From the NCBI RefSeq assembly GCF_019649055.1, contig NW_026570241.1:496001-560000 (forward strand): a DNA stretch of 64,000 nt, given 5' to 3'. Made by a program: the position numbers and the translations under genes. This stretch comes from Paramacrobiotus metropolitanus (taxonomy: Eukaryota > Tardigrada > Eutardigrada > Parachela > Macrobiotidae). Shown piece after piece: positions 1-64,000 of the stretch. Position 1 is the stretch's first letter, and every line of letters begins with the position of its first letter. Under the pieces are notes generated by a model. It made no database searches and was not told where the DNA came from. It worked only from the letters and a program-made list of their open reading frames with translations.

Positions 1-432
1 CTGTATATACAGAGCGGAGCAAAGCGAAGCGGCGTATGTTCGTTCCCTCTATGGTAAAATCTTGGAATTATGGCTGCATAAAAAAATATCGAAAAGCGTA
101 TCGAAAAGCGATAATCTGTAAAGATAAGCGCCGCCTCGGTAGGACAGTCAGCTGCAAGCCTGCAACGCGAATTCATTTCCAGTTTTCGACAAATCGTGAT
201 TCGTGAATTCCTCGATCAGTCTTTGATTTTTCTTTTGATTTTTGATCTTTTCATTTGTAAATCTGTACTACCATCCCCAGCCCGCGTTTCCCCGGTTTTT
301 TTAACAGTGCGGAAAGTTCTTGTAGCACTCATCCGGCCTTGTAATACGACAGAACTTTGGTTACACGAATTTATCGGTTAAGCCTGACGCTGCCAGGTTG
401 TGTTATCGTGTCGCAGCGCCACCCGCCCGGCG

Positions 433-1521
433 ATGGAGACGCAAACCCCCGTGATCCCCTCCATCAGCTTGCCCCCGCCTCCCTCTCCGCCTACGACGCC
501 GGCTCGGGTCGGCGGGTGACCGGGCCACCTCTGGAGACCCTCTGGGAGGTGTCCCCCAGCAGCGCTGGGGATTGGGCCTCCTGGAATCCTCCCACGACCC
601 CGCGCGCCAACTGTACCTCGATGAATCCATCATCATCTTGTCCGACTCAGTCCCCAAGTCCACCATTATCTGGTGCTGCCCCTGCAGCGGGGAGCCCATC
701 GACATCGTCCACTTCCAAGATTTGACGCGGGAGCATGTGCCGCTGTTGCGGCATATGATCCAGCGGACGCAGTGCTTTGCGGATGAGCAGATTCGACCGA
801 AAACGCACTATCCGCTGGTACTGGGGTTCCATACGATGCCGATGTTCATCCGGCTGCATATGCACAATACATTATTACCGTGGATTTTCAGGGGCCAGGT
901 TAGTGCGATTCTTGTCGAATTGAATATTAATTTTTAGGGACTTCGCTGGCCTAATTAATTCTGCTGTTTTTTTTCTGATTTCTTAAATTTAAATATTTTA
1001 AATTTAATTTTTGTAATAATTTTTGTTAATTTATTTAATTAGTTTTGATATTTTTTGCCTTTGCTTTTTCGAATTTTCCGTTGATTTGTTGATTATGCTC
1101 CGGAACAATTTTCTGTTTGTAGTTTTTGCCAGATTAAAAATTAAAAATTATTAAAAATCGTTTTTGCCAGACGCCTCGATTAAAATTGAAAATTATGATT
1201 TATTTTACTCGTAATTTTTTCCGCATGGTTTTATTTTCTGTATTGTTTTCTAGGCACGCTGGGCCGGCGGACTATCGCTCCTTCAGCCACAGCGGGCTGT
1301 GCATGGAGCCGGAACGAGGCATCGGCACTTTATAGGCGGAAGGCCAAATCGTGGTGGACAAGGAGTCAAGGATCATGCCAAACTGGCGAAGACGGGTTTG
1401 ACCGAGCCGCTGCCGGCAACAATTTCCGGCCAATACAAGATGCCCGATCTCAAGCAGCACCTGGCCGGCAACGAGGCCGACCTGCACGCCGCCGAGACAG
1501 AGGATGCGGATGCCAGTTACG
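433..1521 (+). CDS. Aprataxin-like HIT-domain protein (multi-exon, ends uncertain)
   Basis: Aprataxin removes AMP from abortive DNA-ligation ends in the nucleus. The exon around 563-898 encodes a HIT domain that lines up with human aprataxin: RWGLGLLESSHDP matches its HWSQGLKISMQDP, then a Tyr-x-Asp-Glu strand, and finally LGFHTMPMFIRLHMH against LGYHAIPSMSHVHLH. The central catalytic His and the last His are kept; the first His of the triad is Arg. This exon ends at a GTTAGT donor (899) and joins in phase 0 to an exon at 1254-1521 that stays open and carries MPDLKQHL, resembling the aprataxin C-terminal helix (IPQLKEHL). The Cys pair of the usual C2H2 finger is not visible. The N-terminus is unclear: an ATG at 433 opens a Pro-rich stretch in another frame, so a roughly 52-55 bp intron (508 to 559/562) or a frameshift is needed. 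The GTATGT donor at 1522 suggests another exon downstream that I did not find. Confidence 0.55.
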
Positions 1522-1577
1522 GTATGTCTGCCAGTTCCAGGTCGAATAAATTATATATTTTTTTAATTCTTAGCTGA

Positions 1578-2200
1578 CTCATGAATTTTGTTATGGATAC
1601 AGTGAGCGCCGATATTGTGACAGTTAATTTAAATTGAGTTATTTAGAAATTTTAAATTAATTAGTTCAGTTTAAATTAGTTGTTGTAACAGCTTATTTTT
1701 ATTTATTACGGATTTAACTATTGGTGTAATTATGGAACGAGAAAGTGTATTTGGAATTGTCGAGAAATTCTTGGGAAATTCGTAACGGAAATTTTCAATA
1801 AAATGGCGGTTTCTCGTTTTACTGCGCTGGCTGTTAGGATTAAAAGCCGCAATCTTTCCGGCGTTCACTTGCGTACTGCAACTTGTAAGACCTACATGTA
1901 TTATGGAACTAAAACAGAATATTAACATAATAATATAGTAAAACATATAAAATTAATTGGTATAGAATAAATGAAGTATGACTGTAGGATGGAAAAGATT
2001 TAGTGAATAACTTACCGTAAAAACAATTATGCAGAATAAACAAAGTTAATGTCGAATAAATGACAATAATAATTGATGAATAAATAAATTTGACTAAATA
2101 AAATCACCTCAAAACAATTCATGTAGTGTAATTATTAAAATAAGTTAAGAATAAAAAATCATTCGTACTATTAGTAGTCGCCTGCATAGCCCGCCTGAGT
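1578..2200. other. AT-rich spacer, no gene seen
   Basis: Very AT-rich sequence with no reading frame that resembles a protein. It could be the last intron or 3' flank of the HIT-domain gene. Confidence 0.5.
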
Positions 2201-2201
2201 C

Positions 2202-2256
2202 GTGAGACGTGCAAACACCGTCAGCACGTGACGTGCTGCAGTGTGCTGCACGTCTC
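2202..2256. repeat. Inverted repeat, GTGAGACGTGCA arms
   Basis: GTGAGACGTGCA near 2202 returns as TGCACGTCTCAC near 2245, with further CACGTGACGTG and GTGCTGCAC self-complementary stretches between. This is a hairpin-forming block directly upstream of the tandem repeat at 2363. Confidence 0.6.
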
Positions 2257-2362
2257 ACGGGTCTACGAGAAATTACCATAGAGGCTGCACAGCACGTAAC
2301 GTGCAGCACTTCTCCTAATATTAGCCGCAACCATACTACCACTCCGCGGGACGGTACCCCGG

Positions 2363-2572
2363 ACGGTACCACGGCTCTGCCGTGGCACCGTAACAAGCGT
2401 GCCTATATACAGCCGGGCTTATTAGCGCCAGCACTGGTAGCGGCTGCATATATGCACACTTGTACGGTACCACGGCTCTCTCTGCCGTGGCACCGTAACA
2501 AGCGTGCCTATATACAGCCGGGCTTATTAGCGCCAGCACTGGTAGCGGCTGCATATATGCACCTTTGTACGA
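2363..2572. repeat. Two tandem copies of a ~101-bp unit headed by a hairpin
   Basis: The unit starting at 2363 (ACGGTACCACGG...) recurs at 2464 with a 4-nt CTCT insertion and few other changes up to about 2565. Each unit opens with a near-perfect hairpin: ACGGTACCACGG, a short CTCTG loop, then CCGTGGCACCGT. An open frame runs through both units, but only because they are duplicated; no protein family is recognised. Confidence 0.8.
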
Positions 2573-2599
2573 ATGGCTCTGCAGCACGCGCGAACTTGC

Positions 2600-4480
2600 T
2601 CCTCTACTGTAAAAAGTGTATTTGCATGTTAATTAGTGCCCTAGGTAGGTGCTAACCTACGTTGAAGAAGTTTCAACTGCCCGGCCGTTACGAACTTCTT
2701 GGTTTAAACTTAAAAGTATCGTATGTACTGCATTTGTATTCTAATTTCTAAGGTATTAGCATACTAATGTTGTTTACCAAGCATTGTATAATAATTATGG
2801 TCTGTCTTATGACTGTATCTGTAGGTTTGCTCTATTACTACGAGTACAGAGTACAAATCGTGTCGATAATCGAGGCGAGATTCTCCAAAATTAATTATGT
2901 TAAAAACATTTATTGAAAAATAAATGTTTTTAACATAGTACTGCTTACTTGTTTGACAGCCGGCACAAAGATCTTGTGGTCAAAGACATGAGAAGTTTAC
3001 GCATAATAATGTAAAAAATATGTCAAACGATGCGTACTGCATATAGCGATCTGGACCGAATTAAAACCTTTAGCTCACCTACAACTAACGTTTTGAAAGC
3101 AAACGCAGTGCCACGATAAGAGTTGAGTTTTTCAAAAAGCACGTTAAAAAAATTAAAGATATGATTTACGGCAGGTCGATGACAATTAAATTACGAGTAT
3201 TATTGCTAAACTGAAATGCATCATATTACGAATTAATCCAAAAATTTAATGTGTGATTTTGTTTTCCTGAAAAGATTTTTTTAAAATTCATTCTAATGTT
3301 ACTCCACCTTTATGCAAAAAACCAAATTTTTCTGAGAGATGAACCGTTAACCGGTCCCTCGTAGGTTTTTTAGGTAATAGGAGACAGTAAATAAAACATA
3401 AGGGAAGATTGTTTCTGCCAAAAATACTACTGTTACTGCGACGGGTTTGGAATTTACCATGCTTGGCTCTTTGCCTTCGCGATTTGAGCGAAATTTGCTT
3501 CCTGACATTTAATACGTTATACAACTATGGATAGACAATACCAAGTTGGATGATTAAGCTGCGGATTGATGTTTAGGTACGTGGGTAAAAAGTATAACTA
3601 ACCATAAGTAATACTTGGGTTACTGAGTAAGCAAAATATTTTCAGGTCAGTAGTAAACAACAAGTAAAAGTAGCGGTTGCAGCAGAAAAAATATAGCACT
3701 AAAGTAAGGCAAAAGTACGCGATGGTACCTAAATAGCAAAATAAGAGATTCAAAATTGAAAAATCATACAACATTTTGTTCTGTTTTAAAGTTTAGTGTT
3801 AAGAGTTTTACGAATTTAGGAGTATTAAGAATTGACCCACGTTAACTTTGTACCAGCAGTGAAAAATGTGGTTTCAGACTCTCAGTGTATTTAAAAATAT
3901 ATTAATTTTGCACTGCGAACGTGCAAAGCCAGCAAAGTGTACGAGTCACTGTAGTGGGTTGTCAGTACGGACGATCGATTACCGCCATTTCCGGCAATCG
4001 TTAAGAATAGATGATCAAACCTTGCTGTCATCGTTCGGTACAGTGACCAGAAGTTACCAAGTACTGAGAGTTGGTGACAAGGGAGCAGATGCCACTCGGT
4101 TGACACCCAGTTTTTTTTGTACCATTGTTTGTACCATTTGCTTGTGTGTACAAGATCGTGCATCCACGAAAACAAAGCGAAGGCGTTACCGTGTTTTGCG
4201 ATTACTGTAAGTAAGTATTGCTCCGTGCGTGGTTAGAAGTCAGCATAATGTTATTATTCGGGTTTTGGAACACAGAATTACACGATAATCACATAAAAAC
4301 AAGGAGACGTAGAAGCTGCACTGTTGATTTACAAGGTTTGCAGTATAACAACTGTTAAGTAATTTTTATGGTAAGCAACAAGTTTAAGCAAAAGATAAAA
4401 AGATATAATCAATACTAAAAATACAGATTCGTGACACCGGGAGATTCTCATTAATTTAAGGAATGATCCTAAATAGTTAC
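2600..4480. other. Intergenic stretch with one perfect hairpin and a transposon-end relic
   Basis: No convincing gene. It holds a perfect hairpin at 2897-2936 and a segment at about 3325-3366 that resembles the terminal repeat of the element at 37454-38703. The frames near 3288-3524 and 3866-4210 have no recognisable homology and no intron support. Confidence 0.5.
2897..2936. repeat. Perfect 18-bp inverted repeat with GAAA loop
   Basis: Arms 2897-2914 (ATGTTAAAAACATTTATT) and 2919-2936 are exactly complementary around the tetraloop GAAA. It may be the core of a small foldback element. Confidence 0.8.
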
Positions 4481-4500
4481 GCAGCCAAAACGAGGCTAGC

Positions 4501-7432
4501 CTAAACACAGCAAATCAAGCTCGCACAAGCACTGGGCTCGGCCGGAAGTGGTCGGTCAATCTTCTCTTCACAAAGAACGCAGATGAGTGTCTGCTCATTG
4601 CCAGCCTGAAGTACTTTCTGGCACTTCTTGCAGAACAGCGCATGACACTCTTGCTTGGAACATTCCAAGATGTTGGTTTTACCGCGAATATCTTTGCCAC
4701 ACCCCGCACAATTAAACTTCATTAGATCCGAGATCTTCTTCGATAAAGCCGAGGCAAAGATCCACCCATTTTCCGTATCATACCGTGCCAGCTTGGAACG
4801 CTCCACCGCTTTCTGGCGAAACTTCAGGAAATCTTTAATCTTCTTGGGTTTCTTCTTGTACAGTTTTTTGCACAAATGTTCATTACGCTCTTCGCTCCGC
4901 TCCGGATATAAATACGTCAACATGAGTTGTCGCATTCTCAGACAGTAGCCATCCAGAACTAGCAACAACATCACCGAGAGCAAAATGATTACCGGTACCA
5001 GATAGTCATGACCTTTCAGTTGGTGTAGTACCGGTGCGCATTTATCCATCTCAATACTAATGTTGTACTTATCGTTCGAGGGAAATCCTTCGAATAACTT
5101 GGGAAATAATTTATCCGCCATTAAGCCTTTGCCGCTGGGCTTCAGATCAAAGCCGTCCTGTGTGGTTATTGAGCCACCGGCTGAGGATGAATACTGCATT
5201 AAACTGATCAACCATTCCAGCGTTAAATTACACCCAAACAAGATTATGGTCAGAATGGCGTAAATCCCCGGAATCACCATTCCTGATTTGATGGCGGCGC
5301 GTTCCAGGAGCGATAAACTGAGTGAGGTGATATCCACTAAACCGCATAACTGTTTTCTGGTAAGTTTGACCTTTTTTGTTTCATCCTCGCCTTCCATTTC
5401 TTGGCGTAGTTCCGCGTACATGGATTTAACGCGTTGTGTTACGTACACATTATCGAACTTATTGGATGTTAAATACTTTCCAATGTATCGCCAACATGTG
5501 AAATACAGCAGGAGAAAAGCAAACGCCGTTATGTATTTAATCACACCGGTCGCTGTCTGGAAATCCTTTAAGCCTTTCACCATAATGTTCAACTGCCGGG
5601 TGATATTTTTCAGCCGTTCAAAATCGGTATTCAGATTGTTTAGATTTTTCCGCACACTTTTAATTCCAACGTCCTGGAATACTTCTTCCCGTATATTCTT
5701 CAACTTCCTCTCGGTGTATTGTTGGATAAAGGTCAAATTGGACAGAGAAGAAGTGAGCTGGTGTTCGATCTCCAGTCTATCACGTTCTTTACCGCTTCGA
5801 GAAGAACCGATGCGCGACGGGTCCAGGGCGTTTCCGAACATGCTGACACTTTTCCGGACCGTGTTTATGATGCCGATACGCGATAGGATAGACTGGACGT
5901 TTTTTAATCCGTGAATACTATTAGATATGGCGCCAATATGCGCATTGATGCTCTGTAGTTCTTCGCGGTATTTTTTGGCTTCCATGTTCCACTGATTGCC
6001 GGTGGCATTGACCTTTTCCAGGATACGCTCATATGGTTTGGTAGCGCGTTGAAACACCTGCGAACAAAATACATAAATCAGGTTTTTAGCGGAGCCGGTC
6101 AATTACTGTGCTGGAAAAATTAAAAAAGCAAAACAAACAAACAATAGATGGATCGTTACTAAATCATTTTTTAGACAAACCTTTTTCACTAAAATCAAAT
6201 AAACTTTGAATTACGATTACAGTTTTACCAAGCATAAAATCTCATGTACAAATTAATTGCTACTCAGTACTCTACTGGTAGAGCACAGCAGAAAAAAGCA
6301 GATTTAACAAATTTCGGCAGATTTAACAACATTTCGTAAAGCAAGGGCTGCGTTTCTGTGTATCGCTTCTGTCTCGCGGCACAAAAAGAAATTCAGACCA
6401 ATAATTCATAATTATTTTTATTGGGAAGTGCTTTTTTATTTCATAAAATAAAGATACATCACAGACCAATAATACAGAAACGAGTACAAATATGATTACT
6501 GCTGTAGCACAATTTTTCTTTCTAAATGATTGTTTTATGGCTGAAATTTATTAGGGATGTCCATCATCTGCATTTACACTGTAAACTCAATGCAGCCTTT
6601 AGTACTCTTTACCAGATCGTGACAGCCAGATAATTGAAGCAAGCGAGTAAATTATTTAAGTTAACCAATTTTGCAAACGGGTAAATTAATTATTGTTAAT
6701 CCTTTTAATTAATTATTGGTAAAATTAATTTTATAATAAATAATCCGCTCTACCGCAAAATAAATTATAATCTTTTCATTTATCAGACTCACGCTGACGA
6801 AAATTTTTTACTTCTATGATACTTTTGTTTAATAAAATACTAAATCTGTCTGCACACATACATATATTAACGAGTAAATAATATATTTGTACCTTGTCAG
6901 TTTCGTTGGTCAACAAATGTCCAGCGCACACCGTCGAATTAATAATACTGTTAGAATTCCGACTCATATTATTAATCGGCCCAGCCAGCAGCGTACTCAT
7001 CACCACAGCCAGCAATGCTGAGCGTCCATGTCGCATTCCAAGATGCGGAACAACCAAGATACATGTAATCCGAAAGCGTGGACTGACGATGGAGAGACAA
7101 ATTAAAATTCCCGATAGAGTGGAGGTCACAATAACCGCAGATAAGCGGCTGCTGTAGAAATATAGCCAGGTAAATGTTCCACATAAGGTCACGACGAAGC
7201 TGACCGCCCAAGCGATGGTAAATAATCCCGGCTTTTTGTGAATGCGGTCATGTTGAGACGATTTTGGGTTGAGCTTCTCCAAAATAGTCTCGCTTCGCTT
7301 TAGCATTTTGATGGGAATATAGTTGACCTTTTTTACCGCATAATGATGGAGATCGGAAGCATGTATAAATCGCGGTAAAAGAAAAAAATAAACATAGAAG
7401 AGATACAGTGCAACTGACCGATTATGAGCCAT
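4501..7432 (-). CDS. DC-STAMP-domain membrane protein (DCST1/2, sneaky type)
   Basis: Family members are multi-pass proteins of immune fusion cells and sperm; DCST1/2 and fly sneaky act in fertilisation. Two exons, 7432-6893 (180 codons, phase 0, donor GTACAA) and 6057-4501, give about 698 aa, close to human DCST1. Exon 1 has three or four hydrophobic segments and the N-terminal DCST signature GRSALLAVVMSTLLAGPI. Exon 2 has a long helical extracellular region, a transmembrane helix near residue 355 followed by CWRYIGKYL, two more helices (IPGIYAILTIILFGCNLT and YLVPVIILLSVMLLLVL), then a basic cytoplasmic tail. The last 60 residues form a Cys-rich zinc module (CAGC, CSKQEC, CKKC, CVLC) like the C-terminal RING-type module of DCST1. 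The start was chosen because the ATG at 7432 precedes the first hydrophobic segment. The only intron, about 835 bp (6058-6892), is AT-rich and otherwise empty. The reading frame is intact. Confidence 0.88.
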
Positions 7433-9597
7433 GCATCTTGGTTAAAAACTGCTTGTCAGAATTACAGCATATACACAGTACAAGTGCCGATCCCCGTGTG
7501 ATTCCCGTTTTTTCGGATTTTTCTCGAGGCGCTTAGTCACACGGCAGCAATGAGTATCCAGTGAAAATTCTCTGAAGATTTTGCAAAATTTTTCGGGTGT
7601 CTGTCGATGTTATGGGTACACTTTCGAGGGGTGTTCAGTGCGTGACTAAGTCATTATACAGTGGAACGAACCATGTGTTAACATGGGAATCTTAATCTGA
7701 TTAAAAATTATCGGCTCATCAAAAAGTATCGATGTGTAATCCAGGCCAAGGCTAGCTGTGATTTTTAGCGTAGATACACATGTACATGCACGAGTACAGT
7801 ACCACGTGTTCAGTTTAAATTGTATTATTGTTCTTTAATGATAGTCGTCGAAGAAACGTCTGTAATCATTCCATCGCTTAAGTACTATCCCTGCATTGTT
7901 TGTCTCAGTCGCAGATTTCACTACTTATTCGAGAATATCGAACAACCAAGAGTTTTATGATGGCCTTTAGTTCGATCATGGCGGATCTTTATGCAACCAT
8001 TTACAGTACATCTTACTACAGTAGAAATGTAGAATGCTTCTACATTTTCCAGATTTATTTCTTTATTCTGCTGAAACAGTTGACAAATGATTTTGCAGAA
8101 ACATGCACGTATCAAACAGGAGTCTGCAGGACAGATCAAATTTGTGATTATATTCCTCACAATACAGTGTTGTAGTTCTGCCTATAAGCTCACATGGCAT
8201 ATCACTATGTTGTGCAAGAATAACGAGTTACAGATATAGGCATTATATAGCGAACGACCTCTCAGTATTAATTTGTTGATAACAACGCAAAGATACTGCT
8301 TGAGGATACCGCAAATGGGTTCAGATTGATATCTGCAATAATAAGAAATAATCATTAGGAAACGGTCAGTGCATGCTGTATTTACAGACTACTCGCAGCA
8401 TACGAAATATTTAGTCTGCTTTTAGAGGCAGTGATCGATGTCGAATATCAGTTTTGGTTTTAATCTGAAATTTTTACTCATCATTCTAGCGCCGATTCCA
8501 GTAGAACCAGAAAGAGACTGATTTCTGAAGCGACCACTGTCCGTAGGTAGGGAGTGCCGCGAGCACAGCATATCGTAATTTTATATCAGTGTGCCATCAG
8601 TTATTACTCGCACTCCGTGCATCCAGAACTTCGCATTAGTGTACTACACTTCTTTTCCATCTCAAACGTTTTATTTCCACACTGCCATTTTTACTGTTGC
8701 TTTAATTGATGCACGCTGGCTTTTTAGCAGATATCGGTGTATATTAACCAAGAGACGCCCATTCAGCAGGGCTCTGGAGAAGAGTGAACAGCGCCGATTT
8801 TTAAAGGTCACAGATCCCGCAGTGCAAAATTTTAAACTACATACTCCACAATGGAACGGGTGCAGTATTCTTCGTATCCGCAATCATTTTCTCAACTGGT
8901 CAAAGGTACAGTGTCTGAGAGTATTAACGTAAGAATAATTTGTAGTATATCGTAATTATACTTTTAGGTATAACATTATTTAATTATATATGTGCATATT
9001 ATTTAACTATATAATAATGTGCAGTATGCAGTACTTAAAATTTAAAGTATTATACACTGCATCTGCTTTATCGTTATCGCGTGTATGGTATCGTATACTT
9101 ACTGGATGTATCTAATTACGGTATCGTAATTATAACAATTGTAATTACTCTAACCTCCTAAAGTGGTCATTAAGCACCATAAAAAACTACTTCTTGAAAA
9201 ACAGCATAAAAATTATAACGTGTGTCCATCTAACATTCAAGTTGACTTTGAATGCTAAATGGACATATGTTATAATTTTTAGAGTTCCTGAATCACCCTG
9301 TAATACTGTCGTGTCAAGGTTGCGCCATTGCTGCACAAAGGTTACAATTGCTTCTATTAGTTCGATGTATGATTAATTAGAAAGTAATACTTTGAATAGT
9401 CTGACTTATAAAGTTCATATAATTAACAAGTAAGGAAGCATGTTTTCAACATAACCGCTCTTCGCAGCTTATAAGATTCTGGCTTCCTTGATTGAAAGTA
9501 TCGAAGATACAGTGGTACGGAATCATACCGTCATAACACCAGATCTTCTGAGTTTACCGCCTCCTCTACCCGTAATCGGTCATCGGAGCTGCATTAT
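7433..9597. other. Intergenic stretch, no gene supported
   Basis: Contains the 5' flank of the DC-STAMP gene and a small inverted repeat at 9208-9279. The frames near 7900-8175 and 8591-8932 have no recognisable similarity, so I left them out. Confidence 0.5.
9208..9304. mobile_element. Small MITE-like inverted repeat
   Basis: AAAATTATAACGTGTGTCC (from 9209) returns as GGACATATGTTATAATTTT (ending 9279) around a short AT-rich centre, roughly 85-90% complementary. On the right it continues into GAGTTCCTGAATCACCCTGT, whose complement ACAGGGTGATTCAGG looks like a transposon terminus. The left terminus is degraded. Confidence 0.5.
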
Positions 9598-12500
9598 GAG
9601 CGATCCCGGCGATGATAACGCTTTACCGCCTCCGTTGGCCGATGGCTCTGTTAGCGGTTCTCCTAATGGATGGTCAAGCAAAAACAATATGGCAGCGATC
9701 TCCCGCTTTAATGACAAGAAGGCTATGGGTAAGTATTTTTAATTAAAACCATTGGTCAACCAACGATCACGATATACCAATTACCAAATTATGAATTAAT
9801 AAAATTGTGTTACAACTACTGTATATCAGCATTTCTCATAGGTAATACTATCGTATGTACAATACTGCGACATGCCGTTACTAATGATCGCGCGCAATAA
9901 TTTCGCGTGGCATATTGACCGTACATGTATTTAATGTTCATATAACCCAATTATGTGATAACACAAATGTTTCTACAGATAACTGAGTAGTCTTATGGTT
10001 AGGGAAATTTCATTCGTATCCACAAATAACGAGTAATCCTACAAAGTACCATAAGCTCCCGCAACACCGCATTTTAGGGGCGATCTTGCACATGTATGTA
10101 CATACATGTACATACTGCACGTATTGTACCTGTGCTATGTGAGTATATAAACAACAAAACCATACTTTTCGTTAATTCTATTAGCTATCTTGTGTCATAT
10201 ACTGATAAAAAATATTTCCGTACGCATACGGAGCGATTCAGAAAGCCCATAGAGTCCGGAATAAAATATTGCCTCATCTATTGTATGTAATGTTCATTAA
10301 ATTAGCATCTACAGAGTATTCATAAACGCAGCATCACGCTTCGCAGTGTAAGCGTTTTTACTGCATCATAAGCAACCGCCAGCCCACGTTACCGGCAAAA
10401 CGCCGGGTATTTTTTCTAGTTGGCATAAATAAACGAGATTGTAATCATGCTACCCGAGTAGTGATGCTACCGGGTGCAGATCACCAATGAAATGTGAGCA
10501 AATACGGCGGTGCCGGTTGTGCTGTTGGGCATGCGGCTTTTACCGGAGGATAACATATGAGCGACGGCTTCCTTATGTCGTCAGGGCATAGTCAAAACAT
10601 CAATTTGATTTGTGGAATATCGTTTTTTCGGCATACTTTTATGTAACACTACATATTGCAGTTTAATGCACAATCTAACGGATTTTTATGATAATCAATG
10701 AATTATTTATGCAAATAGTTGTATCCATTTTTAACTTTAAGCATAGCTCAACCTAAAACTCAATACTGTACTGGATATTGATGATCTTCATGCAATTTAC
10801 GCTTTTGAGAGTCATAGTTTTACCGTTATTTTTATCGGTTTTACCGTTTCATAGTTTTATCGTTTTACTGTTTTCTTACTTTGGACATGAGAATATTCGT
10901 AAAATGCCGGAAGGTAAAAATTCGAGGAACAGAAAACGAAGACGGCGAGCAGATTATGACGGAGTTTCGGCCGAAATGTGCAACAAATATTTGTTTGGTT
11001 ACTGTCAAGGTAAGAACTGCTTATAGGTAGATATATGAGCAGAAAATCATTGGATGGGAGCAAAGGAACCTGTATAAACAAACAGAACCGCAACGAATTA
11101 GTATGTCCGAATAAAATGCTCTTTTATAAAGGCTCTGAGTCTATGTATATGCATATTTTTTTAAATTCTTCGAGCTCCATAACGAGCATATTGTTTTAGG
11201 ACTGTATAATTAGATTGTATGGTTTAGTACATAATGATAATATACAGTATTATTCCGTACATTAATGTACGTACTTGCGACTAGTGAGTACCTGAATGAT
11301 AATAAAAATCAACTAAACAGTATCACCGCCGCGCTCTAAAGCTTACAAGTTGAAGAACAAATTCTCGTGAATCAGTATTTATGGACTCTAGCTATGCTGT
11401 ATTACATTTTGATGTTTACTGATTTTTCGTTTTTTTTACAGTGGCAGTTGAAATGGACAAAATCACCAAAAGAACAACACGCACTTCAAGTGAGGAGAAA
11501 TTTACGATTCTTTATATATTGACGGAAGTACAGTGTACAAGAATTCCATGAATGTACCGTGGTCCTTAGGGGCTCTTTACTACACTACTGTAACAAATAA
11601 GTACTCGAATAAAGAGATACATTTACTGTACTTGAATAATCGCTTCGCGTTTGCCGCAGTACGCGTATGTGGTAGATATTTAACAACACTTAATGTGAAC
11701 AAAATCTAGAACACAGTCGCCGTGAAAACATTGACATTCAAATTTTTCTCAGGTCGACAGGCAAGGAGTCCGGCATGCCTGTTACTGGATCACGTTTACT
11801 CCCATCTCCATCGACCACTGGATCATAATCGGAAATATCAACCGGAACGTCAACAAGAAGGCGCCGGTACAACCAGCAAGCCACGAAGGCACCCGACCTC
11901 ACAAGACGTCACCCGCTTCCGGTGGTGTTCATCTCCCGAATATCCGCCACCGAATCAGGGTTCACAGGGAGCAATGCAAGAAGAGCAGATGCAAATTTCC
12001 ACCATGCATTTTTCAGATGAGGGATCGCTCAATGAATGTAGTTCCTCGTCTTCATCAGCAGATTATCTTCCACCACGGAAGAAGAATAGAATACCGAGAG
12101 GTATACGTAGCGATCATGACCTTCGTGACACCGGTCTGCCAAAAAGTTACCAACCACGCCCGGCAAAATCTCCAGTCCAAAATGGTGGCAGCGTTGACGA
12201 GGAGTGGAACGAGATGGAAATGGAATCTTCGGTTTCTTTGAATGGGTCATCCCAAAGTGCACACGCCACCACTAGCCCCTCCGTGGCACTTTCAGAGAGA
12301 CTGGCGTTTTTATCGCCGGAGGATGCCGAATCCGTTGTAGACTCCGAAAACAATAATTCGCATCCGCAGGATTCGGTGCTCAGCCGTACAAGAAGCTCCC
12401 ATGTCGAAGAGTTTTTTAAAGATTGTGAAGTACGGTAAAAACTAAAAAAATTCTCGTTTGATCAGCATAGAATAACCTACAGCAATCGATTGAACAACAT

Positions 12501-12925
12501 CAGCTTTTACATAAATTTTAGTTACACTTTGATTTGTTTATTTATATTATATACTGTACTTGTTTATTATTATCATTACTTATTGATATCTAAGTTTTTA
12601 TTTTGTTCATTATCTGTAGAAAGTGTGTGTTCGCCCGAGAAGTGGTTTATATGGTGTCCAGCTGGGCTGGAAGGTGGACAGCATTGATGCCGTATGTCTG
12701 CCAATATCAGCGCAATCACAAGATTCACAACCCGACTTGCTCATCCGATACCAAAGAAACTCCACGGGAAATGTGTATATCGAACGAGTACCCGCATCCA
12801 TTGCCAAAAAACACGTTTCCGCCGTGCACAAGACCAGGATAACCAATCTCATAAATGCGGCGCACACCATATCGCCGGACGACACCGCGTACCGAATTCT
12901 TGAAAGTGACTACATTATTCTGTGA
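9598..12925 (+). CDS. Unrecognised multi-exon gene
   Basis: I do not recognise this protein. The supportable parts, in order: an exon from ATG 9598 (MSDPGDDNALPPPLADG) to a GTAAGT donor at 9729 (phase 1); an exon ending at 11009 (phase 1, GTAAGA donor) that is very basic (RNRKRRRRADY) and ends in CNKYLFGYC; a short exon at about 11442-11490 after a TTTTTTACAG acceptor; an exon from about 11753 to 12432, Ser/Pro-rich and low complexity; and a last exon 12620-12925 that ends in TGA. Joining ...KDCE (GTACGG donor at 12430) to 12620 in phase 0 keeps GLYGVQLGWKVDSIDAVCL and RILESDYIIL in frame, which looks like a folded C-terminal domain. AATAAA signals at 13058 and 13067 fit the 3' end. The acceptor of the basic exon (before 10914) is weak, so that exon may instead start a separate transcript at ATG 10904. 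Confidence 0.5.
10090..10109. repeat. 20-bp perfect palindrome
   Basis: ACATGTATGTACATACATGT is its own reverse complement. It lies in the first intron of the 9.6-kb gene. Confidence 0.7.
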
Positions 12926-13246
12926 TGATATGCCCAGTTTAGCGTCCTGCTGATAAATGGCGCAAAATCCAAAGAATTTGTCTGCATTTTTTCTTTTAAA
13001 TGATCATTTTTTTGGATGTAGCTGAGACTTGAGAGTAATTACAATTTCGATTAAAATAATAAAGTCAATAAAACAGTTTGATTTCCGCGTCAAAACGTGC
13101 CGAACATATCAACAAACGGATTAGTGGAACAAAATGAGAAAAATAAATTACAAGAAAAACAACATTATTTCGCCCAATGATCAGCGCAACGAGATCCACA
13201 AGCACTTTTTATATCAGACACATTTCTAACAAATACCCGTATTATT

Positions 13247-16200
13247 TCATTCCGTTTCGTGAGTCTCACTGGTCGTTGATACGACGGATTCGTTGTCGTT
13301 TGTATTCCATTCCGACACCACAATGGCCACCGTCGTCGACATTGCGCATTCCGCCGACGTTTCCACGGGGAACGACGTGGACGGTGTCTGGTCGGAATCG
13401 GGTTCGTTCAGTCCCAGGGTGAAGTGCGCCGGATGCAGGGGACTGCTGACCTTCATGGTCAACGGTCCCGGGATTTCCGGCAGCGGCGGAAGAGGGATCT
13501 TCTCACCCGCGTGTGCAATTTCTCCTGAAAATTAATTTGCAACCCAGAATTAAATCGATCAGCGCTTATTCTATTCATTGTATTGGCTACGAAAGTCGTT
13601 GCAAAAAATACTGTTATATTTTCTGTGTCTGCTCTTCTTGTAACAACGTGCTGGTACAAACTAGTGTGAAACTACCTACTGGTTGCAGAGTACGTTTTTC
13701 GGAAATTTCAGTCTCCTTTAAAACGTTTTGCAACCTGTTACTGATAAGTAAATGTGGACTCGAGCGTAGAGAATAGAGGCTTTATCGCTACAGTCCATTT
13801 GCGTCAAAGCTTTGATAACGTTGTTCAGTAAATAAATCAGCCATATAAAATTGTTCAGGAAATACCAATAAGATTTTTTATATTGATGTTTTTCATGATA
13901 AAATTGATAACCTGTCTAGCTGCGACACTTTGACCGTTTAAATCGCAGAGTCATCGTGTTCACGCCAGTATCAGGTATTTTAGTAGCTCGATATTATGTC
14001 GCTGAATGTATCCACTAAAACGTACGGCCGGAATAGTATTATAAGACCACAAATTTCACATTAAATGTGTAGCAAATATTATTGTTCATCCACAACTTGA
14101 CACTCGCACATTCAAGTCCTTTTCGTTACCGTTCATGAAACGTTTAGCCGGTCGCTCCATATCCTCATCTTCGTCCTCCTCGTCCACTTCATCACTGTCC
14201 GACGAGGTCTCCACATCCATGACGCCGGAATCCGACCACGATGCCGTGGCGCTAGCTGCGGCAGGATTTTTCCATAAAGATGCCCATTCGATGTACGGCT
14301 TCACTTTGCGGTAATGCACTTCGATTCGACTGGGCGAATATCTGTGCGAAATACACAACCGGTGTGAACACAACCACTGTGTGAGCGACATAATTAACTG
14401 TAAGTAGAAAGAAGTTGATAAACAAAATAACCCGGTGAGCTTAATTTTAAACCCTACACAACACTATTTAAAATTTAAAAAAACGTCATGGACGTTCGCT
14501 TAAATTTTGCATAGGTAACTTATTTGAACAACATCGGCAAAGCGCGCCGGCTTTTCGAGTGAACTACCAGAAATCAGCCACATCTCTACAACTGGTTGAC
14601 ATTAACATGTAGTTTATAGTTTATACGAGTACTTAGAGTTGTGTTTCCAAAGTTGTGTTTCCAAAGTTCAAGCAGAAGAGGCTAACAGACATTCGACAAG
14701 GACATCGCTTCGCAGCTTGCTCGGTAAAATTATACTAAATTTAATCGGTCATTTTAACCTTTAATTCCGGAAACATTGTGGATATGAAATAATTTTTGTC
14801 ATTATTCTGCAAGCCTGAGAATTTTATTTGCCACTGCTTAATTTATTGTCACAGTTGTCTCAACCACTACTCCAAGCTACAAAACAGAAAACAAATTATT
14901 TGAAAACCCAGATGAAAACTATCAGACAACAACAACAAAGGACAAAAGTTAACCGTACCTGATGAATTCCGGTTCTGGATGCACCCGGTGTGCTAATCTC
15001 AGCGGCAGATGATAGTCCACCATATCACGCGGCGGATTCAACGGTTTCGTGGGCGGAAACGGCGCATTATCCGTCGAGCAGCGCACCTCCAAATCCCGTC
15101 CATTACACTTGAGCTTCATGTTCATGGGACACACATTCTTAATTAGCACGTGCACCTTGACCATGCCCTTTCCCTGGAACCACTGGAAGCGCGGCAACAC
15201 CGCGGGTGGCTCCGCTTCCGGAAGCTGCAGGCTGGTGGTGACGGCTTTGCGTTTTTTCGGTTTGGCCGGGGTGTTCCCGTTGAGAATAATGGTGGCGTCG
15301 CTGTCGTCGGCGTTGATGGGATGCTCGCGAATGCTGGCGGCAAATACCGGCGAGGACACGGAGCGGTGGATGAAGGGGACGGGATCCGCGTGGGGCAGCG
15401 GGAGGTGGAGAGTAGTAGTGTGTTTTTTGGGAGAGACCAAGGTAGCGATCTGCAATATCAATACTAAATTTATTGTAATTAACGCTAGTGCAGCACGAAA
15501 TACGTCCTTTCAGGAACAGTTATCCATATCCTACTTCACTGCATGAGTACCGGTGTTCACGACAACACTCCCAACAGCAAAAATACCGTAACAGCAACAC
15601 CTGCTAAAATGCCGGAGAGACTTAAGGCAGTGTTCATGTAAATTTCAAAACCGTTGGTAGGCTGTATACGTGCACTAGAAAATTAATACATGTATAAATC
15701 ACAATCACAAATTACAGTACAGGGTAAAAGTTCTCGTTATTTTTGGTATGAATGTCAGTAAGTTTACCATATACTAATCGCAAAATTAAAATTTAAAATA
15801 TTCACGGATTATGAATGAATACAAAGTGAGACTTATACTGTAAATGATCAACCCACTCGACCACTGGTGGAGAAGCTCCGAGTAAAATCCACTACACTAC
15901 GATTTTACACAGCTCGGCAATAGTTCGCATGCAACGAGCGCTGGAATAACGAAAATCAATCAGAAGATTCAACCCCCAAGCGACAGTCATAAATCTATGA
16001 ACACTCAAAATTCAAACTACCGAACAAAAATAAAAACATAAGCAATTATTATTTAGATAATCCTTAAAACCTTCTTTAACGGTGACAGCAACGCTGCTGT
16101 AAACAGTAAACTCCAGTAGAAACTATTAGCACGTAAATAAATAACTTCAAACGTTTTCGAATTTTCTTGAACAATTACTCAGCAGTTACTACACGGCCGA

Positions 16201-16969
16201 ATATAACAAGCACATAGCATTTCAAAGGAAAATCTGCAACAGAAATCCATGATAATATCAGTTATCACCAACTTTAATTTCAGTTTTCATTAGTATATTT
16301 CCAATTTTATTTTTTTTTTATTTGATTCGCCACTCAGTATACGATATGAATTAACGAACAAAAACGAATTTAAAATACTGAATTTATTGAAGTTATTATT
16401 AGTGGTTGGCAGGTCAGCTACGGACTACAAGACAAAAACTAAAATACTTAGCATCTTACCGAATCCAAGGGAAAATGGCAGCTCCCATTTTCCACATCCA
16501 GACTCAGACTGCCTGTTGCGTAGGCCTCCAGGACTACCCCAGGCTCTTCCTCCTCCGCACCCATACCCCCCACCCGCCCCGCATCCAACCGATACAGCGA
16601 CGAGCTGGCCTCGCGCACGCGGGCGCAAAACATGGGCATGGCCTCCATGAACATGGGCGGTTCGACGGGCGGATACGCGGGCGGAGGGGAGAAGAGCGCG
16701 GCTGCGTTTTCAAGGACATCCAACGGCGTCGTGCCGCGTTCCGACGAGGAGATGGCCGTCTCCTCCGCGGAAAACATGGTATTGATCAGCTCCACCGATT
16801 GGGAAATCAGTCCGGAACTAGGCAGCGGGGTGAGCGTGGAGGAGGGCGGAGAAAACTGGGAGATTTCGGGGATTAAGGGTTGGAGGGGAGCTGCGTTGAT
16901 GACGGACTCCGTGAGCGTCAGCAGTTCAAACGGCGCCACGGGTTCCAGTGAATCGGACTCCAAATCCAT
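13247..16969 (-). CDS. SGT1/p23-like CS-domain protein, four exons
   Basis: CS domains bind HSP90 and act as co-chaperones. Exons 16969-16460, 15449-14959, 14341-14130 and 13524-13247 join with consistent phases (0, 2, 1) to give 496 aa with one terminal stop. Residues 1-170 are Pro/Ser/Thr-rich and acidic, without a recognised domain. After a basic PKKRK-type stretch comes a CS beta-sandwich: FQWFQGKGMVKVHVLIKNV resembles YDWYQTESQVVITLMIKNV of SGT1, and the last strand, split across the exon 2/3 junction, reads YSPSRIEVHYRKVKPYIEWASL, like the KVEI...KPEPVRW end of SGT1. The domain has a Pro-rich insertion of about 15 residues. An acidic run (DSDEVDEEDEDEDME) and a short conserved-looking tail follow. 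No TPR, SGS or CHORD domains are visible, so it is not a canonical SGT1 or CHORDC1. It starts about 1 kb from the divergent coiled-coil gene. Confidence 0.75.
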
Positions 16970-17965
16970 TGTAAATAAACAGTGACTAATGATCCACGGA
17001 CAAGATAACGCCTCGTTACGCGAGAAGCAGAAACTGATAAGAAACTGCCTAAAGCCTGAAACAAATCGTAAACAAATACGCAGGCTAATAACTGATAAGT
17101 AGCGTCGCGCGCGCTGAAGCGTGTTTGCAACTATACACCTAAGGAATCTGGAATCACAACACCCTTCACGCCAGTTAACCTCCACCAATTAGTAAGTACT
17201 TAAACGTTAGCTTTTTAGAAAAGCAAAACGAACAAACATGGATATTAGAATTCAAACCAACAAAGAAACGTGCAGTTAAATTATGAAACCTGTGGAACGA
17301 CGTCACCGTTTGGTGCTGAAGTTCAAACAAGGACAGTTGAAATTCTTTTGGAGAGTTCAGTGGCCTTCACGGATTAGCCAACATCCAGGGGTCAAATTCC
17401 ATTAAGTATATCCTGCCGTTTATTGGAACTGCCACGGCTGCCAATCACAAACAGTTCGCTCAGCTGCTGCCTGCAGTTACGTTCTTGTTACAAAATACAT
17501 TTTTTATATTTAACATTGTCAAACTAATAAGAGTGGGGTCCTGTCTAAAAAATTGTGCTTGATTAAATGCGAACCTTTTGATACGGAAATTAGGCGGTTG
17601 CATCTGTCGGTACGGTCGCTTCCGGTTCCATTGGAACAGGAAATCGGATTTAATGGAACAGCAAGCTATGCATCGCGGCTCGCTACGGTGGCTTCGATTG
17701 CACTGCAGTGACTGCACACTGCACAGCGTTTTTGGAAACTCAAAACTTGAAAAAATCTTATTTTTATTATAAATATTATTTATAATTTATTTAAGTAATT
17801 TAACCGTTTAACATAGAAAAACTGATCTGAGGAAATTCTCTCTTTCTATTTTCAATTCGTTTTCGGTAAATTATCAATCTGGCAATAGCTTGAACTGTTA
17901 ACTGCTATCCCTAATACCTCCCTTTGTGAGAATTCGACTGGGAAAGTGGAGAACAGCATCACAGC
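16970..17965. promoter_or_regulatory. Shared intergenic region between two divergent genes
   Basis: The 1-kb gap between the CS-domain gene (-) and the coiled-coil gene (+) is the likely promoter region of both. I see no TATA box that I would defend and no other gene. Confidence 0.4.
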
Positions 17966-19278
17966 ATGGCAGCCAAGCCTCGTGGAAAGCCCGAAACCCA
18001 GATCAACGACATAGTCCCCATGTCACCCGAGCCCCCCTACGATCCTCTGCATTCCGCCTTCACCACCGATCTCCACGCCGCGCAGACCCACATGTCGCAC
18101 ATCATCGACAACCTGAATCTAGTCAGCGCCGTCTACGACTCGGCGGCCACCCTTCCATCCGACCAGTACAATTCCCTGGTCTCCGCGCTCTCCCTGCGTC
18201 TCCTCACCTCCCTCACGCACTACCGCCACCACGCCCGCGCCCTCACCATCCATTCCCGCAGCGCCCAGGAAGCGCAACAAGCGGCCACCAATCAGCCCAG
18301 CGCCGATATGGCCAAACTGGAGCGGCTGCAGGGGGAACTGGATACCACACGGTCGGCCGTGGGCCGACTGGTAGCGCCCGATTATTCCGTCTTTCGCGAT
18401 CTGCGCATGGTCAGTCGGGATGAACTGGAGCGGCTGTATCCGGAGACGGGACGTGAGATAGAGAGCGGGGATCGGCAGCATCGGATGTTGTTGGGGCAGA
18501 TGAACCACGAGATGGAACGGCGGAGAGGGGTGATGCGGGAGTTGGAAGAGCTGGAACGAGAGAAACGCGTGCTGCAAGAACAGGTAGAGTGCCAAGTTTA
18601 ACTTAGAATAAACGTCGTTATATTTTCCGGACATATTTTGTGTGTAGCCTGTAGGAGATTATCATTATACCGATATGGTGTTATAATTTCTTGGTCTGGT
18701 TAGCAAAAAAAGAGCAATATCACTTTAAATTAAAGATTGGTAGCAGTTAGTTCTATGGTGTATAATATACGCCTATACTATCTTATTTTCAGTGTTTTTT
18801 ATTTTTCAGTATTTAATTTTTATATTTGAATTTAATGAACTACTCTATTTTTTTATCCTTGTCGGAGTATTGTTCGTAGACGGGGCACCACGTGTAATTT
18901 GTATTCCAGTTTGCCTATTGGATAAATTTCCCTTGTGTCGTTTAGATCAAGAAACGGAAGGAAACGATGACCCTGGCCAACATCGACGTGGAGAGTGCCG
19001 GCCAACTCTTGAAGTTTCTATCCCAGAAGTTGGGTGTTGACGCGGAAGATATGAAACAGGATCTGAGTGAGTTGGAATCGCCGATTCTGGAGTTGTTCCA
19101 AAGTATTCAAGACCGCCGCAATGATACCGCCACCGGCAGCACCGACGTAGAGATGGCCGAGCCGACCTCCTCCGCGGTTCCCACGCCGGAGGCCCCGGCG
19201 GAAGCCATGGTGGAGGAGGTGGCCCGGGAGGAAGGCGAGGCGTCCGATGAGGGCGATGATGAAGTGGTTGCGCTTTGA
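17966..19278 (+). CDS. Coiled-coil protein with acidic tail, two exons
   Basis: Exon 17966-18583 (206 codons, phase 0, CAG|GTAGAG donor) joins exon 18946-19278 after a CGTTTAG acceptor, giving 316 aa. The N-terminal half has helices (HIIDNLNLVSAVYDSAATLP, YNSLVSALSLRLLTSL). A long coiled coil (MERRRGVMRELEELEREKRV) crosses the splice junction into IKKRKETM, followed by an amphipathic helical region (LKFLSQKLGVDAEDMKQDL). The last 45 residues are Pro/Ala- and Glu/Asp-rich. The layout resembles small subunits of nuclear complexes (Mediator, THO or kinetochore type), but I cannot assign a family. AATAAA at about 19560 is a plausible polyadenylation signal. Confidence 0.7.
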
Positions 19279-19639
19279 CAAGCCTATTTATCGGAAAGAA
19301 ATGGATGATTTTGGTTGTATTTTTTTGGGGACGGTAGTTGTTTTAGTTGAAGGGATCGCTATCTTGCACTGTATGGACGCCTGTACCATCGATTTATCCG
19401 TACGTTGTTGAGAAATTTCGTTGTGGATTTGCATTGTTTTAAAGCGGAATCGATGGGGTAACTTTCTAGACGACACTAATTCCAGGTTGCCCAATGTGTA
19501 TTGGACTAATTGGAGTTAACTCACTGTCAGTTTCTGTGAGCATGTCAAAAATTGGTTAAAATAAACGATGTCTTACGGTACATTCAAAATATTTCAAATA
19601 CATATTGGGGTTTGGGATATGCAGTACCAGATCGACAGA

Positions 19640-20457
19640 AAGTACTTAATAAGTAGGTTGCGTTTTGCACGGCCAAAGGATTAACGGCAAAATTAACGAC
19701 GGTTTTAGCGTTGTTAATTTAATGTTCCGTTGATTCGAATAAGAGGTTGCGTTATACACTGAACAATTTACTACCCCTAAAATTAACGGGAGGAATTGCT
19801 ATCAACCAGTCTCCATTCATCATTTTGTTTACCAGCGTAAAGATAACGAAATGCAGATTTTTCATGTGATGTAAATACGTTAGAGAGAACTGCGGTTTAA
19901 GTTTCGCACAGACGTTATAAAGATCAGTCATTTCATTCTGAAATGCGTGAATTTTTTGAAAACTGGTGAATATGCAGTGATGCACAGTACACGCTACAAA
20001 GCTGTTACAGAAGTTAGAACATTTGGTTGCTGAATCAGCAAAGCATTCCTATCACTAACTGTGTTTTAGTTTTTACAATAATTTTCACATTTATGACAAA
20101 GTAAATTATTTTGCTTTCTAAATAGCTGGCAAAAAAATCACTGACAGAAGTTCAACTGTCAAGACTGGTACAATTTTCGAAATTTCGAGTCGAGTGGGCA
20201 ACTCAGGATTGAATGCCCAGGCAGAAATTCACCGGGTAGACTGTCTCGCTTATGCAGTCTTCGTACTCAATGGTCCATGTGGGCCCAGTCGTTCATTACT
20301 GAATTTTAACGTCGTTATTAACGAAACGATACCCCTTCGTTTCGTTAATAACGACGGGTACTGCCGTTTAAACGTTCGTTAATTGTACCCCGTCGTTAAT
20401 TCTATCGTCAATCGTACCCCTTCGTTGATACCGCAACCTGCTTAAAAAGTACTTAAT
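19640..20457. mobile_element. hAT-like non-autonomous DNA element
   Basis: The inner ends AAGTAGGTTGCG (19651-19662) and CGCAACCTGCTT (20432-20443) are inverted repeats with one mismatch. Both ends are flanked by the same AAGTACTTAAT (19640-19650 and 20447-20457), which can contain an 8-bp target duplication typical of hAT elements. A second terminal-like AAGAGGTTGCG occurs at 19741. The interior is rich in AACG/CGTT words and has a perfect 19-bp hairpin (20310-20328 with 20338-20356). No transposase is present. Confidence 0.55.
20310..20356. repeat. Perfect 19-bp hairpin inside the hAT-like element
   Basis: CGTCGTTATTAACGAAACG at 20310-20328 is exactly complementary to 20338-20356 across a 9-nt loop. 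Confidence 0.8.
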
Positions 20458-21057
20458 ACTATTATCTTTAAACGATCCCTTGGATAAGCAGACTAAGCAG
20501 TGCACAATTACGTAATGGTGACATCGAATTGTATTTGCAGTAAACTTATGGTAGTCATACAGACTCGAAGTTAAAATGTTTCATTCTTATTACGTTTCCC
20601 AAAATTTCATTAAAATAAATAACGGCGAATGGATTTCGCGATCGGCAGCGCTATCTTTGCTGCGCAGCTGATTAAAGCGCAGATGTCAGCTTTGCCACGG
20701 TTCGGCTTGTTCGGTTGTTGTTCTCTCTCTGGCAGCTGGCTATTAATCAGCATTGAGCAGCGTTTAGAATTTCTTATTTCTTCCTGTCTTCCAATCTTCC
20801 TTTTTTTATTTTTTGTAAATAGTGCTCTAATGTGGAATTTTTTGGAAGCTCAGAGCTGTGACAAATACCATTTTAATTATTTTAAGTACAAGTGTTCGGG
20901 GACTGTAAGAGACTTATTAAGTAAAAGGATTGCGGACTGTAACGTCGACTTTGTGAAATTGGGGAATCCCCTAACTGCATCTGTGAGTGTGATGCGTCGA
21001 ATTTTTATTTGCCATTTTCTTCTGGACTCATTGTGCCGATATTAATAATTTATAAAC

Positions 21058-24000
21058 ATGTCTTCCGAAGCTAGTCAGCTCATCCGCTTCCCCGTAAGTC
21101 ATATCCAACTGGCGGTGCATGATTACACACTTAACTGATACTTGTATCATAGCAGGTACATTGCTACCAATGTACCTGCTATGCTTGTATCAAGTTGTAT
21201 GATCTTTCTGGACGCTGTACCAAGCGCGTTCTCCATCTTCTCTGATCGATCTCTGTATATAGAAATGGAGAACGGAATCCCTGCTGTCCAACACCACCCT
21301 CCGCTCCTTCGTGGCGGGCAGCTTCACGGGGGTGTGCTCCACACTGCTGTTCCAGCCGCTGGATCTCATCAAGACCCGCATCCAGGCCAATCTGGTGTCA
21401 CGGTGTGCATTACGATTATCTTTGGCCCGCAGTGCGAAGGTTTTTGATTTTTGTATGGGGCTTGCAGTACGCCGGAGAAGGCCTTGTCCATTAAAGTCGT
21501 ACCCATAGTGCGGCAGATCCTGCGGGAAGAGAGCGTTGTGGGACTGTGGCGGGGAACCGTTCCTGTGAGTTACTGCACATGCTTTGTTTCAGAATTCTGT
21601 AGATTTATCAGCCAAGGGTGAATTATAACCCGCAACAGGATGTAATTCGAGGTAACTTCACCAGAGAAAATTTAAAAAATATTCCCGGAGTTATTTTCTG
21701 ACATACAGTATTTTCCATCGATCGGTCTCATAATTCTACAAGACGAAATAGGACTAGTAACCCGGTAGTTGTATTTTATGTTATGATGAAATTTAGCTTA
21801 TTTAGTACAGTTGAAAAGGATTATCGCTTAATTGTATCAGTATGTGACTAATCAGAGCAACGAGAATTTTCGATTTGTGGATAATAGTAAATACAGTATT
21901 CTGGATGCAGTCTTAGAATGTTGTAGCCCACGTAGTGTTTTTAATGGTTCACTGCCTTGAATGAAAATATGGCTGCGGTTCTTATGAACCATTTTTTATA
22001 AGTGATATGGGTGTCTGGAAGTCGTAGTATGGTGGACGTGACAGGAAACATCGGAAAGCTTGTTGTGCTGTTTAACGATGCAAACGAATGCCATTTGCTG
22101 TATTTCTTATGGAAGAGGTTATTTCTGTGTTTTTTTTAAAGAATGCAACGTAGAATCTAAAAGCACTGGATTAGGATGGGTCAACAATACGGTTTAATGC
22201 TCGGCCATTTCTGTCTGCAAATCTTACGCAGTTGTTGCTTGATCACTATTTTTGCAATTTCGGCTATTTTCAGTCGCTTCTACGTACCGTTCCGGGAGTG
22301 GGAATTTATTTCTCGTCCATACACTTCCTGCAGCAGCAGGCAGGGTAAGCAAATTAAACGTCGTGAAGATGGAAGAAAATTGGTATGTGTTTCACCGGAA
22401 TTGGTGAAAATCGTACCATGTTCCTGTTTTTGTTTTTACCAGACCCGATTGTGGATCGACATGCTTCATTGTGATCGGGATATTAGGCCGGTTTATTGCA
22501 TCGCTCTCAGTATTGCCCTTCACTGTTATCAAAGCCCGCTATGAGGTAACGCATTATCATTTAATCAGCAGAAAGGTACTTTAATGGAAATAAACTGAGC
22601 GATTATAAATTTGTATGAGATCTTGGAGTCGATATGGTATAAAATATGATATTTTAAATTTTGTAGCGATATTTTAAATATCCCTAAAATTGCATTAGTA
22701 ACTGTGTGCATTGCGTTGTAACTGTGCCCATTTTACAGCAGAAAAAAACATGCTTTGAAAATTTTTACATTAGCATTTTCAAACATTCAGATTTTAGATA
22801 TTATGAACTTTCCATTTAAATTCTTCCACTGACGATAACAACTAGCCACTATACTACAACGGTAGATGTCTTAGAGTGGATTGTTTCGCTACGGATCAGT
22901 GCTAGGCGCACTGCGAAGCACAGCAGCACAGGAAGGTATCAAGTGTAAGTACTGGTTATGTGCACTGTTTTTGTATGTTGTTTGATATTAACTGTACAAT
23001 CGAGATTATACAATTAGCAGTTCTTTAGCGGTTATTGTCTGATGTTTTTGTCTTTGCAGCTTTGTACAGCGGTTTTGTTCCTACACTGCTGCGGGATGCC
23101 CCTTTCTCGGGAATTTATTTGATGTTCTATGAACTAATTAAAAGCAGTTTAAGAAAACGTAAGTGCTACGTTTGGTAGAAACAAAGAGGGCTTTAAGTTA
23201 AGTAATTCTATAAACAGCCGAAGCTAGCTGACTTTGTTTGGTAAAAAATGCTTTTCGTAAAGTTTGCAAAATACCTGACTAAAATACCTAGTTTGCAAAA
23301 TAGGTACCTGTTTTCTGCGTACACTCTGTGAGCAAGTGAGCTGGTTGAAAATAATGGAATAACGGATAATGAAAAGGTTAACTGTTAATGGTACAGAAAC
23401 TCAAGGCTAATGTTACAAAAAATTGATCAGCAGTGTTTGAGTTCTAATTGTAAGATATGTGACGACTAACCGTAACTGTGATCGATTGTTGTGTAACGGC
23501 TGATAAGACGCAGAGAAGAAGGAGTGAACAAGTAGCCTGTTATATTTTAGATAATTACAAATAAAATGAAGCGTGTATCTAGGTTTTTTAATTTGTTATT
23601 TCGCAGCCTCTTTTTTTGATTTCGGAAAAATAGATGAACTCCCACGTATAGTCGATCACTTTGCGTAAAATTGTATTATATCCGGGAAAAAATACCATTG
23701 AATTAAATTTTTTTAACAGTTGTATTTTATTATTATTTGATGAGGTGTCTGATATGTCTGCAAAATTATCTCCGTAGTTTTGCGAATAACCGCATGGATT
23801 TTTCAAGATCGAGATTTTATCCATGCACCTCTGTAATCGTCAAAAGAAGTATTTGAATTATTTTTAATGTGTGTATTGAATGGGAGTGCGTTATTCTGCA
23901 GAATTCCCAGATTATCCGTACACTCCCGTGATGCATTTCGGCAGCGGCCTGACCGCCGGCCTTTTAGCCTCCATCGTCACGCATCCCTTTGACGTGATCA

Positions 24001-24203
24001 AAACCCACGTCCAGTTGTCCTCGCAGGCCGAGAAGCGGACGCTGGTATACACCGCCAGCAATATCTGGCGAAGTCGCGGGCTAACGGGCTACTTTGCCGG
24101 ATTAGTTCCCCGCATAGCGCGGCGCACCCTGATGACGGCCACCAGCTGGACGGTCTATGAGCAGGCAAAGAAAAAGTTTTTTCCCTCTCCCGGCTCTTCG
24201 TGA
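21058..24203 (+). CDS. SLC25A38: Mitochondrial glycine carrier SLC25A38 (Hem25 orthologue)
   Basis: This inner-membrane carrier imports glycine for the first step of haem synthesis. Eight exons join in phase: 21058-21093, 21263-21402, 21468-21564, 22274-22344, 22443-22545, 22875-22944, 23060-23158 and 23902-24203. The product is 305 aa, against 304 in human. Three mitochondrial-carrier repeats are present with the Pro-x-Asp/Thr signatures: [30 protein letters not shown] (the family's unusual PxTVIK form in repeat 2) and [15 protein letters not shown]. The diagnostic [15 protein letters not shown] matches SLC25A38 almost exactly, and TVPGVGIYF matches the end of repeat 1. All donors are GT and all acceptors AG; the frame is intact. 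AATAAA at 24568 fits the 3' end. Intron 1 contains a 15-bp perfect hairpin. Confidence 0.95.
21149..21182. repeat. Perfect 15-bp hairpin in intron 1 of SLC25A38
   Basis: ATAGCAGGTACATTG (21149-21163) is followed after CTAC by its exact complement (21168-21182). GATACTTGTATC-like sequence flanks it on both sides, so it may be the core of a small foldback element. Confidence 0.75.
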
Positions 24204-25202
24204 TTTTTTGTTGACAGTTCCTTGATTATTTTAAATTTTTTACCGAAGTATTTACGCTGTTCGTATGGGCAACGTGGATTGTGTGTTTGGCTGCAGGTGA
24301 TCAGGTCGGTGGGGCTGGTGGAGGGAGCGCGGCGAGCGTAAATGACGGTGATTGTTGGGCGTGGGGAAATTGTGTCGGTACTCTTTGTGTGAATTAACAT
24401 CACCATTTTGTGCCTTTTACTTTTATTGTGTTTCGTATGGATAACAGCGCTGGTATGTGTTGATAACAGTTGGCGTTTGAACTGCATCAACTGATGGTGA
24501 ATGGATTGCCATTGTCTGTGATCTATTTGGGTGTGTTGGACACAGTGTGCTGATATACTAATTTGTAAATAAAATTTGGAAATTATTCCAGGAATTCGTG
24601 GCTGATTAGATAGTATGTACACGTCATTAGACTCGGGTTTTGTACGAGTACGTACTTGTACAACCTGAACTGAAGATCAGTATTAAATAATTATGTAGTA
24701 TAATGATTGGTGAGGAATTAACAGCAAGCGATAACAAAAATTTGAACGTTTAAACAGTGTAAGGAAACATTGTACGTGCAGTTCGTACCTGTACCAGATA
24801 AGACAGTTCGCCAATCGTTACTGATTCGTTAGCATACGGTATATAATACATCGTAAAATCGGCGCTGATACAGTCTGTAGACTCTGTACAACGCATGTTT
24901 ACTAAAGTTGTCGTGCACATCATAAACAACCCAATTTAAGGTTGTTGTTGGCACTTGTAGCAATAACTTGAATCTGATGCATCTTTTCATCAGTACCCAA
25001 TACCTTATTGCACGTGTGTAGTTGGATTTGATTTTTATGTAGGCCTCCAATGGACAAGTTTCTTGACTTCTCCCTTATCTTAAGCAAACGCAGCTCTCTG
25101 TGAAACAGTAATACACGAAGACTGATTCCCAGAAAGGGGCTGTTTGATCTAAACCTTCGGAGTCTGGATTGAGTCTCCATACCGTTAAGCAAATCTTTTG
25201 CT
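24204..25202. other. 3' flank of SLC25A38 and intergenic DNA
   Basis: Holds the likely 3' UTR of the carrier to about 24590 and then AT-rich sequence. No gene seen. Confidence 0.5.
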
Positions 25203-26326
25203 ATGCTGCTAATTCCGTTGACTATCTTTTTGTTTGCCATAATATTGGTCACCGCGCCCATCAGTGTAAATGCTCTTGACGATATCAATCCCGCGGTAGC
25301 CCCGGTGGAAATCAACGCCATTTACGATGACGCAATGGGACCACGCTCCGTCACCATACCCTGCTTCGCCAGCGAGACCCTCGTCAAGCCCAAGATTGCG
25401 ACAGTGAAACTGCTCTTCAGCGGCAAACGGCTTATTCTCAGTTCGTACGAGGATGACCTGCAGAAGAACGCCTCGTCGGTGTGGACGGTAGCGAATGGTC
25501 ACCGCCGATTGGTGCATGCTCTGGGCGAGCCGGGTCAGACCGTGAACATAACAGCTAGCACCTTCGATTTAATCGAAGAAAACAACGGATATTATGCGTG
25601 TATGATCTCGACACCGGAACATCACTATCGTACCATGTGGCTGATGAATGTTGTGCGACATCGGGAAGCGACGACTTTATCGGCCGCCAGTCCTACTGCA
25701 ACGAATAAAGCATCGACGACGGAAGCGAGCGGAGTTACCGTAAAATCTCAGAACAAAGAGAAAACGGTGGGCGCAACGCTCCAACCGCCTATCGAACTGA
25801 CTGCGTTAATGCCGGGAACAGCTGATCGGGAAAAGTCGGGTATAAATACATGAAGTCAATGCGTGATTACATGCAAAACATTCTTTTTAGCAATATTGAA
25901 GTGTCTTCGAAAGCAGGGCCAAGCAATTACCGCCTAAAAAAATCCAAATTTATGAATACAGCACTGTATCTGTACTTGTACAGCATAATCAATATACAGT
26001 ATCTACCGTATATATATCTGTAAAGATATTGTAGACATAGCGTACAACGTGCAATTTTTAAGGATGTACACTTGATAATGCAAGGTTCTACTTTTTTAGA
26101 AGAAAACAGCTTGTCATTCGGCAACGGAGTAATGCTGGGAATAGCGGCGCTAATGTTAGTGATTCTCGTTGCTGTTATCGTGTCGGTAGTGCTGATGAAA
26201 CTCAAATGCCATCTCAAGTCCAATTTGTGGTCGCTATCGACAGCGCGATACTCCAAAACCGTTACCAATGATCCTGACAGTCAAGAGATTAATAAGCTAA
26301 CCAATGAATCTTGCGAATTAGCTTGA
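25203..26326 (+). CDS. Single-Ig-domain type I membrane protein
   Basis: Exons 25203-25839 and 26100-26326 join in phase 1 (GGTATAA donor; TTTTTTAG acceptor) to give 287 aa. Residues 1-25 are a signal peptide (LLIPLTIFLFAIILVTAP). One Ig V-type domain follows, with the first Cys in VTIPCFA and the second in the classic NNGYYACMIS. A Ser/Thr-rich stalk of about 65 residues leads to a transmembrane helix (MLGIAALMLVILVAVIVSVV) and a cytoplasmic tail of about 45 residues. I recognise the fold but no orthologue; a cell-surface recognition or adhesion role is inference. A predicted Ig-type protein is also present at 51.9-53.1 kb. Confidence 0.78.
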
Positions 26327-27321
26327 AAAGGGTGTTATCTGCAGTATGAATGCAGCATGTATCTGTACAAAAATATGTGCACAAAGTTCTATAAATACGT
26401 ACAACAGTAGCTACTTTGGCGTTGCGGCTATGTGAATACTTGAGGTTTTGCTGCTTGTTTATTGAGCCGATATTCTACGAATCTACAGTAATACTCGTAC
26501 ATGACTACAGGTATAAATAGATACTGCATGAAGAATTTTATTTGGCACAACCATTCACAGTACCAACATGACCTCATACTGTGATAAGACTGATCAAGGT
26601 ATGCGTATAGAATAATCATTTTCAATGGCAAAGTTTGCTTGTGTGCCGTATTTACTTTTTATCCGTAGCATCAGTGTCGAAGATCGCATTTGACGATACG
26701 AACGCAAAATTACCGATTACTGTACGGTAATTGCAGTGTAAGTTTTAATCATAACCGCTCACACAATTCAAAAATGCTGGTATTTCGACAGTCAGTATAA
26801 TCATGCATTTAGAAATTTACATAGCATCGAATCGTTCCCCAGTTTACATACATACAAGAACCGATACAAGAACTTTAGCGTACAATATGAGATAACGATA
26901 ACTACCCGTAAGTTGACAGCACCGCTTTTTGACATCGATTATGTCAGAAACACGACTTTGTCATTATCCTTGACAGTTACACGCATGTACGTCAAATACA
27001 TCCTGCGATCTGACATTATTCCTCGACAAAACTCTGGACAAAATTATGATGAAGTTATCCAAGTGTTTGAAAACGGGTGTTAAATTGTTAATGTGTTCGT
27101 CTGATCATGATGCTGCTTATTGCTGCAATCGATCCTCATCGAGGTTAGGCGTTTTGTATTAATTCAACTGTGCTTCGAATACAGATACTTCTATAAACGC
27201 TTCCCCGAAGAAAATTAAATGCGGTAGAATAAGTAAAGGTCGCGCAACGAAATGGCTTTCTAAACTACTACGGGTAGGTAACGACTTTTTCACTGTTTTG
27301 TTGCAAATCGGCTGGAAATAC
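26327..27321. other. Intergenic stretch, no gene seen
   Basis: AT-rich sequence between the Ig-domain gene and the receptor array, presumably including the first receptor's promoter. Confidence 0.5.
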
Positions 27322-29117
27322 ATGGATCTGAAAACAGAGCGGCTTTCAACGGGAATTTTGCGCTTGCATGTTAACGTTACTTTCTGGTTGAGTGCTATGC
27401 ACTTTTGTGGTTATTTCACGTCACCACCAAGAAAGTATGGACCAATATTCCAGGCTGCTCTTATTATATCCATTGGATTGCAATTTTCGTTTAACATCAT
27501 CAATTTTGATGTATTAGTGGCGGGAATTCCAATTACTAAAATATACAAATTTATTCTGACTGCGATCCCTTTTTATCTCGTTCCCTTTATAAGGGCTTTG
27601 GGTCCCGTTATCCTAATGTACAATAAATGCGATCTGGGCAGTTTGATGAAAAAATTCGTGGCGGATTTTGCAGTGTACTTTGCTCCATGCCATGTTGCAC
27701 TGATTATCCTCACTGGCTGCATGTTAGGTATTCCCCTGGCCTGCTTCACCGCAGTGAATTTTAGAGCAATTCCTGCTATGGCTCAAAACGAAAGTTCGGA
27801 ATTATTTCTGTTTTACCACGGCTTGGGCTCAGTAAGTCCACAACCACAGCGGTGTGCCTTACCGGATTTACTTTGTCAGGAATCTGCTATACCGGAATGA
27901 AATGTGCACAGGTGTTCATAGTGTTGTGGCCACTTAATTTCGGTTTCGCATGTCGATCTCTCATTATTCTCGCGAAAAAGCACCACCCATCGAAATGTCT
28001 TGTACAGCTTCTTCAGGATCACGCAGGTCTGCTTCGACTTTCGCAGCAATTAAACGAATGCTTCTCGTGGATCGCCGTCGTGGTTTTCTTGGAAGATGTA
28101 TTTTACTTCGTCATTGCGGCGCAAGACCTTGCGAATACGGCTGTTACCGGCGCCATGTGTGACCTTTTGACAGTTTCCATCATGATTTTGCATGCATCCA
28201 TCATGAGCGCACAATTGTGGACGTTTGTATTTTTGTTTGAGAAGGTACGTTTGTCGATACAAGAACACGACTGTGCTTGTTATAAAATCAACCACTTTGG
28301 TACGAGAGAGTTATTATTTTGTATATATACAAGTGCGATAGATTACACACAGTTTACACAGTTTGGTCAAGTTCAAAACAACTATGGTTTGTCACAGGTC
28401 GCGCGGCTTAACATCCATTCGAAGCTGATTATCTGAAGCCCAAATATGTATTACGCTCCCATGTAGGTTCACAAGCCGCTTTCTGTTTTACGTTTTATTG
28501 CAGAACAATGCATTTTTCAAGTTTTTACGGAACATTATCACTGAGCAAGATAAAGAAAACAACGTCTCCATTCTAATTACCAGACATGTTAACCGATGTA
28601 AAGGCATGCAGACGGGCGTCGCTTTGGGAGGAATCACCTTGACCCGAGAAAGGGTTGCCGGAGTAAGAAGCTTCCCTGCTTTAGTTACGGTTTTAGCAAA
28701 ATCGTCAATGTAACGGTACTAGTTTGATTGTACTCCATAAAGAGAAGTTACCAAAAACGCTAAAGAATTTATGTACAATTTGTATGAATTTATGTATGTC
28801 CAGGCACATAGCTCCGAACAAAACGCATACGCATCGAAAACTGTCTTCGTTTTAGGATATCTTGTAATGACGAAATATACTTGTATCGAGGATATAAATA
28901 TTACTAATTATGAACATTGTCCGCATACAAAAGAAATTCTAATCCAGTGTGCGGATGTCAACAGATATTCTGCAGCATATTTGGATATATCCTACTGGCG
29001 GCGCAGATTAGCGATACGGATGGCGACGACATACCCAGAAATACTCCTTCCGAACTTACTAGTAACCGCATGGTGATGTTATTCATATGCAACCGTAGCA
29101 GTTCCAGAACGCAATAG
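27322..29117 (+). pseudogene. Gustatory-receptor-like gene 1, frameshifted
   Basis: First member of a tandem array of seven-helix receptors. Exons 27322-28244, 28504-28662 and 28965-29117 have the same phase-0 junctions as the intact copies at 39.8 and 42.6 kb. Exon 1 encodes six hydrophobic segments and the family blocks FACRSL, NECFSWI and FLFEK. Exon 3 carries the TM7 block IFGYILLAAQI. Exon 1 is one nucleotide short: the frame beginning MDLKTERLSTG reaches FYHGLG near 27825, after which the homologous sequence (SKSTTTAVCLTGF) continues in another frame. No splice choice I tried restores the frame; the GTAAGT at 27832 does not match in phase. A recent pseudogene or a single-base assembly error are both possible. 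Confidence 0.7.
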
Positions 29118-29130
29118 ACGGTTGGTGCAC

Positions 29131-29170
29131 TGCGTTGCACTGCGTTGCACTGCGTTGCACTGCGTTGCAC
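29131..29170. repeat. 10-bp tandem repeat TGCGTTGCAC x4
   Basis: Four exact copies of TGCGTTGCAC begin 13 bp after the stop codon of receptor gene 1. The unit contains the palindrome GTGCAC at its junctions. Confidence 0.9.
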
Positions 29171-30609
29171 TTTTATTAGTTTTTATGATATACCCACGAA
29201 GTGAAGGTGGCGTCTAGAGCACACGTTCGCTATTACGAATTCGGCAACCACTATTTTCAGTGTTCGACGTTTTCCAACAACGCATCACCTGCGCTAGACA
29301 TTTTTAATAGTTGATTAATAGTTTTAATAGTTGATTAACATATGCCAATATCCTGAAATTATAACAATTTCAAACGTGTTGATCGACGCTGGATAAGTAT
29401 AAAGAATTTAACTGCACTCCAATATTAACTTTTGCGCATCAATATTGAATAACAAATTCGGATCTCGCGCTCCGTTACAAGATGAGCTGATGTTCGCACT
29501 CATCGCAATTTCAATACGAGTATAACGTGTCTTTTGCAACTGGCACAGGTTTTTCAGTACCTAGATAGATTTTGTTTTATGCGTGAGATTTAATTGGCAC
29601 ACTTATTGTAAAACTGAAATGCAGAGTGAGAATCATGTACAACAGTAAATGTTAGAAAATTGTATACCTTCAGGAAAAACGGGAATACATGGTACGTAAT
29701 ACGGGTGGTCAATTCTTCCAGATTCATAAAAATGTGCGTATACAATGAAAGTCCTTTCCCAAAGCTGACTTTAATAATTACTGTAGTAGATTCTAATAAG
29801 TGGATAACCACCTTCTGGTTGAAGGATTGACAGTAAGCATAGTATTACCAGGGAGCGCACAGCACGGTTAAGTTAATGCAAATAGTAGAATACTGGAAAT
29901 TTTTCGCGGGGAGTCTTGCGTTGATCTTCGATTTGTTCGATTAGCCATCATCATTAGCCTGCATCAGAACAGCATCTGAATTCTCAACAACCGAACAATT
30001 TTTTGCAGATTTTGCATTGCCAAAGTATTTCGTTCTACCAAGTGCTTAAGTTAAATGTACGTACTAAACGCAACCGCTCAGACAAATTAAGAATGCTGCA
30101 ACACATTAATTTAGATTATTACAAAACACCAAATTGTTTTCAATATGATTTACGCTCTTTGCGTACAACATGCTTGGAACATAAGTAATAGTTATAAACT
30201 AAGAAACGGAAGGCTTCGTCAAATTTTTGACATTCCTGCTTGCGAAACCCAGCTGTGCCAGCATCTTTGGCAGCTACGCGTACGCTATGATTGTCGGGTA
30301 CATATTTGACATGTACGAGTATTTCCTGACAGCGCTCTGAACAAATGAACAAGTATCGCAATACGGATGGTTGGTGTATTCAAATATTGGAGCGATCCAC
30401 AACATGAACCTGGGTCCTGAGGTAGCACCATGTGGCAGAGCATTTACAAATGTAGCAAATTATTACGTTTATCAGGCACAGATACTGGAAGATGTACTGC
30501 TACAGAAGAGACAGAGGTCACGCCACGAAAAAGGTTTTTTGTTAAGCAGCATAAGCTCTCGTTTAAATTTGTTTTGTCGGTTCTGCTGTAAATCAGCGGG
30601 AATTAATAC
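29171..30609. other. Spacer between receptor genes 1 and 2
   Basis: AT-rich and without a supportable gene. It should hold the promoter of receptor gene 2. Confidence 0.5.
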
Positions 30610-32375
30610 ATGGATTCGAAAACAAAGGGCATGCATACGCGAATTCTGCGACTGCATATTGCAGTCTGGTTAAATGCTATGCAAATTTGTGGATACTTCA
30701 CATCACCTCCAACGAAGTATCGGACAGTATTCCAAGTTTCTCTGGGCATTTACATTATATTGCAGTTTTCGTCTGACGTTGTAGGTTTCGATATTATGCT
30801 TGCTGGAATGTCAGTTGCTAAATTGTCCGAATTTTTCCTGACTATGATCTCCTTTTATCTTGTTCCCTTGGTAAGAGCATTTGGTCCCACTCTACTACTA
30901 TTGTCGAAAAGACTTGATCTTGGCAGTCTAATGAAAAATTTCGTGGCGGATTTTGCAGTGTACTTTGCTCCATGCAGTGTCGCGCTGATTGTCTTGACTG
31001 GATGTTTGCTTTGCATTCCCCTGGCCTACTCCACCGCAATTAATTTCAACGGGACTCTTGCTGATGCTCAAAATGAAACCTCGGAATTATTTCTGTTTTA
31101 TCACAACTTATGACTCAGTAAATCCATCTCAATAGCGGTATGCCTTACCACATTGACATTTGCAGGTATCTGCTACGCAGGAACGAAATGTGCGCAGGCC
31201 TTTGTAATACTTTGGCCACTTACTTTCGGTTTTGCATGTCGATCTCTCAGTATGTTTGCAAATAAAGGCAGCACATCGGAAAATCTCATACAGCTTCTTC
31301 AGAGCCACACAAATCTCATGCAACTCCTGCAGCAATTAAACGAATGCTTTTCGTGGATTGCAGCCGTGGTTCTCCTGGAGGATGCGGTCTACTTCGTTAG
31401 TGCAATATAACGACTTGCTGAAACTGCCGCTACCGGCTTTACTAATGACCTTTATACAATTTCCATCATGACAATGCATGGGTCTCTAATGAGCCTACAA
31501 TGGTGGGCGTCGGTATTTTTGTTTGACAAGGTACGACTCTTACTATAATTCTGGGGCTCTCGCATAAAGTTAGTTGCTGAGATTCTTAAGCACTTGTAAG
31601 TTGTAAGTAATTTACAGTAGTACGTGTCTTAACTGTACAACCGGTAAGCACCCGGTATGAAATCCAAAAATCGCTTAGCAGTCACGGCATCTTATGGTTA
31701 TCAGCGCATCAGCTTTCTGTTTTCAAACAGCTTTACTATTCTTCACGTTGCAGAATAAAGAATTTCTTCAGTTTTTACGGAACGTTACCATTAATCAAGA
31801 CAAGAAAAACCACGCCTCCAATTCAATAATCAGACATTTTAAGCGATGCAAAGACATGCAAACCGGCGTTGCTTTGGGAGGAATCACCCTAACCCGGGAA
31901 ACCGTTACTGCAGTAAGAACCGATCATGATATACCGTAGTTGCGCTTTTCAGCAGTCGGCATTTTATCAAAAGTTGCTAAATTGTTATCGTTATTCGTAA
32001 TAAGTACTGCTTGCAAGCCTTGTATAATATATTGCAAATCACCCGAGAGTACTGTAAACGCATCACTTTACAAGCATGAAAAGAGCATTTTTGTTATCGC
32101 TTAAGAATAATGGATAAATCTGCACAGCGGTCGCATGTTCTTGAATGTAGTAGTGTTCAATTTTGTGCAGAGAAGCAAGCACTCGACGTAGAAAAAAAGC
32201 GTTATTCTGTTAACAGATTTGTTGCGGCATATTTGGATACATCCTGCTGACTGCGCAGTTGAGTGATAAAGATGGCGTGAGCAGTTCCAGAAGTGCTCAC
32301 CCCGAAATTAACCGTATGGTCCTATCATCTATGTGCAACCATAGCAGTAACACTGTACAAATAGATTGCTTGTGA
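30610..32375 (+). pseudogene. Gustatory-receptor-like gene 2, two nonsense codons
   Basis: Closest relative of gene 1 (VADFAVYFAPC and the FACRSL and NECFSWI blocks are shared). Exons 30610-31530, 31754-31912 and 32217-32375 keep the family's phase-0 junctions, and exons 2 and 3 are open, ending in FGYILLTAQLSDKDG. Exon 1 has no indel but contains TGA at 31111-31113 and TAA at 31408-31410. The second replaces the CAA codon present in gene 1. All splice sites remain intact, so inactivation looks recent. Confidence 0.78.
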
Positions 32376-33329
32376 CTTTGGTTGGCGTAGTTTAATTACA
32401 TTTTGATTTGACTGTTATTATTTGAATTGTGGATTATGGAAAGATGTTTCTTGATGACTACCGCTCATTCAGCACAAGCTAGTATTCGTAATAAGGAGTA
32501 TCGCGTAATGAAATAGACATCATTACAAAATGCTGAGTTAAATAAAATAGTTATTAACTGCCCAGTATTCCTTCAGTACATGCACAATACGTTGTACCCG
32601 CGCGAGTCGCGAGTCGCGACTATGTTTTGCCACATGAGGGTGCTTTCCGGAAAAAGCCACTGCACACACACGCATGGGCTGCCCTCGATGTTCGTTTCAA
32701 CATCAGCAACGTCCAGCAGGAAACAAACAGGTAATTACAAATTTGCCGCTGAACAAGACATCCCAATACGCTATACTTCCTACGGATATTTCCTGCGCTG
32801 TAGTGATGTACTGCAGACTTAGTACTACGTTCAGAACGTATTGAATGTTTACGCAATAATTACGTAAATTGTTAACTTGATAAACGAAAAAAACGATAGA
32901 ATGTCGTGTCCGGAAAAGCCGGTGATGTTGGTCACGCAAACATACATTACAACGTTTTTATAACTGAACTGGCCATGTTTCAGAGAAACGCAATTTTGCA
33001 GCGCTCGAGAGAAGATGTTCAAAGTTCGAACGACAACGACCAGCAGCTACGCAGACAACAAGCAGTTATAACAAACATGCAATTCTGCTACAAACCAACC
33101 CGCTGATCGTATTAAGCAAACAGCTACGATTCTGGGTGCGCTGAATCAACACACCGATCCACCGTTATTATTACCCAATCTCCCCCGGGAAAACCGCGCA
33201 GGTGCAACCTCGTTTATTTTACTGCCTCGAGATTTCATCTCAGATTATCTTCGACTGCAAGTTGTACCTGTATCAATTTAATTGCTGGAAACCCAATTGG
33301 ATGTTTCAGTTTTTCTTCTAGATTATAAA
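32376..33329. other. Spacer upstream of the GPCR, no gene seen
   Basis: No supportable reading frame. A TTCTTCTAG just before the GPCR start (33313-33321) could be a 3' splice site for a 5' UTR intron. Confidence 0.4.
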
Positions 33330-34235
33330 ATGAACACCACAAACGTCACCGATGCAACGGCGATTTCCCAAAGCCAGTTATACTTCGACTGGACAGACTG
33401 GATATCCATGTCGTTTACCTTACTTTCATTTTCTCTTAACGCCATCGTCGCCGCGTTGTTTACCATTTATCGGCGTCTACGCACCCCTTTCACCGTTTAC
33501 TTTCTTGCTCTGACCTTTGGCAACGCCGTGTACTGCTTTCCCGTGTGGGCGGACATTCTGTGCTTCCACTGGGCCGATTTCTGCAAAGACCGCGTACTGT
33601 GCGCTGTGCATGTCTACGATGGATGGGTGATTAGCGCGGTGGCCCTCCACATCCACGTCCTCATTAGCGTCAACCGGGTGTGGGCGCTGTATTTCCCTAT
33701 TTCTTATCGCCGCCATCATACCGTGAAAACCGCCTGCTGGATCATCTTGACGGTGATTGTGTACGTGCATTTAATGTGCCTACCTGGTGTAATTCTCGAC
33801 GCTGTCTATAATAACATGCCTTCGAAGTTGTGCCGACTGGATCGATCCATGTTGCGGGCTTGGGTGAAGGTGGTCATGATTGTTGTTTATGATTTACCGG
33901 TGCTGTTGATGATTGGATGCTACGTATCCATCCTAATTGGTCAACACAAACGCCTTCGGATTGTACACTCACTGGGAAGCAGTTTCCCGGGTCGGCACAG
34001 TGGGTTTGCCGTGTTAACGACGCTGACCACTAGCGTGGTATTTTGCTGGACACCGTATAATCTTCTGGATACCCTGGACGCGTATTTTACTGTGTCGATG
34101 CCGGATGAGGTCCGCAACGCGACTTTTGTGTTGTATGTCCTGCAAAGTATGATGGATCCTCTGTTAATTGTTGCCAGTGTGTCTGACTTGCGCAGTACCG
34201 TCTTTAATTTGCTTCGCTGTAAAACGATACGGTGA
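33330..34235 (+). CDS. Rhodopsin-type (class A) GPCR, single exon
   Basis: Seven hydrophobic segments in 301 aa. The extracellular N-terminus has N-glycosylation sites (NTTNVTDAT). TM2 reads LALTFGNAVYCFP, with Asn in place of the usual Asp. The conserved TM3 Cys is in VLCAVHVYDG and the E/DRY position reads NRVWALYFP. TM6 has FCWTPYNLLD (CWxP) and TM7 has MMDPLLIVAS in place of NPxxY. The start at 33330 was chosen because the residues upstream contain no ATG in frame. The gene is intronless and sits inside the chemoreceptor array. The ligand cannot be inferred; the class is clear but no subfamily is recognised. Confidence 0.85.
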   Translation: MNTTNVTDATAISQSQLYFDWTDWISMSFTLLSFSLNAIVAALFTIYRRLRTPFTVYFLALTFGNAVYCFPVWADILCFHWADFCKDRVLCAVHVYDGWVISAVALHIHVLISVNRVWALYFPISYRRHHTVKTACWIILTVIVYVHLMCLPGVILDAVYNNMPSKLCRLDRSMLRAWVKVVMIVVYDLPVLLMIGCYVSILIGQHKRLRIVHSLGSSFPGRHSGFAVLTTLTTSVVFCWTPYNLLDTLDAYFTVSMPDEVRNATFVLYVLQSMMDPLLIVASVSDLRSTVFNLLRCKTIR

Positions 34236-36600
34236 TCAAAATAAGAATTAACAAAAAATCCTTGGAAATTTTGGTTTTTATCAAAATCTACACTCAGAAG
34301 TCATGGATCACATCAGTTGACATCGGAAATTGTCTAAATGTTAACGAGCATATATAATTATATTGTATGTCGCCTTTACCTTCGAAACGTGCTGCCTCGA
34401 TTAACGGGTAGGCAAATCGACGAAAATATTTAAGATTATCAAAAATTTGTATCCGTATTACGTATTGTGCTATAGGTACTTCGAGGTCGCGCACAATTAA
34501 AGCCATTCGATAAAAAGTCATCCATGTATTTCATGTTTATAGGAGCATGTTTATATGTTTCAGTAAAAGCACAATAATCAAGCAACAATCGAAATCCATG
34601 CACAGCTAAAGTGGCGATATCCCGACAGATCGAAGTTGGCGTAATTATTGAATATGCTGACAACTGTTCTTATGAAGCATATCTTCCTATACCAAAAGCA
34701 ATGGTATTAGTCAAAGAGAAAAAGCTGCATCTGAGTTGTCGCTGTTTTATGTGTTTTCAAATAATAACAGTACAAGGACTATTTCTCTTTTAAATATCAG
34801 CTGTTTTGATAGCCATTGACGCTCTCCTCTCGGCAAACATGTCTTCTCAAACTACGTGACAGTTGGCAGTTATGTATCTCACATTGGTATAGTGACAGCC
34901 CCATTGTATGCGAATCTGGTCGTATCTACGATAAGCTATCGAAAAGCGATTTAGATGTTTAAGTTAATACCATAAATTCGTTGCACTTTTAAGTTTAGTA
35001 TACGAGGTAAAGCTTGTGAAGCTCGGTCTTTTATAATGACATAACAAACAGACGCGCCAAGAAATTATGCCACCACCAGCCGGAAAGATTACGGCAAGAG
35101 TGCTGTGACTGCATGCAAACTGCAAAGCTAGCATCAGGCTACTTGTATCTATACAATCAGTCTACTGGCTTTGCTGGATTAGCCCTCCAGCGGGCGGTAC
35201 CCGAAGGAGCGAGAGTATCCTATTGAAAATTGGGATTTCCGATGAAAAAATTCATTTAAGAAAGGGAATTTTTTGTGAGCTTGTGCTGACCATAGGTCAG
35301 CGGTGGTGACTATGTCGCCTCCTGACACCAATGCCCATGGACGGTCTACAGCATAAAAACGTTTAATTCTGTAATAACCAGGCGAACAGTAATTAGGTAA
35401 AAGCAACAACTAAAACCTCATTAAATAGTACAAAAAGTACTTCAAAACAGAAGTAAAGAAGTGGTCAACGAACTTACCACTGGTCAGCAAAAAAAATGAA
35501 AACGTCCAAAACCCGTTTTCATGTGTTTTGACCACTACTACAGATAGAATACTGAAAATAGACGATGCTAACGATGTTCTTCCCACACCTTTCTTTATAT
35601 TCTCATATGAGACTCCAGGAAGGATTATTTTTGAATTTTAAGTTTGCATTTCTGTCGTTCTTATACTGGCCCATTGTCCGCGCTTACACTTTTCCCGGGT
35701 GTAACCGCAGATGCCAGTGTAATAAAGGCGGCGCGGAAAGTCCAGCTGCAGTGGTCGTTAGCGCCAAATCAGATATTAGTGGTCACTAACACTTTTTAGA
35801 GCGCGTTAGCGTTCGGAAGTAACTAGTAATGCTGCCGCTAAGGTGAACATCATCAATGTGCCCGCTTGCAATTACGTGATGCAGTTTGCAACCGCCCGAA
35901 ACTGATCTAAATTCAGAACCATGTTTCTTCAAAGCTGCGCAGCGCTCTCCCTTACCTTGCCCAAGCGATGCATCGATGCGTACAAACGCGGCAAAGCACA
36001 CGGTGTTGTGCCGCCATTTCACAGTGTTATTGCAACGGCGGTAGAATTACTGGACAGTCAGGGCGGTTTCCCTAAATTTTCTGTTTTCCGGAAGCCGACC
36101 GCCCGGGTTGTTGATTAGCGACAGCGTTTTTCGCCAGCTTTCGATAAACGGAACCGCGTGGTACATGTTTTGCATCCGAACCGACAGTAACTTATTCCGT
36201 TTCCGCAATAAAAAGAATCTGTCGAAAGTGCACCCGCCCGTGTATTCGAAACCCTTCATGTGCAATGGCGTTTAGCAAGCTTGAAGCAACACGTGTTTTT
36301 GACGGACAATGGCCTTGTAATCTGTGACTTTCAGATACCATGATGAACATTACTGAATAAAGCAATATCAATTGTACCTTGCTGATTAATTTCAAATTTG
36401 TCGAATTATCTACTCGAAAGTTATGGACTAAGGCATCGGAGAGCTCAGACAAGTCGAAATAAGTCGATTTTTGCGCACCCGTAGTTTTTAGATAACTTGA
36501 GACACAAGATTGAATAATGTTTTTAATACCGCATTAAAGTCCCTTATTGCTTATTACGATGTGGGATAACGAATAACTGTTGGCGATCGCTGGGGAAAAG
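34236..36600. other. Intergenic stretch, no gene seen
   Basis: AT-rich. A CGCCTCCTGAC word near 35310 recalls the hairpin at 36613, so degraded copies of the same element may be present. Reading frames at 35565-35789 and 36192-36452 look random. Confidence 0.4.
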
Positions 36601-36612
36601 ATCCCAAACACC

Positions 36613-36880
36613 TTGTCGCCTCCTGAACGCCAATGCGTTCAGGAGGCGACAATGCGTCAACGGGTTAAGGGGCAAAACTAAGCGTCTTCCAGCGTTCCCC
36701 TGTACTGCTGCCGTCACCCGCCTGGAAGTGACGTTACGGCAGTACATACGGTTAAATCTGGCACGGTACATAAGCACCATGTTCAGCTACACTACAACGT
36801 CAAACTCCAGTCGGGTGACAGCAGCAGTACAGGGGAACGGTAGAAGATGCCTGGTTTTTCCCCTAATGTCAATTTGTCGT
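36613..36880. mobile_element. Foldback element remnant with nested inverted repeats
   Basis: A perfect 18-bp hairpin (36613-36630 with 36635-36652, loop CAAT) is followed by larger inverted arms: 36692-36720 (CGTTCCCCTGTACTGCTGCC...) complements 36813-36842 with about one mismatch. More weakly, 36655-36691 complements 36843-36880. Confidence 0.6.
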
Positions 36881-36949
36881 TGGTCGGCGGAGTTTGTCGC
36901 AAAAGTTGAGACTGCAGCTATTTTGCAACGGTGTTTACAGTCAGTGGGG

Positions 36950-37012
36950 TGACGCTTCGGGTGACTGCTACGTGGGAACAAAATTCTCCCAGTCGTTCCT
37001 GGTGGTTGGTCG
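36950..37012 (+). pseudogene. Relic fragment of a gustatory-receptor-like gene
   Basis: The plus-strand frame around 36968-37008 reads CYVGTKFSQSFLVV, nearly identical to CYAGEKFSQSFLVV in the TM5 region of receptor gene 3. The flanking sequence does not continue the homology, so this is a short decayed piece between arms of mobile elements. Confidence 0.5.
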
Positions 37013-37453
37013 AAGATGCTTGGTCTAGTGTATAAACACCGGCGTAAACAAAGAACTACTACTTCCAGTAGTCAGTACTAGTACTGCTTCCTTGAATCGA
37101 TGTCTATAATACCGATCATGCAAATCTTGTTTCTTGTGTACCGTACAACCGTTAAACGAATGCTTCTGTTGAATGGAACTGGAAGCGATATTTGTCCCTA
37201 AAGACACCGTTCTGTTCATTTCCATTGTGCATGACCTAAATGCCATCGCCGGCACGACAAAAGAAGGTATGTAGAATGTTTGTCTAGGTGGTGCTCATGG
37301 GGATTATTGTTAGCGCGCAACTCTGCTCGACCCTGCTTATGGTGATACGTTCATTACTTTGATACTAGTACTTGTTTGTACTAACGAGCCAAAAGGACTT
37401 AGTTTCTCCCGAACTTGTATTAGGACCTTGATGGGTACGTACTACTCAAAACT

Positions 37454-38703
37454 GACCAGGGACCGGTCACCGCCTCTCCCTCATAAAAATTTTATATTTT
37501 GTTTGAAGACAGAACATGTATGGGAACAGCTAAAAAAATACTTTTGTCGGCAATGGCCCAGTGGGCGTTGCCAAAAACACATTTGAGTGCGGTATGTATT
37601 GTCAATGTACATTGTATATACAGTATTGGCAATGCATACGGCACCATGATCAGTGTTACTTATTCACTGCATTTGCAGACTAGCTTCTTGACTACTAATT
37701 CTTAATTTTGGTTTTTACAACATCCAATTTTTAAAAATCTAACCGGTAGTCGATTTGACTTGATTGCACTGCTTACCTTTAAATTCTTCTTTATGCTGCA
37801 TGCACCACACGCGCGATGCTGGCAAGTACAAAGAGTTCACAAAACTTTTACATCGTCAAGCCAGTCAGTAAAAAGTAAAATTTACCGAAAAAAAAATCAA
37901 AACAGAAGTTTTCACCAGTACGATGCATGAACACCGTTTAATGAGAATACGTAATACGTGCATTGGCCATATACAACGTACGACAAAAAGAGGTTGAACC
38001 GATCAGTCGGTCCGCGGTTCAAAATAACATCGCAACGACACGCCACCACTAAAACTTGGACGCTTACTCACTACTTTCAGACGCTTGCGCTCCGTGAATA
38101 TCAAAGTGCCGCTATACTAGTTGCACATCAAAAGGTGTAGAAAAAAATTTTGAACTTTTTGATTTTAAATCTGTGGCTGTTTATGGCGAACAGCACAAAT
38201 TCTAGCCATTTTGCTTTCCCATAGACTTAAGCATTGATTGCAAGCCAAACGGTTATGCGCACAGATCCTATGCTGTGTCTACGAGAAAGCAAAATGGCTG
38301 GAATTTGTGCTGTTCGCCATAAACAGCCACAGGTTTAGTGTCAAAAAGTTTAAAATTTTTTTCTACACCTTTTGATATGCAACTAGTATAGCTGCACTTT
38401 GATATTCACGGAGCGCGAGCGTCTGAAAGTAGTGAGTAAGCGTCCAAGTTTTAGTGGTGGCGTGTCGTTGCGAGGTTATTTTGAACCGCGGACCGACTGA
38501 TCGGTTCAACCTCTTTTTGTCGTACATTGTATAAGTGCCGTATGTATTGCCAGTGCACTAACAATACATACGGCAGTTATATTTGTTTTGCCACTGGACC
38601 ATTGCCGATGAAAATATTTTTTTAAGGGTTCCCAATACCGACTCTGTCTTCAAGCAAGATATGAAATTTTTCTGAGGGGAGAGGCGGTGACCGGGCCCTG
38701 GTG
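37454..38703. mobile_element. Outer foldback element with ~80-bp inverted ends
   Basis: The left end (ACCAGGGACCGGTCACCGCC, from about 37456) returns inverted at the right end (GGCGGTGACCGGGCCCTGGT, to about 38702). Homology runs inward through CTTGAAGACAGA and the GGCAATGG/CCATTGCC blocks on both sides. The palindrome at 37970-38533 is nested inside. No coding capacity is seen. Confidence 0.65.
37970..38533. mobile_element. 564-bp palindromic element, two 249-bp arms
   Basis: Arms 37970-38218 and 38285-38533 are about 95% complementary around a 66-bp centre. Landmarks on both sides are ACGACAAAAAGAGGTTGAAC, GGTTCAAAATAAC, CACGCCACCACTAAAACTTG and TGTGGCTGTTTATGGCGAAC. No transposase. A single arm recurs at 47700-47944. 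Confidence 0.85.
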
Positions 38704-38754
38704 AGTAAGATTTTGGAATGTATCAATACTTTTGTAACGCTTTGTTTATTGTTA

Positions 38755-39268
38755 CAGTGAAACTCCTCTTAACATTCACCTTCCTATAACATTCACCCCT
38801 TTACTGCATACACGAGGCTGGGAACCAAACCGTCCGGTAGACTATAACACAGGGGCAGTTCTCTGTATAACATTCACCCCTTTACAGCTATAACATACAT
38901 CTTTTATGGAACCGGTGACAGTTTTACCAGCTTATTCAACCCCTGCGTAATATACGGTTGGTTTGGCTGGTGAAAAAAAAACATTTCGGTGCCGCTAAAA
39001 GAAAGTTCCGGCTTCTGTTTTTAATCTGTTCAGTACCGGATCTTCCAACTCCAAGCATATAAAAGCGCAGCACAACCAACATTCAGACCGAATAATGTCC
39101 ACACTCCGGTATTTTGTTAATTTTTTGGGTAATTAACACCCCCTGGGGCTACGACCCTGAGCCCTTGAAGGCAGTGCCCCTGGGGCAGTGTTCCTGTATA
39201 ACATACACCTCTCTGTAACATTCAGAAAGCCTGGAACGGAGGGTGTATGTTATAGAGAAGTTTCACTG
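38755..39268. mobile_element. pogo/Tigger-like MITE
   Basis: The left terminus CAGTGAAACTCCTCTTAAC (38755) and right terminus GTTATAGAGAAGTTTCACTG (to 39268) are inverted repeats with the CAGTGAAAC end typical of pogo/Tigger elements. A TA dinucleotide flanks each end (38753-38754 and 39269-39270), as for Tc1/mariner-class insertions. The interior repeats TATAACATTCACC several times. Length is 514 bp, with no transposase. Confidence 0.7.
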
Positions 39269-39766
39269 TATTGGAAAGTCCCATAGAAGAAAGAACAAGA
39301 CTATAACACAAAAATAAAGCCCATGAGCTGATAGATTCGAACTTTACACTGAACCAGCTGAATATTCTGATAGATTCGATCCAGCTGTTCTCATGAAAAT
39401 GGCTTCGTAAATAAAAACAACAGGGGTTGCTAACAAAGAAAAACTTGTAAGAAACTGTTGTTTTATTTGAGCCAAATGACAGCTGTGTTAATTGTTCTAT
39501 GCAGAGTATTAGCTTTGCTGACAGCTACTGACACTCCCAGCTCTCGAACGTGTTTTAGCTTTGCAAATTTAGTAGCAGTCGATACGTGATACTCTGCTTT
39601 GCTGAATGCCTTGCCTACACTGACCTGGTAAGGTATCGTAAAGCGATTTGGTTGCATCTTTTCCGATATTGTTTCGGCTCTGCATTTTTAAACTCAATAT
39701 TGCATCAGGTAAAGCTTAGGTAGAAAGGTCCTAAAACTTACTCCTTCGTAGCGACATAAAAGCCGA

Positions 39767-41506
39767 ATGCAACAAGAAAACATGCAGCCTTCAGCACGAA
39801 AGCTGCAGACCAGAGTCTTGCGGCTGTATGTCGCATTCTGGTTGATCGCCATGCAGATGTGTGGCTACTATACCTCTTCTCCGCGGAAATATCGTCAACT
39901 ACTGCACGGAGTTTTCTACATTTATGTAACCGCACAGTTTGTTTTAAATTCCTTTGGCAGCTTTACCCTGCGTCCAGTGAACACATCGAAAATATCGAAG
40001 TTTTTGTTGAGTGAAATTCCTTTAGCTTTGGTGCCCTTTGCCAGGGCATTTGCAGCGTTCACGCTGCTGCATAAAAGAAGGGATCTCAAAAGTCTCCTGA
40101 CAAATTTTATCGGCGCCTTCGATGTCTACTTCACACGAACTGATATTGCGTTCGTTGTGTTCTCAGGCTGCTGCCTATGTGTTGTTCCATTATTTTACAT
40201 TGGATTCGGCGTGAACGCAATCTTCATTGTCGCCAATTTGAACGGAACTTCAGAGATATATCATAATAAGTTTGGGCTGCAAAACGATATTGCGACAGTG
40301 CTCGCAGTTAGTGTTGTGGCGCTCCAGGCTGTTTGTTACGCGGGAGAGAAATTTTCCCAGTCGTTTTTGGTTGTCTGGCCACTGGTGCTGGGCGTAGCGT
40401 GTCGCTCTATGAACACCTGTGTAAAACAGCGAACCACTATGGCAGCTGTGCATCGGTATCTTAACGACCACGCAAGTCTGGTTTCGTGTGTGCACGAACT
40501 AAACCACTGCTTTTCATGGACGGGGGCCATATTCGCTTTGGAAGACATGTTTCACTTCGTTATAATTGTGCATGATCTTGCTGCGGGTGCCGTTGCCGGC
40601 ACAACGTACGATCAAGGCATCATGGTTTTCCAGGTGCTGCTCATGGGAATCATGGTGAACGCGCAATTGTGCTTGGCTGTGTTCTTATTCGAGAAGGTAT
40701 ATGATACGTCTTAACTAAGATTGGAGTTTCTTTACATCATAGTCGTGTTTTCGTTAACCCTAAAATTAATTATCAGTTCAAGGCGAAACATAATTCATTT
40801 GTGTACGTACAAATTGTGTCAAACAGATTGCATAACGTGTTACTTATACGCAAAATACGAGTATTAGTCCTTTCTTCTTGTGCTTCGTAAGCCCATATTT
40901 GTTTTTGATTGCTAACAGTTTGACATTTTACGATTTACGTTTTTTTACGGAGCATTTCTTGCAGAACGAAGAATTTATGCAGTCATTACGCACCATTGTA
41001 ATTAACGAAGACTTGCCAAATAAAATCTGCAGCAACGTAAACGTTCACGTTAAGCGTTATAGCGCAACGCAAACTGGAGTGATGTTTGGAGGTATCATCA
41101 TTACTCGGAATAGCTTCATCGGAGTAAGTATCGAAAATGTGATCAGAAGTGATAATCATTACTGGATGACCTGCCTACAGCGTATATCAAGAACCAAACA
41201 TACAACTAAACACCAAAATTTTCTCATAAGTATTTCTTATAAAATTTCTCGTAAATCATACATATTGATATATATTGTACATAGTATCATACAGCAGTAT
41301 TACAGTGCGGTCTCTAACTCTACCATTCACTTTAACAGATTGCCTGTACCGTTTTTGGGTACATCTTGCTCACTGCACAAATGCACGATAAAGATGGCGA
41401 GCTATCTCGGACGATTGTTGCTCCTGAACTCATCCGTACGATGCTATCGTCTCTGTGCAACCGCAGTATCTGTAGCAATGTCATGTCTAATCCGAGCGTG
41501 GTTTAG
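39767..41506 (+). CDS. Gustatory-receptor-like seven-helix protein (gene 3)
   Basis: Three exons, 39767-40696, 40965-41123 and 41339-41506, join at two phase-0 introns to give 418 aa, the usual size of insect gustatory receptors. Hydrophobic segments include LYVAFWLIAMQMCGYY, FVVFSGCCLCVVPLFYIGF, AVSVVALQAVCYA, FLVVWPLVLGVACRS and VLLMGIMVNAQLCLAVFLFEK. The 53-codon exon 2 is hydrophilic and ends in GVMFGGIIITR. Exon 3 encodes FGYILLTAQM, which fits the insect TM7 signature TYhhhhhQF as G-Y-five residues-Q-M. Phase-0 introns near the 3' end with the last exon carrying TM7 are also typical of insect Gr genes. Gr proteins are ligand-gated cation channels with an intracellular N-terminus; that role here is inferred. 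The frame is intact. Confidence 0.75.
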
Positions 41507-42624
41507 ATTTCCTTTAACCGACGTATTTGTTCCTGATCAGTTTTGGGTGGGTGTTGTGCGTCACTGTACATACACCAATTAAAATAAGAACCTCATCTGT
41601 ATACTTATGGTTAGTGTAACCTTTGCAATTGCCGGCATACGTGTGCCGGGGTGCGAAGCGATACATAGCAAGTACGGAACCTTGTATGCACAAGTTGTTC
41701 GCAACATTGGATGGGTGTGTCCTGGGTAAATCAGTTGATTGTTAAGAGGATTGTGCTCTGCAACGCTGATTGTCTTCTCATAAACTATAAAGTGCTTCTA
41801 AACGTTACCCTTATATTAATTCATTTCCATCAATACGATTTTCTCCTCCCGTCTGACATATCTGTAATTTCATTTCCAAGAAAATAAGATTGACGCATTA
41901 GTGCTAAAGTTTCGCTACGAGCACGGATGCCTGCCGAACTTACTCGCGCCCATCTTTGCGCTGTCCCGCCTAATCGAATTTGTTCTCCCGTCTCCCTGCG
42001 TTTTATGCGCATAAAAGTTCTGAAGGTGTACGAGTATAGACGAGTACGAGTATAGACTGTAGTTCCCAAAACACAGGGACGCACGAAACTGAAACAACTT
42101 TTTAAATGTTAATGCAGATTGAAACTGGTTAACGTCACAATTAAATAAGATATCAAATCTAGAAGACACGGAAATGTTACAGTGTAGTTTTCGACGCTCC
42201 CGTTTTCGGCTTCTCTTTTTATTTACTATTTCACTTTGACAAGCAGCTGAATTCACCTTTAGCTTTAAATGATTGGCATTGATCAGGATATGCATACGGC
42301 TTAACGGGACTCGGTTGGTGCATGTTGCTGAATTTGTTTATGACTGTTATACTCACTGGTCAGCTGTTCACAAATGCACATACATACGTAGCTTACACAC
42401 GTTATTTTGCAACTTCACTCTGTGTCTAAATTTATGTACAAGTACAGTAATCTGCAGTCTCATCTAATGCTGCAGTCGACTGTCCGAATTTAACCGCTGG
42501 TTTTTTCTGTTCATCACTTGTACAAAAAACAAGCCCAGCATTCCACCGGACTAAAGAAATAACTGTTGTGCATTTCGCAGTGCCACCAGTGTTTTATATT
42601 GTTTTCTCGCTTTTACAAGTAGAC
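41507..42624. other. Spacer between receptor genes 3 and 4
   Basis: No gene supported. A GTACGAGTATAGAC-type word is tandemly repeated at about 42027-42056. Confidence 0.5.
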
Positions 42625-44113
42625 ATGGAAGGGAAAATGGGCGGCAGTAAAACCTGGTTTGTGCAGCTACAGAATACCTTTTGGCTGACAGTTATGCAGC
42701 TATGTGGATACTGCGGCTTTTCACCACAAACCCACCGCAAGGTGTTTTGCATCCTAAACGGTATTTATGTCATGGCACAGTTATTGTCTGGTATTTTTGC
42801 TTCGAACGTCCCTGCTTTGCTACATCCCGTTGAGGGTGTTTCCAAAGTGTCAAGGATTCTTTTAACAGTTGCTCCCGAATTTTTGTTGCCTTTTGCAAGA
42901 GGTTTTAGCGCTGTTACCCTCTTACTAAAAAATAAAGATTTAGATGGGTTGATGAAGGGTTTTATACATCGGTTCGACCAATACATAACGCGAAGCAGCG
43001 CTGCTCTGATAGCCGTTTTTGGATGCTCTCTTTCCATCAGTCCCGCGTTTTACGCAGCAACAGGCGTTGACTTTGTGACGGCTTCGTGTGGCAACAAATC
43101 ATCGATACTTTTTCAGTATTGCCGGAATGTTGCGATTGACGAACCAGTTGCCGGGGTGGTTATCGGAGCCACGACATCGCTTCTCGTGATTAGTTATACA
43201 GGAATGAAGAGTGTGCAATGTTTTTTGGTGGTTTGGACGCTGATGTTCGGTCTGGTATGCCGTTCATTAAACGGTTCAGTGACTAGAAAAAATACCGCTG
43301 TCAACCTTCTCTCACATCTAAAGGCTCACGCTGACCTTGTGAACCTTATCCAACAAATGAACGATTGCTTCTCTTGGATTACAGCAATTGTATTCGTAGA
43401 GGATGCCTTCTATCTGATTAGCGTTATACAAAGCGTCCTCGAAGCGGCTGTTACGGGGACCTTGTTGAACAAGTTTGAATTTGGGCATTTGGCAATTAGC
43501 GCGCTGATGATGAGCGCTCAGTTGGGATCGTCAGTGTATCTGTTCGAGAAGGTAAACGTTTACTCACTTAACTAAAGGTAAATTAAAGGTAACTTAGGTA
43601 ATTAAAGGTAAATTTTTACCCACTTCATATACTTACTGGTTAGTGAAGATAATGCAAAGGACAGTCGGAGACACTGAACTGCATGTTTTTTGTAGAATAC
43701 AGAAATTATGCAATCATTGCGCAAAATGGTCATCAATGGAGAGGTCCCAGATGACATCGTCGCAAGTCAAATAACCAACCACTTAAAGCGCTATAAAGGA
43801 GCCCAAATCGGTTGCGTACTTGGCGGAGTGACGTTAAATCGAGACGGCGTTGTGGGAGTAAGTACATACGAGTAACTATGGAACGCCGAGAAGAGGCGTG
43901 TTGGGATGTACTCGTAAAATACCGCCTTTGTAGATTGCTTGCACAATGTTCGGGTATCTCCTCTTGGCGGCGCAAATAAACGACAAAGACAACATGGCCA
44001 ACAGCGACAATGTTATTTCCCAAAACTTAACGCACGTGGCAGTAGCCATTTTGTGCAACACCACATCTGGGAATGAACCCATCGGTGATACTTTTAAGAT
44101 TTTCATGGACTAA
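42625..44113 (+). CDS. Gustatory-receptor-like seven-helix protein (gene 4)
   Basis: Exons 42625-43551, 43696-43857 and 43934-44113 give 422 aa with the same phase-0 junctions as gene 3. Exon 2 is one codon longer. Shared blocks are FWLTVMQLCGY, VCRSLN, NDCFSWI, SVYLFEK, the GxxxGG stretch of exon 2 (GCVLGGVTLNRDG) and the TM7 block CTMFGYLLLAAQI. It is the most divergent of the four. The ATG at 42625 was chosen because it aligns with the other starts; the frame is open further upstream but without an ATG. AATAAA at 44162 lies 49 bp after the stop. The frame is intact. Confidence 0.75.
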
Positions 44114-44786
44114 CACTTGGTCTTATTTCGTGTTTCGATTGACAACACTCGCTGTGCACTCCAATAAAGAGCTTACAGTTGTTAAAAAATTAATACGGAA
44201 TGCTTGTGTCTTCTTAACCATCCAAAGCAGCAACAGTCTGTGAAGCGGCAGCTGGGTCTTGATTCCGTAGTATTAATTAATTTCTGTACGGCGCTGGAAT
44301 TTGCAAACCACCGAAATAAATAATAGTTTATGATGAGTACAGTGCAGCATTTAATGTGCTTACCGAAAAATTTATCACCACTTCATAAAAATGAGATGTA
44401 GGAAAAAATAAATTTATTGCAACGTGTCTCGCTTAAGGATACTCCTTGAATATGTACTCGCACTGGAGCACATAACAATCGACTTAAGTCACGACGCATA
44501 TTCCTTTCACCATTGTCCGCATTGTCAAGCAAGTTTTCTTATCTCCACAGCGCTAGTAAGTATCAACAGCTGGAATAATCCACAAATTTGTGAAGTCCGT
44601 AAAGTCGTTATCGACTGGCTATCACCGCAGCGCAGCGATAACGCAGCGGCACTTGTACTCTTGTAGGAAAGGCCTGCTCATTGACGATATCATTTGCTGC
44701 GATGTCACAACCATTTGAGTTTTTGAATGCTTACCGTATACTGGCCGCGCATTTCTGTTGATCACTGATCGCTTTCGCTAGCCGCC
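44114..44786. other. Spacer between receptor array and 407-aa gene
   Basis: Contains the 3' end of receptor gene 4. The frame at 44424-44666 has no recognisable similarity. Confidence 0.4.
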
Positions 44787-46010
44787 ATGGACCCAGTCAA
44801 TCTGGCGTTCAAAGTACTGAAATCCGTGGCGCGTAGCGGCAGTAAATACGCCATCGTCTCCGCCAATTCGTTGTTGAACAAAATCGACCCGGACACTCAG
44901 CAAGCCCGTTCGGCATTACTCGCCCACTGCAGCCCTTTGGATATTAAGGAGAAACTATTAGAAATCCATCAGTTTCTGGAGACAACCACCGCTGATCTTA
45001 AAGAGTCGTTGACCGCGGAAATTGCACAGCTGCAACTCACCGTCCAACACCGCGACGTCGACAGCAGCTTGAGCAAAATCAATTATTATCTGACATTATT
45101 ATTAAAGTCGGATGCGACATCTCGGGATTATGATAAGAAAGAGTTCCTCCGCGCGTGTAAAAATTACGATCCCAAGGGTTTGCTCGCCGCGTTGCACGAA
45201 GATGTTACGGGAGCGTTTTTAACCAGGATTATCGACAACTGTACATATCAATTTTTGTTACAGTGGTGCGATAAGATCTCGTTGAATGCATTGCGCGCGT
45301 ATCTGTGTTCGATGCACCGGCTGTATGTTATGATGGAAGATGACCAGTCGTTAGTGACATCGACGACACTGAACCGCGAAGATGTGGCCATGACCGGCCA
45401 AGTGAAAAGTATCCTTAAAGCGGTGAAATTGGCTAAGTTTCATTATGAAACGCGCATCTTTGCGGTGTCAGAAAAAGGTCCCTCCGATTTGGTGGCGCTA
45501 ATTGATGAGTTTTTTGTTAATTCCGACAACGAGTCAAAAACCGCCCAGGCCAACCAGGATTTGGCGGTGAAACTAGGCGAAAAGCTGAATAAACAGTTCT
45601 CATGGTATTCCTGGGCGGTGGTCATTGCGGAAGACAATCCTAAAGAACTGAACTTTCTCTCGTACTCGGCGGACTTTGAGGATGATCTTTTCAGCCAGGA
45701 ATCTACGCACCAGCAGTTTCTGCCGTTCTTTGGATCAAAATCAGCCACCGCACCGATGCATGAGAATATTGTCAGCGGTAAACAGTATGGCTTTATCACG
45801 TGTAAGCGGAAATTTCATGCCGGTGCAAAACTGGCGCATCAGCGCCGATTGACAGTTTTCTGGGCAAACCCGCAACAGTTGCTAGAGACTGTGCCGGAGG
45901 ATGCGTTAAAAGATGCCTTGAAAGGCGTAGACATCGCTGAGCTTACAGAAGAGTTTAAAGCAGCGCATATTAAACACTCTGCTACCCAAACACCACGGAT
46001 GTCTGTTTGA
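44787..46010 (+). CDS. Intronless 407-aa protein of unknown function
   Basis: One uninterrupted frame starts at an ATG in an excellent Kozak context (GCCGCCATGG). It is predicted largely helical and soluble. The N-terminus is basic (FKVLKSVARSGSKYAIVSA), residues 50-115 look coiled-coil-like (LDIKEKLLEIHQFLETTTADL), and the middle is helical (KKEFLRACKNYDPKGLLAAL) with a conserved-looking YQFLLQWCDKISLNALRAYL. The C-terminal part is more beta-like (FSWYSWAVVIAEDN, FGSKSATAPMHENI). There is no signal peptide or transmembrane segment. I do not recognise the family and give no function. Codon use is GC-richer than the flanks, as in other real genes here. Confidence 0.8.
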   Translation: MDPVNLAFKVLKSVARSGSKYAIVSANSLLNKIDPDTQQARSALLAHCSPLDIKEKLLEIHQFLETTTADLKESLTAEIAQLQLTVQHRDVDSSLSKINYYLTLLLKSDATSRDYDKKEFLRACKNYDPKGLLAALHEDVTGAFLTRIIDNCTYQFLLQWCDKISLNALRAYLCSMHRLYVMMEDDQSLVTSTTLNREDVAMTGQVKSILKAVKLAKFHYETRIFAVSEKGPSDLVALIDEFFVNSDNESKTAQANQDLAVKLGEKLNKQFSWYSWAVVIAEDNPKELNFLSYSADFEDDLFSQESTHQQFLPFFGSKSATAPMHENIVSGKQYGFITCKRKFHAGAKLAHQRRLTVFWANPQQLLETVPEDALKDALKGVDIAELTEEFKAAHIKHSATQTPRMSV

Positions 46011-46479
46011 CGCTTTGGCGGGCGAGAGTGCGAGACGATTGTCTGCGTATTCGCTACCGCTCCTGTCCGCCGCCGAGGTTCTAGTTGACAAACAAGCGGG
46101 AAGATGTATGTAAGCGCGTTGTGAAAAGAAATCCCAAAAATACCGTGCTTGCCTAGAACAGCTAGAAGCAGTTTGCTAGTTAGAGCGATGTACCTATTAC
46201 AAATAATTTACAGACGCAGTTACAGACGCAAACTATAAAACTGTCTAGAAGTCCTCCATGGCTATTTATTGTATATTATAATCAAGATTATTCTGCACTT
46301 GCGTACCGGTATCTCAGTATCTGTAAGCTAGTCCACCGAGCAGAAATCAATCAGGCTCAAAGAAAGCGTGGGCGAATGAAAAACTAATCGACTGCACGTC
46401 CTGCTTTAGGCAGCCTCAACATGCTCCATCCCAGAAAGTACTTTTCAATTGTCACCGTCTCGTCCACTGTAGGATCAAC
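46011..46479. other. Spacer, no gene seen
   Basis: 3' flank of the 407-aa gene and lead-in to the ADP-ribosylhydrolase pseudogene. Confidence 0.4.
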
Positions 46480-47699
46480 AATACTGACGAAGGAATGTCA
46501 GAACCGAATGCTGTCCAAGTACGTGGTTGTCTTCTAGGGGCCTTGGTTGGAGATTGCCTGGGACGGTTGTTTGAGGGCGATCCACCGCCGGTGAAAGTAT
46601 CGGAGATCGTAGCAACAATTGCCGAACAAAATAATAAACCGTAAAAGCACACATCATAAATATGTATTCTGCCGGATGTCACATTTTGCAGCGATACACG
46701 GCAAAAACAGCTGAAAAGTTCATGGTTATGTGTAGATATAAGAGAAACTGAGTACCGGTAATGTGCAAATATATTCGGACTTTCGTTTACTTTAATTGCT
46801 AGGGTACTTTCACTTTAATCACTTTCACGTTAATTATATACTTTTCTTTCGTATTGGGAGAGTGTTTTAGAATTGCCATTGCCGTACACGGATGATACGG
46901 CCATCATCGGGCCATGTGTCACACGCTGGCCGAATCGTTGATTCGTTGCGGACGTTTCGACGCTCGCGATCTGGCCAAATCGTAAGCGTATTTTTTCCTT
47001 TCGCCGCTTCAACGTTGGGATTTATGTCGCGTTTCGGCAGTTTCAATGACAGGTATGAAGCACAGTGGACCAAGAAGCGCCTGTACGCGAGCAGCGTAAA
47101 GCACATCTTTTCCATCTGGGAGGACAATGACTTTGGAGGCGATATTTTTGAACCTGCGCGACAGCAGTTTAATGGTCGGGGATCGTTCGGGAACGGTGGG
47201 GAATGCGGGTCGCCAGTATCCCACTATTTTGTGGGAACCGTCTGGAAGAGACGTTAGAGGTTCGCATTCTGATTACTGTACTGGAAGGCAATGTGATGCA
47301 ATTCTTAAATTCATGGATGCAGCGATATACGGTACACAGTATCATCATATTGAATCATACAAACTTGTTTGCCTTTGAACACTGCGTTTTATGGATGACT
47401 GCATTACTCTGCCGACATTTAGCGTAGTGAGTCAAATACTGTTTCAGGAAAAACCATATACCGGTATTTCTAATCAACGCATGCGACGTGAATGTTTTAT
47501 AGTGTTTGACCTTTAGTGTCAGTAGTTTTTGGCTATTTCAGATTGCCCGCCTGAGCAAGCAGTTGACTCACAACCATCCACTTGGCTACAACCGAGCCAT
47601 TCTACAGGCGTTGGCTGTTCACCTGGCCCTGCATTCCGACACTCCAGATGGTGAATCTTTGTTGGATGCTCTCATCAAATTTGCTAGTGACCGTTTAGA
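46480..47699 (+). pseudogene. ADP-ribosylhydrolase-3-like (ARH3/ADPRS) pseudogene
   Basis: ARH3 removes Ser-linked ADP-ribose and degrades poly-ADP-ribose; its metal site uses the GDxxG and YTDDTA motifs. Exon remnants: 46480-46640 (GCLLGALVGDCLGRLF), 46871-46981 (LPYTDDTA then CHTLAESLIRCGRFDA), 47041-about 47265 (DIFEPARQQFNGRGSFGNGG then MRVASI) and 47542-47699 (LSKQLTHNHPLGYNRAILQA, then LAVHLAL). Breaks: about 1 nt lost near 46523, an 11-nt insertion near 46904-46914 that repeats GGCCAT, and 1 nt lost near 47200. After 47699 the homology stops at the arm of a palindromic element. Splice sites between remnants are still visible, including a 59-bp intron (46982-47040). The catalytic C-terminal part is not found. 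Confidence 0.85.
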
Positions 47700-47944
47700 T
47701 TTTGTGCTGTTCGCCATAAACAGCCACGTGTTTAGCATCAGAAAGTTAAGAATTTTTTTCTACACCTTTTGATTTGCAATTAGTATAGTTGCACTTCGAT
47801 ATTCACGGAGCGCGAGCGTCTGAAAGTAGCATGCAAAGAAAGTGAGAAAGCGTCCAAGTTTTACTGGTGGCGTGTCGTTGCGGGGTTACTTTTGAACCGC
47901 GGACCGACTGATCGGTTCAACCTCTTTTTGTCGTCCTTTGTATG
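47700..47944. mobile_element. Single arm of the 38-kb palindromic element
   Basis: From TGTGCTGTTCGCCATAAACA to CCTCTTTTTGTCGT this matches the right arm of the palindrome at 38285-38533 at roughly 90%, with a short insertion near 47830. Only one arm is present. It sits exactly where the ARH3-like coding homology ends. Confidence 0.85.
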
Positions 47945-48471
47945 TTTCTGCTACCTACAGTTCATGTGCTCGACGCTTTATTCGGCTTTAACATCGCGAT
48001 GGAGAAAATATTTGGCTGTTGCACTACGAAATTGCGCTCTATATTCGGTAATCCATGATGCTTACTTATTTTGCTAGCATGCAGCATCGAAAGAACTGTA
48101 CAGCAGCTGCCAAAATAAAGTTTTCTACTTTTTTTGTTAGTTTTATCTGATTCGATCGGGAGGACCGGATTGTGAGCAGTAAAATAAATATTGTACGTGC
48201 CATTTATGCACTAACAGTAATTTTGTAATGCATGCCTTGTATTTTGCATCAAGGCATTTAATGATATCGCTGTACTGTACTGACATTGTCACATAACATT
48301 CGCAGCGTTCGCAAGCTACGAATGTTATGTGACAATGTAGGGAATGAACGAAAAATATTACCGTGTAATGACGCAGAAACCGCAAAAAAATAATGCGAAT
48401 CTATTCCAAATTGTAATCCTTGTACATTTAGCTTATACACAACAGTTAACATCACAACGCAATACACTCAA

Positions 48472-48722
48472 TCAGCAGAAAACAGCCTCGGGAGGTCTAA
48501 GAACAGAGAACAACTGATCTAAATTTGCTCCCGGTGGAGCTGTTCCCTGGACGGAGGCCGCGTTCCCGCGCTGGATTTCTATGCTGATACGCTGGCGCAG
48601 GTATTCCGGTGCTCTTGCCTCGCCAGTTTCATGCCGTACCCTTCTACCCACTTCCGTCAGCAGACGGGAAGCTTCCGGTCCGTTTGGTCCTAGCGTTTCA
48701 AAGCCCAAAGCGCGTTCCAAAT
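48472..48722 (-). mobile_element. LINE-type reverse transcriptase C-terminal remnant
   Basis: The minus-strand frame contains ALGFETLGPNGPEASRLL, LTEVGRR, a TGEARAPEYLRQRISI block and IQRGNAASVQGT. This is the end seen in many invertebrate non-LTR reverse-transcriptase proteins (FETLGPxG...ELGRRI...TGDPR...FLxQRLSxAIQRGNAAxxxGT). The polymerase domain is absent. Confidence 0.65.
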
Positions 48723-48924
48723 TTTGCCTCAGGTAACACCGCAACAGACAGTTCAAGCATGCTTGTTCTGTGCTTATACTTGTACAACGTATGCTCGGGT
48801 AGGTACGATACGATATCACGTTTCAGTCACTTTTACTGGTACCTTACCGTACCGTACGGCTGCTGGATATTGTTGCAGTACTTATTTGGTTATGAGATGC
48901 AAAGTTAACACCGTATATTAGAAA

Positions 48925-49164
48925 ATGGGTGCTTCACTTAGTCAGATATTGACGACAGGGACCACTGCAGCAGCCGCCAGAAATATGATCGCCGCGAAAC
49001 ATTGTCCAAATAGACTGCTATCCAAATACCGGGGATGCCTGCTTGGCGCGTTGGTTGGCGACTGTCTGGGACGGATGTTTGAGAACTCGCCGCCACCAGT
49101 ACGCGTGTCTGCCATCGAAGATGCGATTAACAAACGAACTAGAAAACGTAAGCTGCGTAGCGGA
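48925..49164 (+). pseudogene. ARH3-like second copy, first exon only
   Basis: ATG 48925 starts MGASLSQILTTGTTAAAAR and continues to KYRGCLLGALVGDCLGRMF and VRVSAIEDAIN, homologous to the first exon of the pseudogene at 46.5 kb and to the N-terminus of ARH3. It ends at a GTAAGC donor (about 49150) in phase 1, as expected from the acceptor of the other copy. The exon is intact, but no YTDDTA exon follows within the next 2 kb, so it is a truncated duplicate or has very distant exons. Confidence 0.6.
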
Positions 49165-49170
49165 TTTTGA

Positions 49171-50850
49171 CAGTATCGTTGATAACTTTTAGCCCCGTAG
49201 TTTGCAATATTAAGTTGATAATCTAAATAAATAAAGCGACTCATCACAATTCATAACAATATTAGTCGGAGGGGATTACCAAGCGACGGGTGAAGAGAGT
49301 AAGGTATGCATTGTCCGTTATTCGGCCAGTACTTGTTTGGAATGGCGGGACTACTTTGGGAATCCTCCTGCTGCAGCATCGGGTACGGTTTCTGACCACC
49401 CCAAATGAGAATATCGCCCGTTGTTAGCGATTCTTCAGATTGGTTCGTGGACGCATGAATTCTGCTTCTCCAGTCTGTATGGAGAAATCATGTTTTTGAC
49501 ACACCAGTTGACAAGTTGCATACGCAACTGCCAAACTTCAGAAGGCATTTACAAAAGTGCCTCTTGCAACTGCAAGTTATGGTCATGAATTCAAAAGAAA
49601 TACCACAGAAAAAAGTGTGTTTGGGGTGGAAGTATACCATATTTACTAGGATCAGAAAATGTATAGGCAAACCTGATGGTAATTCCGCACAATCAGCCAG
49701 CTGCAAGTGGATAAACCAATACACAATACAGCAACAAAAGACGGACAGCTTGTAGGGTGCCATTTTTATGACATAAAATTAGCTTTCTCTGAGTACGAGT
49801 AGTGATTTATGTAATCGCACGGTAACTTTTAAAAGATTGACAGGTTCGACAAGAATACTGACTGTTTAATACTGCTTTTTGCTAAAATACAGCAAAGACA
49901 AGACACTACGTACATATTATGGCAAAAATTAAAAAAGCCGCCTTGACTTGTAGGCGTTCGTGTGATGACAGGAAGCGATTACCGCTAATCGACATACTTC
50001 CACACATCTGATAATGCTCACAAGTCAGCATACAGATACATGGAGCAATATTGAATCTCTGCAAATTAAATAGGATTTATTACGACCCGTTTAACCAGAT
50101 TCTTTAGAAAAGCGCAAGCACTTTGAATGTTTCTGTACTCAAATCCGTAAATGATGAGGAATGCGAGGAGTTCTAAAAACGAACGAACGACGCAACAATC
50201 GAACGACGCAACAATTACAGTACATTGGCCATCACCTAAATAGTGTTAGGCCGGCCCGATATGGCTATTGCATATAGATATTTTTTAATTTCTTTAAAGC
50301 CTATAGATGTTTATAGGTATGTATCTGTACATATATTTAATGTAAATTACGCTAACAACTTTTTTAGTCTTACGTTTTACTCTTCATCTGGCACATTGCA
50401 CCGAAACGTTAACATCTTATTTGCGCCTGATAATATAACTTCAGGCAGCTTCGTATTCCTGTTGACACAGCATATGTCCCCCTGTTTCAGATGAGCCATC
50501 AAAACTCTGACTTCAAGAAAACGTTTCCGCGTCAGATTTTGGCAATAGAGTCTTAACAACACTTAAACATTCATCTCAAAATACTTACTTTTTTTAAGTA
50601 CAGATACAGTCGTTCAGAGTAGCTTGAGATTTTCCTAATTGTATACCCAAAAATCCAATTTAAATTTTAAGAAAATTCGAAGCGCTTTGTACGTAATTCA
50701 AAAATCCGCGAAATGGAAAATTTGAAATATAGAAATTAGCCGTGCATGCGGCCAACGCCCGTACAGAAATCACGTGCCCGTAGCCAACACCCGTGGACAC
50801 CAAAAGGTCACCCGTGCACGCAGCCATAATATGTGAGTATTAGTAATCCT
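49171..50850. other. Intergenic stretch, no gene seen
   Basis: Searched by eye for further ARH3 exons; none found. AT-rich with no other recognisable feature. Confidence 0.5.
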
Positions 50851-50854
50851 GGAA

Positions 50855-51280
50855 CCGACGGGTCTATCACCAAGTGCGGCGATTCGACCTGACGGCATGA
50901 CGCTTATTCCAGTCCGTCAGGGAAAGTCTGTTGTATGGGATGTCACAAGCTGGTGTACAGTAGCCGATTCCCATGTCCACGGAAGTTCGAAAAAGGCAGG
51001 AAGTGTGGCTCACCTGGCAGAAAATGAGAAGCGACGGAAGTACTCTCCACTGGAAAGTAGACACCTTTTCTATCCCTTAGTTGTTGAAACGTTCGGTGTA
51101 TTCGGCCCAGCTTTAAGTGAATTTGTACATTTTATGGGCCGTAAAACTCGTGAATTAACTGGAGAAGCGCGTTCTACTGCTTTTATGAAGCAACGTTTTA
51201 GTTTGGCCACTGCTGTGTTAAGTACGTTGCCTTTTAACCCGCTGGCGGATAGAGATTTTGGTTGTTTTTTTAATGTTTAA
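50855..51280 (+). mobile_element. LINE-type reverse transcriptase C-terminal remnant
   Basis: The frame reads IRPDGMTLIPVRQGKSVVWD then VTSWCTVADSHV, KKAGSVAHLAENEKRRKYSP, YPLVVETFGVFGP and MGRKTRELTGEARSTAFMKQ then RFSLATAV. This is the same C-terminal module as at 48.5 kb, here more complete at its N-terminal side (RPDGMTLxPWxxGKSLVWDVT in other invertebrate elements). It starts abruptly near 50855 with no reverse transcriptase upstream, a 5'-truncated copy. Confidence 0.75.
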
Positions 51281-51887
51281 ATTTTAACTGTAAAGTAGTG
51301 TGCCCGCGCTTGCACTTTTTGTTGTTATGGCGGCTATTGCCCAATAAACAATACTTAGTAATCCTTGAAGAGTTGCGCAGCGCATTACCTGCAGGTTTAC
51401 GCAGGCCAACTGGCTTCTGTTTGTGAATGCTGAAAGCGAATCAGACATCAGTTTTGTTTCCGTCGCTTCTGCAATTGCTGCATGGTAGCACGTACAGTAT
51501 AAACTATAAAGTGTTGTTCAATCCATGCACCTTCTTCGCAAGGCTTCTTAGATCTTTCCGAGTCCGATGACTCTTTCCATCACTAACTTAGTTTGCATTC
51601 AGTCTGTAATAAATTCCTGTAATCTCCTTCCTGTCCATCGACGATGAAGAGCTAAATCTTGCTCTTTTGTTTAAAGGTTTGAAAAATGTGTGTAATCCTG
51701 TTTCATTTTTATGTACACGTATAACTTAAGATAACAGTACCTGTACCGCTATATTTACTTACATCTCAAGCATTAATTCAAAAATTGCCCTTATTATGTT
51801 CTATTTTCATTCTTGATTCCGTTCCTCGGTATATTTTCTTATTTTCACACCAGTGCAAGAATATTCGCTGCGGGTGCAGTAATAACC

Positions 51888-53118
51888 TCAAGAAATTACA
51901 CTAAGATAAACTTCTTGCATCACCCACTCGTGGAAAAGGTCATCTATCTTAAACCAACACTGATAGCTGCCAGTATCACTTTCTCTTACGTCAAATATCG
52001 TTAAAGTTGACAGGCATCGACACTTGAGATCTAGGTCATGCTCGGTCAGTACACCTAATCTCGACCCTTGCCGGGATTCCATTCTTGCCCCGAATGCTCT
52101 GATTCCCGGCGCGATTATCAGATAATCTTCGTTTCTCCACATAAACCGCTTTTCCAAAGAACCGCGTAATGTCCAGAATTTGACAAAACACCGCAGACGA
52201 ATATCATCACCAACTTTGGCTGTCACATTTTGCATTGGCGGCTGAAACACTTCTAAGGCCGTTAGCTGAGGACTAACTAAATACGTCTGGGTCAATACCC
52301 ACTGGTTGTCGTTAAACCTGACACAATCGTATGTTCCGCTGTGTATATGGGAAAAGTTCCCCAGTTCTACCAGGAACGAATCCGTTACACGATCTGGTCG
52401 TATTATCATTTCCCGTAGTAATTTCTTAGTGTCACATTGGGACGTGCAATTACAGCAAACAAAGCCATCATCCCGGTTCTCACGCTTTCGACGGCGTTTG
52501 CTGGTAAAATTGTGTGATTGCCCGTTGAACAATATTTGTGAGGACGCCGGTTGTGGATTCGGGGAAAGGTTAACGTTGCTTCCGCTACAACGAAACACAA
52601 CCGTGCTCCCTGTTGTTGCCCGGATAATGTTCCCAGTTGACCCCTGGTTGCTCGAAAAGTTACCGTCTTGCGACAAATGTCGTAGGTGGTAAATGCCGTT
52701 GCTTCCACTGGCAATTGCTTGGTTCAGCAGGTCGATGACTAAGCAGAATTAGCATGGCTGTTAGCTTAAGACTTAATTAAGATGGGTATATCTGCTTGAG
52801 TACGCTTCAAAATCTTAGCATGAAATTTTCAAAAAAATTAAACTAATCATATCAGGCTCGTTATTCTGCTCAACATTAACCTGACCATATAACTGATATA
52901 AGCTGTGTTGTTTATCATTAATCTAATAACGAAAATGCGGAATTTTGCAAACAGTTTTTCTATCGGGAGATACGGAGCTATCTGTACATACTTGTCTTTC
53001 GATTTCGTCGTGGCTGCACTGAACATGCGTGGAAATACTGAAATATTAAGCAGAAGCAAAGTGTACTCGATAGCATTTTCAAAGCCATCAATTCAAAAAG
53101 CATAACGAAATAAGTCAT
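51888..53118 (-). CDS. Secreted-type protein with two Ig domains
   Basis: Exon 52738-51888 holds two Ig-like domains. The first runs from VVFRCSG to SGTYDCVRF with a basic insertion (SKRRRKRENRDDG). The second runs from IRLRCFVKF to SDTGSYQCWF with the usual Trp (FMWRN). A phase-1 acceptor (CTGCTTAG) links it to an upstream exon ending at 52992 with a GTATGT donor, also phase 1. That exon encodes a signal peptide (LSSTLCFCLIFQYFHACS). The start could be the ATG at 53118 or the one at 53076, which best fits the signal peptide and gives 311 aa. Several N-glycosylation sites are present (NFSS, NFTS, NCTS, NFSH, NVTA). The frame stops after YLSVIS with no transmembrane helix, so it is secreted unless another exon is missed. 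No orthologue recognised. Confidence 0.7.
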
Positions 53119-53169
53119 CCTAGAAAACAGACTGGGTAAATAACTCAACTCCGAGTTTACTCCCGTCAT

Positions 53170-54109
53170 ACAGCAAAGGCATTCGTTCTAAAGTACCATG
53201 TATAAACAATTTCATCATTAAATTTATTTTTAATAATGGTTCGTTTAAATTGTTAAGCAAAATATTCCGTTATGTTCTATTACAGCAGGTTTATAGGTTA
53301 CCAGCTACCCTGATGAAACTCTAAACCTTATTTCTATCTATATCTGTAATTATATCTATATCTACATGTAGATTTGCAAGAACTGGTTCTGAAAAAGTTG
53401 CACTGGTTTGAGATTCAAAAATTGTTTTGGAATTGTGCAAGATCCTAGAATATTCTGGGAGGTTTTAGACAGGTCACTAATAGCAGTATGAGCACATTTT
53501 CTAATTTTGGCGTTACGAATTGGAAGTGCTTAGCAACAAAAAATTATTTTAATTTTATTTAAATTTTAAATCAAATTCATTTTTTTAAATATCTCTAAAC
53601 AATTTTAATTAAAGTTTCCAGCGATATGACCCCACGCAGCGGGGTCATCACCTCTGCACATATAGTACTTTGGAACTCCTGCTTACATTTTTAAAAAAAG
53701 TAACCAACCCGTATATCCTTTCCCTATCTTTTACTTTGACACTATGACACTCGTACGAACCTTTCACTCTGTGGACTACCTTTGACTCGGTACACTATCT
53801 TATCGAGCACCACCTTTGACTCCGTACACTACCACTCAGCACCATGCCTTTATTTGCGTGCACGACCTTTTGTTCAAAAATTTTTCCTTTTCATGTAAAC
53901 CATCATCAACAGTTATAAAATCGAGTTCCTGCGTGCAAGCAACTCCCGGCGCCCGTGTGTCGGTTTTTTCTTCGCAGGGTTTGGCACGCCGTTTTTGAAC
54001 GAATTTTCGACCCATTTTCGCAGACTCTCCCTGCATAAGAATTTGCCACTGGGTCTTTTCCACAAAGGGCAACCGTTGCCGCAAACGCGTAAAACCCGAA
54101 CAAACCCGA
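53170..54109. other. Intergenic, small repeats only
   Basis: Contains an ATGACCCC/GGGGTCAT hairpin (53626-53648, 7-nt loop) and two copies of a ~38-bp unit near 53775-53850 (ACCTTTGACTCGGTACACTA). No gene seen. Confidence 0.5.
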
Positions 54110-54495
54110 ATACAAACGGATACAGATTTCGAGCACCCGGCTGATCGCTTGGCGAATACACAAAAATGATTTATTCAAAATTGCTATAACTTTATTCAGC
54201 CATCATGCGCGATAACTTGTTTGGTATTATTGGCAGATCTCATGAACCAGATCCTGTTGTAACAGGGATTTCATCCAGAACCGGTTCCTGTTAAAACAGG
54301 ACACGATCTGGTTCTAGATAAATTTTGCGAACCAATGCGTGAACAGATGAAAAAACATTTGGGAAGATTTTGATACCAAAAAAGTTGTCGCGCATCGTGG
54401 CTGAAGAAAGTTACAGCCATTTTAAATCAATCAATTTTGCGTATTCGCCAAGCGATCCGCTGGGTGCTTGAAATCTGCATCCCTTTGTGCTCGTA
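54110..54495. mobile_element. Foldback element with ~150-bp arms
   Basis: Left-arm landmarks GATCGCTTGGCGAATAC, TCAGCCATCATGCGCGA and ACCAGATC return inverted as GATCTGGT, TCGCGCATCGTGGCTGA and GTATTCGCCAAGCGATC, about 80-85% complementary, folding around 54280. No coding sequence. Confidence 0.7.
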
Positions 54496-54575
54496 AGGCG
54501 ATCCTTTGAAATCATACATTCGGATCGGGAAGCGCGCAGCCTCAAGTCTCTCGAACGTTTTTTTTTATTAGGTTC

Positions 54576-55145
54576 CCTATGGAAAATTAGGAATTTTTCA
54601 AGACTAAGCTTGACTTAAACTAACCACGCGTTAGTTTATCCATAAAAACCCAGGAAAAATATGTTTTGAACGGTAAGCTTGTATGAATACAAGGTATGCC
54701 TGGTATGCAAAACCCTCTTGGACGGAAACTAATATTTGACCTCCCCACGATTTTTTCTTGAACCTGTGACCACTGGCTATTTTTTAACTTTTTTCATTAA
54801 ATGGTCCGTGCGATTCCGATTTTTCTCTACATTATTGCACTAATTGCTGCCTCCGTGGCAACAGTTTGTTTTACTCGTAACTCGTAAGAATGTACTGCCG
54901 TACCACACTACCACTGTACCAGCATCTAAAGAACGTCATTATATTAAGTACTCCATTTCTATATGTAAGAACCTGTCAAAATTTCTTCTGGCCAAGGCCT
55001 TCAAAACAAAATAAAAATTCAGAAGGCACACCTATGGAATTTTAGGAATTTTTCAAGACTAAGCTTGACTTAAACTGACCACGCGTTGATTTATCCATAA
55101 AAACCCAGGAAAAATACGTTTTGAGCGGTAAGCTTGTCTGAATAT
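54576..55145. repeat. Pair of ~115-bp direct repeats
   Basis: 54576-54690 and 55031-55145 are about 93% identical (CAAGACTAAGCTTGACTTAA, CCAGGAAAAATA, GGTAAGCTTGT). They are 340 bp apart in the same orientation. There is no TG...CA end or other LTR sign, so they may be fragments of one dispersed repeat. Confidence 0.75.
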
Positions 55146-55164
55146 AGAGATAGAGACATAACAT

Positions 55165-55554
55165 TAGTCTATTACATCAAGATGCCTTCCCGACTGTTGA
55201 CGGTTTGACTGTTGGGATGAGAGTCCATTGAGATTAGCGCAGCAACTGTGATTTGCCGTATGAAATAGGCCACACACACAACTTTGAAAACGTTATGCCG
55301 AAATGAAAAGCAAGTCGGGTGCCGAAATGAAAAGCAAGTCCCGACTTGCTTTTCATTTCGGCACAGCACTCTGAGCCACACTCACATAGATGCCAGCTCG
55401 CTCCCATAGATAACTTCACGTCGCGTTCATAGTTATCGTCATGGCAGTTCATCTGCTACCACGGTAATGGTTGTTTTGCGTTATTTCAGCGGACTTTGGC
55501 CCCAACAGTTTACCCGGCAACAGTCGGGAAGGCATCGTCATGTAATGGACTATT
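55165..55554. mobile_element. Foldback element with ~52-bp terminal inverted repeats and internal hairpin
   Basis: The end at 55165-55216 (ATGCCTTCCCGACTGTTG) returns inverted at 55501-55554 (CAACAGTCGGGAAGGCAT). Inside, 55319-55340 and 55343-55364 are a perfect 22-bp hairpin with a 2-nt loop, and a third copy of the same GCCGAAATGAAAAGCAAGTC word lies directly upstream at about 55297. Confidence 0.75.
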
Positions 55555-56100
55555 GTCGAAATCGTTTAGAAGTATGGTAGTCCACCGAGTGAAAGGTAAT
55601 TGAAGTTGGCGTTTTGTCGCTAACTTGTTTTAACGACGTGAGAGAAACGCCGGCATGGCTGATCTCATTCTGTGGCTACGAACAATAGCTTTGTTCGGAT
55701 CACCTATCGCCTTTCTTTGATTGCGTGGAATGTGAAGCATGTAGCGTTGGAGCTGCTCCATTACCTGAGCTAGCCAGCCTGGCCATTGGCCAATTCACCG
55801 GAAAGCTGCCTGCCTGTTTCCTTTCGCTCAGTTGAAGATGGCCTAGTTAGGTTGACTGCATTCGCTGGTTGTGTGGCACTATCTGTGTCTGGCATTTTGT
55901 CTTTTGCAGGCGGACTGGAATTTAGAAGTTGTTCAGTGATTGTTGAGTGTGTATTTGCCGTGTTATTCATTTTACCCGCCATCCCACCCTGATGCTTGCT
56001 TCTAATGTATTCCATGTATTTTTTTTCGTTACTTAGCAAACTCTGTCCGCAGCGCTGTACAAAATTATGATTAAAGGTCTGACCTCACTCGCGCAGCTCT
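55555..56100. other. No gene supported
   Basis: A minus-strand frame (56039-55770) of low complexity has no recognisable domain, so I did not call it. Confidence 0.4.
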
Positions 56101-56139
56101 CTCGCTATGGTACGCGCAGAACCGCACCGGAAGGCAGTC

Positions 56140-56310
56140 TCCTACCCTGGTCACGAATCAGGTGGTGGTCCCAACTCCCTGGGTGGGAGTCACCTGGCCA
56201 CGTATCAGGTGTCGCCAACCTCCCTGGCCACGAATTAGAGAGGACACCTGGCCACGCATCAGGTGTCTGCGATGGCATACACGCGCATACGCATACGCAT
56301 ACACTCCTTC
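56140..56310. repeat. Degenerate minisatellite (CCTGGCCACGNATCAGGTG) and CGCATA microsatellite
   Basis: Four imperfect copies of CCTGGYCACGNATYAGRTG at about 24-48 bp spacing run from 56147 to 56265, followed by (CGCATA)n around 56280-56300. Confidence 0.7.
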
Positions 56311-56440
56311 CCGGTGGTCGTGGATGTTCTGACGATACCACGAGACTCCGCGGCCGAGCTGAGGCTGGCCATTTGCCCCAAACCATTTGTCGGCGTTTCT
56401 CGAACATAGGCGTTAACGTGGATTGGTTGTCTACCGAATG

Positions 56441-59400
56441 AATGGTGTTGTCGAATGTAGTTTACTGTACCAGATGAAAGGTAGTTGGCCGAAAAGTACT
56501 TTACTGGTTGTCTTCGGATAACACCGAATTCACACGGCGATTAGTGGAAGACTGAATTAGAATAATCCAGAGGATGCGCAGAGTCAAAACGCGGACTTAC
56601 ATCGAGCATCTGCGACGTACATCGAAACGAGAAATAGGCGTACCAAGTCCCAATTGGCTGGGCTTCGATGTAAGTCGCTTTTTGCTCGATGTCTGTCGGT
56701 GGGCGTCGACGAAAACCGTTACGAACATGGGCGTACCTTGTAACGGGTCTAAGCGACGCCCAGGTACTTACAAACTTCGCGTTTCCGCGATTTTTATTGG
56801 TGGGTCAGCATTCTGAGTTAGATCGAGGCTGCCCACCGCCAATAGCAAAATTCAAAACCACGTGATCGTTTCTCCATACTTTGGGCTGACAGCGACGGTT
56901 ACACAGTAAAACGACAGGGTTTTCCGTCTTTTTTTAAGTTTTTTAAGTTCTTGTCTTCTAGTTTGCTGTTGAAATCAGAAATATGAAGCTGATATGCATC
57001 TATAGTGCAGGGAAGCCAGTATTCTGGGAATCCAGATAAGACGGTGCAGTATAGTGTTTGGCCAGATGCACTCCTGTTTATACTGATCGCTTGCTACCTG
57101 ATTATCGTTCAATTTAAAATAATTTGAATCCCACCGCAGCTGACTAGCGTATTACAAATTGATTCCGACTTGCCAAAAGGTCCTTGAATCCTTGTGGCTG
57201 TCTCTAACGATTTGTGGTATACTTGTCATGTATTGCTGGCATTTGCTGCCGTCGTATCGCAGGGAACCCTGCGCGCTGGCTACCCAGCTGTGGGTGTTGG
57301 TTGCAGTTTACTGCATTCTGTGCTTGAGTTCCTGATCGGATGTGGAAACCCGACTACGATTTATACTCCTGGACAACTCCATTTTTGGTTTTTCATCCTA
57401 TATTTTGACAGAAAATTGTATGTTTTGCTTGACCGTGTGGCGGGTTCCCGCTATGATCTGGTTACCCAGAAGTATTGTTAGTATATCTTGTTGTTTTCTT
57501 TTTTTATTTAGTTTAAAATAATACTGCATAGCAGTACCTTAGCGCGCCTTGTTTTGGTACTTTTAAACAGGTTATGTGTCTTTGTTTAACTTTTAGAAAC
57601 GTAGTGCTACAGTTTATCGTTAGAAGCATAATGTCAGCACAGCACGCATACATATTACATGTCAGTCTGTATGTCCTGACTGTTGTGCGCATGCGGTCGA
57701 GTTTAGCCCGTACATACATACATGCAAGATGCGTAAACGGGCGCGGTTTTGCGTTCGATGTCTGTATGTAAAGGGTGAAAAACGTTGTAAGTAAGTCCCC
57801 GAAGCGCCTGTGCGCATCTGGTCTAATAATATTATGCATTGTCCGCCTGTCGACAATTACTCGACGTATTGGGAAACCGGAATAATATGGTTGTTCATGT
57901 TGCCCATGTCCATAAATGTAGGCACCAAGCATTTGTAAGTAATCATTGCGAGGCTGTTTTGTGCTGATTGAGTGTACTTCGTTGTGATTTTATTTGCTTT
58001 TCTATAAGCGGAATGGGTACAATTAAAGTTATTATGACTGGAAGAAAAACATTGCGATTGCCAGTACAGTACGTACTACGTACTATACATACTCCTATGT
58101 GTGCAGGCCGCAGCAGCGTTAAAGCGTAATCTGCCGCTGCAAGCAAGTGATCAACGCTGCAGTGCATGTATCCTGCAGGACTTCGAAAGCCTACAAAAAA
58201 TTTAAATAATATGTAAAGGATGTCAGCAATACTGCCGTGATCCAAGATTCGCTTTGTTTTGTATCAATGTTACAACTGTCACGCGCGCAAGAAAGTATGT
58301 AATTCTCATGGACAGTTATCGGCATATGTAATGTTGTCGTCCAACTTTATCGTAATGTCGCAGTCGTATTCAGCGCCACAAGAAGCAATGAATTTATGCC
58401 TGCCTGTGGAATACCCGGCCATGGGCTAAGTGCAGCATAAGGTGACAAATGGGCAGAATGCGATGGTCGTTGTGTCACGTGTGCACTGCCTTTATCACAT
58501 CCCAATTGTGTTGCTGTCATTCTAAGCATTAAATCATAATTATTTAGCACGAGAAAATCATATCATCACGCAGTTGCCTTCGGTTGTTTACTTAACTGAA
58601 ACAAGTGTTACGTTATCGTTATCTTTTAACGAAAGTTGCTGCGCTTTTGTAGATTTTGCCGTTTGCCAGTAATTTGATCTTATATACAGTCCAGATTTAC
58701 GTGATGTTGGACCGGCCGACTACCGGGTACAATGGTCGATCGGACAAAAGGTCTTGTATAAAAATTCTTGTCTTTTTTTTCATTCGGTTGAGATATCGGT
58801 TGGCGGTTTTCGTTGGGAAATGTGCAAGGTGCAAGGTGCAATTGTCAGTATCAAAAGGCCGATGGCCAGCCGGAATAGGCTGTCTGAACACAGATAATGG
58901 TTGCACGCGTTATATGGTTATACTGTATACGTCTAACACCTTTATTGCGTCCATTGAAATGCTTATTTTAAAAAGTTGCAGTCTATCTGAAATCCACGTA
59001 GCTTTGTTTTAACCGAAATGTCTATCAGTTTATACGAAAAGGCTGAATGAAGGGTCAGCAACTATATAAACAAAGTGAACGCAGTTGGAAAGCGCATGGG
59101 AACTGGTCAAATTATTCGAAAGCACACTAATACACTTACATAATACAGCGCTATGGTAGCTAATTATTTAGTAACTGACCCTTTCCTGGCTTTAGGATCA
59201 GTCACTAGTGCAGTGAACACGTGAGCACACAGTACATATCTACGAGTAATAAGCTTTACAAACAGCAGAGTGTCTTGGTTTTGTTGTGGTTATTTTGCTG
59301 GTTTAACGAACATGATATTGTGATTCCTCTGTTACGCAACTTCGGAAGTTGCACTTCCACAGACCATGGTTGAGTCCAACCATGTAAATTAGAGGGCTGC

Positions 59401-59926
59401 TGGCAATGTTTTTGTTGTGGGTGGAACCGAGGCCACCACAATGTTTAAGTTTAAATTTTCTGCTGTTGCTGTCTGTTCAAGTGTATACTATATAAAAATT
59501 TATTCGGCAATGGCCAATTCAGGTAACAATGAGCTTGCGCAGGTAAAACTACTTAAAATGATTCAAAATTTAAACAGTAAAAACAGGCTGACACTGCTGG
59601 CCCCCCTTGGGGGCAGTGTATACTTGTATTGCTAAACAAATCAGTTGCGCAGAATTGCTATAAGGTTGGTGATATTTTTCAAATGAGATTTCTAGAAACT
59701 TGGTAGTTTTATCAACACAGAATAGCACCTGCAATATATACTGTAGTATTCCATAATCATTATAATTATTATAACATTCCATTTTTGGTTCCACCTGGCA
59801 TTCGGTACAACACGTACTATCAGCGGTTCGCATGGAGTGTATGAGCAACTGCTTAAAAGCGGCATAACTGCAGTATCTGCTGTACTCGTATTATTTTAAG
59901 CGTCGAATGTGCATCTGACAAAATAA
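56441..59926. other. 3.5-kb stretch without a supportable gene
   Basis: Reading frames at 56574-56816, 57194-57481, 57932-57513 (minus) and 58656-59012 have no recognisable similarity or splice support. Near 56590-56690, ACTTACATCGA and TCGATGTAAGT face each other, possibly a small foldback remnant. Confidence 0.4.
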
Positions 59927-60196
59927 GGGACCATCCATAAATTACGTAACGCAAGTAGGGGGTGGGGGGAGTCCTTGAAACGTTACGATATATGACGAAG
60001 GGGAGGGGGGCTTTAAAAAATTTGTTACGTTTTGTTGGAATTATGACGTCACAATGGTATAGCTTATGGACGGGTTTTGATTTTATTACATAACGCTTAG
60101 GGGAGCGGATCTCAGTTTTGTTAGCATTGGTGACACAGGGGGAGGGGAGTATTCAAAACCGTGAATTTTGGCGTTACGTAATTTATGGATGGCCCC
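59927..60196. mobile_element. Harbinger-like MITE, 270 bp
   Basis: The terminal inverted repeats GGGACCATCCATAAATTACG (59927) and CGTAATTTATGGATGGCCCC (to 60196) differ at one position in the outer ten. TAA flanks both ends (59924-59926, 60197-60199), a 3-bp target duplication expected of PIF/Harbinger. The GGG-CCATCCATAAATTACGTAACG end occurs in MITEs of many animals. The interior has G-rich runs. Confidence 0.8.
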
Positions 60197-60199
60197 TAA

Positions 60200-60940
60200 C
60201 AGTACGTACAGTACTTTGTATCTCCTTTAACTCACTTGGTATCGGGCCAGTCTACTAACAGCGATGCTGCGGTATGCACTTCGTCCTAGCGAAAACTTCG
60301 TCACATATGCAGCTGCTGTCATCGATTTTCTCTTGCCTATTCGTCAAACTCATTCATTAAGCTGTTATTCGACCTGATCCCACACCTCGAAAAAATTTCA
60401 TCCTAATATTACACCATTCTTGTATCACGGTTTTTTTCGTGCCGCCCCGCATAGCTCTTCCGGACATGTAATAATCGGCTATGGCGTATGCAGTGGGTAA
60501 GTGCCGTACTTTCGTCGTGATCGCCGTTGGAGATCCGTAACTACGTCTGCGGTGCTCGTTTTGATCTTTCACTCACTGGCGCAGGCGGCTCCATGTAAAA
60601 TCAATACTGTTATACTGATATTAAAACTAGGAAAATGCACCGAACTGTACATTGGTTGACCGGAGCGCAGCTCTTATTAGGGTTGAAGACTGAAAGTACC
60701 TGAAAGTACCTGTGAAAGTACCTGTACGTTAAATCGCGTGATCGCCGTTGGAGCAAAAAAAGGTTGGAGCAAAAAAAGGCGTTGGAGCATTAACAAAAAT
60801 ATACTCACAAAACGTTAAATTTTCTGCATTCGGATAAAGCAGGGCAAAACCAAAACGAATTACTCTGGTCGCGAAGTGAATATACAATACAATCGCAAAG
60901 TGAATATAATAGTATACAATAGAATATGAAATATTCCGTG
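60200..60940. other. Spacer with short local repeats
   Basis: A TGAAAGTACC word is repeated three times around 60690-60720 and GTTGGAGCAAAAAAAGG about twice around 60750-60780. No gene seen. Confidence 0.6.
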
Positions 60941-60954
60941 TATCCGGATGGAAC

Positions 60955-61145
60955 GGATCCGGCGCTCTTCCCGTTGTGAACGCTTGTTAACGATGAATGC
61001 GCAATCTACGAAGAAATTTCACTATGTAATAATAATAACAATAAAAATTGATTCTTTATTAGATAAAATCAGCTAAATATTAATTAGCGGTTGAGTTATC
61101 AATAAAACTACATGCAACAGACGCCCATTGCGCAGATCAAACATG
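60955..61145 (-). pseudogene. Decayed tail of a duplicated small membrane-protein gene
   Basis: 60955-61145 is a diverged tandem copy of 61230-61410 (shared CAATCTACGAA, GTAATAATAATAA, TTATCAATAAAAC words). Its minus-strand frame near 61145-61104 ends VVTCLICAMGVCC-stop, resembling MVACFAILFGVGCKFY-stop of the neighbouring gene. The rest of the coding sequence cannot be followed. Confidence 0.55.
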
Positions 61146-61370
61146 TTACAACATAAATTTACCAATTTCCTACGGTTGTTTCTAATTTACCAGTTTCTTA
61201 GTTTTACGGTTTCCAGAGGTATAGCGTCTGGATGAAAACGGCTCTCTTGCCGCTGTCGACGCTTCTTGTAGATACAATCTACGAAAAAATACAAGTACTG
61301 TAATAATAATAAAGATTATTTCAAAACTAGATAAGGTACATTAAGCATGCATGAGTTAGCGATTGAGCTA

Positions 61371-61715
61371 TCAATAAAACTTACACCCGACACCAAATAA
61401 AATGGCAAAACATGCCACCATCACGATAATGGTCACTTTATTCGCGGTGGTCAGTTTCACATCTTTTTTATCCTCCTCCCCGTCTTTTTGATTGGATTCT
61501 CGGCGGTGACCAGAAGACTCTTTTTTTGAGCTCAGTTCTTCCGCTGTCGAATGGCGAAGTTGCCCAAGTGGGTCGGCCGGACGTTCTGCTGCAGTCGTAT
61601 TACTCGGTGTCGGCAGGACATCGGGCAGATTGATTACTCTGGCGGCAATGATGCATGGCGCGATAGTGATAACGATGAAGATAAACATTTTCATTGCGGC
61701 CTTATTAGTCGACAT
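61371..61715 (-). CDS. Small single-pass type I membrane protein
   Basis: 114 aa in one exon. A signal peptide (MFIFIVITIAPCIIAA, residues 9-24) is followed by a Ser/Thr/Glu/Lys-rich hydrophilic ectodomain of about 65 residues (one NTT glycosylation site) and a C-terminal transmembrane helix (VTIIVMVACFAILFGVGC). A good donor-like TGTAAGT overlaps the last codons, so the protein could continue in another exon; as read, it has almost no cytoplasmic tail. The family is not recognised. A decayed copy lies 270 bp downstream. Confidence 0.6.
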   Translation of the reverse strand: MSTNKAAMKMFIFIVITIAPCIIAARVINLPDVLPTPSNTTAAERPADPLGQLRHSTAEELSSKKESSGHRRESNQKDGEEDKKDVKLTTANKVTIIVMVACFAILFGVGCKFY

Positions 61716-64000
61716 TATGAGAAATAGTCACGTCCTTAAAACAGTAAGTTTTCAGCGGTAGATACCGGCCTTCACATGGGTACAATTCCGCGATGTGGCA
61801 CACCTGACATCAGCGCGCAGCGGTTTGCCAAAGTCTCGGCGTCGGCAGACTGAAAAACTCTAGCTGGATGATAGAACGTCGAAAATACGAGGATAATTAG
61901 CACCGCATTTCCCCTGGTTCTCTACAACCGTACAGGTCACACCTACGAAACTGTGATTCGTACATACTGTACATGCGCACGAACCTGCTGTTTCTGTTTA
62001 GCCCACAATGCAGCCAGTCAATAATCTTCAGTCTATATACTTGTATGCCTCCATACTGTGCGGGTGTCTGATGTAATGCATAATCACATACAAACTCCGT
62101 GTTACTAGTATGTTTACCAGCCAGGAGAAAGATGTTAATACCTCGTAATATGGACTAAGAGTTCGTATGTGCTGCGCTTTGTCTGCAATAAATATGCAGC
62201 CGCGTTAAAGGAGATCTAAAAGAAGTTAATTTGCTGATACAGTGACAGTAACTACGTTGTTTATAATGTTTTAATTTAAACGCTGTTTACACAAACTTTC
62301 ACAATTACACGTACAAAATTTGCCAAAGGCTATATAGCGTCAAGATAAACGATTTTATTGCGAGTATCTAATATCCGACAATCGGATGCCTGTTTTTCCC
62401 CATCTTTCAGCAATTCTTGCTATGGTATCCCCACTTGGTGCAACATACCTGCGAACTATAATAAAAAATGTTACTCGCGCATTCCGTCATTAGTGAGATG
62501 AGTGCTTTTGTTTTGCGCTTTACTTTCGGGAAAAAACCAAAACGCGTGCAGTTGGTACACCACAATTTGCACATTCCCATATTTTGCCCGCTTCTTAATC
62601 TTCATAAACGCAGGTGCTATCTGTGATATATAAATATTCTGTCTATTGCCGGTATAACTCCATTCTATCGCAAACCAAAGGCTGTGCTCGCTCCATCTTG
62701 TCAAAGCTGTCGTCGATACACCCGTGTCTTCTGTAGCTTCGTAACATACAACACGCTTAACCATTTACGTTAATCCATGCTTACGGACGAGCGAATCTTG
62801 GGAATGATGATCGGTTTGTCGCAGCTTTTGGCGAAATCCAAGGCTGTATAGTTTAAAATAACCCCGCAGTCGCACGGAAGCCCGCGTGTGGACATATGCG
62901 GTAAGATCGCGTATTTGACGTCGTATATGTCTCCTATAATGTTTCAAAAAAACGCTTGGATGAACTCATTGCTGTCCGGGCGAGGTGTTTTCGTGGTGGC
63001 TACCAGCGCATGCAAAACTTCGTGCAATATAACAACCTACTTCATGCAGCCACTTTCCAGTCGAATTTGGTGGCGCGGCCGGGAAATCGGCCTACTTGTG
63101 CAATACAACTAAGTAAACAGAAACTGGACTATTATGTTATTGTCTGTGTTTACGCTCAATATTAGCAAATTGTACTGTTAGTGTGCAAATTCTCTTCAAG
63201 CGGGTATTATCGAGAAGACTGTATTCTTCTTCGCAGGCCCGTGCGTTAAAGGTCAAAAAGTTGATGGCAGGTCGTTCATTTGTACGATAACGTTCGGGAC
63301 ACGATGTCGAGCTGGGTTGTTTGGAAAATGGTGGCTTGCAGAAATTATAGTATACATGGACGATGTCTGATTTCTGCTAACATAGGCAGAACTATAGTCA
63401 TACGGTTTATACCGTAAGTACAGTATCGTATGATACACATAATTATTGTAGTAGACTATCTGGTCCATTTGCGGCGCTATCTTCAACAACATCTATCGAC
63501 TGGCAAGTGGCAGTCTGATATTTCTGAATGTCTAAAAACCAGGAAGCCGAAAAGTGAACATACGGTTTTAAGTTGGACAGCTTTTCTTGCATTCTGTTTC
63601 TCATGAATTGTGCCTACTTAGGTTTGGCTTATTAAAAATTAAAGCAAAACAAAACCATCTACGGCAGTCTCAGTAAGTAATCTCACCAACGCAGCATCAA
63701 TATCAAATGACAAACCTCGCCTCAATCCAATATTAATTTAAGGACTGCACTACGAACAAATATACAAAAATGTTGCACTCCAAGTTGCAAAAACCGCGTT
63801 CTTACGTATTATGTCCTGGGCCGGGTGTACCGTTTGCTTTACAATCAGCAAGCCTGTGCTGAAAAATCAGTAATCTTTAAAACATTACACCGTTTAAAGT
63901 TTTACGCACACCGGCTGGCTTCGGATGTTTTAACCGAATCAGAAGTAAGTTCCCTTTCCATCGTTTAATGTGTTGCTGCTCCATCAGTGCGTCTTCTTCG
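61716..64000. other. Terminal 2.3 kb, no gene supported
   Basis: Frames near 62947-62471 (minus; two blocks in the same frame separated by one TAA) and 62888-63165 (plus) have some complexity (KKRLDELIAVRARCF on +), but I cannot relate them to a family. A decayed mobile element is possible. Confidence 0.35.

Follow-up and report, generated by a model that had tools for sequence, protein, structure and literature searches.

The analysed stretch of DNA (64,000 nt, hereafter the window) contains a row of five related copies: two intact genes (C and D), two lesioned copies (A and B) and one relic. We conclude that the array very probably consists of tandemly arranged distant homologues of the insect gustatory and odorant receptors in an animal genome, belonging to the GRL proteins of the 7TMIC superfamily. 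This conclusion is based on a fold search with a model of C that lacks the TM7 exon, on collinear S5 and TM7 blocks shared with Gr43a and on the predicted topology. The same evidence supports in part the preliminary description, which had already read the array as distant Gr-like channels; the sub-cut-off 7tm_7 score and the weak D model count against that reading, and three of the five copies look damaged.

Structure of the array

The coordinates of the copies are listed in Table 1. The full-length products of C and D result from GT..AG splicing, and both introns are in phase 0. The same two introns and the same TM7 exon are present in A and B, so that the splicing and translation of all four copies bore out the claim of the preliminary description that four paralogues share two phase-0 introns near the 3' end and a common last exon. 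The intron preceding the TM7 exon is in phase 0 in all four copies and always follows position +5 counted from an Arg. In the alignment, identity to C is 36-40% for D, for B and for each of the two pieces of A. A and B show 60-62% identity over exon 1 (tblastn pieces); between them dN is 0.246 and dS 0.654, calculated from four pieces with 359 codons in total. The copies probably arose by tandem duplication, and three of them appear to have decayed since.

Table 1. Features of the array (positions in the window)
Feature	Coordinates	Strand	Parts	State or content	Basis
Paralogue A	27322..29117	+	exon 1 27322-28244; exon 2 28504-28662; exon 3 (TM7) 28965-29117	probable pseudogene or assembly error	splice sites/translation, alignment, tblastn
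Paralogue B	30610..32375	+	exon 1 30610-31530; exon 2 31754-31912; exon 3 32217-32375	pseudogene	splice sites/translation
Fifth-copy relic	36966..37326	+	S4-S6 part only	stops and frame changes	tblastn with C, E 1.1e-9
Gene C	39767..41506	+	exons 39767-40696, 40965-41123, 41339-41506	intact, 418 aa	splicing and translation, alignment
C last exon	41339..41506	+		presumed pore helix S7b (GYILLTAQM), then 40-residue tail with sequon CNRS	
Gene D	42625..44113	+	exons 42625-43551, 43696-43857, 43934-44113	intact, 422 aa	splicing and translation, alignment
D last exon	43934..44113	+		presumed pore helix S7b (GYLLLAAQI), then 44-residue tail with sequon CNTT	

The lesions in A and B and the fifth copy were absent from the preliminary description. 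In A, the frame changes between about 27825 and 27837, where visual comparison with B shows that a single base is missing. Exon 1 of B is interrupted by an in-frame TGA at 31111-31113 and a TAA at 31408-31410. Where the lesion of A/B lies, 18 bases that begin with GT and end with AG were considered by eye as an intron and rejected: the stretch is too short, and its removal from A fails to restore the family reading. No Rfam match at the gathering score was found within the window.

The TM7 exon and its tail

The TM7 strings are FGYILLAAQI in A, FGYILLTAQL in B, FGYILLTAQM in C and FGYLLLAAQI in D, giving the family pattern GY(I/L)LL(T/A)AQ(M/I/L) in all four copies; one of the five middle positions of the motif is Thr in B and C. 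The likeness to the Gr motif TYhhhhhQF proposed earlier, with Gly for Thr and a hydrophobic residue for Phe, holds; the canonical motif is absent from all four copies, the first Thr is Gly in each of them, and the motif ends in Met, Ile or Leu. A relaxed version, (T/S)Yhhhhh(Q/K/E)(F/L/M), is described in PMC7746228 as diagnostic, yet not definitive, for GRLs. Its Tyr and Gln are found in 4/4 copies, its last residue in 2/4 and its first residue in none.

The ungapped score of a TM7 block, which was picked once the motif was already known, reached 21.0 at the TM7 site and 3.3 at the next best site, and none of 300 hydropathy-class shuffles reached 21.0. By this score, the resemblance of TM7 to the Gr motif exceeds chance. 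Gly, Arg, Tyr and Gln near TM7 have the same spacing (G-x5-R-x12-Y-x5-Q) in all four copies, Gr43a and BmGr9. The motif is followed by a tail of 35-44 residues with an aligned Asn-x-Ser/Thr sequon.

Comparison with Gr43a, BmGr9 and Orco

When Gr43a was compared by dot plot, the two highest-scoring separate windows of 27 residues fell on the diagonals -44 (TM7) and -43 (S5). In a collinear-pair test devised after this dot plot, windows of 20, 27 and 34 residues were used, and the best block pair against Gr43a was reached by 0, 1 and 0 of 300 shuffles, respectively. Two unrelated membrane proteins encoded in the window, a GPCR and a DC-STAMP protein, served as control targets; their best pairs were reached by 110, 249 and 236 and by 52, 139 and 18 of 300 shuffles. 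The pair against Orco (27, 12 and 93 of 300) was not clearly above the shuffles. The single best windows of 27 and 34 residues were reached by 23 and 5 of 200 shuffles for Gr43a, by 10 and 45 for the partial BmGr9 and by 94 and 72 for Orco. The hhalign alignment falls in the S5 register, and its scores do not exceed those of shuffles, as 39 of 150 reached the Gr43a+BmGr9 score and 95 of 150 the Orco score. A search of the PDB by sequence gave no Gr or Or match.

Predicted topology

There are nine hydrophobic peaks in C and eight in D; treating S0 of C separately and taking the long S4 as a single segment leaves seven TMs. The predicted inner loops contain more Lys and Arg than the outer ones (20 vs 8 in C and 19 vs 7 in D). 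A sequon is found in all four copies at two alignment columns only, in the S3-S4 loop and in the tail, both of which lie outside in the Gr topology. Four more sequons, unaligned between the copies, are located in predicted inner or membrane parts and count against a Gr-like topology. We consider the peaks, the loop charges and the aligned sequons to be sequence marks of a predicted N-in/C-out topology with an S0-S7b-like helix layout. PMC7746228 defines 7TMIC/GRL proteins by a length of about 350-500 aa, seven TM segments and an intracellular N terminus, and by prediction C and D have all three.

These data also bear on another explanation, namely that the copies encode seven-helix GPCR-like chemoreceptors unrelated to Gr/Or, which signal through G proteins and resemble Gr in TM7 by chance. 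GPCR chemoreceptors are common in animals, and the array itself encloses a gene for a GPCR of the rhodopsin type (33321-34232; 7tm_1, E 4.2e-19). However, the two sequon columns present in every copy would be cytosolic in a GPCR, and the block comparison with the window GPCR stayed at background level. Pfam listed no GPCR family at E 10 for C, D, the consensus or the pieces, nor for alignment members 2-5, which were listed by family, and the two GPCR rows among the best 50 of 230 Foldseek matches of the C model had a probability of 0.08. We therefore regard this explanation as highly improbable.

Fold search and profile searches

The preliminary description had called for a structure prediction. 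AlphaFold models were obtained for exon 1 only of C and of D, with the TM7 exon outside both, and the outcome differed between the two genes. Both models were poor (mean pLDDT 44.7 for C and 46.3 for D; pTM 0.35). In the Foldseek search of the PDB, ranks 1-4 for the C model were occupied by DmGr43a, its I418A mutant (two entries) and Gr43a of D. mojavensis, with a probability of 1.00 and a TMq of 0.48-0.50. Further matches were one chain from the OR5-Orco complex of an aphid (probability 0.92), AgamOR28 (0.87) and BmGr9 (0.85), and the other 43 rows among the best 50 of 230 matches had probabilities of at most 0.21. The D model matched far less well: the top match was AgamOR28 with a probability of 0.75 and a TMq of only 0.28, an ABC transporter (MsbA) was at rank 10 (0.47) and Gr43a at rank 18 (0.54).

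The profile search suggested at the same time did not yield the 7tm_7 match. Pfam was searched with C and D, both at full length and as trimmed halves, with five rows of the family alignment, with the consensus and one half of it, and with a 3' piece of A and a middle piece of B; exon 1 of D was also scanned, with matches to E 0.01 only. Nothing exceeded the gathering cut-off in any query. The best 7tm_7 score, obtained with the C-terminal half of C, for which this was the sole family listed, was 15.7 bits against a cut-off of 26.6 bits; its E of 0.0093 is weaker than it looks because it is the best of 14 scans (two of which repeat C and D; the Gr43a yardstick is excluded). For the C-terminal half of the consensus, 7tm_7 was the best family (E 0.041, residues 10-209 on profile positions 146-360), and one of the five alignment rows gave it at E 0.32. 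Full-length C had no Pfam match at E 10, and 7tm_7 was not listed for the full consensus, the C-terminal half of D or the 3' piece of A.

In the same scan, Gr43a itself scored 144.1 bits for 7tm_7. This difference argues against the array being canonical insect-type Gr genes of an insect or other arthropod, an explanation suggested by the first place of Gr43a among the structural matches to the C model. The Gly in place of the motif Thr and the length of the tail, which has 5 residues after the motif in Gr43a and 1 in Orco, speak against it too, and we consider it improbable.

Discussion

As probable distant relatives of the insect receptors, the products of the array are most likely tetrameric ligand-gated cation channels. 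Four subunits would assemble into a channel with a pore lined by S7b, and the gate would be formed by the Gln of the motif together with the hydrophobic residue that follows it. A ligand bound among S1-S6 may open the channel through the S5-S7b contact. More tentatively, the copies could represent a GRL clade outside insects with an altered pore, in which Gly replaces the Thr of the hydroxyl ring, a glycosylated extracellular tail starting at the gate could cap or tune it, and ancient 3' introns have been kept; we find this possible, though somewhat doubtful.

The usual role of such channels is chemosensory. A variant of our explanation that does not exclude it keeps the fold of a GRL channel and assigns it a non-sensory role, developmental or housekeeping for example. 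Not every GRL found outside the arthropods serves the senses; a cnidarian homologue studied by Saina et al. in 2015 reportedly acts in body patterning. Chemoreceptor families usually show tandem duplication, divergence and the formation of pseudogenes, and all three are seen in the array. This is no proof against a non-sensory role, which we nevertheless hold to be rather unlikely.

The array is a useful, not startling addition to a widespread family. It illustrates that divergent members of the superfamily can escape profile searches, as happened with Pfam here. Its 3' introns, which have been retained, and its S5 and TM7 blocks, which can still be recognised, help to anchor superfamily alignments. 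The natural Thr-to-Gly variant of the presumed pore and the long outer tail offer changes that can be tested, at positions that gate the insect channels.

Panarthropod chemosensory genes were reportedly the subject of a study by Vizueta et al. in 2020. No such genes were found in the titles and abstract openings of the tardigrade papers listed for gustatory, chemosensory and chemoreceptor subjects. The main text of PMC5531438, on tardigrade genomes, contains no word beginning with gustatory, chemorecept, chemosens, 7tm or odorant, and the available parts of PMC7738191, PMC6938034 and PMC7510291 hold nothing relevant to them. Outside insects, animal GRLs are described from cnidarians, placozoans, echinoderms and hemichordates in PMC7746228. 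Compared by motif description only, the array is like these in the Tyr and Gln of the relaxed motif and, in B and C, in an allowed last residue, and unlike them in the initial Gly of all copies and the final Ile of A and D.

The insect ORs and Orco are similar in that the C model matches AgamOR28 and the chain of the OR5-Orco complex, in that the S5 and TM7 registers are among the top windows with Orco, and in the hydrophobic last motif residue (Leu in Orco). However, of the four residues with conserved spacing Orco keeps only the Tyr and Gln, and has neither the Gly nor the Arg that precede TM7. The array differs from Gr43a and BmGr9 (Pfam 7tm_7, PF08395) in the Gly for the motif Thr, the Met, Ile or Leu for Phe, the long sequon-bearing tail and the sub-threshold Pfam score. 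It is like them in its length, helix layout with long S4 and S5, S5 block and G-x5-R-x12-Y-x5-Q spacing. As in insect Grs, a phase-0 intron lies directly ahead of the TM7 exon, a likeness to the literature description in PMC9998090 and not to an insect gene.

Structure of the Gene Copies

The family is probably a tandem group of divergent chemosensory genes of the seven-transmembrane ion channel superfamily (7TMIC/GRL), part of which has decayed. Splicing of C and D, the two intact genes among the tandem paralogues A, B, C and D, reproduced both protein lengths given in the preliminary description. Translation across the GT..AG sites placed both introns of these genes in phase 0. The two phase-0 introns and the last exon are the same in the lesioned paralogues A and B, as had been claimed for all four copies.

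Features of the window and their coordinates
Feature	Position (strand)	Length	Remarks
Gene C, intact	39767-40696, 40965-41123, 41339-41506	418 aa	GT..AG splicing
Gene D, intact	42625-43551, 43696-43857, 43934-44113	422 aa	GT..AG splicing
Paralogue A	27322-29117		frame change within exon 1
Paralogue B	30610-32375		two in-frame stops within exon 1
Decayed fifth copy (relic)	36966-37326		tblastn of the window, E 1.1e-9
Rhodopsin-type GPCR	33321-34232 (+)		single-exon open frame; 7tm_1 E 4.2e-19
Inverted repeat	36668-36726, 36806-36864	59-nt arms	86% complementary, 79 nt apart
Adjoining inverted repeat	36608-36657	23-nt arms	91%
Perfect tandem repeat	29126-29171		TGCACTGCGT, 4.6 copies
DC-STAMP protein	4501-6102 (-)		long open frame; domain E 9.6e-22
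Tandem repeat	2375-2571	105-base unit	1.9 copies, 97% matches
ADP-ribosylglycohydrolase-like gene start	46474-46644 (+)		E 0.0024, under the cut-off

C, D and two pieces of A were used as tblastn queries against the window; at E 0.1 the matches listed fell within five places only. The comparison of A with B gave a dN of 0.246 and a dS of 0.654 (359 codons, four pieces). As their ratio is near 0.4, it suggests that both copies were under constraint during much of the time since their split. Between C and D, the silent sites are saturated.

The GPCR frame lies inside the receptor array, between paralogue B and the relic. The inverted repeats (36608-36864 together), which may be a MITE-type element, are found ~100 bases upstream of the relic, and the perfect tandem repeat a few bases past the stop codon of paralogue A. 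The C-terminal part of the DC-STAMP frame is cysteine-rich and, by eye, RING-like in appearance. The window also contains matches to a mitochondrial carrier and Ig domains. Judging by these, the GPCR, the DC-STAMP protein and the spliceosomal introns, the DNA is of animal origin.

Profile and Sequence Searches

The likeness to insect gustatory receptors (Gr) proposed earlier did not reach the cut-off of the Pfam profile 7tm_7 (26.6 bits); full-length C and D did not match this profile, and the best score was 15.7 bits. This score (E 0.0093) came from the C-terminal half of C, where 7tm_7 was the sole match; Gr43a reached 144.1 bits in the same scan. Full-length C had zero matches at E 10, and full-length D only three, to unrelated families (E 0.07-0.1). 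7tm_7 was not among the matches of the C-terminal half of D, nor was it matched by the full consensus or the 3' piece of A. It was found in one of five alignment rows (E 0.32) and ranked first for the C-terminal half of the family consensus (E 0.041), covering positions 146-360 of the 370 in the profile. Because neither the Pfam cut-off was reached nor the canonical motif TYhhhhhQF found, the family should not be called insect Gr.

The sequence search of the PDB found neither Gr nor Or. The best hhalign match to Gr43a and BmGr9 fell in helix S5 (E 0.084), with a score equalled by 39 of 150 class-preserving shuffles; for Orco, 95 of 150 did so.

Blocks Collinear with Gr43a

The four-paralogue profile was compared with Gr43a in a dot plot without preselection of blocks. 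The two best separate 27-residue windows, C357/Gr43a 401 and C233/Gr43a 276, lay on adjacent diagonals. For window lengths 27 and 34, the shuffles (out of 200) that equalled or exceeded the single best value numbered 23 and 5 with Gr43a, 10 and 45 with partial BmGr9, 94 and 72 with Orco, 186 and 175 with the GPCR of the window, and 93 and 18 with the DC-STAMP protein. Taken alone, these single windows are weak sequence evidence, and the collinear pair is stronger. In the pair test, which was devised only after inspection of the dot plot, the Gr43a value at lengths 20, 27 and 34 was equalled by 0, 1 and 0 of 300 shuffles, compared with 27, 12 and 93 for Orco, and with 110, 249 and 236 for the GPCR and 52, 139 and 18 for the DC-STAMP protein, both unrelated. 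The top five Orco windows included the TM7 and S5 registers at one length or other, as well as an S1 match. The TM7 block scored 21.0, against 3.3 at its next-ranked site, and the S5 block 21.25, against 1.25; neither score was equalled in 300 shuffles, both blocks having been picked post hoc from the dot plot.

Fold Models and Topology

The models of C and D covered exon 1 only (helices S0-S6), and the input alignment was thin, with seven exon-1 pieces of the four paralogues. The C model was poor (pLDDT 44.7, pTM 0.35) and contained ten helices, with helices of 48 and 53 residues at the S4 and S5 places. In the Foldseek search of the PDB, its ranks 1-4 were Gr43a entries (probability 1.00, TMq 0.48-0.50, E 3.3e-3 to 2.3e-2). 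Among the best 50 of 230 matches, an aphid OR5-Orco chain (0.92), AgamOR28 (0.87) and BmGr9 (0.85) were also present, and the remaining 43 rows had probabilities <= 0.21. The D model (pLDDT 46.3, pTM 0.35) had AgamOR28 at rank 1, with a probability of 0.75 but a TMq of 0.28, and, further down, an MsbA transporter (rank 10, 0.47), Gr43a (rank 18, 0.54) and BmGr9 (rank 39, 0.21). We read the two models as the same predicted fold, one fair and one poor. For exon 1, the model of C matched the suggested Gr-like fold of Gr43a, but the match of D was weak and both models were poor.

Lys and Arg residues numbered 20 in the predicted inner and 8 in the predicted outer loops of C, and 19 and 7 in those of D. 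The Asn-x-Ser/Thr sequon is common to all four copies at two alignment columns only: 166, in the S3-S4 loop, and 416, in the tail after TM7, where Cys always directly precedes it. Both parts would be outside under the Gr topology and inside under the GPCR topology. None of the seven further sequons is common to all copies. Those at C 72, D 394 and B 147 are predicted to lie outside, and the other four (D 216, B 317 and one per piece of A) on the inner side or within the membrane. The tails of A, B, C and D have 35, 37, 40 and 44 residues, whereas Gr43a ends 5 residues past the motif.

Comparison of the TM7 Exon with Known Receptors

The replacement of the motif Thr by Gly, and of Phe by a hydrophobic residue, was confirmed: Gly is present in 4/4 copies, and the plug position holds Met, Ile or Leu, compared with Leu in Orco and Phe in BmGr9. 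According to PMC11100771, the Thr of BmGr9 forms a hydrophilic ring and its Tyr touches lipid; on opening, Gln swings into the pore, Phe being the pore plug. By analogy, we infer that the family could share a channel mechanism.

In all four copies, Gly, Tyr and Gln stand at -6, +13 and +19 from a conserved Arg, exactly as in Gr43a and BmGr9; Orco has the same Tyr and Gln but lacks the Arg and Gly. An intron follows position +5 from this Arg in 4/4 copies, immediately ahead of the TM7 helix. In this, the copies resemble insect Gr and some Grl genes, for which PMC9998090 describes, in words, an intron just before the TM7 helix.
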